A stretch of DNA of 64,000 nucleotides from Erodium maritimum (Eukaryota; Streptophyta; Magnoliopsida; Geraniales; Geraniaceae): the NCBI GenBank assembly GCA_963921825.1, contig OY997596.1, forward strand, positions 61,826,754-61,890,753, in the 5' to 3' direction. The stretch's first letter is position 1; every line of letters begins with the position of its first letter. The position numbers were made by a program, and so were the translations under genes. The notes beneath the pieces are model-generated. The model saw only the letters and a list, made by a program, of their open reading frames with translations, did not search any database and was not told the origin of the DNA. Positions 1-64,000 of the stretch are shown piece by piece.

Positions 1-2454
1 GCTATAAATCCTCATTTCTATCGCGACCTTCATCCTGTTCGTGAAGACCTTATTTGTCGGCATAGAGTGTTCGATGGTACCATCTTTTTCGTCTTTGTAA
101 TTTAATATGTGATATCATCTCTCCTTATATTACAAGATCATTTCAGGAAAAATTTAACTTGGCCCTCCTCTTCCTCAAAAGGTGGTGTGAAGTGAGGTGA
201 CCTGAAGAGACAAACATGAATGATTTACATGAATAGGATCGAACTGGTGCTCCTACGTACTTAGGTGTCGGTACTCTCAATACTATGTGTTGTAATGAAT
301 TAAATGCTGATGTTTTGAGGATGACTCTTCGATCATATCCACTTGGTGTCGGCCAACATCAACATTTGAAGATCATTTATAATTCCAAATTTTATTTGGC
401 CAATTTGAAAAATATTTAGATCTTTATTTCGATGATTAGATTCAAATACTTCATGATGTAAAATTTATCGACTTAAAACATCGTTATTAGTAGTATAGTT
501 TATTTTTCTATTAAGGAGTTGTTAGATGAGAGATGATTTTGTGTAATATTTAATATTTTATTTCTTTTTTTTCATTGAAACGTTAGGAAAATGTTGAAGA
601 TACGAAAAATAAATGAACCAAGACACGTGCAATAAGGAAAGAGGTGGAGGAGATGTAGTTCAAGGGCGCTTGGCTATTGAGCGCCAACATTTAGTGGAGT
701 AACACCGCCTCCTCCCCATCAATGTGTATCACGGCATATACTAACGCTAATCCACCCACACCCTCGCATCGACCATATAACATACCTTGGGGTTAATTTG
801 CAAGATGACGTTGATTTGCGTTGCTAGGTAATTTTCTGTTCTTTCCACTAAACAATTCATGAAATTTCGATCAAACTTATCTGAGTTCGACCGAGTATCA
901 AATACATGCTAAATATAGATTTTATTAAGAGTAAAGCTGAAAAACCCTTTAAAATATTTATTTTAATATATCAAACTTAAAAGGTTGGGTGTAATTTTAA
1001 AGTCACTTTGTAAATCATCTTATATACGGGCAATAGTTCTAGTCTCACACAAACGTCTTTCTCTATCTCGAAGGACCTTGCAGTTCTCATGGCTGCAACA
1101 AAGAGCCCTTCCTATGAAAGGTCCGCGCAACAACGACGGTTACCCTACTACAACCGAGAAAATAGTCTGAGACCCTATCAATGAAAAGTTTCTCGACGCT
1201 CTAGGCTAAGCGACCAACTCCTATAGGCAATCTAACAGACAAACATATGGATACAATAAAGCAGGAGCAATAAGGTAGAAGTTCTTTCGAGGGGTTGTCT
1301 TGACTTGTTGCCATGAAACCCAATTCATCAAAGATAGAGAAGCCTAGCTGTTTATGGCGAGATCCAAAGAGATTCATACATGATCATGCAACGCCTAAGG
1401 ATTCCAGATGAATAGTGGCGGTATAATGACACATAAGGATGGGGGCACAAGCAACCCTAGACGACACGACTTTGACTGTGAGGCGGAAACGACAACGACA
1501 TGTACGTAGGGAACAACGACATGGAGATTTGGTGGCCCAAGACCGGTCGGAGGCCCGCTGACGACCACAATGGCCACTAATGACAACAATCACCCGAAAG
1601 AGAAAGCCGTTTAGGATTTTTTTTCCGAGCTAAATCCGAAATGTAATTTGTTTTTGTTTGGTTACAAAGAAAATTATGAAGTCAAAAAGTTGGAAAAATT
1701 ACGGACCAAGATTGATAGTTGATTGTGTTCCCACCCAAATCAACAACTTGCCCTATTCCCAGCAAATATTCATTTAACATCATTAATGCTCTTTTTGCAA
1801 GTTGAAAGGTTGAACAAGTTAACTAATTAATTAGTCTACCCACACATCCTCATCACTTCTACATGTTTTAGGGTTGGAATTAAATGAAATGTAGGCATGC
1901 AATATAATCGAAGCTAATTGAGGATAAAAACTGTTAAAATAAACTCGGTTTCGAAAAAGATTTATTGGAATTGGGATTGATACAAACATGAATACATTCA
2001 AATTATCAAATTCAAACTTCGATAGAAGATAACTTACACCATTTATATTCGACTTTATTAACTTAGTTCTATCCGATCGTAGTTTTAATATGCCATTGAT
2101 TTTTAATCTACATAATAGTATCTATGAATAGGTCAAGTTATAACGGTCAACTAGAAAGCTTATTAAAACTCAATGGCATTAAGTTTGAACCTAATTATTT
2201 TACAAGAGACGTCAATATATCTTGTCAGTTTGAAAAATCGACCGGTATCGAATCCAATGGTATCGAATTCTGAATTCCGACAATAGCACCGATACCGGGG
2301 TAACCGGTTTAACCAACCCTAAATTAACTTATACACATAAAATGATATGGTTCGTTTTTCTCTATTGGTAATTGGTGATTTGAATTCTACTTGATTTCAA
2401 CTATAACGAGATCCATACTGTCATTGTTACGTACCAGAGTCAAGGACCGATGAA

Positions 2455-2612
2455 GGGCCAAGTAGTGAAAGCCCCAAAACCATTTGGGCCTTGCATGGAG
2501 TATCAACTGATTTCTTAAATTTTGGGCCATGGCCCAACCAAACACCAGTCACATACAATTATTTGGGCTTACCGATCTAGAAGCCCAAAAAGTAAAAGGC
2601 CCATAGTAGCTT
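2455..2612. promoter_or_regulatory. Cluster of site II-like GGCCCA/TGGGCC motifs
   Basis: Several TGGGCC, GGCCCA and AGCCCA words lie within about 160 bp (for example TTTGGGCCTTG near 2485, GGGCCATGGCCCAA near 2524, AGGCCCAT near 2598). Site II motifs of this kind are typical of plant housekeeping promoters. No convincing downstream gene follows on either strand, so this may be a promoter relic or serve a non-coding transcript. Confidence 0.3.
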
Positions 2613-3008
2613 GTTTACTCGTGTAGTTTTTTTGAGGCTATAATGTTGACATTGTATCAACATTCAGTATGTTGTCATAATTTCTCCATCATGGTTTTTA
2701 TATCTATATATAACCTCAATTTTGCTCTGACCCATCTCTATTCTATCTCCCATATAGATGCAATTCCCACCAGCAATGGAGATAAAAGGTTCTGATTATT
2801 CGAAGAATTTATCGTTGTTTTGTAATTTTTTCGTGTTTATTTATTCTTTATGTATCGAATAAGATGCTTATCAAAGTAACGTTACAAGGATGCTAGAAAG
2901 TCAGGTGTTAGCATCAAGAAGATGCCATTCGTTGGGAAGGTGATGTTGAGAGGACGATCATTGGGCGTTGACATTGAGTGACTCGATGCCTGGAGTCAGG
3001 AGGACTCC

Positions 3009-3152
3009 AATCGATAAGAAGGGCTGAGTGATGTGATGCTTAACCTCAGGAGGATGCTAGTCGTTGAGAGATGGGACGCTAATCGATAAGAATGACTAAA
3101 CGATGTGATGTCTAACAACAGGAGGACGATAGTTGTTGGGAAGGGGATGCTA
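3009..3152. repeat. Two-copy ~72-bp tandem duplication
   Basis: The word AATCGATAAGAA recurs at 3009 and 3081. The following ~60 bases align with scattered differences (GTGATGTGATG, AGGAGGA, GTTG, GGGA...GCT). It makes an open minus-strand frame at 2996-3226 that I regard as repeat-driven. Confidence 0.6.
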
Positions 3153-3693
3153 AGAGGACACTCACTTTTTGTAGGCGTCGAGTTGTGACGAACGTTGGTC
3201 GCCGTCTCCACTTCGCCCACTCCCAACCGTCCACGTGTTCTGCTTATTTTTCTTTATACTTTTGATGCACTTCTAAGGCAATTTATCAATGAAGATTTTG
3301 TAGAACCTTTGACTTTTAATTAATTGACTCCTTTTTATGTAAAGTTACGAAAGAGCCCTCTATCTATACCCTATTTTCAAAAACACCCCACCTTTATCCT
3401 ATACGGTTACACTACACGCACTCGTTTTTCACGTGTCCTTGACCGTAATTTCACCATATTCCATTCTCTCTCCCTAAAATATCCTCCACAAAATAAAGAT
3501 ATTCCGATCACATGAAAACTGACCATTTTCGAACAAAAAGACAATCCGGTCCTTATTCCGATCGAACGGCTCGATCCCACAGATGGAACGAGAGCCGTTC
3601 GATCGAGTTACTGATATGGCAATGAGAATCGTCGAGTGGGCCCACAGGAGATCAAAAGCTGACGTGGCGCTCACACCGAGTGTGATTTTCGGT

Positions 3694-3700
3694 TATAAGT
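3694..3700 (+). promoter_or_regulatory. TATA box of the GRP2-like gene
   Basis: TATAAGT lies 114 bp upstream of the chosen ATG at 3814. A (GA)n tract (3727-3750) and two telo-box-like words follow: CTAGGGTTTA at 3751 and CTAGGGTTTTAGG at 3794. Telo-boxes and GA/CT-rich leaders are common in plant genes for RNA-handling and translation proteins. This placement argues against the in-frame upstream extension that begins at 3583. Confidence 0.55.
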
Positions 3701-3726
3701 ATAGCGTACGCTCAACGCCCAAAATC

Positions 3727-3750
3727 AGAGAGAGAGAGAGAGAGAGAGAG
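3727..3750. repeat. (GA)n microsatellite in 5' leader
   Basis: About twelve GA units lie between the TATA box and the start codon of the GRP2-like gene. Confidence 0.9.
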
Positions 3751-3813
3751 CTAGGGTTTACTTCTCTTCTCATCCTTCTTCTTCACGAGCGAGCTAGGGT
3801 TTTAGGAGCCGCC

Positions 3814-4455
3814 ATGGGCAGCGAGAGGCTCACGGGGACGGTGAAGTGGTTCAACGACCAGAAGGGGTTCGGATTCATCACCCCCGACGACAAGAGCGAG
3901 GATCTCTTCGTCCACCAGAGCTCCATCAGATCTGAGGGCTTCCGCAGCCTCGGCGACGGAGAGGCCGTCGAGTACGAGGTGGAGATCGGCGATGACAACC
4001 GCGCCAAGGCCGTTGATGTCACCGGCCCCAACGGCGAGGCTGTGCAGGGAAGCTCCCGCGGTGGGGGTGGAGGAGGCGGCGGCGGCGGCCGTGGAGGAGG
4101 CCGTGGCGGAGGAGGCTACGGAGGTGGTGGCGGATACGGCGGAGGCCGCGGTGGAGGTGGATACGGTGGAGGTGGTTACGGTGACGGAGGTTACAATGGA
4201 GGCGGTGGTGGAGGCCGCGGTGGAGGACGCGGCGGAGGCCGTGGTGGTGGCGGCGGAGGCTGCTACTCCTGCGGTGAGAGCGGCCACATGGCTAGAGACT
4301 GCGAGCAAGGCGGCGGCGGCGGAGGAAGGTATGGAGGAGGAGGCGGTGGCGGCGGCGGAGGAGGCCGTGGATTCGGCGGTGGCGGCGGCGGAAGCTGCTA
4401 CAACTGTGGAGAGTCCGGCCATTTCGCTCGGGATTGCTCTCAAAGCCGCGCTTGA
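3814..4455 (+). CDS. GRP2: Glycine-rich cold-shock-domain zinc-knuckle protein (GRP2/CSP2-like)
   Basis: Single-exon gene of 213 codons. Residues 8-72 form a cold-shock domain with RNP1 (KGFGFI, 17-22) and RNP2 (LFVHQ, 31-35), the nucleic-acid-binding surface. A long Gly-rich linker ([12 protein letters not shown]) follows. Two CCHC zinc knuckles of the form C-x2-C-x4-H-x4-C start near residues 150 and 195, and the protein ends just after the second. This is the arrangement of Arabidopsis CSP2/GRP2 and CSP4, RNA chaperones that melt RNA structure and act in cold response and development in nucleus and cytoplasm. The start is the ATG in GCCGCCATGG, a strong plant context, downstream of the TATA box and leader. 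The frame stays open upstream to 3583, but that stretch is promoter and leader. Antisense and shifted open frames over the GGN codons are shadows. The family assignment is firm; the exact paralogue is not. Confidence 0.95.
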
Positions 4456-4799
4456 GAAAATAAATGGTATCTGAATGCGAAGCCTTTTGTTCTTCGCAAT
4501 CTCGTTTGGGTTCAATTTCAGTTTGGTTTTTGGTTGCTTATTTCGTTTTTGCAGTATGGTTCTAACCCATCTTAATCTCGCCGGCGGTGAGGTGTTTTGG
4601 GGATGATTCCTGGTCCTCTGGTCGATCTAGGGTTCGTTTCAAATTTCTTTAGATTTAGGTTATGGTTTCAAGTGTTCTTCAAAAATACCAAATCAGTGAT
4701 ATGGTAATGGGTCTCTGTTAGAGGTAGAGGAAGTTTATGTAAATCTGTTTGATTTGCAATGAATTTGAACTGCTCCAATTGAAAGTGTTGATACACACA

Positions 4800-6990
4800 T
4801 ATATACAATCCTGGTTTGGTTTGAAGATTTCAATTCCTTCATTGTGTTTCTGCAATTTTTTCATATTTAATTTGGATTTGATTAGAACTAGTTTATGAAT
4901 GTTTGTTTGATTGACATTGAATTTGAATTACTCTATTGGAAGTGTTTATATAAGCATTAATCTTGGTTTGGTTAGAAGATTTTATTGTGTGTGCAGATTT
5001 TTCTTATTTAGTTGGATATTGATTTATAAGTTCTGAAGTTGATTATGAATAATGTGGTGTGATTGAACCAGTTCTTGTAATCTCTACGGGAATGCTGTAG
5101 TGTCTGGTTTCACCACCCTTTTGGTTCCGAGATTTAAGTTCCTTGATTGGGTTTATGTAGGTTTTTGATATCGAAGATTTGTAAGTTCTTAAGCTGATTA
5201 TGAATAATGTGGTGTGATTGAACCAATTCGTATGATCAACATGGGTCACAGTTTGAATGTTGTGGTGTCTTGTTTCTTTACTGTTTTGGTTCAAAAGTTT
5301 TGAATTCATTGATTGGGTTTCAGCAGGTTTTTCTTGTCTACTTCGATAGTGGTTTATAAGTTTTCAGTTTGATTATATTGATACAAGCAATGTGGTGTGA
5401 TTGGGCCAATTCTATGAACTATATGGGCACATTTAAATTTTTTTAATGTACTAATGCCTGGTTTCATCACTGGTTTGTTTGAAGATTAGAATTCCTTCAT
5501 TGGGTTTCTGCAAAATTTTCTTATTTAGTTCGATATCGATTCATGTTCCGAAGTTGATTATACTGAGATGCAACAATATGGTGTGATTGAGCCCAATTCT
5601 ATAAAGGATTGTAGGCATATTTCAATGTTGTAATGTTAATGCCTCGTTCCATCATTATTTTGGTTCAAAGATTTGAATTCTTTCATTGAGTTCCTTCCTA
5701 ATTTTCATATTTAGTTTGATATCGATTTACAAGGTGAGTTTGATTATACTGATACAAGCATTGTGATTTGATTGAGCCAATTCTATGAACTACATGGACA
5801 CATTTAAATCTTGTAGTGGACTAGTGTCATGTTTTAATAGCTGCTTTGTTTGAAGATTTGAATTCCATTATGCGGTTTCTGCAAAATTTCGATTCATGTT
5901 CTGAAGTTGATTATACAGATATTGAGATACAACAATGTCTTGTGATTGAGCCAATTCTATAAGTATGTGAGGCACATCTGAATTTTGTAATGTCTGGTTT
6001 CATCACTATGGTTCGAAGATTTGAATTCTTTCATTGTGTTCTTTCCTAATTTTCATATATAGTTTGATATCGATTTAGAAGTCCTAAAGTCGATTCTACA
6101 AACACACTATTGTGGTGTTATCGAGCCAATTCAATGAACTATTTGTTTCATAGATTTGAATCACTTCAATGGGCTTTCCGCAAGTTCTGAGGTTGGTTAT
6201 GCAGATAAAACTTAAACAACTATGTGGTGTGATTGACCCAATAATAATGGTCTATAAGGGGTTATCATCAAAACAATGTTATCTTTTGTTTATCATAAAA
6301 AAAACGTAATGGTGAGGGGTTGTCATTGACACTCACATTTCGTTTACCATAAAAAAAACACCCGGATTTGTGTCATTTTGTTCCAAAAAAACTACTCATA
6401 AATGAGAACGGTGACATTGTGTTTCCTATCTAACCATCACCATTTGGAGCATCCACAACCATCTCACCGGCAGCTGGTGAGATGGTGCTGGTGAGATGAA
6501 TAAAAAAATATTTTTCTTTTGCTTATAGCCAGCACTCCTAGCCAGCGAGCTACAGTGGTAAAGCCTTTTTGCTGGCTATTACAGCCCTTTTTACTCACAA
6601 TTTGCTCCCCGTCAGCGATAAGTGCCGGCTATAAGCTCCCAGCCAGCACTCCTCGCCAGCAACCTCCTCGCCTCCGACTTCTCCTCGCCAGCAGCTTATC
6701 GCCCACGACTGTGGGTGCGCTTATGTGTAAATTCGGTTTCTTATTGATGATTGAAAGTTTAGAGTGTGTTACCGATAACCCCTCGTGTTGAGTTCTTGAA
6801 GTTGATTACTCAGATACAAACAATGTGGTGTCATTGAGCCGATTCCATGAACTATTTGGTATTGAAGATATGAATTACTTCAACGGGCATATGCAGATAC
6901 AAACAATTTAGTATTGATTGAGCCAATTCTTATGATCTATATGGGGTCATATTTGAATGTTGTAGTGTCTTGTTTCTTCACCTGCACTCA
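4800..6990. repeat. Decayed ~180-bp tandem array between GRP2 and the xylanase
   Basis: Two anchors recur in the same order: GATTGAGCCAATTCTATGAA (versions near 5061, 5216, 5399, 5585, 5770, 5944, 6119, 6230, 6832, 6915) and GAAGATTTGAATTCCTTCAT (near 4824, 5130, 5294, 5482, 5669, 5852, 6015, 6150, 6866). Spacing is mostly 155-186 bp. Copies are heavily mutated. The array is interrupted at about 6250-6790 by another element. Its last copy overlaps the stop codon of the GH10 gene. Confidence 0.8.
6250..6790. mobile_element. Possible MITE-like insertion inside the tandem array
   Basis: The ends carry AGGGGTTATC near 6256 and its inverse GATAACCCCT near 6773. The array periodicity is broken exactly here (unit anchors at 6230 and 6832). 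The interior has GTGACATTGTGTT/GTGTTACC words shared with hairpin elements in the cyclophilin introns, and a second short inverted block (CTCACCGGCAGCTGGTGAG) near 6463. No target duplication was identified. Confidence 0.4.
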
Positions 6991-9900
6991 ATGAGAACGT
7001 TGACCTTTTGGTACCGTTGCTGTTTGTGACACTAACCTCGTACTCACCTAGGAAACCATAGAAGCTGTACGAACCGTACTCGTCCGTTTGACCTCCGGTC
7101 TCGCCGGTTTGCCATTCTCCGAGCAACTTATCGACCACATCACCGGTCGGAAGGTTTTGGAGATCGTTGTTGGTCAAGCACATTTGGTAGCACCCATTTG
7201 GGTGCAATGCGGTCCAAAGCATTATGCCGTTCACGGATGGGTGTGAGAAGCCTTCTCTCAACACTTGCTCCAAATATACAGCCTGAAATTCAAAACACGA
7301 AAATCGGGACAAATTGTCTGTTAGTGTTAGCGTCTCATGTCTAAATAATCTCAATCAAATCGTTCATGAGAAATAATTTGTCATCTTTCACTTTTTGGTT
7401 CAAAAGACGTGTAAAGTGGTTTATATGTCTGTTAAAGATCTGGGTTTGAACTCAAATGAATCAACACAACCTAATGGGTCATTTGTTTGGGAACATGTGT
7501 GAGATTATTGTTGGTTTTCGTATAATCTTGAATAAAGTATGTCGACTTATCAATTTTTACTTTTAGTCCGGAAGAAATACTATCATAGGCCCAATCATAT
7601 TGGGGCCGACTTTGTCAATAAGAGTGTTGCGTCTGGTAATGGCTGGACTTGAACTCAAATGGGTCAACGTATCTCAACAGATCACTTGTTTGAGAACAAA
7701 TGTGATATTGTTGTTAGTTTACATACAGTCTCATATAAGACGAATCTTCCTGATCAAACCTGGACGTAGAGGTCAAAAAGATGTGAAACAACTCAACTTA
7801 AAATCATTTAGTTTCGAACACTAAACCTCTTATCAAGCGATAATCGCTCTGGACCTACTAAATTACCCTAACAAATCTTTAAAAACATATTAATATCTTC
7901 ATCGGTGAGCTCAAGACCTTTCGATAGACCGGGTTTTAACATGATTAATGACACTACATCGAACAAAAAATGAATGATAATGTCACTCACCTGTTGTTCC
8001 TGAGCGAGAGTTTTGCTAATATCCACCTCGGTGAGCCAAATTGGCTTCCCCAAGGTCCCAAGCTTGTCCAAAACAGCCCTCATCAAAGCCACATTCGGTA
8101 CCGTGAAGTGACCCTCCAACCCAATCCCATCCATAACGACCCCACCTAGCTCCAGCTCCCTAAGCCTCGAAACATAACTGTCAACGGTCGAATCGACGTC
8201 ACTACAAGTCTCCACGACGTTAAATTCGTTCATAAACAACGATGCCAGAGGATCGACCTCGTGAGCTTTTTCGTAGAACCACAATGTCGCGTTGCGACCG
8301 AGCCTGTCCTCGTAGAAGTCGAAGTGTAGCATCTCGTTGCTCACGTCCCAATGTACGAACTCTTCTTTGTATTTTCCCATCAGGCTTTGGATCCTGGACT
8401 CGACGGCTGGTTTGAGGTCTTGGCTTTTTAAGTTGCGGACCCATTGAGGGGTGTATTTGGGGTCTTCCCAGAAGATGTTGTGCCCTCGGACGAGGATTTG
8501 GTTGGCTCGGACGAATTCGAGCATTTTGTCGGGGGCTGTGTAGTTTGTTTTGCCTTGCTCGGGCTCGGTTGCGTACCATTTGAGCTCGTTCTCAAAGACC
8601 GCGGCGTTAAATCGTTTGACAAACCAATTCTGTAACGTGTTCTTGGAGTTAGAGATTGCATAGAAATCGAGTGAAAACTCAATTATAATTTTATACTCAC
8701 GACTCGTAAATATAAAAAATGATATTACAAAAATGATCCATTAAAAAGGGAGAAGTGTATTTTGGGCGAACCAACACTAACATGGACTGATAGCCCAAGT
8801 CATTGAGAAGTGATACATGTCACTTCAAAACCAAAGGTTTAGACAAAAATAACTCAATTCCAAAGGTTTTTGCAAAAATATTTCCACGAGAAATAATGAA
8901 TTGATTCTAATAAAATCCAACCATAGTATTAAGGATTTTAATTGATATTTTCTACTCCCACAAATATTTTCATATTTTTGTTACATATTAAAATAATTTT
9001 AAAAGCCTTAATAATGGTGTTACATATCGAAAGGCCCGTTATAATTTTACTTACTTGGTATGACTCATTTCCGATGATGGTCTTTGCAATTGCTGATCCA
9101 AAAGGGAAATCTCTTGAAACTTGTTGGATCGTGATCGAAGCTCCTTTCAATCGATTTCCTGTTTTATCCGATACATGGATCGTCACCGCTCTCTTCCTTT
9201 TCTATAGAAAAAAAATCATACGCGACACGACATATTGTAAGTACGAGGATTAGAATGAGGGACATGATAATTATTATAGGGTTAAATATCGAAACTTACT
9301 CCTAAGTATTGGTTGCAAACACTATACTATCCAACATTTCAAAATGACAAATGTACGACTTTAAATATTGGTCACACGATTTTGTAACTAAAAATAAACG
9401 GAATATTTCATTCCGTTAATCATATGATCTCAAGTGTCATATAATGGATGGTAAAATGACGTATTCTCTTAATTATTTGACTTCTATATATTTTATAAGG
9501 AACATTAACATTATACCCTCATTATTATTCTTTATAAAAAGTACAGAGGTCAAATACTTAAAGGAAAAAATGTCATTTTATCATTTATTATATGACACTT
9601 GAAGTCATATGACTAACATAATGAAATATTCCGTCGACTTTTACTAACAAAATCGTGTCTTCAATACTTAAGGTAGTGTATTTGTCATTTTGAAACGTTG
9701 GGTAGTATAGTATTCGTGACCAATACTTAATAATAAGTTTCGATATTTAACCTATTATTTAATCGTATCACGTCCTACCATGTTAATGATGTTGTTCTGA
9801 TTGGTTCTCCATTGCTGAGGAGTGAAGGGTTGTAAAGAGTAGCCTGCAATCGCTATGCCTATGTCTCTTCCACCCGAGACCTTTGAGACAATAATAAGAG

Positions 9901-12521
9901 ACAAGGTCATGATTGTTGTTTCAGACAACCTAGTACTTATGTTTCGGAGAGTTTGAGGTAGAGAAATCACCTGAAAGAACAAAGTGGATAAGTTGGAAGG
10001 TGAGGTAAGAACAAACCCACCCTTGAGAAATGACCAGCAACCGGTCTTGGCCAAGACAGTTCCTATGCAATTCAATGATTGTTCTTCGGTTGTGAGGCTT
10101 GCTCTTATGAGAGCTGAATCTGCACCCTCTATCTTCACCCAAGCTATGTAATATATAGTCACATGTTGAGCATCAAGTATGGTGAGATAAAACTCAAACC
10201 CTAGAATTTGTATGATAACAATGCAAAACTTTCTTCATTTTCAATCCATCTTCAAATTTCATAAGCCAATTACTCGAGTGACCCGAAAATCAGATTTAGA
10301 TAGGTACGATAGACTCTCATATCGAAAAGATGTGTATCCTTTCGGTACTCGATATACATAATCGGAAATGTATTAAAGTCTTTAGGTGAGTCAGATTTTA
10401 ACATGGTATTAAAGATTCATTCATCATGTTAGGTGCATAGTCCTACACAATGTGGACAAAACAAGTAGGGTTTCATAAAGAAAGGACAAACATGTGAGAG
10501 CATCCTTATTGAGGGTGTGTTGTTGGAAAGGCGTGGTAGGGTTAGGGTCAACGTCATTACGACACCCATTGATATGGGGAGGGGGCGGAAGAAGGGTTTT
10601 TCGTAGGTGGTAGTGCTCCATGAAACGTCAGCACTCTACATTTACCAGACGCCCCTACCCACATCTCTTCTACCTCTCTCCCCGTGACACAAGTTATATA
10701 TTTATTTATTTAACATCGTTCTAACAACTTTTAACAGCGTGGATAGTTACATTTTGTCTTTCCTATGAATGTAATTTTTTTTTAACGAGTTGGGTTTCGA
10801 AAAGAAGGGTTCCATTGTGAATGTAATTTTTGTACGAGTAAGGTTTCATAAAGAAAGGACAAATATGTGAGAGCATCCTTATTGAGGGTGTGCTACATAG
10901 GCGTTGGAAAGGCGCTATTAGGGTTAGGGTCAACGTCATTACGACACCCATTGATGGGAAGGGGGCTGAAGAAGGGTTTTCCGTAGGTGGTAGTGCTCTA
11001 TGAAACGTCAGTACTCTACAATCATCAGACGCCCCCGACCCACACCTCTTCTACACAACTTTTGATTTTTTACAATATTAGTATTTAACATCATTCTAAC
11101 AACTTTTAACAACGCGGATAGTTACATTTTGTCTCTCATACTCTTTTCCTTACGTAACATCATTTTTCTTTCATCTGGTTACCTCTTATCTCGGTAACAA
11201 TTAAGGAACACTATCAATGAGGACGATCTAACGAGTATCAACAACTTCCCAAAAGATAAATCAATAGATTCAAGACGAAACCTAAGGGGGACAATGTTCC
11301 AATATCCCAAGAAAAACAGAATCAAAACACAACAAAACATAGGTAAACTGCCAACCAACAACAAACCAAACCACATTAACTACGTGTCACATTTTTCTCT
11401 CCGACCTGTGACTCTACAAAACAAAAGTAGTTCCATTGATTGGGACTGTCAGTATCAAAAATCAACACAATATCATTGGGAAGTTCAATTCAATGTGAAA
11501 GAGAAGAATACTTGAGAAAGTAGAAGAAACCCTACTTGAGAAACAGTAGATCCTGCCTTGTGTAAGGTTGTGGAGGATCAAAGCTGGTGAGAAATCTCCA
11601 CTCTCTGACTCAGTTGATGAACGGTTGAGATTCTTCAACACCCCTCCATTGTAAAGTGCCTCCTCGGGCCTCTCCTTACACTGCAAATTGCATTTCCTTA
11701 AATGGGTCAATGCCAAAGTTTCATCTTTTTCATTACCATAACCAAAATAACAGACTTTTTTTAACGGAGTTAAGAGACTACGAGCATCCCTAGTCAAGAG
11801 ACTGAAAGAATAAATTAAAAGTAACTTTTTTATTTCAATCTGGCTAAGGGTCAAAGTTGTAAAAATCGGTAGACGTTAGTTGGACGGTTAAGATTTTTTG
11901 AGAATTGATCGAATTAATCGGATCGGTCAACAAGAAAATGACGCTTAGACAGGACCTGATCGGGAGTTTTAGAACACCGCTAATAGCCTATTTTTCGCAA
12001 TCAAGATACTGAAAGGAAAAAAATAAGAGTTTTTTTGTTTCATTTCTCTCACTTGTTTCTCTCATTTTCTTATCAATAAATGTCAACGGTTAGCTAAACG
12101 TCGACCGAAAGTTATTTTCTTTCTTTTATTATTTCTCTTTACTCAAATTGCTTTCAGCCTCCTATCCTAATTATAACATTGGACTGTTAAATCTAAACTA
12201 AAGGGCTACAAGTCACAATTACTCAGAAGGGTCAATGCCAAAACTTTATTATTTTTTTTGCTATGATGACCTTAAATAACAGACATAAGAGACTAAACTC
12301 GAAAGCTGATTATTGTGGGTTTTAACAGAATCAACAGCCAAATCTAAACTCAAAGACTCCATTGTACATGTTCTAAGACTCAAACTCTTAAGATTTACCT
12401 CGGTGTGTGCAGAAGAATCGTATGATATTTGGGCCTCTGATGAAGATGATAAAGAAGGATACATGATTAGGAGGAGCAAGAAAGGTAAGAAGAGGCTCGA
12501 GGTTGAAGAAGGTGAGTTCAT
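6947..12521 (-). CDS. GH10 endo-1,4-beta-xylanase with N-terminal CBM22-like domain (At4g38650-like)
   Basis: Seven exons spliced on the minus strand: 12521-12399, 11680-11536, 10143-9971, 9880-9779, 9201-9055, 8629-7991, 7282-6947. All introns are GT-AG, phases agree, and the total is 554 codons plus stop, the usual length of one-CBM plant GH10 enzymes. Residues 1-30 form a hydrophobic signal peptide, so the product is probably apoplastic and acts on xylan in the wall. About residues 42-180 form the carbohydrate-binding, jelly-roll-like region; the GH10 barrel follows. The acid/base Glu is E329 in HWDVSNEML and the nucleophile Glu is E431 in LTEVDIS. DFPFGSAI, WYATEP, VRGHNIFW and LWTALHP are family hallmarks. 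Every exon is intact, so the gene looks functional. The last codons (ETRHYNIQI, stop) lie inside the tandem array downstream. Intron 4 carries a palindromic element and intron 2 a duplicated block. Confidence 0.93.
9278..9754. mobile_element. Palindromic MITE-like element in xylanase intron 4
   Basis: About 477 bp with terminal inverted repeats close to 190 bp. The left end GGTTAAATATCGAAACTTA is mirrored at the right end by TAAGTTTCGATATTTAACC. Inner words such as TTTCAAAATGACAAAT, GGAATATTTCATT and AAGTGTCATATAAT also occur inverted. It has no coding capacity and could fold into one long hairpin when transcribed. TTATTATA-like sequence lies at both borders, but the target duplication is unclear. 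Confidence 0.8.
10460..11140. repeat. ~376-bp direct duplication in xylanase intron 2
   Basis: GTTTCATAAAGAAAGGACAA occurs near 10470 and again near 10846. Both copies continue through GAGAGCATCCTTATTGAGGG, GGTCAACGTCATTACGACAC, GGTGGTAGTGCTC and AACAACTTTTAACA. GAGCATCC is common at the ends of plant MITEs, so each copy may be a decayed element. All of it lies in an intron. Confidence 0.75.
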
Positions 12522-12562
12522 GGTGTAATGGCTTTGTGATGAAGAATGTGATGAAAATGGAG

Positions 12563-12563
<1 letters not shown>

Positions 12564-12602
<39 letters not shown>

Positions 12603-12620
12603 GGGAGAGAGAGAGAGAGA
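12564..12620. repeat. (TA)n followed by (GA)n microsatellite
   Basis: (TA)~18 at 12564-12600 is followed by (GA)n at about 12605-12620. It lies 43-99 bp upstream of the xylanase start codon (transcribed leftward), so length variation could affect its promoter or leader. Confidence 0.9.
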
Positions 12621-12639
12621 ATGAGAAGGCATGCTCACA

Positions 12640-15600
12640 ACTCACAAGGGAACAGCAAGGTGTGTGAGAAGTAGCTCACGTGTTGTGTGAGAGAGGACAA
12701 AGAGAGGGACGTCTTGTGACTGAGATTTGAGCATGTATTCACATTGTTTTTGTATCTTTTTAAGTTTTGTTGCCATCAATAACAAATAACACGTCTTGAA
12801 GTTTTCTTTTTTGATAGGTAAAGATATATTATAGAAACTCGTCTTTAAGAGAACGAAAGATACAAATTATTGGCGAAGTTTGAATAAATTTACTGACTTG
12901 ATTAATTTCGATCGAAACAGATAATATTAAAGGACTGAACAGGTCTCAGGCTCAAACAAAACAATAGTTCCTAAATGGATTGAACTAGTATAAAGAAAAA
13001 ATGATTAATTACCTTTTGTACCCTTATGAATTAGTAACACACCTTTAGTACCCCAAAGTTTTATAACGTTCAATAAGAGTCCTTATGTTTTGGTAACACA
13101 CCTTTAGTACCCCTTATGAATTGGTCACAAATCATTTAATACCCCTTATGTATTGGTAACAGAACAATTACATGCCTTATGAATTGGTCACAAATCATCA
13201 AAATGGCATAACCTTGACCTAAATTTTGTTCAGTGCGTTACCAATACATAAAGGGTACTAAAGGTGTGTTACCAATACATAAGGGGTACTAAAAGTAATT
13301 AACCCAAGAAAAAACATTCCTACTAAAGGAACATTGACAATTCAACAAGGGTGAAAACCACGCAATCAGGACCTTATAACCAAATTTTACAATCATTAAG
13401 CATTTTTTAGAATATAAATGAGAATTTTATTGATAGTGCAACCATATAAAACGAGTACATATATGAGAAAAAATAAGAGGGTGAAACAAAGTTCTAAAGC
13501 GTAGTTTCTGGATGCTAACCCTATAATTAAAGTACCATACTAATGAAAGGAAGGAGAGTGCGAGGAGATCCTCAGGCTAATGGTTGCTTAATTGCAGATC
13601 ATAGTGGTCACAATAGTCATTTCCTGACTCAACCTGAAAATGTATGCGTTAACTGATAGGGAGCTTTTGAGAGGGTAATAGGAACATCGGGAGAACACCA
13701 GGAAAAGAGGTAGGCTTTGGGTTGAGATGACTCTGACCTTTGTAGGGCGGGGTGTGCGTCCCCAGACACATCATGTTGCTCGTCCTTAGACTCATTAGAC
13801 CTGGCGAGCCTGCGTAGCAGACCTCGCCCGATTTGTTTGGACCAATATGAGTTGTTATCATTGTTGCATGATGGCACCGCACTGTCGTCGTGTTTTCTCC
13901 GACCGCTACCGACTTGATCAGTCGTTGATTCCACTCTTCTCGAGCCCCATCGAGGGTGTCAGGTCCCAATCCAGCGGAAGGGGTTGGATCAGCCCAAAGG
14001 CCTCAAGGGACCGGTGTGCGTCCCAAACTGATCGTCGGACCCTGGGTCATGTATGTGATGAGTTTGGATCGGAGGCGACGAAGGAGGCAGCGGGGGTGGA
14101 GGTAGCAGTGGAGGAGGCGAGGGAGGTAACGAAGAATGCGAATGAGGAAGAGGAGGCGGTGAAGGAGACAGTGGATGATACGAGGGAGGTGGTGGCGGGG
14201 GAGCTGAGAAATAAGGCGAAGACAGCGATAAAAACGGAAACAGATGAGTTGGTGGCGGCCAGTTGATCACCAAAGGAGAAAAAGGACAAGGCTAATGACC
14301 ACAAACAATAGAATCGACAATGAATTGTATATGGGGACAAAATAGTTAGGGCAACAAACTCGACCGACAATGAGCTATAACCTTTGTTAGTAAAACTGAA
14401 CCAACTATGAGCCCTCGTTCATTTTTATCAGTAGATACAAATACGATATCAAACCGTTCACTACTCGATAAGTTTCTTAAGATCTTAGTCCAACAAAATT
14501 TAATGAAACATGAACCCCACTTACTCATGCCCGTGGATGTGAGAACATAATTGAACCGAAACTTTTACCGCACGCTATAAGGAGAGTTCCATGAATAAAA
14601 GTTGCCTCTTTTACTTGGTGTGTCGCATGAAGTTTTGGAACAACTTGGGTATGTCGAAATCGGCCTGCAAAGTTTCATACTAAATAAACTAAAAGAGTGG
14701 TCCTCTTGTTGGCCATGTGTTAGTGTTTTGGATGAAAAATTAAACATGAGTACTAAAATAAAATTAAGGAAAGTTTAGAATACTGAACTGACATATTTAA
14801 GATACTCTAAATGAATTAGTAAAAAAATTCAAGAATAAACTTATCATTATAATTTTTTTTATAACTAAAATGCAAATCATGACACTTATTTTGCAATTAC
14901 CACAAATGAAGACTACTGCTTGCTAAAAATAAACACATCGGATACTTTTTACGATTATCGCGCTGTTGCTCTATTCGGTTCCAATAACCCTAGTTGTACG
15001 AACCAATCATCGGTCATGTCACACTTTGTTATCTTTGTGGTTGCCTTAATATTGAGGGAACATTAATTTTTATACTTCATATCGAATGCAACACTTTTTT
15101 ATAATTCCATAGTTTCAGCCTCAAAAACCTTGCTTGGTTTCAATAACTTGCTCTTGTTGGTCATGTGTTAGTGTTTGTGGCTTTACCTTATTATCGAGGG
15201 AATGTTACGTTGTCGTTTTGTAGTATCTACAAATAGTAGAAGCCGACAACATTGCGGTGCTCCTACGTCTTAGGTTGTCTCATAGCTGCAACAACATGCA
15301 CTTTCTCTGCCAACTTTTGCAGGCCTGCCCATGCTCATGCTCGTGAGCCGGGGGGGACTAGGTAAGCACTATACTATGATAGAAAAATGTTCCGAATTCG
15401 ATAAAGAATCAATGTCGTTGATCAGATCGAGAAAAGTTCGGACGTTTCGTCGTTAAGACTTTGATTGTCCTTTCTCGACGGTTGACCGATAGATCTGGTC
15501 GTTGCCTTTTGTGGCGTGTACAAACACGATTCTTTATTATAGGGGTGTCCAAAATTGAACTATAATCCAATCCACCTGATCAATCCGACCCACCCGGCCC

Positions 15601-16860
15601 CAGTGGGTTTGAAGATGCATGGTTTCCAATGTTTTAGTTAAGGGTTGAGTAGTACTCCCCTTTTGATATCGTAAATTTTTTTGGGTCAACTTGAACTCAT
15701 CGTTTGACGTTTGTAATCTTTGAACCTTAAAGACAATTTTAATAAGGTATGACGTTTTTTCATCATTAAGAAATGGCCAAATTCAGAGCTTTAAGCATTC
15801 TTTGATCACTTTTTAATGTATTTCTGGTTAATGAAAAATATATTTAAAAATACGTATGCTATTACTTACCGTAAGTGTGATTAATTTTTGATAAATTTGG
15901 ATGGGTTGGTCCAACCATGTGGATTGGTCCATAATTTAGACATGCGGTTCAAAAGTCCCTTCTTGGTCCTAGGGTCGGGACTAGGTTAAATTTTTTTGGA
16001 CCTGATCACTCCGGCTCGATTCCAAATTTTGGCTACGGGGCGGGACCCCGGACCATGGACGTCCTTTGTTCGTCTACTTTATCGGCGGATCAAACGTCAA
16101 TAATCCTGGTCGAACGTCCTATGTTCGTGGTTCAAGCCAAAAACTCTGGTGCACTAAATTCTCCCCCAACAAGGGTCTCAGTGTGATACTATTTCGCAGT
16201 TCCCAGGGTCCTTCAGAGAGTTTGATTACTACCTAAGAAAGTTAGATTGTTGTAGGGCGTTTAGTTTGGACTTTAGGCGATGTGTCGTAATTTTGTTAAC
16301 GATGTCTGTACTTGTTTCGGGGATATCATTCCGTGAGTTGAGATCAATTTATCGTACTGATCGTTGTTGAGTCTCCTAAAGACGGATGGTGAATATAACG
16401 TTTGTGCCATGTAAGGTCCCGTTTTACCCATAAAACTTGTTTATTTTTAAAAAAGATTTAGAATGAGGTAACAAAAGTAGTTGGGCTTTTATAGTCTCAA
16501 AACCCATATTGAAAACCAGAATCGAAGATTGGAACATAAATGGGCACTCCCACCTCATAGTCCACGAAAAGCCCATATATCTTCACGTGTCCACGAACAA
16601 GGCAGAGCCTTGGTTTATTTGTGATTATTTTTATAATAATAACAACAATAATTCGATAAAATAAATCATTTTAATACTGTTAAACAATTACATAATCAGA
16701 GCACAAACTCTCCATTTTGCAGCGCCTACAACGGAGAATTGCCCGCAAATTTACAGATCCTCTCTGTGTCCACTGACAGGCCCAGCAAGCAATTTCTGTC
16801 GAGATTCAGAGGTTCTGTAATGGTGGACTAAGAAATTGGGCATTTCTTATAATTGAACAG
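12640..16860. other. Intergenic DNA between xylanase and cyclophilin
   Basis: No gene recognised. It holds one inverted-repeat element (13.0-13.3 kb). A GC-richer patch at 13.6-14.3 kb has acidic/low-complexity frames that resemble no family. Near 13787 a ~55-bp stretch (CTCATTAGACCTGGCG) recurs near 35503. At 15.54-16.06 kb a CCAATCC/CCCGG-rich stretch has possibly inverted borders. Several AGCCCA/GGGCT words at 16.49-16.58 kb may belong to the cyclophilin promoter. Confidence 0.5.
13002..13304. mobile_element. Inverted-repeat MITE-like element
   Basis: The left end GATTAATTACCTTTTGTACC is the inverse of the right end GGTACTAAAAGTAATTAACC. Inner words TTAGTAACACACCTTTAGTA and ACTAAAGGTGTGTTACCAAT are also inverted. 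It has no coding capacity. A one-armed relative lies at 21741-21895. Confidence 0.75.
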
Positions 16861-16867
16861 ATAAGGA

Positions 16868-16896
16868 GGGAGAGAGAGAGAGTGTGTGTGTGTGTA
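16868..16896. repeat. (GA)n(TG)n microsatellite in cyclophilin leader
   Basis: GA repeats pass into TG repeats and end about 8 bp before the start codon at 16904. Confidence 0.85.
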
Positions 16897-16903
16897 GGAG
16901 ACG

Positions 16904-19900
16904 ATGGGTCCAGATATGTCGATTTTGGTTCGACCGCGATACGTCTTCGTCTTCCTCGCCGTCGCTGGTTTCATGGTCTTCGTTTTCTATGGCTCGAACG
17001 AGGTAAAACTCTATTGCTTTCACGATTAAGACTGTGCACGGATCTGTGAAATTTTTGTTCTGGGTTTGGATTTTTTGGTGATTTGGTTTATGGGTTTGGT
17101 TCGATTTGGGTTCTCGTGATCTGGGTTTGAGTGTTTTGATGTGGGTTTGGTTCAGAACTCTGAGGTTGTTTATGAACATTTGCAGATACTGTTGAAGAAT
17201 TGCATTCTGTGTAGTAATGCCAGCTGAATTTTGGAGAAATGTTTTGTGTGTGTTCTTATTGTTTGATTGATTTGGTGATATTAATGTCTCTTGCTGCTTT
17301 TTTCATTAGAGAAATTGTTGCTGTGATTCAAACAAATGAGCAGGTTCAAGCTAAGTTTGTTTTGAAATGTTAAGTGCTTTGATTTGAGATATTGATCTTT
17401 ATCACTCTTTGGAAGCATTTTACTTGTTAGACTAGGGGATAGTTGGAAGAAAGTACACTGAGGTGTTCGCTTTTTGCAAGTTGTAGCCCGCTTTTTTTGA
17501 TGATTGCAAGTTGTAGCCAAGGTTTCCGGGCATTTGTAGATTACATAGATACAATGTATGTTGTTCATCAAATATTCAAATTGCCTTTCAATTGCATTAT
17601 GTCTGAAGGAAAGTATGTTGGCTTGTTTGGCTAACATAGATGCATTATTCCAATCCTTCTAGGTTTGGTACTTATATTTCTCTAGCTTCATAAAAGAGTG
17701 GAGTTTTGTTTTGTTTTAGTTGAGGTAACTTCCCTAACACATCCTCGGCGATCTTTGATTCTCAAAAACACACTGTATATGTGAGTTTTTTTATCAGTAA
17801 CACACTGAAAAGGTGACAGTGTGTTCCCGATAGAACCATCACCTATTCAGTGTTAATTTGTGGGGTTTTGATGAATAACACAAGATGACAGTGTGTTACT
17901 GATAACGCTTCACCTATAGGGGTTCCTAAAACTCGAAGGTCGTCGAGAGGTGGTGTAAATAGCATTCTCGCTTTAATTTATGCTTTTTACTTGACTGAGG
18001 TTTGATTCATTGGGTGAAAGTGATTGCCATCTTAAGGACAAACCATTACCTTTTTATCTGATGTGTACGTGACTCAGTTTATATCCTTCTAATTACTGTG
18101 TAGGTAGAAGAGAAGGTGGAAACGACACCTGAAATCACCCACAGAGTGTTTCTGGACATCGATATCGAAGATCAACGCTTAGGTACAGGTTTCATGTCTT
18201 CAATATCACATGAAGCGTAACACGCTTCTTTTCCTCTATAAAAACTTTCCACGCTGTCTCAAATACTCATTTCGAATATATCCTCTGAATTGGATGATAG
18301 GAATAATTGCAAAAAAGTACCTTAGGTATTCATTTTTTGCAACCTGTAGCCCTCTTTGATAATTGCAAAAAAAGTACCCTGAACTTGTCTTTTTGTTGCA
18401 ATTTGTATAATTTTGATGATTTTACCCTTACAATTTAGATTTAAAAAATAATAAGTAAAAAAACAAAAAATCCAAATTTTCACATCTCTTACTTTCCTTC
18501 CTCTGTGTATTGTACAAAGAGTAAGAAATTTAAGGGATTTGCAAATTCGGATTTATGTTCTTTAATTCTTCTTTTCTAAAATTTGTATTTTCGAAGATAA
18601 AATCATCTTTTTGAAATATATTTATACAAAGTGCAACAAAAGACAAGTTCATGACACTTTTTTACAATTATCAAAGAAGAGGACTACAAGTTGCAATAAG
18701 TGAATACCACATAGTACTCTTTTGCAATTGGAATTAATCTTCATGTCAATTATAAGTACTTTAACTTGTGAAAACCTCCGCCATTTATACCAATGCATTT
18801 TTTTTATGGAACTGAGGAAGACACTCTTTGTTGTTGCTTCCCTACCACCTCTTTTTATTAACTATCGACATGCCTTTGTCTCTATGTGCTGCAGGTAGAA
18901 TTGTGATTGGACTATACGGCGAGGTTGTACCCAAAACTGTTGGTACGTCTTTGATCATTTTTGCAAGTATACTGGGGTAATTACAGTTCACAAGATAGTG
19001 AACTGTAATTACAACTCAGCTAGTGCGAAATTTCATATGTTGTCATCTTGCCTCAACATTATAAATATCTAATTTTTTTATTTTATTTTTCATCGCAGAA
19101 AATTTTAGAGCTTTGTGCACAGGTACGTGTCTTTATGTTTGGGAAAACTACATTAACATACCCATTTTGACCTTTCATTATCATAACACACCCTAGAGGT
19201 GAAACACCTCGATTACACACAAAATGTGATGGTTTTATCAGGAGCACACTGTCATCTTTTCGGATACAGTGTGTTCATGATAAAACCATCATCTTTTGTA
19301 AACCGGGGTGTTTACCGACCCACCTTTATGGTGAATTACATGTAATGAAAGGTCAAAGTAGAGGTGTTAGTGAAGTTGCCCCTTGTGTTATTATAGCTAC
19401 AAATGGAAGAGATCTTTTTATTCATTTTCTTGGTATTACTTAAATTACAGGGGAGAAAGGGAAGGGTGCAAGTGGGACACCACTTCATTATAAGGGAACA
19501 CCACTGCACCGTATAGTATCGGGCTTTGTGATTCAAGGCGGAGATATCGTCAATGGCGACGGAAAGGGTAGCGAATCTATATATGGCGGTGTCTTCCCCG
19601 ATGAGAATTTTAAGATAAAGCACTCTCACGCAGGTTTGGATTCGAACTGTTCTAGTCGGATTTGCTTTCTTAAAATCTACAGCCTGAAGCTCTATGTACC
19701 AAATTGTAATCCACGTTCTTGTTGCAGGTGTTGTCTCAATGGTCAATATGGGGCCCGATAGCAATGGGTCGCAGTTTTTTATCACCACGCTCAAGGCCAG
19801 CTGGTAAGTTATTTTATAGGGATAATTGCAAAAAAGTACCCTGTTCTATTCATTTTTTGCAACCTGTAGCCCTATTCTATGATGATTGTAAAAAAGTACA

Positions 19901-20739
19901 TGGTATAATAGGTCCCAGTTATAACTCCTAGAATATAAACTAGGAACATATCGTAGTCCTTAGAAAGTCAAGATGCAAGACTCAAATTAATCATTAATAA
20001 CATGACTTGTAAATAGGCAGAACTTTAAATTATTTTTAGGGCTAGTTGCTAAAAACTATATTATGTATTGTCCACTTGCGAAAAACTACATTATGTATTG
20101 TCCACGCACGCTTTTAAACTACACTACACTATCTTTTGACCACGGTCGTTTAGGGACGTGGACAACAATACATAATGTAGTTTTTTTGCACGTGGACAAC
20201 AATACATAATGTAGTTTAAAGCGTGGACAATACATAATGTAGTTTTTAGCAATTAACCCTTATTTTTATATATTTATTTTATAACCAAACCCCTCTTAAA
20301 AATCACGAGCCATTGGATCCACTAATTCAAAGGCCCAAATTAGTTCCTAGTTTGTATCTTAAGAGGGGTTTGTACACAAGTGTGCCCCTATATATTAATT
20401 TGTTTTTTACAACCTTGCATACTATCAGCTGTGATCTTAAAGTCTAGGTGTTGAGATCACGGTTCATCTTGAATTGCTAATTTGAGTATTGTATCAGTTT
20501 CTTTTTATTTCGCTTGACTTATATTATATCGATTAGATTGATTAATATGACTGATGTGCATTTGAACTTTTCTAAGGTTGGACGGAGAGCATGTCGTATT
20601 AGGCAAGGTGATTCAAGGCATGGACAATGTATATGCAATCGAGGGGGGAGCTGGAACCTATAACGGGAAGCCCAGAAAGAAGGTCACCATTGCCGACTCT
20701 GGGGAGATACCGAAGAACGAATGGGGAGACGAGCGATGA
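16904..20739 (+). CDS. CYP21-1: Membrane-anchored cyclophilin, peptidyl-prolyl isomerase (CYP21-1-like)
   Basis: Seven exons: 16904-17002, 18104-18182, 18895-18942, 19099-19122, 19451-19633, 19728-19803, 20577-20739. All introns are GT-AG with consistent phases, giving 223 residues. Residues 13-30 are a hydrophobic signal anchor, so the enzyme probably sits in the secretory pathway with its catalytic domain in the lumen. The cyclophilin domain runs from about residue 43 to 215. It keeps the catalytic neighbourhood ([15 protein letters not shown] with Arg, Phe and Gln; [19 protein letters not shown] with the Trp and His used by cyclosporin-sensitive members). The C-terminus [16 protein letters not shown] matches the Arabidopsis CYP21-1 type. 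Exon 4 is only 24 nt (most of NFRALCTG). The start was chosen because it gives the anchor and follows a (GA)n(TG)n leader. The introns hold several hairpin elements, yet the coding frame is intact. Confidence 0.94.
17740..17955. repeat. Hairpin-prone element in cyclophilin intron 1
   Basis: It contains GACAGTGTGTTCCCGATAGA and GACAGTGTGTTACTGATAAC, words shared with the element at 19143-19382. The borders are not clear. It is probably a decayed member of the same non-autonomous family. Confidence 0.45.
18302..18729. mobile_element. MITE-like element with ~100-bp inverted ends in cyclophilin intron 2
   Basis: The left arm (AATTGCAAAAAAGTACCTTA, TTTTTTGCAACCTGTAGCCC, TTGATAATTGCAAAAAAAGT) is mirrored by the right arm (TTTACAATTATCAAAGAAGA, GACTACAAGTTGCAATAAGT, GTACTCTTTTGCAATT). 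The interior is AT-rich and non-coding. Single-arm relatives lie at 17440-17520 and 19818-19897. Confidence 0.8.
19143..19382. mobile_element. MITE-like hairpin element in cyclophilin intron 4
   Basis: The left arm ACATACCCATTTTGACCTTT is mirrored by the right arm AAAGGTCAAAGTAGAGGTGT. The centre has GATGGTTTTATCAGGAGCAC mirrored by GATAAAACCATC. No open frame. Confidence 0.75.
19818..19897. repeat. Solo arm of the intron-2 MITE family in cyclophilin intron 6
   Basis: ATAATTGCAAAAAAGTACCC and TTTTTTGCAACCTGTAGCCC match the left arm of the 18302-18729 element. The right arm is absent. Confidence 0.7.
20038..20260. mobile_element. 223-bp inverted-repeat element with TATTTTT target duplication in cyclophilin intron 6
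   Basis: The left end AGGGCTAGTTGCTAAAAACT is mirrored by AGTTTTTAGCAATTAACCCT. The inner unit ACATTATGTATTGTCCAC recurs in both orientations, five times in all. TATTTTT directly precedes the element (20031-20037) and directly follows it (20261-20267). It is non-coding. Confidence 0.8.
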
Positions 20740-23700
20740 ATCTTCTCTCTAGATTAGCAGTTTTAGCGTAAATTTCTGGGTTTTTTTTCCTGAGTTTCCT
20801 AGGTAATTCGATCGATTCACATGTTGTGTTGTTGTGCCCTTTGTATCATGTCCATGAATTTTACTTGTTCTTAGGCTTATTGAAGATATTGTAGTACAAA
20901 CACTAGTTTAGTGTTTCAATCTTTAATTTTAATGATAATATGCAATTTAACAAAAATTGAGTGGGGAGCAACTAGGAAATTAAAGGAGTATTATCAAATA
21001 ATTTCAAAAAAATTGATTGATATACATTGAATTTATAATTGTTGAAAGATTACTGTCATGACTGATCAAGTGTTAGAATATTACTATAATTGGGTTTTTA
21101 ACTATCAGTATGAACATTTAGTTGAGTTGTTCTTTAATATGGTATCAGGCTTATTCGTGAGGACGCGTATTAGGATATAACTATAATTAGGCTTTCAACT
21201 ATCAGCTTGAGCTTTTAGTTGAGTTGGTCCTCTAATAGCAAGAAGCAACGATAATTTTGTTCCCTTCTAGATTCGGTGTTCACGTGCCACGCATCCATCG
21301 ACTGCTAAGTCTTCAGCGTCTCTGTCAATGTCGTCCTTCTGTAGTTGTCCTCGATATCGGCATCATTCCAAACTAGGAATCGACAACGCGGATTTTGTGT
21401 CAACTGTGGATGCTCTAAGATTTGATCATTGAGTTCAAGACAGCCCTTTGCTTTTGTTTACTTGTTGGTGTCGGATCTGAATTACATAATTGAGACTTAT
21501 GTGATAAGATCATAGAATTAGCAAGGACGTGTGTTGATAAGAACCGAAGTTCCATCACTTTAGCTGAAGTAAGGACATAATGAAGAGACATAGTTTCAGA
21601 CACCCTTTTAGGACAACGAAGCTAAGCCACTGAATCGAACCCGAGTCTGTCCAACCTTATTCATGTTGTCCGAACCTGGGCAAGCACTTATTAGTAGGGT
21701 TGTAACTGCTACTTATAGAAGAAAAAGTTTGAAATTATTTTAGGGTTAATTATCTTTAGTATCCCTTATGTATTGGTAACATACATTTAGTATCTCATAT
21801 GTATTAGTAATGTATTGGACAAAATTTTATTTAAGTTTAAGCTATTTTGATGATATGTGACCAATCCATAAGGTATGTAATTGTTTTGTTACTAATCCCT
21901 ATGCACTCTCCAAGATTTGGGTTGCGACAGACCGCCACCCTCCAACTAATGTCAGACATCTTGACTAAGACCCAAAACCTCCTTGGGAGTGGAAGCACAC
22001 GAGTCCTGAACAGCCGGACACAATGACAAATGAGGGTTTGGCTAGCGTGGGACCACCAACTATAAATCCGGACATCCTGACTAACCACGATCGGTTATGT
22101 CTGGACCCAATCGAAGAACTACGAGAACCCGACTAAGTATCCAATTAAGGGACAATTCTCCTTTGGGTCATCGGCAGGTAACCCGCGACCCGTGAAGGCC
22201 AAGCAAGGGTTTTATCGGGCTCAAGCCCGATTGGGGAAGAGCAACAAACCAACAATTGCTACCAAGAAGGATCGGGTGTTGATGAAACCCACCTATGCTG
22301 CTGTTGAAGAGTTCTGGGAGGATCATGCGAGGCCTGGCAAAGAGTCTCGCCAGGATTCATGAGAACCCATTGTGGTTATGAAACGTTTGGGAGGTGGTGC
22401 GTCCCCCGCCACGTCTGACCTCGGTCAGTCGCACTCCTCCACCACTTACAATATTCCTCGCGCGTGTTTAGTGTACTCTTCTCAGAACCTATCAGATCCA
22501 CTCACCATAAGACCAACTTGCACATAGGTTTTTCAAAACAACACAAGTCGAGTCGTGGACAATTAACCCGAAACTTTTACTTTCTACGGATCAGCATAGG
22601 TCAGAGTCCTAATCAACACCGATTTTCATTTCTATTGGTCATCAAAATGGGAATGCCATCACTCTAACCCGACACTTCTAACAAACGAGTCATGCCAATC
22701 AGTCAATAAGGGCCACTTGTGGTTGATGTGCCCATGTCTCCTTGTACGCACCCACACTTGTTATTTTGATGGATTCTAGCACTTTGTCATGTCTCCTAAA
22801 CATTGTCTTCATCATCTTTACCCATTTCTCGATAACGTTTTGCAGATCCGATCTCTATTGATTTCGTTGGGACGTTGCAACATTTTTTTAAGGGTATTTT
22901 GGGATTGGGATGTGAAGGTCTTGGGCCAAAGTTTTGTGGTTTTGGGGATGTGGAAGGAGGAGATATCGATGTAACCAAGTTGCAAAAGAGGGACTTTAAT
23001 GGGTGAATTGTGATGAGTCTTTGATTTGGGCTTCTTTGCTTCTAAGCCAAGGAAGAGAGGTGTGGGTGTGAGTGATCCGAGATGGGACCATTGTTCTTGG
23101 TGCATTGTTTTTGGATGGATGTGCTTAGTTTATTGCACTTCACTTCGTTAATGCTTAGTTTATTGCACTTCACTTCGTTAAAAGAGAGAGGATTGATCGA
23201 GTCGGTTTTGGGTTTCCTCTGTCAGTCTGTGTTGAGAGGGATCGAATTTCATCAAGGAGTAATATAACATTGAATTAGTTCGACGAAGTTTTGTGTGGGA
23301 TGATTCTCTCATTCTAAATGTTGTGGTTGATTTTTTGTTTTGTTCTACCTTTTGGATATTTGTTGTTGAATTTTGTGTTGGTTTGTTGGTTTCTTTTCCA
23401 GCACCCACCTCATATTTTTTCACAATTTTTATGATAAATATGAGAAAATGTAACATTGTTAGAACTTGAACTCGGGTCTCAAAAAACACTTCAAGTGTTT
23501 GACCCAATTGGACAAACAAAATGTTGTTTCCTAATCACCTGCCCATTTGATGTCGAATAGTCATTTGATTTTCCAAATCAACAATGTTAGAAATGATATT
23601 TGAAAAATATGTTTTGTTTGTAACTAATACTCGATTTTTTTCGGTGTGGTATGTTTAGTTTTCATAAGACCGACGTTATTCAATTTTGAAACTACATATA

Positions 23701-24140
23701 TGAATTAGTTTGTTTTAGAGATTCTAACGATCAAGTCAAAATAAAGAGGGTTGAGTAAGTGACTTTTTGATCGAATGGTCATATTTGAACAAATCAATGG
23801 CAATCTAATATTACTTGATAAAGTTGATCGAGCTTTAAAAAATTTCGTTCATCAAAAACTGATTACAGAAATGAACTATGAGATACCTAATCCAAATCGA
23901 TCGTGACATAGTCAATCAAAATTTGTGACTTCTGAAGTTTCCCATTGATTCATAAATAGATAGTAAAAGAGGGGTCGGGTCGGGTCTAATGTTATCTTGG
24001 TCACGAAGAAGGTGGCACATACTAAAAGCAAATAGTATAATATAAGCAAAAGAGTAAAGAACCACCGATCATAGTACCATATACATCAATGCCATTACCG
24101 TAATATAACCCCAACCCCAGGGGCATTTTCGTCACCCAAA
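20740..24140. other. Intergenic DNA between cyclophilin and ADF
   Basis: No gene recognised. It contains the half element at 21741-21895 and a GC-richer stretch at 22.1-22.45 kb resembling retroelement leader sequence but without coding signatures. A 28-bp tandem duplication (ATGCTTAGTTTATTGCACTT) lies near 23118-23178. Confidence 0.5.
21741..21895. repeat. One-armed relative of the 13.0-kb inverted-repeat element
   Basis: GGGTTAATTATCTTTAGTAT, CCCTTATGTATTGGTAACAT and GATATGTGACCAATCCATAA match words of the 13002-13304 element. The mirrored arm is missing. Confidence 0.6.
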
Positions 24141-24144
24141 CCCT

Positions 24145-24151
24145 TATATAA
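24145..24151 (+). promoter_or_regulatory. TATA box of the ADF gene
   Basis: TATATAA lies 90 bp upstream of the start codon at 24241. A leader rich in CAACA/CCAACC follows. Confidence 0.65.
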
Positions 24152-24240
24152 CAACTCCACATTCATTGATCCACAACACACTATCTCTCAACTTTCAATA
24201 AACCCAAAACCAACAACACTCACAAAAACCAGCACCAACC

Positions 24241-25652
24241 ATGGCTATGGCTTTCAAGATGGTAAAAACAACTTAATTACTTTCCTATGTCAATTTCGGT
24301 TTCGAATCATGGGTTGATCTTATTTTCTTCATTAATTACGATTTCAGATCATGGGTCGATCTTATTTTCTTAGTTAATTTCGATTCTGAATCACGAGTTG
24401 ACCTTATTTTCTTTATTAATATCGATTTCAAGTCATGGGTATGTCTTTTTTTTCGTTAATTATAATTTAATTTCTGGTCATGGGTCGATCTTATTTTCTT
24501 CGTTTTTTTGGTGATTTTGTAGGCGACGACAGGAATGTGGGTCGCGGACGAGTGTAAGAGCTCGTTCATGGAGATGAAGTGGAAGAAAGTGCACCGGTAC
24601 ATAGTGTTTAAGATCGACGAGCTCTCGAGACTCGTCACCGTCGACAAGGTGGGTGGGCCCGGAGAGGGATACGATGACCTGGCCAAGTCTCTTCCGACCG
24701 ACGATTGTCGGTACGCTGTTTTCGACTTCGACTTCGTCACCGTCGATAATTGTCGGAAGAGCAAGATCTTCTTTATTGCATGGTCCGTCACCTCCTCCTT
24801 CCTCTTACTACTATTATTATTATTAACTATGGTTGAGCTCACAGCTTTCAACTTTCAAGGTGTTGGTGCAGTTATGAAATGACCGTTTTAACCCTTGTTA
24901 TTGTGAAATGACCGTTTTAACCCTAGTATTGATGTATTGTTGTCAAGGATAATTGTGGAAATTTTATTTTTGAAAGCTCTAGAGTTTTTTTTTTGATAAA
25001 AAAACATTTTTTTTTTCACTTATTATTTTTTAATACCCCACAGTTCAAGGATAAGATCGATATTTTAAAATACATTTACACGAATTACAACAACTAGATA
25101 AGTTTGGTACACTTTTTTTACATAAAGGAACTATCATCCATTGTTGCTTGAAAAATAATCGTTTTTTATTTGATTATCATCAATATTCTTTGCTATTATT
25201 ATTGACCTCGTAATGCACATTGTGTTAGTAGAATTTAGAAATAACCTTTTATTCGTAAGAACCAATAGTTTATACGTGACATGAGAACATAATCTATACA
25301 TGTTATCACTTTGAATTTCCTTCACTTTTTTATATATATATTGAGAAATATTAATATCATTCATAAAATCTCGTGAAATGTATATGGCTTGAAGATTATA
25401 TTTACATGTTTTCGGTTTGTTTGATCATGTTGCCGATACATTGTATATCTGAATTTATTAAACTCATTCGTTTCATAGCTAAAAACGATTCGATTTTTCA
25501 GGTCGCCATCGACATCAAGAATCAGAGCGAAAATGTTGTACGCAACATCTAAAGCGGGGCTAAGGAGAGCTTTAGACGGCGTACACTATGAGGTGCAAGC
25601 CACAGACCCGACGGAGATGGGCATGGATGTGATCACAGACAGGGCCAAATAA
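24241..25652 (+). CDS. ADF5: Actin-depolymerizing factor, class III (ADF5/ADF9-like)
   Basis: Three exons: 24241-24261, 24523-24782, 25502-25652, giving 143 residues. Exon 1 encodes only MAMAFKM. Plant ADF genes usually have the first intron right after the start codon; the seven-residue extension is characteristic of the ADF5/ADF9 subclass, reported to bundle and stabilise actin filaments rather than sever them. The ADF-homology domain spans nearly the whole chain: [63 protein letters not shown] (the long actin-binding helix) and the C-terminal EVQATDPTEMGMD. Exon 2 ends with the donor TG|GTCCGT, which restores the Trp codon at the junction. Intron 1 holds a minisatellite. By position next to the cyclophilin and subtilase it corresponds to Arabidopsis ADF9; ADF5 is its paralogue, so the symbol is approximate. 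Confidence 0.93.
24293..24512. repeat. Five-copy ~42-bp minisatellite in ADF intron 1
   Basis: ATCATGGGTCGATCTTATTT-type units start near 24306, 24348, 24390, 24433 and 24477 (spacing 42-44 bp) and fill almost the entire first intron. Confidence 0.85.
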
Positions 25653-28613
25653 AAAGAGGGGCTTTAATTTAATTACTTAATTATGTTGTGGGTATTATCG
25701 TCATTTACAGTCACTGTTTTTGTTTTTGTTGTTTTATCAATAACTCCTAAGCAGACGTGCCTTTATTAATTTCCGTCACCAACCTTTATCGTTTTCTCAA
25801 TTAGGCCCTTTTGCCGCTAATGTAAGTTAACCTTCTAATTTGTGCCGTTTACTTGAAATTTATAATAAGTTTTGTCCTTGTGTGTAATAAATAATAATAC
25901 TTTTCTTTTACCATAAAATTCACTTTTTCACCATGAATGGGTAAAAAAAGGTAAAGTTTGAATTACTTTTGTTTATTTATTTGCTTTAGAAATTTGGGTG
26001 TTGGGTTGTTGATGGCTCATCAATGTTAGGTGTGGAATGAAACTTCATTGCTAATTGGGATTTGGGATAAGATCTTTTATGTATGACCAAATAAAGACAA
26101 TCAAGACTTTCAGATGTCTTGTCTATCACTATTTATTTTTAATGGTCGTTAGGGTTTCAATTTGTAGATCTATATTTAACTACATATATTTTATATACAT
26201 CAAAAGAATAGAGTTTAGGTAGATGTCACATTTTGTGGTATGAATTTAAGAATTGCCCCAACAATTATATCCTCAAGGAAAGGTTGTAGAAATCAGTTCA
26301 GATGACTGTGCAGGCGATTGTTTAGACGTTGATTTTTATAACACCGATCTAATTTGTTGAAATCGAACGATCTTAGTCGGTGCTTAAGCGGAGATTTTTA
26401 CAACACTGTCCGATTTTTATGTTTTATCTTAAAATTTTATTTTAAAATAATATATATTATTAACATATATTTTAAATATATGTATCTTTTATTTTTGTAG
26501 TTAATTATAAAATTTATAATTATAGATAACAAATATTTACATTTTAAATTTTTATTATTACAAATTTTTTATATAATATAGTTCTTATTTTAATAGTATT
26601 TATGTAATATATATTTATTATAAATCCGATTAGTTCCCGATAAATCTTCGACTAGTCCGCACCTAGCGTTTAGGATCCCTTACTGTCCGACTAGCGATCA
26701 ATCCTATTAAGAATGATGTCGTTGAATATATTAATTTAAAAACCGAAATGATTTATATATATATATATAGGAATGACTTTTATCCTAATATACTCCTGCA
26801 TCTAAATATATTTTTCTGGGTTCATTATCATCATACTTACACAAAAAATGTCAAAATAAACAAAAGATGATGAAATTATTAGCACAAGCATTAGACCAAT
26901 TTGCAATATGACCCATATGAAAGCAAGAAATTTCAAAAATGGGAGTTACATTTTAATATATTATTTTTACTTTTAAATTAAATATGTATATTTTAATCAT
27001 GTTGAAATGATAAATCTCTTCTTTCACCGAAAGGACGATGGAGAAATAAAGCACATGAATTGTTATGGCTTTTAGATGGCTTCTTGTTGTTGCAGTGCAA
27101 TGAACATTTTGCTGTCCCAACCACTCTTCATATGATTCCTCACCTAAGTCATTATAATCACTGGCCCATGTACATTGCACCATTTATTTGTCAATAATAA
27201 TTATAATAGTTAATGTTCATATGTTCATCTTAGGAGGGATGTTCCCCGGTTGGGTTAACGAGTGTCGACGAGGTTTTTGATCGATAAATCAATCTTTTCG
27301 ATTATGGAATTTCATACATTGATCTCGACATCTGAACCTCCAAGACATACGTATTTTTTTACCAATAAATCGTCGGTGGGTCGTTTTTTATCGAAAAACC
27401 AAATGAGAATGATTTGTAACGCCAAAAACGTGGTGCCAAAGACAGGCGTTATAGATGGATGTGATGAATAAAAGTTGAGGGCGATTGTTATGACCAAAGG
27501 CTGATGATTGATTTTCATGGATATTAGCTAGAAAGTAACAGCAAAAAGAATAGGCACATTGCAAGAAGGAGATGAAGAAGGTATATACGTAATGTAGGGT
27601 TAGGACTGAAGATGTGCAAATTTTATTAATAATAGACGAACGAGAGTCAGTACAAGTCAAAAGTATTTGAAGGGCTCAGAACACATAACTCTAAGACGAT
27701 ATAATCGTCGTAGACGCTGTTAAAATTGCCACATAGGCAGGCAGAAAGAAGGGTGAGAGTTGGAAAACGGAACTGGGAGTATTACTCAAGGTATTTCCTA
27801 AACGCTACATCTGAATCTGTGTGAAGCGACTGAACCTGAACTTGACAGTTGTATTGGGAGGATATACGTGAATCAAGGTTCCCTTCCAGCAAAAGTACCT
27901 GAAACTCTGCTCACTATTCATTGACTCTGCAAAGAAGAAATCAGATAAAAAAGACTCAATCAATTAGCATGATCCAAAATCGAGAGAGGGTGAGGAAGGT
28001 GCCACGGTGGAGGCTAGGGAGAAGGACGCGCTGATGGAGGCTTCAGAAGTGGCAGGGTTGCTTAGGAAAGATGATCCAATACAGAGGAGGTCAAGGGGCT
28101 CCGAGGCGACGAGATCGATTGGTGTCGAGGTGAGTCATACGACAATCACCAGAGTTACAGATGGGGGACCGAACAAAATCAAAAAACACGTTGTTAATAG
28201 CGAGAGAAAACCAACATAAAGATTGCTAAAGATGACTTAAAAGAAGACCTAACAAAAAAAGCCTAACAAAGCTCATATGGAAAACTTTAACAGAGCTCAG
28301 GGAAACTTATTTATCATTCATCCAACTATCTACTCTGTATGGACATAGCAAGAAAAAATAGAGGTGAAATATGAACAATTTAAATAATTAGGAGGCCAAT
28401 TTTAAATATTAAATAAATAAATATGTACTCAATCAAAATACAATATAGATATTGAGCTGGGCCCATCTTCAGGTTACGTAACCAGTTTGCAAATACACAT
28501 AGGAAAGTCTTGAAGTTTTGGGCCTTCCATGGCCCATTACTCTAATAATGAAATAAATAAACTTTTTTTTAACTCAAAGCATACCACATTGGTGTGATCA
28601 CTTTGGAAATTGC

Positions 28614-29645
28614 TTTTTTTTTTATCAGCAAAGCATAAATTAAATTAAACCTCTCACAAGGAGGAAGAGGAGTACAACAAAGAGCATCTAGCTACAGACA
28701 CTCCAACAAAAAAGACCATGACAACGGCTACAACCTAGGTAGCATGAGTGGGTACGCAGACCCTGATGATGAATGGGTACGCATACCCAGATGATGAATG
28801 GGTACGTAGACCAAGATGATGAATGGGTACGCAGACCCAAATGATGAATGGGTACGCAGACCCAGAAGATGAAACCTGATGATAAAAGGGTACGCAAACC
28901 CTGATGATGAAAGGGTATAGACCCTGATGAGAATGGGTACGCAGACCCTGAAGATGAAAGGGTACGCAGACCCTGATGAAGAAAGGGTACGCTGACCCTG
29001 ATGAGAATGGGTACGCAGACCCATATGAGAATGAGAACGCATACCCTGAAAGGAACGGGTACGCAGACCCTGAAATGAACGGGTACGCAGACCCGAAAAT
29101 GAAGGGGTACACAGACCCTGAAATAAAGGGGTACGCAGACCCGAAAAAGAAAAAGGACGGCTGAAAAAGGAGACTCACACCCAAATATAGCCACCAAGAA
29201 GCACAAACAAGGTCTCAAACCCAGAAAAGTCAACCATAAAGCGCAGATAAGCTAGCCGTCATCCAAAGTAATCACCAAAGACTTTACCCTAACTTGAAGA
29301 GAAAACTGAATCTCATCGGCACCCAAACTCAGTGAGTTAAGAGAAACCGACACGCCGACGACCAACATCGCAAAACGGCAGAGATAAAACGGCGTAAAAA
29401 ACACCGAAACTCAAAATCCCGAAAGAAGGACTCCTCGATTCCAAGGCCTAAAGACCCAGTACAACCCGTCATAGGCCAACACCTAATGAATGACGGGCCC
29501 CGCAACGAGACAGGGGTACAAAGGAAAACGAAGGGAGCCTAAATCGAATGATGAGCAGTAATCCTACTAGTTGCAGATAAAGCCTAAGAGAAGAGAACAG
29601 ACCTTCCACGACGACGACCGGTGACGAAACCTTTGCCTATTTAAT
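28614..29645 (-). mobile_element. Possible LINE-type retroposon tail containing a minisatellite
   Basis: It begins with a T10 tract followed by ATCAGCAAAGCATAAATTAA, like the reverse complement of a LINE 3' end. Similar T-tract/ATCAGCRAA junctions occur at 34520, 44199 and 63033. The right border is uncertain; AAACCTTTGCCT occurs twice near 29629 and 29651. No reverse-transcriptase motif was seen. Confidence 0.4.
28745..29155 (+). repeat. In-frame minisatellite encoding a repeated G-Y-A-D-P unit
   Basis: About sixteen units of mostly 21-27 bp are built on GGGTACGCAGACCC plus a GATGA/GAAA spacer. On the plus strand many units translate as GYADP plus 3-4 acidic, Asn or Lys residues, with an uninterrupted stretch at 28976-29164. 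No signal peptide, start context or neighbouring exon is evident, so I treat it as non-coding repeat. Confidence 0.75.
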
Positions 29646-30412
29646 TATAAAGAAACCTTTGCCTCTTTCTTAGTTTTGTTTAAAACACAGTCATAAGTCA
29701 TAACTGATTTTGAAAAAGAAACTACAAATGCTTTTAAGAAAAAACTTTTGGAGCAAACTATCAATTCGTAAAAATTAATTATTTAAAATAAATTACAAAA
29801 CCGACATTTTAATTATATTTAAAAAATATTTAAACTGATAATCATGACAAAATATTATATCACGAGAAATATAAAAACCGAATATCTTATCAATTATAAT
29901 TTAATGTGCCTATAGATTTTGAAACACTAGATCTATGAAAAGGTGTTGAGAAAAGTTCAAGCTACTGAATACAAAAACAAAAAATAAATTGAAAATAATA
30001 GTAATAATAATACTTTAATTCCTGATTGAAGGCACCAATTACGGTCAAATTTCCGAGGGTACATTAGTCAAACACCGAGTCCCAACTCGGCGACTTTCGG
30101 TTCAATCCTCCTCGTACGGTCCCGGTCCAATTGTCAGGCCAACCAGACCAGCTATTATGGGACCCACTAAAAATAATCACATGTCTCCCACTTTAAAACA
30201 AGGACGCACGAGCCTCCCATCCCCACCGTCCAATTTGACGAATGGCTCATCAGCGCCAGATAATGATCAGTGCACGCTTCCTAGAGCCTAATCTCGACCG
30301 TCGATCTCTGCGACCAGACACACTTACTCACGTTTCTGTCTAGAGTCAAGTTAAAGCCACGTTAAGACAACGAAATATCTGCGAGGAATCGCCGGTACAC
30401 GCGCCTACGAGG

Positions 30413-30418
30413 CACGTG
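30413..30418. promoter_or_regulatory. G-box (CACGTG) upstream of the subtilase
   Basis: A perfect CACGTG palindrome lies 519 bp before the subtilase start codon, in the likely promoter. G-boxes bind bZIP and bHLH factors; that it works here is inference. Confidence 0.35.
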
Positions 30419-30936
30419 TAATAACTCGTGTTTCAACGCTTTCGAGTGTATCTTTAATAACGTGGACCCGACCTAATCGGACGGCCCACCATCGATCATC
30501 ATGTTTCATCACGGAGACAGCACTAAAATTATTGTACTTACCCGTAGCCCCCACCAGGCTTCCCCAACAATATCTCATAGACGAGTGTGACATTAACGAC
30601 TAGTTTTGCTTCCACGACCAAAACGACGTCGTATGCTAAGCAGCCTTTGTAATATCCGAATTCGTTTTTTTACTTTTAGGTGGGGCCCAGAGGTGTGTTA
30701 AGGACAGTGCTGAGTCATCATATAAGTCCTTATCCCGACAAAATCATATCCGTTCTTACCACAAATCGTTAAAAAAAATTCCAACGAACCAATTCGTGTA
30801 AATTAGTAATAAAATTAACGAAAATAAAATAAAGAATTTTTTAAAAAATAAATAAATAATTAATATCTCTTCTATAACACACCACTCTCTGTCACTCACT
30901 TCAGTGCCCTCACTGAGCTTTTTTTCTCCACCTCCC

Positions 30937-33252
30937 ATGGCGTCTCTGTCTCTTCTCCTCTGTTTCGTCTCTTTCTTCTTCGTGTCTCGTTGCGTGTCTC
31001 TCTCCTCTGACCAGGCGGTGAAGACCTTCATCGTCAGGGTCGATTCGGAGTCGAAGCCCTCTGTTTTCCCGACCCATTACAATTGGTACGGATCCGAATT
31101 CGCCGAATCGGGCCAGATCTTACATGTATACGACACCGTTTTCCACGGCTTCTCCGCCTCTCTCACGGAGGAGCAAGCGGCTTCGATGACCCGGAACCCA
31201 TCTGTCCTCGCCGTCATGGAGGACCGTCGCCGGGAGCTTCACACCACTCGGTCCCCTCAATTTCTGGGCCTCCGGAACCAGCGTGGGCTCTGGTCGGAGT
31301 CCGATTACGGGTCCGATGTGATTGTTGGTGTCTTCGACACCGGAGTCTGGCCGGAGCGGCGGAGCTTCTCGGATCTGAATCTGGGTCCGATCCCGACCCG
31401 GTGGAAAGGGGTTTGCGAGGCCGGAGTTAAATTCACGGCGAGGAATTGTAACCGGAAGCTGATCGGAGCTCGGTACTTCGGCAAGGGTCAGGAGGCTGCC
31501 GGGAGGGGAGCTGGGCCGATTAATGGGATCAACGAGACGGTGGAGTTCCGGTCGCCGAGAGACGCCGACGGGCACGGGACGCACACCGCCTCCACCGCCG
31601 CTGGCCGGAACTCGTTCGAAGCCAGCATGGAGGGCTACGCCGCCGGAATCGCGAAAGGGGTGGCGCCGAAGGCGAGGCTCGCCGTCTACAAGGTCTGTTG
31701 GAAGAACTCCGGCTGCTTCGATTCCGACATCCTGGCGGCGTTCGACGCCGCCGTGGCCGACGGCGTTGATGTGATCTCGATCTCGATCGGCGGCGGGGAT
31801 GGGATCTCCTCGCCGTATTATCTCGACCCAATAGCTATTGGGTCCTATGGAGCGGCCTCCAGGGGCGTGTTCGTCTCCTCCTCGGCCGGGAACGACGGGC
31901 CTAACGGGATGTCGGTGACGAATCTCGCGCCGTGGGTCACCACCGTCGGGGCCGGCACGATTGACCGGAATTTCCCAGCCGACGTCGTTTTGGGCAACGG
32001 TAAGAGACTCTCTGGAGTGAGTCTCTACTCTGGAGCTCAGCTGAAGGGGAAAATGTACAGCCTCGTCTATCCCGGAAAATCCGGAGTCCTCTCTGCTTCC
32101 TTGTGTATGGAGAACTCTCTGGAACCTTCCTTGGTGAAGGGCAAAATCGTCATTTGCGACAGGGGAAGCAGCGCCAGGGTCGCCAAGGGCCTGGTGGTGA
32201 AGAAAGCCGGCGGCGTCGGGATGATTCTGGCGAACGGGATCTCCAACGGCGAGGGATTGGTCGGCGACGCCCATCTCATACCCGCCTGCGCCGTCGGGTC
32301 CAGCGAGGCCGACGCCGTCAAGGCCTACGCGGCGTCGACTGCGAACCCCACCGCGACGATCGATTTCAAGGGCACGGTGATCGGAATCAAGCCGGCTCCG
32401 GTGGTGGCGTCGTTCTCCGGCAGGGGACCCAACGGGATGAACCCGGAGATTCTGAAGCCTGATTTGATCGCTCCCGGCGTCAACATCCTCGCCGCCTGGA
32501 CCGACGCCGTCGGGCCAAGCGGGCTCGACTCCGACCGCCGGAAAACGGAGTTCAACATCCTGTCGGGGACTTCCATGGCGTGCCCTCACGTCAGCGGCGC
32601 GGCGGCGCTTCTCAAATCGGCGCACCCGGACTGGAGCCCGGCGGCGATCAGGTCCGCCATGATGACGACGGCGAACATCCTCGACAACCGGAACCTGCCG
32701 ATGACCGACGAGTCCACCGGCAAGCCGGCGAGCCCTTACGATTTCGGGTCGGGTCACGTCAATCTGGACCGGGCCATGGATCCGGGCCTGGTCTTCGACA
32801 TCACCAGCGACGACTACGTCAATTTCTTGTGCGGGATCGGGTACGAGCCGAAGGTGATCCAGGTCATCACCCGATCTCCGGTGAAATGTCCGGCGAAAAA
32901 ACCGTCTCCGGCGAACCTCAATTACCCATCCATCAGTGCTCTTTTCTCGAGCTCGTCGGCCAAACCCACGACCCGGATGTTCATCAGGACGGTAACGAAC
33001 GTGGGTGCCCCGAATTCGGTCTACGTGGCGACGATCCAAGCTCCGGCGAAGGGTGTGACGGTGACCGTCAAGCCGTCGAAGCTGGTGTTCAGTGAGGCTG
33101 TGAAGAAACAGAGCTTTGTGGTGACGGTGACGGCTAATAGCCGGAGCCTGGTGCTTGACGATTCGGGTGCTGTGTTCGGGTCGGTGTCGTGGTCCGATGG
33201 AAAGCACGTGGTTCGGAGCCCCGTTGTGGTGACTAAGTCGGATCCGTTGTAG
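30937..33252 (+). CDS. SBT1.6: Subtilisin-like serine protease (subtilase), SBT1.6/SLP2-like
   Basis: Intronless gene of 771 residues, the usual size for plant subtilases. Order: signal peptide (1-22), I9 prodomain (about 29-103, ending near ELHTTRSP), S8 catalytic domain, PA domain inserted at about 355-475, and C-terminal fibronectin-like domain. The catalytic triad is complete: Asp134 in VGVFDTGVWPE, His213 in DGHGTHTASTAAG, Ser546 in SGTSMACPHVSG. The oxyanion Asn319 is in SSSAGNDGP. The product is predicted to be secreted and self-processed, then active in the apoplast. The start at 30937 (CCCATGG) gives a proper signal peptide; the open frame upstream has no ATG. In Arabidopsis the SLP2 locus (At4g34980) lies beside the ADF9 and CYP21-1 genes, as here. 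The coding sequence is GC-rich compared with its surroundings, as is common for intronless plant genes. Long antisense frames over it are shadows. Confidence 0.95.
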   Translation: MASLSLLLCFVSFFFVSRCVSLSSDQAVKTFIVRVDSESKPSVFPTHYNWYGSEFAESGQILHVYDTVFHGFSASLTEEQAASMTRNPSVLAVMEDRRRELHTTRSPQFLGLRNQRGLWSESDYGSDVIVGVFDTGVWPERRSFSDLNLGPIPTRWKGVCEAGVKFTARNCNRKLIGARYFGKGQEAAGRGAGPINGINETVEFRSPRDADGHGTHTASTAAGRNSFEASMEGYAAGIAKGVAPKARLAVYKVCWKNSGCFDSDILAAFDAAVADGVDVISISIGGGDGISSPYYLDPIAIGSYGAASRGVFVSSSAGNDGPNGMSVTNLAPWVTTVGAGTIDRNFPADVVLGNGKRLSGVSLYSGAQLKGKMYSLVYPGKSGVLSASLCMENSLEPSLVKGKIVICDRGSSARVAKGLVVKKAGGVGMILANGISNGEGLVGDAHLIPACAVGSSEADAVKAYAASTANPTATIDFKGTVIGIKPAPVVASFSGRGPNGMNPEILKPDLIAPGVNILAAWTDAVGPSGLDSDRRKTEFNILSGTSMACPHVSGAAALLKSAHPDWSPAAIRSAMMTTANILDNRNLPMTDESTGKPASPYDFGSGHVNLDRAMDPGLVFDITSDDYVNFLCGIGYEPKVIQVITRSPVKCPAKKPSPANLNYPSISALFSSSSAKPTTRMFIRTVTNVGAPNSVYVATIQAPAKGVTVTVKPSKLVFSEAVKKQSFVVTVTANSRSLVLDDSGAVFGSVSWSDGKHVVRSPVVVTKSDPL

Positions 33253-33446
33253 ATCCGTAATTGAAGTGGATCGGATCATGTGCTAATGATCGTGATCTTC
33301 GACGAGTTTGAGGGAATAGGCTTAACATAAATTTAGGAGTTTGCTAAAATTGGGTACTGTCTCTCGTTTTCAGTTATTTTAGTTTATTAATTTCTTTTAA
33401 TTTTGTGTTTTTTTATATATATAAAGTTGAAAACCTTAAATACACT

Positions 33447-34035
33447 CAAAGTTTTTTTTTTTTGGAGGAAAAATTGGATTTCATTACTCAACATCAGCCG
33501 CCATAAGGCCCGAAATGGGATCGGACAAACAAGCAACATTCCAGACCGCTAAAATCCAAATATAACTATTACGAGCTAGTTTATGAGGTACTCTATTAGC
33601 ATCTTTACGGGTATGAGACACTCGAACACCCTGTATCCGTCTCATCAGATCCTTCCAGTCATCAATCATTCTACCCAGAGAGATGAGTAGACTGTCAAGA
33701 TTGGAGATGGCCAAAGCCACTCCCAAGCAATCTGTCTCTACTTATATCTGTGTCCACCCCATCTCTAGACTCCACTTCAGTGCTTCCTTTACACATAAGG
33801 TCTCAATTAGCTCTGAGTCCCGGTATGCCTGAAGAACAATACATAGGATCTCCCGAGCCTGACCCTGAGAGTCACGACATATCAACCCACAGCTCCCCCA
33901 AACCCATGAACCACATCACCATCAACACTAATTTTCAGCCTACCCTCCACCGGCCTCCTCCATTTTCTTGTATCACCCAGTCTCATCGAACCGGGGCCTA
34001 TACCACTAACCTGGGCTTCCTTCCAAACCTTATAT
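33447..34035 (-). pseudogene. LINE RNase H remnant downstream of the subtilase
   Basis: Read on the minus strand, 33985-33484 gives a broken RNase H-like domain of plant LINE ORF2. It has RLKISVDGDV near its start, then frame breaks. Next comes LGVALAISNLDSLL...RIQGVRVSHTRKDANRVPHKLAR, matching the family pattern with the H..R..N..A..LA end. A T14 tract at about 33450-33463 is the copied poly(A) tail, so this is the 3' end of a 5'-truncated LINE. At least two stops or shifts make it non-functional. Confidence 0.75.
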
Positions 34036-34099
34036 CTTCGTCTTCATCTTCAGCTATTTTCATTAATATCTACATAATATATTTTTGATGTGGTCAATA

Positions 34100-35850
34100 T
34101 TAAAACAGTGAAATTAGTGAAACTAGATCAAGATGAGATAAATTAACAAATATTAATATTAATTAACAATTCTCGTTCCTACCCAATGAAAATAGCTTTA
34201 CAACGGTCATTAATCCTGACAACAACGTGCCAAAATACTTTAAAAAATAATTGTACTCATCCACGTGGCTTTATTCTCTAACATTCTCACGAATAAGTAT
34301 TAAATTTATGGTTCAAACTTCAAAGTAGTCTAGTTTAATCCACAAGTATATAATATTAAAACAATTTAGTTAGATTCACTAGCCGTTGCAGATATTGGGC
34401 TTTGTCCCATTCATATTATTTTAAAACATGTCTCATTTAGTTTCAAAGCACCCAAAGTCCAAAACATTTGTGTATTGAAATATATTCACTCTTAAACTTG
34501 ATGTTTATGCTGTTAAAAAAACTTTTTTTTTGATCAACAAATGTATTAAAGAATCAGGATTTCAAAATGAAAACAAGACTATAGGAAAAAACCACAATTT
34601 ATAGACACGAGCATGTCTGAAAAACACCTCAAACCAATACAACGATCACATTGAATGAGTACAACAGTAGGTTTACTACCCATATTTTGTTACCATAAAT
34701 AAAACCGATTGTTAATAAAATTTGATGTTTATGAATTGTGTGTTCGGACAACTCTTCTTTACAAATTTGGACGGTTCGTCACTCTTCTTCATGGCCGAGT
34801 GATGGTTGGTATAAATGACCGCCTCATATACCATCTCTTCTTTCTTACATGCACCTTAGAGAAGGAATGTCATATTCTCCGGTTCAAGAAGAAAATCGTA
34901 TGTTCTACGATTACTCAAGCCAATCATAACGCTTATCTTTCGGGCGTAAAGATCAGGGGTAAAAGGAAAAGGTAGTTGAAGAGCGTCATTTTGCATATGA
35001 AGAAGATATCGGACAAGAATATGATTTTACTAAATATGACATATATTTTATGTAATTTTGTTTATGTAACATCAGATTTTCGTATCGACACATATAGAGG
35101 TACGTAACATTCTAATATATAATCTAATACTTTTTTTAGAAAAAGAAACCATAGATAATGTTAAAGTAAAGGATAAGAAACATGGACAAAAGTAATAGGA
35201 CCATGAACAATATAGGTATTTCCAACTCTCTAGTCCTTACAAAACAACCGAGCTCTTTTTCTTGTCGGTCTTGCCTGATATATTCGTTGCCAATACATAA
35301 AGAAATGTAAGTCTATGGGTACACAATGATGGCTCGATCTAAGACAAAATCGAGTGTATGTCTATATGGGAGTTTTGTCAGAGTCTGAGAGGAGTACGCT
35401 AGCTGCTTAAGGAGCTCGACTACAATCGATGAAAGGCGACAATCGATTGTAGCCAATTGTGATAGAATGAGATGCTTTTCCTCTCAACGTCCGTTTTCCT
35501 GGAGATGCCTCATTAGACCTGGCGGGTTTACTACACAGTCTTGTCTGATTGTTTGGGTAAACAGATGTCCTGATACCGAACCCTGATGTAATAATAGGAC
35601 TAGTTCAAGCTGAATAACCAAAAATTCATTACATTCCAACTATAGAGTTTATTGATAAGAACAATTTCTTCATATACATTGTAGAACCCTCGCAAGAGAG
35701 GTAATATAAAACCAAAAAATAAATAAAATAAAGATAAAAATCAAATTATAAAAATTAAGGATGTCCATCTTGACTCATCGTCGTCTTGACAACCGATATT
35801 ATTTACGTGGCAGGTGCTCCTGCTCCTAGTCCCGCTCCTATGATTCGCTT
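34100..35850. other. Intergenic DNA, no gene recognised
   Basis: It contains a 212-bp segment (34510-34721) flanked by the direct repeat TTGATGTTTATG (34498-34509 and 34722-34733). A T-tract/GATCAACAAATGTATTAAAG junction like a reversed LINE tail lies near its left side. The CTCATTAGACCTGGCG stretch near 35503 matches 13787. Confidence 0.45.
34510..34721 (-). mobile_element. Short retroposon tail with 12-bp flanking direct repeat
   Basis: TTGATGTTTATG flanks the segment on both sides. Inside, a T9 tract and GATCAACAAATGTATTAAAG resemble other LINE 3' ends in the window. Thirteen bases separate the left repeat from the T tract, which is not ideal for target-primed insertion. Confidence 0.45.
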
Positions 35851-36175
35851 ATAAACTGCAACCAAACAATCCAATCGCTCCACAAAATTAATATTTGTTT
35901 TGTAAAATAAACCGTCCACGTGGTGGATTTTTTGTAATCTAGCATATAGTTGATGAAAACAAACTATTTTTCGGTTCATTTATAAAAAGATCTGACTTTT
36001 GCATGCATCTGGCACTCAATCTTTTCTATTGTTAATCCCAACATATTTTTGTTGTATCGACTATTCAAAATAATAATTTAGCGAGCGAAACACGAAAACG
36101 ATGAGTTCAATTATGGTACAATGAATCTTAGTTAACAGTGAAAGTACTTACGAAATGTGTTGCTCTGATATCGCC

Positions 36176-36550
36176 TTAGGCTTTTGCACCTTCGGCAGCT
36201 TTACAAGGATTGCAGGGATCACAAGGATTGCAAGGATTACAGGGATCACATGGATTTGCTGCTCCCAAACCTCTTTCTTCGGCTTTGCAGGGATCACAAG
36301 GACCGCAAGGATTACAGGGATTTCCTTTTCCTGGACCGCATGGGTCACAAGGATTGCAGGGATTGCACGGGCCACAAGGATTGCACGGGCCACAAGGATT
36401 GCAGGGATTTGCAGCTCCCAAAGCTCTTTCTGCCTCTTTGGCATCAACTTCGGTCGTTGTGCCTCCACGAGCCATGACCAAAGAGTTTGATCCGACGATC
36501 AAGAATAGAGCCATGGAGAAGAGCACAACGTTGATATCCTTTGATGTCAT
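36176..36550 (-). CDS. CNPC copy A: small secreted Cys-x-Pro-Cys repeat protein
   Basis: 124 residues, family not recognised. Residues 1-27 are a hydrophobic signal peptide ([20 protein letters not shown], then [10 protein letters not shown]). A short acidic linker ([17 protein letters not shown]) precedes three blocks of tandem N/G/D-P-C triplets. Block 1 has 8, block 2 has 4 and block 3 has 6, giving 18 Cys. The blocks are separated by GPGKG and [10 protein letters not shown], and the chain ends KAAEGAKA. Cys at every third residue with Pro before each suggests an extended polyproline-like rod with Cys on one face; metal binding or cross-linking is possible but unproven. The ATG at 36550 was preferred over an in-frame ATG 51 nt upstream, because that one sits about 30 bp after the TATA box and would split the signal peptide. 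It has long antisense frames (LQGSQG repeats) that are by-products. Confidence 0.75.
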
Positions 36551-36624
36551 TTTGATAATTATTGGTGGATGACTTTGGAACTTCCGAATATGTTTGTACA
36601 TTTAAGATTGTGAGGCTGACGTTG

Positions 36625-36631
36625 TTTTATA
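36625..36631 (-). promoter_or_regulatory. TATA box of CNPC copy A
   Basis: TATAAAA on the minus strand, in a block conserved upstream of all four copies. Confidence 0.65.
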
Positions 36632-36769
36632 TGACAATGTTAGCTAATTTGCTATTGGTTTTGCGTGTATGTAGTTGCGCAAATCATTCTCGAATCAAGT
36701 TTCCAAACGGAAAGTTAATTGCTATATAGTTGGAAAAAAATGATTTTATTTATAATATAAGACATTTGT

Positions 36770-37260
36770 TTACAAAATCGTTCTCCGATCAAATACCCAA
36801 ACCAAATGTCTCATTCTCTTGGACTTGCTTTTAGATTCCAGGTTATGTATATATACACAATCAGGTGTTACCCATGATACGCATAGTGATATTATTTGAA
36901 GTTTCGAAAAATATATCGAAATGCATCCGGTATAGTGAACCTGGATCACGATGGGACAGACACAGAACAAGCCTTTTTGGCTAACGAGTGGACTACACCG
37001 TTTGCTGTCCCAGAAACATACTTGAGGGACAATAAAATGCAACGCCATTTCTCAATGATACGTTCCACCGATGAGTAAAAAAGGGTAATCCCTAAAATTA
37101 GTCCCACCACATACTGAGCGTCACCCCAAATTAGGGTCTGAACCCACTGGAGAGCTCGAATAACAGTTGTGGCTTCTACAAATTCTAAGCCAAAAAACCC
37201 CCACAAGAGTGCTATTATTGACATCCACCACACAACCCCGATCATCCATACACAGTTGGC
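36770..37260 (-). pseudogene. LINE RNase H remnant between CNPC copies A and B
   Basis: The minus-strand frame 37245-36946 reads ...LEFVEATTVIRALQWVQTLI...SVERIIEKWRCILLSLKYVS...TANGVVHSLAKKA. This is the C-terminal RNase H pattern of plant LINE ORF2 (E..A and ..N..AH.LA). It lacks the upstream catalytic part. The reverse-transcriptase-side remnant at 40.66-41.16 kb is in the same orientation and could be the other half of the same LINE. Confidence 0.65.
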
Positions 37261-37429
37261 CCCACCCTATCTGACTCGTATATGAAAATACAGCCCTATC
37301 GACGCTGAGTGAGATCCATGTCAGAGGTAGAGGCGACCGACTTATTTCCCTCCAGTGTAAAACCCGCTCCGTTTCGTTAAGGTATTAATTTGCAAACGAA
37401 AACATTAGGGTAGGTTTTAAAACAAGTGC

Positions 37430-40400
37430 AAAAAAAAAAAATGATCTGGGCAGGCCAGGCTCGGCCAGCAGGCCCTTCCCCTCACTTGGGCTTGAGCCCG
37501 TTTGTTGTTTGAGGCCCAAGAGGGCCGGCCCAAGCCGCACCCCTTATAAGCTGAAACTAGGGTTTCAGCACTTCAACCACAGCCTCCATCTTCTCTCTCT
37601 CTCTACCCGACTCCCTCTCTCTCCTCCGTTCATCTTCTTCGCCGAACCATCCCCGGCCGCCACAGTTCCGGCCGCCACCTCCCTCACCGGCACCGTCTCA
37701 TCCCTTCCTCCTCCGTCCCGAACCTCCCTCACCGAGCCCGAGCTCGTTCTTCTCCGACTCAAAACCCCGACCTTCCTCGTCACCTCCTCAGCAACGGCCG
37801 ACCACCACCCGTCCTCCTCACCTCCTCCGTCCAGCCACGACCGCGCCGCCGTCCCGACCACGCCACCGTCCCGACCACCCTCCTCCCTCACCAGATCCGT
37901 CCAACCACGCCACCGTCAAGTCGCCGCCCCGTCTCCGTCTCGGAATCGTCGCCCTCCGTGAGACCCGCAACCGGCGTTTCAGCCGAGCTCGCCGGCGTCC
38001 CCACGCCCGAGCTCCTCCCGCCTTCGATCCGAGCCAACCGCCGTGCACCGCCGTGTGCCGCCCGTACTTCCCTACGGTGAGCCACCACCGTGAGTTTTCC
38101 GGCCGGCTTTATCGTTGTCGAGGGCCGTCGGATTTTCCGACCGAGCTCTCTCTCCCTTTCGTTGTATTTTCGGTTTATGTTTAAATCTGTTAGTGTAAAA
38201 ACGAGTGTAATTTTGGATCTGTTGAAATCGATTTGTATTGGGTTAAACCTGCTAATGGAATTGTTTAATTTCTAGAACTGATTTTGAATTGAAAAGGGGA
38301 AATAATTGAACAAAATCAGTGTTAATCAAAGAGGATTGTTTTTTTGAAACGAAATTTATTTGTAAAAGGAAAAAGGGGAAAATCAGTTGTGAATTCTTAA
38401 GAAAATTGATAAAATAAAATCTGATTAAATTAAACGGGTTTTAAAACGAAAGTCTTTTATTAAGGTTAGACTCGAGTTAAGTTTAATCGAAAAAGGGAAA
38501 CGAAATCAAATCGACTTTATAAGGGTTTTGGACCGAAGTATCGAGTTTGGAAACGAACGGAAGGAAACCGTTTTGTCTTACAATCAAAAACGGAATTAAT
38601 TAAAGCAAGGGAGTTCAACGACGGTTTTAAGTTAAAAAGGGATTTAAACTGGGTTTTAGATCAAACCCGGGTTCGGTGCGCGGGTGCTCGAACCCGATCC
38701 GTTGTAACCCGACTTTTATCCCGCTCGAGTGTAAACGACAACTGTCAAGTTTAAAATGGACAAATCGTAGCCGTTAACTTAACGGCGGAACCGTTATTAA
38801 CTTGGGCGTTGAGTTATTTATTTTTCGACCGGTTCGTACTAGTTTAAAGTGAGTTAAATCTGTGTTCTTTTAGATCGTGCTGCGGACCGAGGCAAAGGGA
38901 GGCTCGGCGAGTGACTGCGATTCATCTCGGGTTTAGTGGAGCGCTTCTGGAGTTGCTTACGAGGTAGGGAAAAGTAGCCGGATCTCGGCCCTGACTAGGG
39001 AAAGTTAACAGTAGAATTGCATGTGACACCGGGGTGTCGTGGGTTGAGTAGGTTTATTTTAAATACTAGAAAAGCATGATGCGGGGTTTGTAGCGTTTAT
39101 CAGAAAAGCATGTTACAGGAACTTAGGAATTATTGAGAAAAGCATGTGACACTTAGCAGTGTCGTAGGAGCAGAGAACTTAGCGTTAGTTGTTTTACTGG
39201 AGGCATATGACCATGCCCGGAGGTTGATTGTGAAACTGTTGATATTAGGACTGTTGGAGGCTTGGGTTAAGCCGGAGGTTGATTGCTTTTTGGCGTCTTT
39301 GGTGGCCATGAGAGCCCGTGTTGTTAATCGTGTTTGGGTGGCCATGAGAGCCTGTACTTTATTGTTGGTGTTTTAGCTGGCTTACGAGTTAGAGTCTCGG
39401 TAAGTTGCAAGCGTGTTTTATTGTTGAGTTTTGGGTGGCCGTGAGTGCCCGTGGGGTTGTTGAAACCGTGTCTTTACCTTTGGTGTTTTGGGTGGCCTTG
39501 AGAGCCCGTGTACTAAGGTTGGTGTCTTTGGCTGGCCTGACCGAGTTAGAGTCTCGGGGGGGTTGCAAGCTCTCTTTAGCTGGCTTACGAGTTAGAGTCT
39601 CGGTAAGTTGCAAGCGTGTTTTATGGTTGGTGTCTTGGGAGGCCGTGAGTGCCCGTGGGGCTGTTGAGTTCGAGTTTTACTGTTAGTGTCTTGGTGGCCA
39701 TGAGTGCCTATGAGTGTTGAACCTGTGTTGTTACTGGTTGTGAACTTGCTTGTGATTGTGATTGTGTTTGTGATTGTGTTTGTGGTTACCGGAGGTTGGG
39801 GGCCCGCTTCCTGAAACGGGGGTCCACGAGCACACGCGTCTGCATGTTCAGACGGGGTAGGGGGCCCGCCCGCCAATAAAGGGGTCCTGGCCGCGCGTGT
39901 GTGGTTTGGGTTCGTGAGCGTACCTTGGCTGGCTTATGGGTTAGAGTCCCAGTAAGTTGCAGCATTTTCCGGCTGGCTTATGGGTTAGAGTCCCAGTAAG
40001 TTGCAGTATTTTCCGGCTGGCTTATGGGTTAGAGTCCCGGTAAGTTGCAGCATTCTTGGGTTGGCCTGACCGGGTTAGAGTCCCGGGAGGGCGTTCTTGG
40101 CAGCTGGTTTGCGATCCTTTGCGATCTTTTTTGGGGTTACGTGGTTCCTTTGAGTCCTTGGAAGAGGTCGTGATCGTTTTGTCGTGTCTACTTACGTGTT
40201 TGAGTGTTGAGTTGTTCGAGGAAGGTCACCGTGGGTGTTTGTCAGTCAGAGTACTTGGGTTGGGGACAGTGATCCCCGGGGTCGAGTTTGTTGTTGGTGT
40301 TACCGGCATTGTCTGCTAATTATGCCGTAGTCAGTCTGTTATTCGTGGTGGTGAGCGAACGCTCACCCCTAGCTGCTTTTCCTACAGGTACTGTTCGTGG

Positions 40401-40646
40401 GACGGACTAGATGAGCTCTCGAAGCTTGTGGAGCTAGGAGCGGAGTCCGGGTTTTGTCTTTTGAGTTTAGTGACGGATACCTTGTAATTTTGTCCACTTG
40501 TTGGGACGTGGTTTAAGCTGAAATTATTATTTGTTGAACTAAACTGGTATTTTAAAGTGTTTAATGAAAACAGGTTTCAAGTGTTTTTATGTTTTTAAAA
40601 CGTTCGCGTCCCTAGTTCGGTTTACTGAAATTGGGGCGTGACATCC
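37430..40646. mobile_element. LTR-like retroelement sequence, non-coding
   Basis: About 3.2 kb without any gag/pol signature. It has a TATA-like CTTATAAG and CT-rich leader near 37545. A Pro/Ser/Arg-rich GC stretch lies at 37.6-38.1 kb, and it contains minisatellites. Its right end reads GTTCGCGTCCCTAG...GGGGCGTGACA. A second sequence with a matching end (GTTCGCGTCTCGAG...GGGGTGTGACA) ends at 45862, and both share TTTTCCTAC and CACCCCT words upstream. Ending in CA suits an LTR. The left border and target duplication were not found. Confidence 0.5.
39374..40060. repeat. Minisatellites inside the LTR-like element
   Basis: A 44-bp unit (GGCTGGCTTATGGGTTAGAG...) occurs three times at 39927, 39971 and 40015. 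Related units GCTGGCTTACGAGTTAGAGT recur ~205 bp apart near 39375 and 39580. GGTGGCCATGAGAGCCCGTG-type words recur from 39300 to 39700. Confidence 0.85.
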
Positions 40647-40659
40647 AGGGTCGCGTGTA

Positions 40660-41165
40660 GTACTGGTCCGCGAAGTCCCCGTATAGGCCTCTCTCCAACT
40701 ATGTAAGTGACTCTTAATCGTAACATCCAAGACCTCAACTGATGGGGGGCCTGGTCCCACACAACCCCACTTTTGGCTTCAATATTTCTCATATTATCAT
40801 GCTATCCGCCCATTTACCAACATGTTTGGTGGAGTCATAATAAGGGTCAACCAAAATTCCAACATATGTTGCGGGAGAAAGAAGATCTAGCTAGGTTTTG
40901 GCCCAAACCTCCTGTGCGAAACGGCAATGCAAGTGGAATGTAGTTTCTCGATCCCTTTGACACGGCAATGCAAGTGGAATGTAGTTTCTCGATCCCTTTG
41001 ACAGACAGGACACTCCTCCGGAATAAGAACATATTTGGTCCGGAGATTGGCGGCCACTAGTAATATCTGAGAGAGACCGCCATAAGAACACTCTTATCCG
41101 AAGTTTGTGCAAAAAATGGAAAGATTACAGTTCGGAAGTGCAAACAAAGGTCAAGCCCAATTAGG
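40660..41165 (-). pseudogene. LINE reverse-transcriptase C-terminal (zf-RVT) remnant
   Basis: Minus-strand frames give KLRIRVFLWRSLSDI followed, after a frame break, by CPVCQRDRETTFHLHCRFAQ. This is the zf-RVT pattern (C..C....E...HL...C) found just after the reverse transcriptase of plant LINEs. A 41-bp tandem duplication (40921-40961, 40962-41002) repeats the REYTFHL-coding part and disrupts it. Confidence 0.7.
40921..41002. repeat. Perfect 41-bp tandem duplication
   Basis: ACGGCAATGCAAGTGGAATG through CCCTTTGAC occurs twice in a row without differences, inside the LINE remnant. It is probably recent. Confidence 0.95.
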
Positions 41166-41400
41166 ATCGTCAAAACAAAGGTCAAAACAGGTTAGAACCC
41201 ATGGTTAAATAACAAAATCATTCATTTTTTAATTGAGTTCAATATAAGATTATTAATTTCACTTACATCTACATATAGACTGAAATCTGAAAGGAAGTCC
41301 AAAATTATTTTGTGAATTTGACTTCAATTAAATATTTGAGTTCTAGCATATTTGTCATATAGACATGCTCTTCTTAACTTGGTAGAGTGTTATAATTAAC

Positions 41401-41413
41401 TACTCGGAAAACT
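41401..41413. repeat. Left target-site duplication of the B-arm retroposon
   Basis: TACTCGGAAAACT, repeated at 43034-43046. The C arm has it once (inverse near 47803-47815). Confidence 0.85.
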
Positions 41414-43033
41414 GGACTGATTGAGCAAGAGAGCGGCGGCTAGGGTTTGCGCCGTCGCTGATAGTGGGAGTTTGTGTTGATTGCAGTGCATCATGCCTGT
41501 GACCATGGGGCTGGATCATATGATCCAGGTTGTGCTTTTCCTAACGTTGAATACATCGTGGAATTGTGGGTTTGCAGAGGAGCAGAAGCAAGTTCTTTGG
41601 TCTTTGGTTTTGGTCGGCGACCGAAATAAGCATGGCTGGGGGCGTTGTGGTGGAACCTCTGATGATGAGGGGTGGTGCGGCACCAGCCTTGCGGTGTCGC
41701 CGGGGAAGACAGGCCGAGTACTGGCCTTCGGTGGCCGCAGCGGACCAGAGGCGGACCATCGATCATCCCGTTCATCGCCGTGGACGGCGGCAGGGGAGTT
41801 GTTCACCACCGCTGCGTATGTGAGGGATGGAGAGAGCGGCAAGAAGAGGGCGACGTCTGGCCGTGTGGTTCCCCGCATCCCATCGACTCGATGTTCTCCA
41901 CGGCCCGCATCGCCGAGTGCGGACGTGGAGGTTCTCGCCAGATCTCTCGGAGGAGTCGTGGGTCTCGTCCCAGTGGTCCTGACGACACAGAGGATCAGGG
42001 AGGCAGGTCGGGCGTCGTGGGGGACGGGTCATTCCTAGACGGCGTCGCGGGGCGGAGTACGACGCATTCAGGAATCGGAGTCCGTGGTGCTTGAGTCTGG
42101 CGGACGACGAGAGAAGGAGGAACGGGAGGCTAGGGTTCCAAGCATGATGGTTGGGCCGAGACAGAGTCCGGCGGGCGGCAGAAGAAGATGGCGGCATTAG
42201 GGAAGACGTCGACGGTGGCTAGGGTTCCGGGAGAAAGGTTGTCGGCGCTGCAAGCAAAGGAATCTAGGATTCAGGGGTCTTGGGCCGAGATGGGCTTTGG
42301 TTATGAGTCGGTCCGGGCTGACCGGGCTGGGTCGGGCCTAGTCGGGGCTGAGGAGGAAGCTGGTTGGGATTGCCTGGGTCGGGTCGGTTTGGACCGGGTT
42401 GGGTCTGGAGGTCGAGGTGGTTTGGGTCAGGGTTGGGGCTGCTCTTCGTGGATCGGCCTATCTGAGGAGTTTACACAGGCCGGGGCAGAGTCCGGCCCTG
42501 TTTTGGCACGAATTTCGAGGAGTTATCGGAATTATGGTGGTGCGTCAAACATAGCAGCGGCGAGGGGCTTCAGGCACCCTCGCCTCCAGGAATGAGTATG
42601 GAAGGGGCCAGGGAAGGTTTGATCGGCTGTACCTTTTCCCTGGTGTATAGGTGGCAAGGGTACCACCAACAGTTGATAAGTTACTTCTCTACCACTTCGG
42701 AGTCAGCAATCCAGCGTTCAGAAGCCCTACCATTATCAGTCAAGGGAGGACGACGCACGCTGACTTACCGGGGGAGTAATTGGTCCACCACTACTTGCTT
42801 ATCCTCTGATCTGCTCGATCAGTATCTTATGGTTGTAGTATACTGTATCGGTGTCCTTGGACGCTACCGCAGTCCCACCCCTCCGACCGCCCCTATGTCA
42901 AAGAGCAAAATTTATTTATCTGCATTTGTCTTTCATGTTTTGTTAGTTTGGTTCCTATGTACGGTGTCTCCGGTTCCCGAAGGCACCAGAATGCTTTTAT
43001 ATTAATAATATTATCGTTTCTCTAAAAAAAAAT
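41414..43033 (+). mobile_element. 1.6-kb poly(A)-tailed retroposon inserted in the B arm
   Basis: Flanked by the 13-bp duplication TACTCGGAAAACT. Ends in TATTATCGTTTCTCTAAAAAAAAAT. The paralogous C arm is continuous across this point (…AACTACTCGGAAAACTATAT) and so shows the empty site. The GC-rich body has open frames on both strands (41481-42038, 42188-42595) without recognisable reverse transcriptase or endonuclease motifs. It is probably a non-autonomous or 5'-truncated LINE. The left part GGCGGCTAGGGTTTGCGCCG looks like a transcript leader, so a retrocopied gene is also possible. Confidence 0.82.
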
Positions 43034-43163
43034 TACTCGGAAAACTATATTATATTATTTTCAGTTATATAGCAATTAGTTTTCGGTTGGGAAATTTGAT
43101 TGGAAATTATTTTTCGGCAGCGACATAAACGCAAAACCAAGAGAAAATTAGCAAACAATGTCA

Positions 43164-43170
43164 TATAAAA
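43164..43170 (+). promoter_or_regulatory. TATA box of CNPC copy B
   Basis: TATAAAA, conserved with the other three copies, 81 bp before the ATG at 43245. Confidence 0.65.
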
Positions 43171-43244
43171 TAACGTGAGCTTCACAATCTTAAATGTACA
43201 AACATATTCGGAAGTTCCAAGGTTATCCACCAATAATTATCAAA

Positions 43245-43619
43245 ATGGCATCGAAAGTTATAAACGTCATGCTCTTCTCCATAGTTCTGTTCTTGATCAT
43301 CGGATCAAACACTTTAGTCATGGCTCGTGGAGGCACAACAACCGAAAGTGATGCCAAAGAGGCAGAAAGAGGTTTGGGAGCGGTAAATCCCTGCAATCCT
43401 TGTGGCCCGTGCAATCCTTGTGGTCCGTGAAATCCTTGTGACCCGTGCGGTCCAAGAAAAGGAAATCCCTGTAATCCTTGCGGTCCCTGTGATCCCTGCA
43501 AGGCCGAAGAAAGAGGTTTGGGAACAGCAAATCCCTGTGATCCCTGCAATCCTTGCAATCCCTGCAATCCTTGCGATCCCTGTAATCCCTGCAAAGCTGC
43601 CACAGAAGAAAAAGCCTGA
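43245..43619 (+). pseudogene. CNPC copy B: same family, single Cys-to-stop change
   Basis: Same layout as copies A, C and D: signal peptide beginning MASKVINVMLFSIVLFLIIG, acidic linker, then triplet blocks. The frame meets TGA at 43428-43430 after four triplets, where the others have TGC (Cys). Beyond it the frame is open to a TGA at 43617-43619, so the 125-codon length equals copy A and there is no frameshift. A truncated 61-residue product could still be made. The conserved 3'UTR intron is present (43664-43890). B shares SNTLV in the signal peptide with copy C and is that copy's inverted partner. Selenocysteine is not expected in land plants. Confidence 0.75.
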
Positions 43620-44194
43620 TGTGATATCGAAACAATAACAGGAGGTGTGGGACTAACACATTCGTAAGTACCTTGACTTTAATCAAGATTCTCTGTTCCA
43701 TAATTTAACCCATCTTTTGCTCGTTCCACTTGCTGAATTAATATTTTGTATATTTGATATGACCAAAATATGTTAATTTTCTCTCTTTAACTATATGTCT
43801 AGAGTTTAGACAACAAAAATCATCACATAAATTGCTTATTTAATAAAACAAATATTAATTTTGTGGAACAATTGGATTGTTTGGTTGCAGTTCATATGCG
43901 TACTTAAACCGGATCATAGGAGCCGGATGAGGAGCAGGAGCATCTAGATTGTAAATAATACTGGTTGTCACGATGATGATGAGTCACGATGGGCATCCTT
44001 AATTTTTATCAACTGTTTTGATTTAATTTATCCATTTCTTTTTGTTTTGTTGGTTTTATATTTCCTCTCCTTGAGAAGCCAATTGGGTAATTGTATTTTT
44101 TTTTATCAATAAACACTATAATTAGAGTGCGAATTGAATTTTTCAATGAGATTCAGCATGAAATAGTCTAGTTAATAAATATATATTTTTATCA

Positions 44195-44950
44195 GCGAAA
44201 GTTTTATTGAATGATCCTAATCTTCGAAATGAAGACTGAGGACGAGGAGATATATCCCCTCCAAAATGCAGGATAAAGACCGCTCGAGGTTGTAGGAGAC
44301 ACCTTGTATTTTAACAAAAATCTCTTACAAGGACTCAACAATATTGTTGAAAACTATCTTGTTCCTTACCAACCAAATAAACTAGATGATAAAGAAAACT
44401 ATGCTTCCTTGTCGTTTCCTAGAACTCTTGATGGCAACTGATTTCTAAGAACAATCAATTCCTTGACATCCCCTAGACAAGACCACTTCAATCCCTTCCA
44501 AATTCACAATGACAAACCAAATATACCAAGATCTAGAAGGGGCATACCGTTGGAGAGAGACGGGCCCTCAGGATCCGGCCCTTGATCTAGACAGGCTTCT
44601 CACCACTATAGAATTTTCCAATTCAGCCTCGAAGTCTAAAACTTCGAAGTCTCAAAAATATAATATTTAATTAGAGACTTCAGCTTTGACACTTCAATGA
44701 ACACCCTGCCCTTACATTGAAGTTGTAGATGGTTGACCTCCTCTAAATCAGTAGAACAGAAAGGACAAAAAACATCACCTAAAGGAAGATTTAGCCCTCT
44801 ATTAAGGGGGAAGAACATGGTCGGGATGAATCGATGACAAGTTAACCTAGTAAAAACTGAGGTTTTTGGAGGTAAGAGAGGAGACCACAAGAATTGAGCC
44901 GAATCGGGTTTAATAGTCACCTCAACTTCCAAGAGTTCATGCATCTATTT
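44195..44950 (-). pseudogene. LINE remnant with zf-RVT motif at the inner edge of the B arm
   Basis: The minus-strand frame 44944-44636 contains LPPKTSVFTRLTCHRFIPT and CPFCSTDLEEVNHLQLQC, the zf-RVT domain following LINE reverse transcriptase. The likely 3' tail is TTTTTATCAGCGAAAGTTTT at 44199. The tail part (to about 44299) is also in the C arm, inverted, but the zf-RVT part is not. Confidence 0.65.
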
Positions 44951-44989
44951 TACTAAACCTCTTAACTCAAACAGATGTGCAAATATGTC

Positions 44990-45862
44990 TTCACTCATCA
45001 AAGAGCTATGTGAGCTAATGCGTGTTATTCTCTTAACGTGTGTTTCAAGAGGAGATGTGTCCGGTAGGATACCTACACTGAGAGAGTATGTCGGTGTAGA
45101 GTATAGAGGACGAGGACTGTTTAACTATTACCCCGATGCGATATGTCCGGGAAGGCATACGACCGAGGTATGTGCCGGTCCGGTATGCGTGAGGCCCTGA
45201 TTATACGTGACAGGAAGACGTCCGATTGAGGGATTTCCGGTCTGGGATGTTACCCCGATTCTACGTGACGGGAAGATATCGGGACCGATGTTGTGTGTTC
45301 CGGTACGATATAAATGGGACGGGATGTGATAGCCGGCGATGTTAAGGGCGGTGGTACTAATTTATGTGTTGCTCTGATGTGTGTGTTGTGTGTGCTGATT
45401 GGCTTTGTGCATTATTATATTTGTGTTATTATGGTCTTGCGAGAGTGATTAGTGATTGGTACTTGTCATGTGGGCGTTGTTGATAGCTATGCTTTGCTAG
45501 TATGTCATAATTGGACGGTTACTCATGGTGGTGAACTGAGGTTCATAACCTTAACTACTTTTCCTACTGAGCGAAAACTCACCCCTTACCTTGTTGTTTT
45601 TCAGGTGTTGAGCGGGATCAGTACTAGCAGGATTCTCCGAGCTTGGGAGTTGGCGAGGGTTTTGGCTAGTGGCTAGAGACGTACAATTTTTATTGCTGTT
45701 TTGAACTCTTTTATTACGTGTTTTTACCGAGCTTTTGACTCGTGTGGATTTTCGGAACTTTAAATTGTTATTTGAGACCCTCTTCCTTTATTAAACAACT
45801 TTATTAATTATCGTTTTAAGTTCGCGTCTCGAGTCCGGTCAAAACCGGATTTGGGGTGTGAC
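44990..45862. mobile_element. Second LTR-like fragment, ending GGGGTGTGACA
   Basis: Its end resembles the element at 37.4-40.6 kb (CACCCCTTACC, TTTTCAGGTG, GTTCGCGTCTCGAGTCCGG, GGTGTGACA). The earlier part has short degenerate repeats of CCGG/ACGTGACGGGAAGA type. No coding signature. It sits in the loop between the inverted arms. Confidence 0.45.
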
Positions 45863-46550
45863 AAGAAAGTGGAGAGTTTAATAGAGAATGGGGAACTCCA
45901 ACAAGACATGATCACCAAGGCAAATCAAGAAGGCATTCAAGAACAATTCAAGACTTCAACAAATCTGTTTTTGCCTCTACTTCAAGGAATTAATGAAGCC
46001 AACTTATTCATCATTTCCAAAGGAGATTCAGCCCCTCAAACCACTCAAGAACATTAAATAGCCAAGGTATGCATTTAAATTCAGATTATTAATGAGTTAC
46101 TTTTGCTGTTTTGCAGATTCCAAGCATTTAGTTTATCAAGAGTCATTTAGCATTAATTAGAGTCAAATGTAATCAATTTTAGACCCTTGAAGGTCACTTG
46201 CTGCTGGACTTTTTTAATAAAGTCCCTTCTCAGCATGTATTATGCAAGTTTTATGAAATAAAAATATTCGAGTTTTCTTCTGGGAAGAATCTATCACATT
46301 CAACCTTCTTGTGCACGAAGCCTTGAAGTTCTTTGTTCGACTTATCACAAACTTTCCATAATCCGTGTGGCGCCATTCAATCCACCATCTATCCTTCTAG
46401 TTACTTTGATTCTTCAAAAAGTGTTGTACGACCAGTTGAAGCAATCTCCATCATCGACTCTATCTTCGTCCATTAGAACCTTAGAAAGTGTTGTACGACC
46501 AGTTAAGGTTCTCCATTTTACCACCACGTTCCTGTATAGGGACCTTTGTA
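45863..46550. other. Loop sequence of the inverted duplication, retroelement-like
   Basis: A short plus-strand frame (45851-46057) encodes a Gln/Glu-rich peptide with no assignable family. At 46417-46506 AAAGTGTTGTACGACCAGTT occurs twice about 68 bp apart. It is probably LTR or LINE debris. Confidence 0.4.
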
Positions 46551-47235
46551 ATCCTACAACCTTGAGTGGTCTTTATCCTGCATTTTGGAAGGAATATTTC
46601 TCCTCATCCTAAGTCTTCATTTCGAAGATTAGGATCATTCAACTAAACTTTTTCTGATAAAAAAAAGAAGTATTTATTAATTAGAGACTATTTCATAGTG
46701 AATCTCATTGAAAAATTCAATTTGCACTCTAATTGCAGTGTTTATTGATAAAAAAAATACAATTACCCAATTGGCTTCTCAAGGAGAGGAAATATAAAAC
46801 CAACAAAACAAAAAAAAAATCGATAAATTAAATCAAAACAGTTGATAAAAATTAAGGATGCCCATCGTGACTCATCATCGTCGTGACAACCAGTATTATT
46901 TACATTCTAGGTGCTCCTTCTCCTCACCCGGCTCCTCTTATCCGGCTTATGTACGCATATGAACTGCAACCAAACAATCCAATTGTTCCACAAAATTAAT
47001 ATTTGTTTTATTAAATAAGCAATTTATGTGATGATTTTTGTTGTCTAAACTCTAGACATATGGTTAAAGAGAGAAAATTAACATATTTGTCATATCGAAT
47101 ATACAAAATATTAATTTAGCAAGTGGAACGAGAAAAAGACGGGTTAAATTATGGAATAGCGAATCTTGATGAAAGTCAAGGTACTTACGAATGTGTTAGT
47201 CCCACACCTCCCGTTGTTGTTGTTCCGATATCACA

Positions 47236-47601
47236 TCAGGCTTTTTCTTCTGTGGCAGCTTTGCAGGGATTACAGGGATCACATGGATTGCAGGGATTGC
47301 AGGGATTGCAGGGATCACAGGGATTTGCTGCGCCTAAACCTCTTTCCTCGGCTTTGCAGGGATCACAAGGACCGCAAGGATTACAGGGATTTCCTTTTCC
47401 TGGACCGCATGGGTCACAAGGATTGCAGGGATTGCACGGGCCACAAGGATTGCAGGGATTTGCAGCTCCCAAAGCTCTTTCTGCCTCTTTGGCATCAACT
47501 TCGGTCGTTGTGCCTGCACGAGCCATGACCAAAGTGTTTGATCCGGCGATCAAGAACATAACCATGGAGAAGAGCACGACGTTGATAACTTTCGATGTCA
47601 T
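47236..47601 (-). CDS. CNPC copy C: small secreted Cys-x-Pro-Cys repeat protein
   Basis: 121 residues, intact. The signal peptide ([30 protein letters not shown]) and the linker [17 protein letters not shown] precede triplet blocks of 6, 4 and 7 N/G/D-P-C units (17 Cys). The blocks are divided by GPGKG and [10 protein letters not shown] and the protein ends [12 protein letters not shown] box at 47682-47676. The start is at 47601 for the same reasons as in copy A. A conserved 225-nt intron (47188-46964, GTAAGT...TTGCAG) lies in the 3'UTR, 47 nt after the stop. It is the closest relative and inverted partner of broken copy B, and possibly the functional member of that pair. Function unknown; a secreted Cys-rich structural, metal-binding or defence role is speculation. 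Confidence 0.75.
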
Positions 47602-47675
47602 TTTGATAATTATTGGTGGATAACCTTGGAACTTCCGAATATGTTTGTACATTTAAGATTGTGAAGCTCACGTTG

Positions 47676-47682
47676 TTTTATA
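47676..47682 (-). promoter_or_regulatory. TATA box of CNPC copy C
   Basis: TATAAAA on the minus strand within the conserved upstream block (…AACAATGTCATATAAAA… in the other copies). Confidence 0.65.
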
Positions 47683-47879
47683 TGACAATGTTTGCTAATT
47701 TTTTCTTGGTTTTGCGTTTATGTCGCTGCCGAAATCATTCTCTAATCGAATTCCCCAACTGAAGGCTAATTGCTATATAGCTGAAAATAATATAATATAG
47801 TTTTCCGAGTAGTTAATTATAACACTACCAAGTTAAAAAGAATATGTCTATATGACAAACATGGTAGAACTCAAATATT

Positions 47880-48734
47880 AGACACTGAAAGACGTGCATA
47901 GAGAAACCATAATTCTCTCTGCGTGTAGCCCTTATTGCAGTTATCTTTGAAGCTCTTTTTTTCCACCAATAAAGCCCTCTGCTTCCACCATTGAAGCCCT
48001 TGTTTCCAAGCTCTCTGTCCAATCTTCGGGTTTAAACCAACTTTCGGGTTTCCACTCTACCGTCGCCGTTCACTTGATCGGAGTCGGTTTTATTTGTTTA
48101 TTGTCTTTTTTGCAGACGGACTACCTTCGCAGGTCGCCGTCTATCGTTCAATCCGTGCCACGGCCTCTCCCTCGCCTCGCGCTACCGATCCTGCGTCGCC
48201 GGACCGGTCCCGCCCTCTAGCCAATAGCCACCGTGCCCCCCCTGCCGTTTTCCGGTATACGGGCTCCACGCGTCGTCTTCCATCTGCAGCGGCCTCCCGC
48301 CCAGGGTCACCCCTCGCCGGCATGGGTCCGCTCCCTCGATGGATCTGGTATCCGGGAGGAGGGACGGTAGGCTGGGGCCTATTTCACCGGCACCGAATTC
48401 AGGAATCTCAACCCCGAACAAGCTTTTGCAGCAGGGAGGTCTCGGAGAATCTGCACTAAAGGCTAATTCTCTAGTAGGTTTCACTGTTTTAGATCGAATA
48501 ATCTTTTGGCTCAATTAGTTTAGAACTTTGGTTTATTATTATTTTGAAACGTTGGATCGAGAAACTCTTGAGTTTGGATCTGCGAGACAAAGCAGACTAT
48601 ATGTATGGAACCATGTGCGTCCGACGGGCTACGACCGGTTGGGACAAAAAACTGGTATCCGAGATTGTTATGTCCCTTCTTGTAAATATGATATGAAATC
48701 GTAATACAACTACTTCTTTTCCGTTTCAAAAAAA
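47880..48734 (+). mobile_element. 0.85-kb poly(A)-tailed retroposon inserted in the C arm
   Basis: Flanked by the 14-bp duplication AGAACTCAAATATT (47866-47879 and 48735-48748) and ending TTCCGTTTCAAAAAAAA. The B arm reads straight through this point (inverse of AGAACTCAAATATTTAATTG near 41325-41345), giving the empty site. There are no recognisable retroelement domains. TTGTCTTTTTTGCAGACGGA near 48100 resembles a splice acceptor. Confidence 0.82.
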
Positions 48735-48869
48735 AGAACTCAAATATTTAATTGAAGTCAAATTCACAAAATAATTTTGGACTTCCTTTTAGATTTCAGT
48801 CTATATGTAGAGGTAAGTAAAATTAATAATCTTATATTAAACCCAATTAAAAAATGAATGACTTTTTTA

Positions 48870-49480
48870 TTTTCAATATTTGATTCACCGACAGTGTGAG
48901 GCTGACTCGAATCCGTCTGGAAATGTGGCCTTATTTTGTCGATATCCCAAAAGAACTTGGTTTGGGCTCATATTGCTGGCATAGTACACAAGATAGGCAT
49001 CCCCTGTTTAGTAGAGGACGATCTGAGTCCATCTGGGCAATCAAGAATTCAGAGATCACTTAATTTAAATTTGCTTTGTCGATAAAAAAAAATATAAATT
49101 ATATACTCCATCGAGTTCTGACATATATAGTATGTCAAAATCGGTATAATAAGATTTTATTTTTGATAACCCAAACTAATCGGATTAGGTTCATAACGTA
49201 GGAAGAGTACACAAATAAGCATATATAGGTTTGCCCGTAGTCTGAGGCCGATTCGCGCCCGGTCAAACAGCCAAAAACCTAATTTCTACGTTACACTTAT
49301 TTATAGCATAGTATATAGTATGTCGAAATCGATACAAATAATAATTACAACGGCATGTCATTGGTTTAATAGCCATTGGATCAATCAAATCCAAAAATCC
49401 ACAATTAATTAATAGTTAATTAATTAGCTTTCCGTTTGGAAATTTGATAGGAGAATGATTTCAGCAGCGACATAAACGCA
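48870..49480. other. Spacer between CNPC copies C and D
   Basis: AT-rich, no gene. TATATAGTATGTCAAAATCGG near 49124 and CATAGTATATAGTATGTCGAAATCG near 49309 resemble the TATAGTATGCCGAAAACGG core of the satellite that starts 1.4 kb further on. They may be stray, diverged fragments of it. Confidence 0.4.
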
Positions 49481-49510
49481 AAACCAAGACAAAATTAGCA
49501 AACAATGTCA

Positions 49511-49517
49511 TATAAAA
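49511..49517 (+). promoter_or_regulatory. TATA box of CNPC copy D
   Basis: TATAAAA, 81 bp before the ATG at 49592 and 30 bp before an upstream in-frame ATG at 49541, which therefore lies near the expected transcription start. Confidence 0.65.
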
Positions 49518-49591
49518 CAACGTGAGCTTCACACTCTTAAATGTACAAACATATTCGGAAGTTCCAAGGTCATCCACCAATAATTATCAAA

Positions 49592-49957
49592 ATGACATCA
49601 AAGGTTCTCAACGTCGTGCTCTTCTCCATGGTTCTGTTCTTGATCGCCGGATCAAACTCTTTGGTCATGGCTCGTGCAGGCACAACAACCGAAGTTGAAG
49701 CCAAAGAGGCAGAAAGAGCTTTGGGAGCTGCAAATCCCTGTAATCCTTGTGGCCCGTGCAATCCTTGTGACCCGTGCAATCCAGGAAAAGGAAATCCTTG
49801 TAATCCTTGCGGTCCTTGTGATCCCTGCAAGGCCGAAGAAAGAGGTTTGGGAGCAGCAAATCCCTGTGATCCATGCAATCCCTGTGATCCCTGTAATCCA
49901 TGCAATCCCTGTGATCCCTGTAATCCCTGCAAAGCTGCCACAGAAGAAAAAGCCTGA
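49592..49957 (+). CDS. CNPC copy D: small secreted Cys-x-Pro-Cys repeat protein
   Basis: 121 residues, intact. The signal peptide ([30 protein letters not shown]) is followed by an acidic linker. The triplet blocks have 5, 4 and 8 N/G/D-P-C units (17 Cys), separated by NPGKG and [10 protein letters not shown]. The chain ends KAATEEKA. The 3'UTR intron is at 50002-50263, 44 nt after the stop. SNSLV in the signal peptide, the promoter word CTTTCCGTTTGGAAA and the 3' intron word ACAAAAATATGTTGGGATTA are shared with copy A and not with B or C, so A and D are inverted partners. Family not recognised. Confidence 0.75.
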
Positions 49958-50001
49958 TGTGATATCGGAACAATAACAGGAGGTGTGGGACTAACACATT
50001 C

Positions 50002-50263
50002 GTAAGCACCTTGACTTTAATCAAGATTCGCTGTTCCATAATTTAACCCGTTTTTTTCTCGTTTTACTCGCTAAATCCCAACAAAAATATGTTGGGATTA
50101 ACAATTGAAAGGATTGAGTGTCAGATCCATGCAAACGTTAGAATTTTTATAAATGAACCGAAAGATAACCTGTTTTAGATTACCAAAAAAAATCATCACA
50201 TACACTGTTTATTTTATAAAACAAATGTTAATTTTGTGAAACAATTGGATTGTTTGGTTGCAG
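50002..50263 (+). other. Conserved 3'UTR intron of CNPC copy D
   Basis: Donor GTAAGC and acceptor TTTGGTTGCAG. Counterparts: A 36151-35856, B 43664-43890, C 47188-46964. The acceptor block ATTGGATTGTTTGGTTGCAG is nearly invariant in all four. Confidence 0.6.
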
Positions 50264-53200
50264 TTCTAAGCATATCAAAACGGAATCATAAGAGCCGGAC
50301 TAGGAGCAGGAGCACCTGCTATGTAAATAATATCGGTTGTCAAGATGACGACAAGTCACGATAGATATCCTTAATTTTTATTAAATGTTTCGATTTAATT
50401 TTTATCTTTATTTTTATTTTTGTTGGTTTTATATTTCCTCTGTTCGAGAAGCCAATCGGGTTCTTCTTCAATGTATATGAAGAAATTGCTCATATCAATA
50501 TACTCTATAGTTGGAGTGTGAATCAATTTTTTTTTTTGTTATTCAGCATGAACTAATCTTATTAATAAACATTATACTTATCACCTTTTATAAATGTACA
50601 AGTTCCAAATTCTTTTTCGCAATAGGTCGAGTGTCTTGTTGGATTATTATATGTAAATTGTTACGAATTTCAGAACAAAACAAATGTGAATGAAATAGGC
50701 AATTGAAAACTGGAACGACCAACTGGTATGACCTAACGAACTCGGATTAGTCGATAAATACTGGGTATGCGTAGATATGCGTTATCTTGTTCACCCTACA
50801 TGTTATAACCCGATAACAATTTTTTCCACTTTTTTGCCGATTCTGACATATGCCGAAAACGGTGAAACCCCAAAAATCTAAATTTCAATGTCCTCACGAA
50901 CTCGGATTAGCCCAAATATAGTGGGTATGCGTGGATATGCATATTCTCATTCTCCATGCATGTTTGAACCCGATAATAATTTTTTTTCCACTTTTTTTCC
51001 GGGTCTGACATACTATATAGTATGCCGAAAACGGTGAAAAATCGAAAAATACTCATTTTCATTGACCTAACGAACTCGGATTGGCCTAAAAATAGTGGGT
51101 ATGCGTAGATATTCATATTCTCATTGTCCATGCATGTTTTAACCCGATAATAATTTTTTTTCACTTTTTTGCCGGTTCTGACATACTATAGTGTGCCGAA
51201 AACGGTGAAAAACCGAAATATCTATTTTTCATTGACCTAACGAACTCGGATTGGCCTAAAAGTAGTGGGTATGCGTAGATATGCATATTCTCATTCTTCA
51301 TGCATGTTTGAACCCGATAATAATTTCTTTTCACTTTTTTGACGGTTCTGACATACTATATAGTATTCCGAAAACGGTGAAAAACCGAAAAATCTCATTT
51401 TCATTGACCTAACGAACTCGGATTGGCCTAAAAATAGTGGGTATGCATAGATATGCATATTCTCATTCTCCATGTTTGTTTTAACCCGATAATAAATTTT
51501 TTTTCACTTTTTTGCCGGTTCTGACATACTATCTAGTATGCCGAAAACGGTGAAAAACCGAAAAATATATTTTTCATTGACATAACGAACTCGGATTGGC
51601 CTAAAAATAGTGGGTATGCGTAGATATGAATATTAACATTCTCCATTCATGTTTTAACCCGATAATAATTTTTTTTCACTTTTTTGCCGGTTCTGACATA
51701 CTATAGTATGCCAAAAACGGTGAAAAACCGAAAAATCTATTTTTCATTGACGTAATTAACTCGGATTGGCCTAAAAATAGTGGGTATGCGTAGATATGCA
51801 TATTCTCATTCTCCATGTTTGTTTTAACCCGATAATAAAAAAAATTCACTTTTTTGCCGGTTCTGACATACTATATAGTATGCCGAAAACGGTGAAAAAC
51901 CGAAAAATATATTTTTCATTGACATAACGAACTCGGATTGGCCTAAAAATAGTGGGTATGCGTAGATACGCATATTATCATTCTCCATGCATGTTTTAAC
52001 CCGATAATAATTTTTTTTCACTTTTTTTCCGGATCTAACATACTATAGTATACCAAAAACGGTAAAAAAAGAAGAATCTCATTTTCATTGACCTAACGAA
52101 CTCGGATTGGCCTAAAAATAGTGGGTATGCGTAGATATGCATATTCTCATTCTCCATGCATGTGTTAACCCGATAATTTTTTTTTTCACTTTTTTGCCGG
52201 TTCTGACATACTATAGTATGCCGAAAACGGTGAAAAAACGAAAAATCTATTTTTCATTGACCTAACTAACTCGGATTGGCCTAAAAGTAATGGGTATGCG
52301 TAGATATGCATATTATGATTATCCATGCATGTTTGAACCTGATAATAAATTTTTTTCACTTTTTTGCCGGTTCTGACATAGTATAGTATGCCGAAAACGG
52401 TAAAAAAACCGGAAAATCTATTTTTCATTGACCTAACGAACTCAGATTGACCTAAAAATAGTGGGTATGCATAGATATGCATATTCTCATTCTCCATGCA
52501 TGTTTGAACCCGATAATAATTTTTTTTCCACTTTTTTGCCGGGTCTGACATACTATATAGTATGCCGAAAACGGTGAAAAACCGAAAAATACTCATTTTC
52601 ATTGACCTAACGAACTCGGATTGGCCTAAAAATTGTGGGTATGCGTAGATATTCATATTCTCATTGTCCATCCATGTTTTAACCCGATAATAATTTTTTT
52701 TTCACTTTTTTTCCGGTTCTGACATACTATTATAGTGTGAGGAAAACGGTGAAAAACCGAAATATCTATTTTTCATTGACCTAACGAACTCGGATTGGCC
52801 TAAAAGTAGTGGGTATGCGTAGATATGCATATTAACATTCTCCATTCATGTTTTAACCCGATAATAAAAAAATTTCACTTTTTTGCCGGTTCTGACATAC
52901 TATAGTATGCCGAAAACGGTGAAAAACCGAAAAATCTATTTTTCATTGACCTAATTAACTCGGATTGGCCTAAAAATAGTGGGTATGCGTAGATATGCAT
53001 ATTCTCATTCTCCATGCTTGTTTTAACCCGGTAATAAAAAAATTTCACTTTTTTGCCGGTTCTGACATACTATATAGTATGCCGAAAACGGTGAAAAACC
53101 GAAAAATATATTTTTCATTGACATAACGAACTCGGATTGGCCTAAAAATAGTGGGTATGCGTAGATACGCATACTATCATTCTCCATGCATGTTTTAACC

Positions 53201-54410
53201 CGATAATAATTTTTTTTCACTTTTTTTCCGGATCTAACATACTATAGTATACCAAAAACGGTAAAAAAAGAAGAATCTCATTTTCATTGACCTAACGAAC
53301 TCGGATTGGCCTAAAAATAGTGGGTATGCGTAGATATGCATATTCTCATTCTCCATGCATGTGTTAACCCGATAATTTTTTTTTTCACTTTTTTGCCGGT
53401 TCTGACATACTATAGTATGCCGAAAACGGTGAAAAAACGAAAAATCTATTTTTCATTGACCTAACTAACTCGGATTGGCCTAAAAGTAATGGGTATGCGT
53501 AGATATGCATATTATGATTATCCATGCATGTTTGAACCTGATAATAAATTTTTTTCACTTTTTTGCCGGTTCTGACATAGTATAGTATGCCGAAAACGGT
53601 AAAAAAACCGGAAAATCTATTTTTCATTGACCTAACGAACTCAGATTGACCTAAAAATAGTGGGTATGCATAGATATGCATATTCTCATTCTCCATGCAT
53701 GTTTGAACCCGATAATAATTTTTTTTCCACTTTTTTGCCGGGTCTGACATACTATATGGTATGCCGAAAACGGTGAAAAACCGAAAAATACTCATTTTCA
53801 TTGACCTAACGAACTCGGATTGGCCTAAAAATTGTGGGTATGCGTAGATATTCATATTCTCATTGTCCATCCATGTTTTAACCCGATAATAATTTTTTTT
53901 TCACTTTTTTTCCGGTTCTGACATACTATAGTATGCCGAAAACGGTGAAAAACCGAAAAATCTATTTTTCATTGACCTAATTAACTCGGATTGGCCTAAA
54001 AATAGTGGGTATGCGTAGATATGCATATTCTCATTCTCCATGCTTGTTTTAACCCGGTAATAAAAAATTTTCACTTTTTTGCCGGTTCTGACATACTATA
54101 TAGTATGCCGAAAACGGTGAAAAACCGAAAAATATATTTTTCATTGACATAACGAACTCGGATTGGCCTAAAAATAGTGGGTATGCGTAGATACGCATAC
54201 TATCATTCTCCATGCATGTTTTAACCCGATAATAATTTTTTTTCACTTTTTTTCCGGATCTAACATACTATAGTATACCAAAAACGGTAATAAAAGAAGA
54301 ATCTCATTTTCATTGACCTAACGAACTCGGATTGGCCTAAAAATAGTGGGTATGCGTAGATATGCATATTCTCATTCTCCATGCATGTGTTAACCCGATA
54401 ATTTTTTTTT

Positions 54411-57400
54411 TCACTTTTTTGCCGGTTCTGACATACTATAGTATGCCGAAAACGGTGAAAAAACGAAAAATCTATTTTTCATTGACCTAACTAACTCGGA
54501 TTGGCCTAAAAGTAATGGGTATGCGTAGATATGCATATTATGATTATCCATGCATGTTTGAACCTGATAATAAATTTTTTTCACTTTTTTGCCGGTTCTG
54601 ACATAGTATAGTATGCCGAAAACGGTAAAAAAACCGGAAAATCTATTTTTCATTGACCTAACGAACTCAGATTGACCTAAAAATAGTGGGTATGCATAGA
54701 TATGCATATTCTCATTCTCCATGCATGTTTGAACCCGATAATAATTTTTTTTCCACTTTTTTTCCGGGTCTGACATACTATATAGTATGCCGAAAACGGT
54801 GAAAAACCGAAAAATACTCATTTTCATTGACCTAACGAACTCGGATTGGCCTAAAAATTGTGGGTATGCGTAGATATTCATATTCTCATTGTCCATCCAT
54901 GTTTTAACCCGATAATAATTTTTTTTTCACTTTTTTTCCGGTTCTGACATACTATTATAGTGTGACGAAAACGGTGAAAAACCGAAATATCTATTTTTCA
55001 TTGACCTAACGAACTCGGATTGGCCTAAAAGTAGTGGGTATGCGTAGATATGCATATTAACATTCTCCATTCATGTTTTAACCCGATAATAAAAAAATTT
55101 CACTTTTTTGCCGGTTCTGACATACTATAGTATGCCGAAAACGGTAAAAAAACCGAAAAATCTATTTTTCATTGACCTAACGAACTCAGATTGGCCTAAA
55201 AATAGTGGGTATGCATAGATATGCATATTCTCATTCTCCATGCATGATTGAACCCGATAATAATTTTTTTTCCACTTTTTTGCCGGGTCCGACATACTAT
55301 ATAGTATGCCGAAAACGGTGAAAAACCGAAAAATACTCATTTTCATTGACCTAACGAACTCGGATTGGCCTAAAAATTGTGGGTATGCGTAGATATTCAT
55401 ATTCTCATTGTCCATGCATGTTTTAACCCGATAATAATTTTTTTTTCACTTTTTTTCCGGTTCTGACATACTATTATAGTGTGAGGAAAACGGTGAAAAA
55501 CCGAAATATCTATTTTTCATTGACCTAACGAACTCGGATTGGCCTAAAAGTAGTGGGTATGCGTAGATATGCATATTAACATTCTCCATTCATGTTTTAA
55601 CCCGATAATAAAAAAATTTCACTTTTTTGCCGGTTCTGACATACTATAGTATGCCGAAAACGGTGAAAAACCGAAAAATCTATTTTTCATTGACCTAATT
55701 AACTCGGATTGGCCTAAAAATAGTGGGTATGCGTAGATATGCATATTCTCATTCTCCATGCTTGTTTTAACCCGGTAATAAAAAAATTTCACTTTTTTGC
55801 CGGTTCTGACATACTATATAGTATGCCGAAAACGGTGAAAAACCGAAAAATATATTTTTCATTGACATAACGAACTCGGATTGGCCTAAAAATAGTGGGT
55901 ATGCGTAGATACGCATACTATCATTCTCCATGAATGTTTTAACCCGATAATAATTTTTTTTCACTTTTTTTCCGGATCTAACATACTATAGTATACCAAA
56001 AACGGTAAAAAAAGAAGAATCTCATTTTCATTGACCTAACGAACTCGGATTGGCCTAAAAATAGTGGGTATGCGTAGATATGCATATTCTCATTCTCCAT
56101 GCATGTGTTAACCCGATAATTTTTTTTTCACTTTTTTGCCGGTTCTGACATACTATAGTATGCCGAAAACGGTGAAAAAACGAAAAATCTATTTTTCATT
56201 GACCTAACTAACTCGGATTGGCCTAAAAGTAATGGGTATGCGTAGATATGCATATTATGATTATCCATGCATGTTTGAACCTGATAATAAAATTTTTTCA
56301 CTTTTTTGCCGGTTCTGACATAGTATAGTATGCCGAAAACGGTAAAAAAACCGGAAAATCTATTTTTCATTGACCTAACGAACTCAGATTGACCTAAAAA
56401 TAGTGGGTATGCATAGATATGCATATTCTCATTCTCCATGCATGTTTGAACCCGATAATAATTTTTTTTCCACTTTTTTGCCGGGTCTGACATACTATAT
56501 AGTATGCCGAAAACGGTGAAAAACCGAAAAATACTCATTTTCATTGACCTAACGAACTCGGATTGGCCTAAAAATTGTGGGTATGCGTAGATATTCATAT
56601 TCTCATTGTCCATCCATGTTTTAACCCGATAATAATTTTTTTTTCACTTTTTTTCCGGTTCTGACATACTATTATAGTGTGACGAAAACGGTGAAAAACC
56701 GAAATATCTATTTTTCATTGACCTAACGAACTCGGATTGGCCTAAAAGTAGTGGGTATGCGTAGATATGCATATTAACATTCTCCATTCATGTTTTAACC
56801 CGATAATAAAAAAATTTCACTTTTTTGCCGGTTCTGACATACTATAGTATGCCGAAAACGGTAAAAAAACCGGAAAATCTATTTTTCATTGACCTAACGA
56901 ACTCAGATTGACCTAAAAATAGTGGGTATGCATAGATATGCATATTCTCATTCTCCATGCATGTTTGAACCCGATAATAATTTTTTTTCCACTTTTTTGC
57001 CGGGTCTGACATACTATATAGTATGCCGAAAACGGTGAAAAACCGAAAAATACTCATTTTCATTGACCTAACGAACTCGGATTGGCCTAAAAATTGTGGG
57101 TATGCGTAGATATTCATATTCTCATTGTCCATGCATGTTTTAACCCGATAATAATTTTTTTTTCACTTTTTTTCCGGTTCTGACATACTATTATAGTGTG
57201 AGGAAAACGGTGAAAAACCGAAATATCTATTTTTCATTGACCTAACGAACTCGGATTGGCCTAAAAGTAGTGGGTATGCGTAGATATGCATATTAACATT
57301 CTCCATTCATGTTTTAACCCGATAATAAAAAAATTTCACTTTTTTGCCGGTTCTGACATACTATAGTATGCCGAAAACGGTGAAAAACCGAAAAATCTAT

Positions 57401-60400
57401 TTTTCATTGACCTAATTAACTCGGATTGGCCTAAAAATAGTGGGTATGCGTAGATATGCATATTCTCATTCTCCATGCTTGTTTTAACCCGGTAATAAAA
57501 AAATTTCACTTTTTTACTGGTTCTGACATACGATATAGTATGCCGAAAACGGTGAAAAACCGAAAAATATATTTTTCATTGACATAACGAACTCGGATTG
57601 GCCTAAAAATAGTGGGTATGCGTAGATACGCATACTATCATTCTCCATGCATGTTTTAACCCGATAATAATTTTTTTTCACTTTTTTTCCGGATCTAACA
57701 TACTATAGTATGCCAAAAACGGTAATAAAAAAAAGAAGAATCTCATTTTCATTGACCTAACGAACTCGGATTGGCCTAAAAATAGTGGGTATGCGTAGAT
57801 ATGCATATTCTCATTCTCCATGCATGTGTTAACCCGATAATTTTTTTTTTCACTTTTTTGCCGGTTCTGACATACTATAGTATGCCGAAAACGGTGAAAA
57901 AACGAAAAATCTATTTTTCATTGACCTAACTAACTCGGATTGGCCTAAAAGTAATGGGTATGCGTAGATATGCATATTATGATTATCCATGCATGTTTGA
58001 ACCTGATAATAAATTTTTTTCACTTTTTTGCCGGTTCTGACATAGTATAGTATGCCGAAAACGGTAAAAAAACCGGAAAATCTATTTTTCATTGACCTAA
58101 CGAACTCAGATTGACCTAAAAATAGTGGGTATGCATAGATATGCATATTCTCATTCTCCATGCATGTTTGAACCCGATAATAATTTTTTTTCCACTTTTT
58201 TGCCGGGTCTGACATACTATATAGTATGCCGAAAACGGTGAAAAACCGAAAAATACTCATTTTCATTGACCTAACGAACTCGGATTGGCCTAAAAATTGT
58301 GGGTATGCGTAGATATTCATATTCTCATTGTCCATCCATGTTTTAACCCGATAATAATTTTTTTTCACTTTTTTTCCGGTTCTGACATACTATTATAGTG
58401 TGACGAAAACGCTGAAAAACCGAAATATCTATTTTTCATTGACCTAACGAACTCGGATTGGCCTAAAAGTAGTGGGTATGCGTAGATATGCATATTAACA
58501 TTCTCCATTCATGTTTTAACCCGATAATAAAAAAATTTCACTTTTGTGCCGGTTCTGACATACTATAGTATGCCGAAAACGGTAAAAAAACCGAAAAATC
58601 TATTTTTCATTGACCTAACGAACTCAGATTGGCCTAAAAATAGTGGGTATGCATAGATATGCATATTCTCATTCTCCATGCATGTTTGAACCCGATAATA
58701 ATTTTTTTTCCACTTTTTTGCCGGGTCTGACATACTATATAGTATGCCGAAAACGGTGAAAAACCGAAAAATACTCATTTTCATTGACCTAACGAACTCG
58801 GATTGGCCTAAAAATTGTGGGTATGCGTAGATATTCATATTCTCATTGTCCATGCATGTTTTAACCCGATAATAATTTTTTTTTCACTTTTTTTCCGGTT
58901 CTGACATACTATTATAGTGTGAGGAAAACGGTGAAAAACCGAAATATCTATTTTTCATTGACCTAACGAACTCGGATTGGCCTAAAAGTAGTGGGTATGC
59001 GTAGATATGCATATTAACATTCTCCATTCATGTTTTAACCCGATAATAAAAAAATTTCACTTTTTTGCCGGTTCTGACATACTATAGTATGCCGAAAACG
59101 GTGAAAAACCGAAAAATCTATTTTTCATTGACCTAATTAACTCGGATTGGCCTAAAAATAGTGGGTATGCGTAGATATGCATATTCTCATTCTCCATGCT
59201 TGTTTTAACCCGGTAATAAAAAAATTTCACTTTTTTACTGGTTCTGACATACGATATAGTATGCCGAAAACGGTGAAAAACCGAAAAATATATTTTTCAT
59301 TGACATAACGAACTCGGATTGGCCTAAAAATAGTGGGTATGCGTAGATACGCATACTATCATTCTCCATGCATGTTTTAACCCGATAATAATTTTTTTTC
59401 ACTTTTTTTCCGGATCTAACATACTATAGTATGCCAAAAACGGTAATAAAAAAAAGAAGAATCTCATTTTCATTGACCTAACGAACTCGGATTGGCCTAA
59501 AAATAGTGGGTATGCGTAGATATGCATATTCTCATTCTCCATGCATGTGTTAACCCGATAATTTTTTTTTTCACTTTTTTGCCGGTTCTGACATACTATA
59601 GTATGCCGAAAACGGTGAAAAAACGAAAAATCTATTTTTCATTGACCTAACTAACTCGGATTGGCCTAAAAGTAATGGGTATGCGTAGATATGCATATTA
59701 TGATTATCCATGCATGTTTGAACCTGATAATAAATTTTTTTCACTTTTTTGCCGGTTCTGACATAGTATAGTATGCCGAAAACGGTAAAAAAACCGGAAA
59801 ATCTATTTTTCATTGACCTAACGAACTCAGATTGACCTAAAAATAGTGGGTATGCATAGATATGCATATTCTCATTCTCCATGCATGTTTGAACCCGATA
59901 ATAATTTTTTTTCCACTTTTTTGCCGGGTCTGACATACTATATAGTATGCCGAAAACGGTGAAAAACCGAAAAATACTCATTTTCATTGACCTAACGAAC
60001 TCGGATTGGCCTAAAAATTGTGGGTATGCGTAGATATTCATATTCTCATTGTCCATCCATGTTTTAACCCGATAATAATTTTTTTTTCACTTTTTTTCCG
60101 GTTCTGACATACTATTATAGTGTGACGAAAACGGTGAAAAACCGAAATATCTATTTTTCATTGACCTAACGAACTCGGATTGGCCTAAAAGTAGTGGGTA
60201 TGCGTAGATATGCATATTAACATTCTCCATTCATGTTTTAACCCGATAATAAAAAAATTTCACTTTTTTGCCGGTTCTGACATACTATAGTATGCCGAAA
60301 ACGGTAAAAAAACCGAAAAATCTATTTTTCATTGACCTAACGAACTCAGATTGGCCTAAAAATAGTGGGTATGCATAGATATGCATATTCTCATTCTCCA

Positions 60401-61120
60401 TGCATGTTTGAACCCGATAATAATTTTTTTTCCACTTTTTTGCCGGGTCTGACATACTATATAGTATGCCGAAAACGGTGAAAAACCGAAAAATACTCAT
60501 TTTCATTGACCTAACGAACTCGGATTGGCCTAAAAATTGTGGGTATGCGTAGATATTCATATTCTCATTGTCCATGCATGTTTTAACCCGATAATAATTT
60601 TTTTTTCACTTTTTTTCCGGTTCTGACATACTATTATAGTGTGAGGAAAACGGTGAAAAACCGAAATATCTATTTTTCATTGACCTAACGAACTCGGATT
60701 GGCCTAAAAGTAGTGGGTATGCGTAGATATGCATATTAACATTCTCCATTCATGTTTTAACCCGATAATAAAAAAATTTCACTTTTTTGCCGGTTCTGAC
60801 ATACTATAGTATGCCGAAAACGGTGAAAAACCGAAAAATCTATTTTTCATTGACCTAATTAACTCGGATTGGCCTAAAAATAGTGGGTATGCGTAGATAT
60901 GCATATTCTCATTCTCCATGCTTGTTTTAACCCGGTAATAAAAAAATTTCACTTTTTTACTGGTTCTGACATACTATATAGTATGCCGAAAACGGTGAAA
61001 AACCGAAAAATATATTTTTCATTGACATAACGAACTCGGATTGGCCTAAAAATAGTGGGTATGCGTAGATACGCATATTATCATTCTCCATGCATGTTTT
61101 AACCCGATAATAATTTTTTT
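54411..61120. repeat. Ten-monomer higher-order repeat domain (~1.72-kb units)
   Basis: Variants that mark monomer types, such as the GTAATGGGTATGCG monomer and the ATTATAGTGTGAGG / ATTATAGTGTGACG monomers, return every ~1.72 kb. Neighbouring units are almost identical: TTTTACTGGTTCTGACATAC occurs at 57512, 59233 and 60954. Within one unit the monomers differ visibly, the signature of a higher-order repeat. Confidence 0.85.
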
Positions 61121-63032
61121 TCACTTTTTTTCCGGATCTAACATACTATAGTATGCGAAAAACGGTAATAAAAAAAAGAAGAATCTCATTTTCATTGACC
61201 TAACGAACTCGGATTGGCCTAAAAATAGTGGGTATGCATAGATATGCATATTCTCATTCTCCATGCATGTGTTAACCCGATAATAAATTTTTTTTTCACT
61301 TTTTTGCCGGTTCTGACATACTATATAGTATGCCGAAAACGGTGAAACACCGAAAAATCTATTTTTCATTGACCTAACTAACTCGGATTGGCCTAAAAGT
61401 AATGGGTATGCGTAGATATGCATATTATGATTATCCATGTATGTTTTAACCTGATAATAATTTTTTTTCACTTTTTTGCCGGTTCTGACATAGTATAGTA
61501 TGCCGAAAACGGTCAAAAACCGAAAAATCTATTTTTCATTGACCTAACGAACTCAGATTGACCAAAAAATAGTGGGTATGCTTAGATATGCATATTCTCA
61601 TTCTCCATGCATTTTTGAACCCGATAATAATTTTTTTTTTCCACTTTTTTGCCGGGTCTGACATACTATATAGTATGCCGAAAACGGTGAAAAACAGAAA
61701 AATACTCATTTTCATTGACCTAACGAACTCGGATTGGCCTAAAAATTGTGGGTATGCGTAGATATTCATATTCTCATTGTCCATGCATGTTTTAACCCGA
61801 TAATAATTTTTTTTTTCACTTTTTTTCCGGTTCTGACATACTATTATAGTGTGCCGAAAACGGTGAAAAACCGAAATATCTTTTTTTCATTGAGCTAACG
61901 AACTCGGATTGGCCTAAAAGTAGTGGGTATGCGTAGATATGCATATTCTCAATCTCCATGCATGTTTGAACCCGATAATAATTTCTTTTCACTTTTTTGC
62001 CGGTTCTGACATACTATAGTATCCTGAAAACGGTGAAAATCCGAAAAATACTCATTTTCATTGACCTACGAACTCGGATTGGCCTAAAAATAGTGGGTAT
62101 GCGTAAATATGCATATTCTAATTCTCTATGCATGTTTTAACCCGATAATAATTTTTTTTCACTTTTTTGCCGGTTTGGACATACTATAGTATGCCGAAAA
62201 CGGTGAAAACCGAAAAATTTCATTTTCATTGACCTAACGAACTCGGATTGGCCTAAAAATAGTGGGTATGCGTAGATATGCATATTCTCATTCTACATGA
62301 ATGTTTTAACCCGAAAATAATTTTTTTCCCTTTTTTGCCGGTTCGGACATACTATATGCCGAAAACGGTGAAAAACCGAAAAATCTCATTTTCATTCACC
62401 TAACGAACTCGGATTGGCCTAAAAATAGTGGGTATGCGTAGATATGCATATTCTCATTCTCCATGCATGTTTTAACCTTATAATATTTTTTTTCACTTTT
62501 TTCCGGTTCTGACATAGTATAGTATGCCGAAAACGGTGAAAAACCGAAAAATCTATTTTTCATTGACCTAACGAACTCAGATTGGCCTAAAAATAGTGGG
62601 TATGCGTAGATATGCATATTCTCATTCTTCATGCATGTTTGAACCCGATAATAATTTTTTTTTCCACTTTTTTTTCGGTTCTGACATACTATAGTATCCC
62701 GAAAACGGTGAAAACCCAAAAAATACTCATTTTCATTGACCTAACGAACTCGGATTAGCCTAAAAATAGTGGGTATGCGTAGATATTCATATTCTCATTG
62801 TCCATGCATGTTTTAACCTGATAATATTTTTTTTCACTTTTTTGCCGCTTCTGACATAGTATAGTATACCGAAAACGGTAAAAAACCGAAAAATCTATTT
62901 TTCATTCAACTAACGAACTCGGATTGGCCTAAAAGTAGTGGGTATGCGTAGATATGCATATTCTCATTCTCCATGCCTGTTTGAACCCGATAATAATTTT
63001 TTTTCACTTTTTTGCCGGTTCTGACATACTAT

Positions 63033-63063
63033 TTTTTTTTGATAAGCGAAAATACTATTTTTT
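63033..63063 (-). mobile_element. ~31-bp LINE 3'-end insertion inside a satellite monomer
   Basis: The monomer is split by TTTTTTTTGATAAGCGAAAATACTATTTTTT-type sequence. TTCTGACATACTAT occurs on both sides (63019-63032 and 63064-63077), as a target duplication would. The T tract plus GATAAGCGAAAA resembles the reversed LINE tails at 28614, 34520 and 44199. Confidence 0.6.
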
Positions 63064-64000
63064 TTCTGACATACTATAGTATAGTGAAAACGGTGAAAAA
63101 CAGAAAAAAACTCATTTTCATTGACCTAACGAACTCGGATTGGCCTAAAAATAGTGGGTATGCGTAGATATGCATATTATCATTCTCCATGAAATGTTTA
63201 ACCCGATAATAATTTTTTTACACTTTTTTGCCGGTTCTGACATACTATAGTATGCCGAAAACGGTGAAAAACCGAAAAATCTCATTTTCATTGACCTAAC
63301 GAACTCGGATTGGCCTAAAAGTAGTGTGTATGCGTAGATATGCATATTTCATTATCCATGCATGTTTTAACCTGATAATAATTTTTTTTACTTTTTTTCC
63401 GGTTCTGACATAGTATAGTATGCCGAAAACGGTGAAAAACTGAAAAATCTCATTTTCATTGACCTAACGAACTCGGATTGGCATAAAAATAGTGGGTATG
63501 TGGAGATATGCATATTCTCATTCTCCATGCATGTTTCAACCCGATAATAAAAAAAATTCACTTTTTTGCCGGTTCTGACTTACTATAGTGTGCCGAAAAC
63601 GGCGAAAAACCGAAATATCTATTTTTCATTGACCTAACGAACTCGGATTGGGCTAAAAGTCGTGGGTATGCGTAGATATGCATATTCTCATTCTCCATGC
63701 ATGTTTGAACCCGATAATAATTTCTTTTCACTTTTTTGCCGGTTCTGACATACTATAGTATCCTGAAAACGGTGAAAAACCGAAAAATACTTATTTTCAT
63801 TGACCTAACGAACTCGGATTGGCCTAAAAATAGTGGGTATGTGTAGATATGCATACTGTATAGTATGCCGAAAACGGTGAAAAACCGAAAAAATCTATTT
63901 TTCATTGACCTAACGAACTCGGATTGGCCTAAAAATAGTGGGTATGCGTGGATATGCATATTATCATTCTCCAAGCATGTTTGAACCCGATAATAATTTT

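Follow-up and report, generated by a model that had tools for sequence, protein, structure and literature searches.

Four homologous copies of a gene for a putative secreted Cys-x-Pro repeat protein in Erodium maritimum

Described proteins of similar design

ODF1 and the Drosophila Mst(3)CGP proteins, which carry a Cys-x-Pro step, act through disulphides; to our knowledge, ODF1 has no signal peptide. ODF1 (HSPB10), the mammalian outer dense fibre protein of sperm, is described as one of the main proteins in the accessory fibres of the sperm tail (PMC9499666) and has an alpha-crystallin domain and several C-X-P repeats in its C-terminal domain, a variant without 27 bp of the C-X-P region being reported as not linked to disease (PMC8913478). 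The missing 27 bp would correspond to three 9-nt units. The Mst(3)CGP proteins contain repeated Cys-Gly-Pro and are encoded by a clustered gene family, and axonemes are assembled defectively when the Mst84D genes are deleted (PMC10645079).

The proteins encoded at the present locus share the C-X-P step with ODF1, here as 17–18 xPC triplets in the three intact copies. They differ from this animal sperm protein in that its alpha-crystallin domain has no Pfam match in any of the three intact copies. The likeness to Mst(3)CGP lies in the Cys-x-Pro step and in the clustering of the genes, whereas Asn or Asp mostly replaces Gly here, and a signal-peptide-like start and linkers are present. The Pfam model MSSP (PF03940; Mst84D, Mst87F) matched copy 4 at E 0.085 and copy 3 at E 0.91, with none listed for copy 1; the scores of 12.9 bits (copy 4) and 9.6 bits (copy 3) are below the curated cut-off of 21.2, and membership was rejected. 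ODF1 and Mst(3)CGP thus fail as families, yet they are the nearest by design among those found.

Plant metallothioneins are also small and Cys-rich; they are cytosolic proteins with C-C/C-x-C spacing and no signal peptide. Membership of this family was rejected on the absence of a Pfam match, the two-residue separation of the cysteines in the blocks and the hydrophobic N-terminus. The disulphide-knot peptides (defensins, LTPs and thionins) have a fixed, even Cys number and a fixed spacing, and were rejected in view of the 17 or 18 Cys, the variable blocks and the lack of a Pfam match. Glycine-rich (class II) and hydroxyproline-rich wall proteins of plants have a signal peptide, a short charged linker and low-complexity repeats; we know of no Cys in those repeats, and no Pfam match of these copies to such a family was obtained.

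No match above threshold was found in Pfam (the three intact copies, and the first 46 residues of copy 4 alone), in NCBIfam (the three intact copies) or among the PDB sequences (queried with copy 4 and part of copy 1). Weak matches to MSSP, WxL, amelogenin, PhiKZ gp35, Pox_A9, two NCBIfam models, SPAG8 and AKAP14 were taken as low-complexity or chance matches. Among the open-licence papers listed, one group of which dealt mostly with thioredoxins, none concerned a plant protein of CNPC or Cys-x-Pro design as judged from titles and the opening of abstracts, which is weak evidence since motif strings are seldom printed, and CNPC has no occurrence in the available part of the bufferin/MNIO paper (PMC12452194). 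In the preliminary description, no plant family of this design was known; the search for a characterised family covered Pfam, NCBIfam, the PDB sequences and the open-licence literature. Outside plants, there are precedents for the design in ODF1, in Mst(3)CGP and in bacterial open frames with CNPC runs.

Gene cluster and protein architecture

The window, i.e., the whole 64,000-nt stretch of DNA that was analysed, contains four homologous copies of one gene in the span 36176–49957, on alternating strands (-, +, -, +; Table 1). Four copies in about 14 kb, each with 17–18 N/G/D-P-C triplets in three blocks, had been noted previously. Both points were confirmed: all copies are within this span, and the triplet counts are 18, 18, 17 and 17, the second including the step at which copy 2 has a stop codon. 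Copies 1, 3 and 4 are intact. A tblastn search of the whole window using copy 4 as a query, with filters off, gave the four copies, and the remaining matches were weak (best E 0.014). When the window was shuffled 100 times by a first-order Markov scheme, the longest six-frame [NGD]PC run was one triplet; therefore, chance origin of the runs is excluded. Rfam and ARAGORN gave no matches over the window.

Table 1. Positions of the features of the four copies in the window
Feature	Position	Strand	Remarks
Copy 1 CDS from inner ATG	36176..36550	-	124 aa, 18 Cys, blocks 8+4+6 xPC
Copy 1 TATAAA	36626..36631	-	81 nt upstream of inner ATG
Copy 1 predicted 3'UTR intron	35856..36151	-	296 nt, sequence pattern
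Copy 2 CDS-like frame	43245..43619	+	blocks 7+4+7 xPC, one step being a stop; in-frame TGA 43428-43430 (codon 62)
Copy 2 TATAAA	43164..43169	+	
Copy 2 predicted 3'UTR intron	43664..43890	+	227 nt, sequence pattern
Copy 3 CDS from inner ATG	47236..47601	-	121 aa, 17 Cys, blocks 6+4+7 xPC
Copy 3 TATAAA	47677..47682	-	
Copy 3 predicted 3'UTR intron	46964..47188	-	225 nt, sequence pattern
Copy 4 CDS from inner ATG	49592..49957	+	121 aa, 17 Cys, blocks 5+4+8 xPC
Copy 4 TATAAA	49511..49516	+	
Copy 4 first linker and start of block 1	49711..49782	+	79% identity over 72 nt to 49837-49908
Copy 4 second linker and start of block 3	49837-49908	+	internal duplication partner of 49711-49782
Copy 4 predicted 3'UTR intron	50002..50263	+	262 nt, sequence pattern

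The transcript anatomy of all four copies was read from sequence patterns. In every copy a TATAAA starts at -81 from the inner ATG, so that the conserved TATA box of the preliminary description is borne out. The open frame itself begins further upstream, at an outer ATG (MYKHIRKFQ...) that is in frame at -51 from the inner one. As the first base of TATAAA precedes this outer ATG by only 30 nt, the latter is probably located at or before the mRNA start, and the inner ATG, which opens the signal-peptide-like sequence (MTSK/MASK...), is the likelier start codon. The conserved 3'UTR intron claimed earlier is likewise predicted in 4/4 copies: the donor GTAAG is 24–47 nt past the stop codon, the acceptor TTGGTTGCAG ends the predicted intron, and the length is 225–296 nt. 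An AATAAA follows the acceptor within 620 nt after the stop in all four copies. In copy 4, the position aligned to the AATAAA of the other copies reads AATATA, and its AATAAA comes later. Conservation of the promoter held for the last 80 nt or so before the inner ATG, where the pairwise difference was 1–6%, but not for the next 140 nt upstream (12–32%), which are no better kept than the intron (4–22%) or the second exon (6–26%).

All copies have the same layout: a hydrophobic N-terminus, a linker, and then three [NGD]-Pro-Cys blocks (Table 1; block sizes counted by eye). Inspection by eye of residues 1–27 gave a signal-peptide-like sequence with a short n-region (MTSK), a hydrophobic core and VMA at the end, with a possible cut after A27 or S21. 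A signal peptide had been assigned to each copy; by eye, a hydrophobic, signal-like N-terminus is seen in each. The first linker ends in EAERALGAA (EAERGLGAV in copy 2). It is followed by block 1 (5–8 triplets), a short GPGKG-like spacer, block 2 (four triplets), the second linker, block 3 (6–8 triplets) and the C-terminal tail KAATEEKA (KAAEGAKA in copy 1). If cut after A27, the mature part of the three intact copies consists of 94–97 residues (9.5–9.6 kDa, pI 4.5–4.7), of which 18–19% are Cys and 19–20% are Pro, with no aromatic residue and no His. The linker had been called acidic; this is correct only in a mild sense, as the whole mature part has 11–13 D+E against 8 K+R. Inside the blocks of the intact copies, each step is Cys-x-Pro, in which x is mostly Asn or Asp and is Gly in 2–3 of the 17–18 steps (by eye). 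The cysteines in the blocks are separated by two residues, and there is no C-C or C-x-C step. Copies 3 and 4 have an odd number of cysteines, 17, all of which are inside the repeats.

At the DNA level, the repeats are 9-nt units, and the changes in coding length correspond to whole units gained or lost. This means that a frame kept across indels is not in itself evidence of selection. The two linkers of copy 4, together with the starts of the following blocks, represent an internal DNA duplication (79% identity over 72 nt). The triplet total stays at 17–18, although block 1 tends to be shorter where block 3 is longer; because 2 of the 24 permuted pairings do as well, this steadiness is not significant.

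AlphaFold modelling, which the preliminary description had proposed, was carried out on the three intact copies as an alignment and gave no fold (mean pLDDT 46, pTM 0.21). A helix was modelled at residues 2–46 and is confident only to about residue 25, and all of residues 26–121 have pLDDT values below 50. The polyproline-II rod suggested earlier is unsupported, as values below 50 neither show nor exclude such a rod. It should be mentioned that Asn, Asp or Gly before Pro favours turns rather than polyproline II. A disordered chain fits the data, because aromatic residues and His are absent from the mature part and the AlphaFold confidence is low.

Possible roles of the repeat protein

Our tentative first choice, held with somewhat less than even confidence, is a small, secreted, disordered, thiol-rich protein that cross-links via disulphides. 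The mature chain of 94–97 residues, if cut after Ala27, would be exported, remain disordered and act via cysteines placed at regular intervals. Once the protein is exported, its CxPC steps might be oxidised, partly within a chain, between adjacent CxPC pairs, and partly between chains. The product would be insoluble and linked by disulphides, and would fill or cross-link the cell wall or some other extracellular layer, with the linkers perhaps serving as spacers between the Cys blocks. Secretion, oxidation, cross-linking and wall location are what we infer. As 17 is an odd number, each chain of copies 3 and 4 must have one or more Cys without a partner in its own chain. A fixed disulphide knot is made less likely by Cys counts that are odd in some copies and differ between copies. 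Furthermore, the block lengths vary among copies 1 to 4 (8/7/6/5 in block 1 and 6/7/7/8 in block 3), as expected of a repetitive cross-linker rather than of a fixed knot. By analogy, the working mode seems best read as similar to that of the Cys-x-Pro repeats of ODF1 and Mst(3)CGP, the present protein being a member of neither family. Against cross-linking, the CxPC spacing would also suit metal binding, and the analogues ODF1 and Mst(3)CGP have their place of action within sperm cells rather than on the outside of plant cells.

A wider reading, possible though on the unlikely side, is that the copies belong to a plant family restricted to one lineage, with a Cys maintained by selection at every third residue for a secreted, disulphide-polymerised extracellular material. 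This would be an independent plant invention of a Cys-x-Pro design otherwise described in animal sperm-tail proteins. If the protein is secreted and cross-linked by Cys, it would represent a plant wall or surface material built with disulphides in place of tyrosine or sugar bonds.

The main rival of the cross-linker is a secreted metal-binding protein, in which the CxPC steps would bind Zn, Cu(I) or Cd in thiolate clusters, as an extracellular counterpart of metallothionein; we consider this rather unlikely. The high Cys content of the mature part favours it, and CxxC spacing is a common metal-chelating step. On the other hand, the C-C and C-x-C steps of plant metallothioneins are absent, and the secretory pathway and the apoplast oxidise thiols. 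If metal binding were nevertheless the function, the proteins would be metallothionein-like proteins of the extracellular space.

The metal or redox alternative is kept alive by bacterial CNPC proteins that are joined to haem-protein domains. Among 19 loci in prokaryote genomes, 11 (L009-L016, L020, L023 and L025, on MAG contigs) contain an open frame in which four or more non-overlapping CxPC occur, and eight have none. Like the plant proteins, the bacterial ones have runs of NPC, GPC or DPC and, by eye, a hydrophobic N-terminus of export-like type. They differ in that a cytochrome P460-like domain forms the end of the seven large, exported-looking ones (L009-L013, L015 and L023), and L016 has a match to a cytochrome c domain. 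The P460 match was seen in all seven large proteins scanned, four being above the Pfam cut-off and three just below it (26.1–26.8 against 27 bits). In addition, small exported-looking CNPC proteins of 72–118 residues were found in four of the five loci L009-L013, and in three of these four companions the blocks are separated by an acidic linker, which comes close to the plant design. Metal binding by the bacterial proteins is itself putative, and they match on the low-complexity repeats only. When the first 47 residues of copy 4 were compared with the 11 bacterial loci, nothing better than E 0.35 was obtained, and the second linker gave nothing at E 10 against the same loci. As the matches come from the repeats and not from the N-terminus or the second linker, the bacterial CNPC proteins are likely to be convergent. 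These exported-looking proteins suggest that the design arises repeatedly. The presence of the Cys-x-Pro step in animals, in bacteria and here suggests a simple design that is repeatedly reachable by slippage of 9-nt repeats.

An improbable alternative is a precursor that is cut into several Cys-rich signalling or defence peptides. Cleavage at the linker Arg would release two peptides with like N-termini: both linkers have an Arg, invariant in the three intact copies, before (A/G)LGAANPC, and the motif of the first linker recurs before block 3, where the DNA is internally duplicated as described above. However, Cys number and block length differ between the copies, an uncommon feature among signalling or defence peptides that have a set disulphide pattern.

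Selection, reading strand and history of the copies

The repeats are under purifying selection at the protein level, which counts in favour of the cross-linker. The pairwise NG86 dN/dS was 0.04–0.14 in the repeats for the six pairs, 0.40–0.88 in the first 47 codons and 0.11–0.32 overall, these rates being non-independent, given the signs of sequence exchange, and partly dependent on an arbitrary alignment within slipping 9-nt units. Of the 32 columns that vary in the repeat region, 24 are at third codon positions (binomial p 1.7e-6 relative to an expectation of one third, with columns treated as independent, which slipping repeats strictly are not). Variation in the 20 Cys columns is confined to position 3 (7 columns), as it is in the 21 Pro columns (11 columns). 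It is the low dN/dS of the repeats and the restriction of changes in the Cys and Pro columns to third positions that point to selection on the protein.

The same data bear on a quite improbable reading, in which the locus is a non-coding or dying minisatellite, with 9-nt repeats spread by slippage, a frame open by chance and copies turning into pseudogenes. Length changes by whole 9-nt units would preserve the frame without selection, and copy 2 is interrupted. Against this, dN/dS in the repeats is low in all six pairs and the changes are biased to third positions; moreover, the 80 nt before the start codon are far better kept than the intron and the second exon.

Very improbable is a gene on the other strand encoding a collagen-like Gly-x-y repeat: this reverse frame is open in all four copies, wobbles on the wobble columns of the sense frame and also has a low pooled dN/dS (0.18), but the sense frame has a lower one (0.08, a separation that rests on few sites), no ATG precedes the repeat in the reverse frame in any copy (by eye; ATG starts considered), and the TATA box, the signal-like start and the splice signals all fit the sense strand. 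This reading gains slightly in probability, which remains very small, because such a strand trap is real: among eight loci in viral contigs, seven matches were on the reverse strand of long Gly-x-y frames (402–2112 aa), and only L003 has a CxPC frame (516 aa, four CxPC). The viral loci were rejected as relatives.

Copies 2 and 3 are in an inverted duplication, the arms of which reach beyond the genes. They are the closest pair in the upstream region (17/139 differences), the intron (8/225) and the second exon (11/189). Their synonymous difference, 15 of 81 sites, is larger than that of the intron (Fisher p 5.6e-5), although this synonymous count may be too high where repeat units were aligned arbitrarily. 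When the entire coding part is compared, copy 3 is closest to copy 4 (20/354), compared with 27/354 to copy 1 and 28/363 to copy 2. The excess of synonymous over intron difference between copies 2 and 3, and the proximity of copy 3 to copy 4 in the coding part, would be explained by exchange of coding sequence among the copies (gene conversion).

Copy 2 is not the intact gene it had been taken for: codon 62 of its 124 codons is an in-frame TGA, which occupies a Cys column. Among the copies, it also has the most private changes in the N-terminal part, in which 11 of 24 variable columns are single to this copy. With the stop codon skipped, its repeats show dN/dS values of 0.04–0.11 against the other copies, and because these are still low, the break looks recent. 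Copy 2 is best seen as a young pseudogene or as a truncated form of 61 residues.

Elsewhere in the window, Pfam matches correspond to a part of a GH10 enzyme (7868-8740), a cold-shock/zinc-knuckle glycine-rich frame (3523-4452) and a subtilase with PA and fn3_6 domains (30937-33249). These three neighbouring stretches were judged to be plant-like.

Repeats around the CxPC-repeat genes

Two of the four related CxPC-repeat genes, copies 2 and 3, lie in the arms of an inverted duplication, and long stretches of each arm (about 41.3-43.0 kb; 47.8-48.7 kb) were absent among the repeat pairs listed. The satellite array, which also shows a 345-nt period, starts a few hundred bases past copy 4. The minus strand of the degenerate tandem repeat is open in three frames.

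Duplicated and repeated features in the window
Feature	Position	Unit	Copies
Inverted duplication arms, with copies 2 and 3	41207-44297 and 46552-48872		
Satellite array	50729-63032	~174 nt	71.7
Degenerate tandem repeat	28744-29142	~24-25 nt	

Bacterial Cys-rich proteins

At seven prokaryote loci (L009-L013, L015 and L023), Cys-x-Pro steps and a cytochrome P460-like domain occur in one exported-looking protein, with a maximum of 45 steps at L012. A small CNPC protein of 72-118 aa is located ~2 kb away in four of the five loci L009-L013. In Rhodospirillales-like bacteria, these proteins may make up a system that handles redox reactions or metals.

In addition, a SAR324 protein (L016:2743-3483) has a SoxA/TsdA-like cytochrome c domain fused to NPC runs. 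The planctomycete loci L014, L020 and L025 encode exported-looking proteins rich in CDPC, CEPC and CGPC, the spacers of which are basic and contain phenylalanine; the two scanned, L014 and L020, gave no Pfam match above the cut-off.

Viral contigs

One of the viral-contig loci matching the plant protein contains a Cys-rich open frame of 516 aa with a CDPCNP run (L003:4548-6095), for which a Pfam search at E 1 gave no match. The open frames at the other seven (L001, L002 and L004-L008) are long, at 402-2112 aa, and collagen-like, with a Gly-x-y pattern: these were picked up only because the reverse strand of such frames resembles CxPC repeats.
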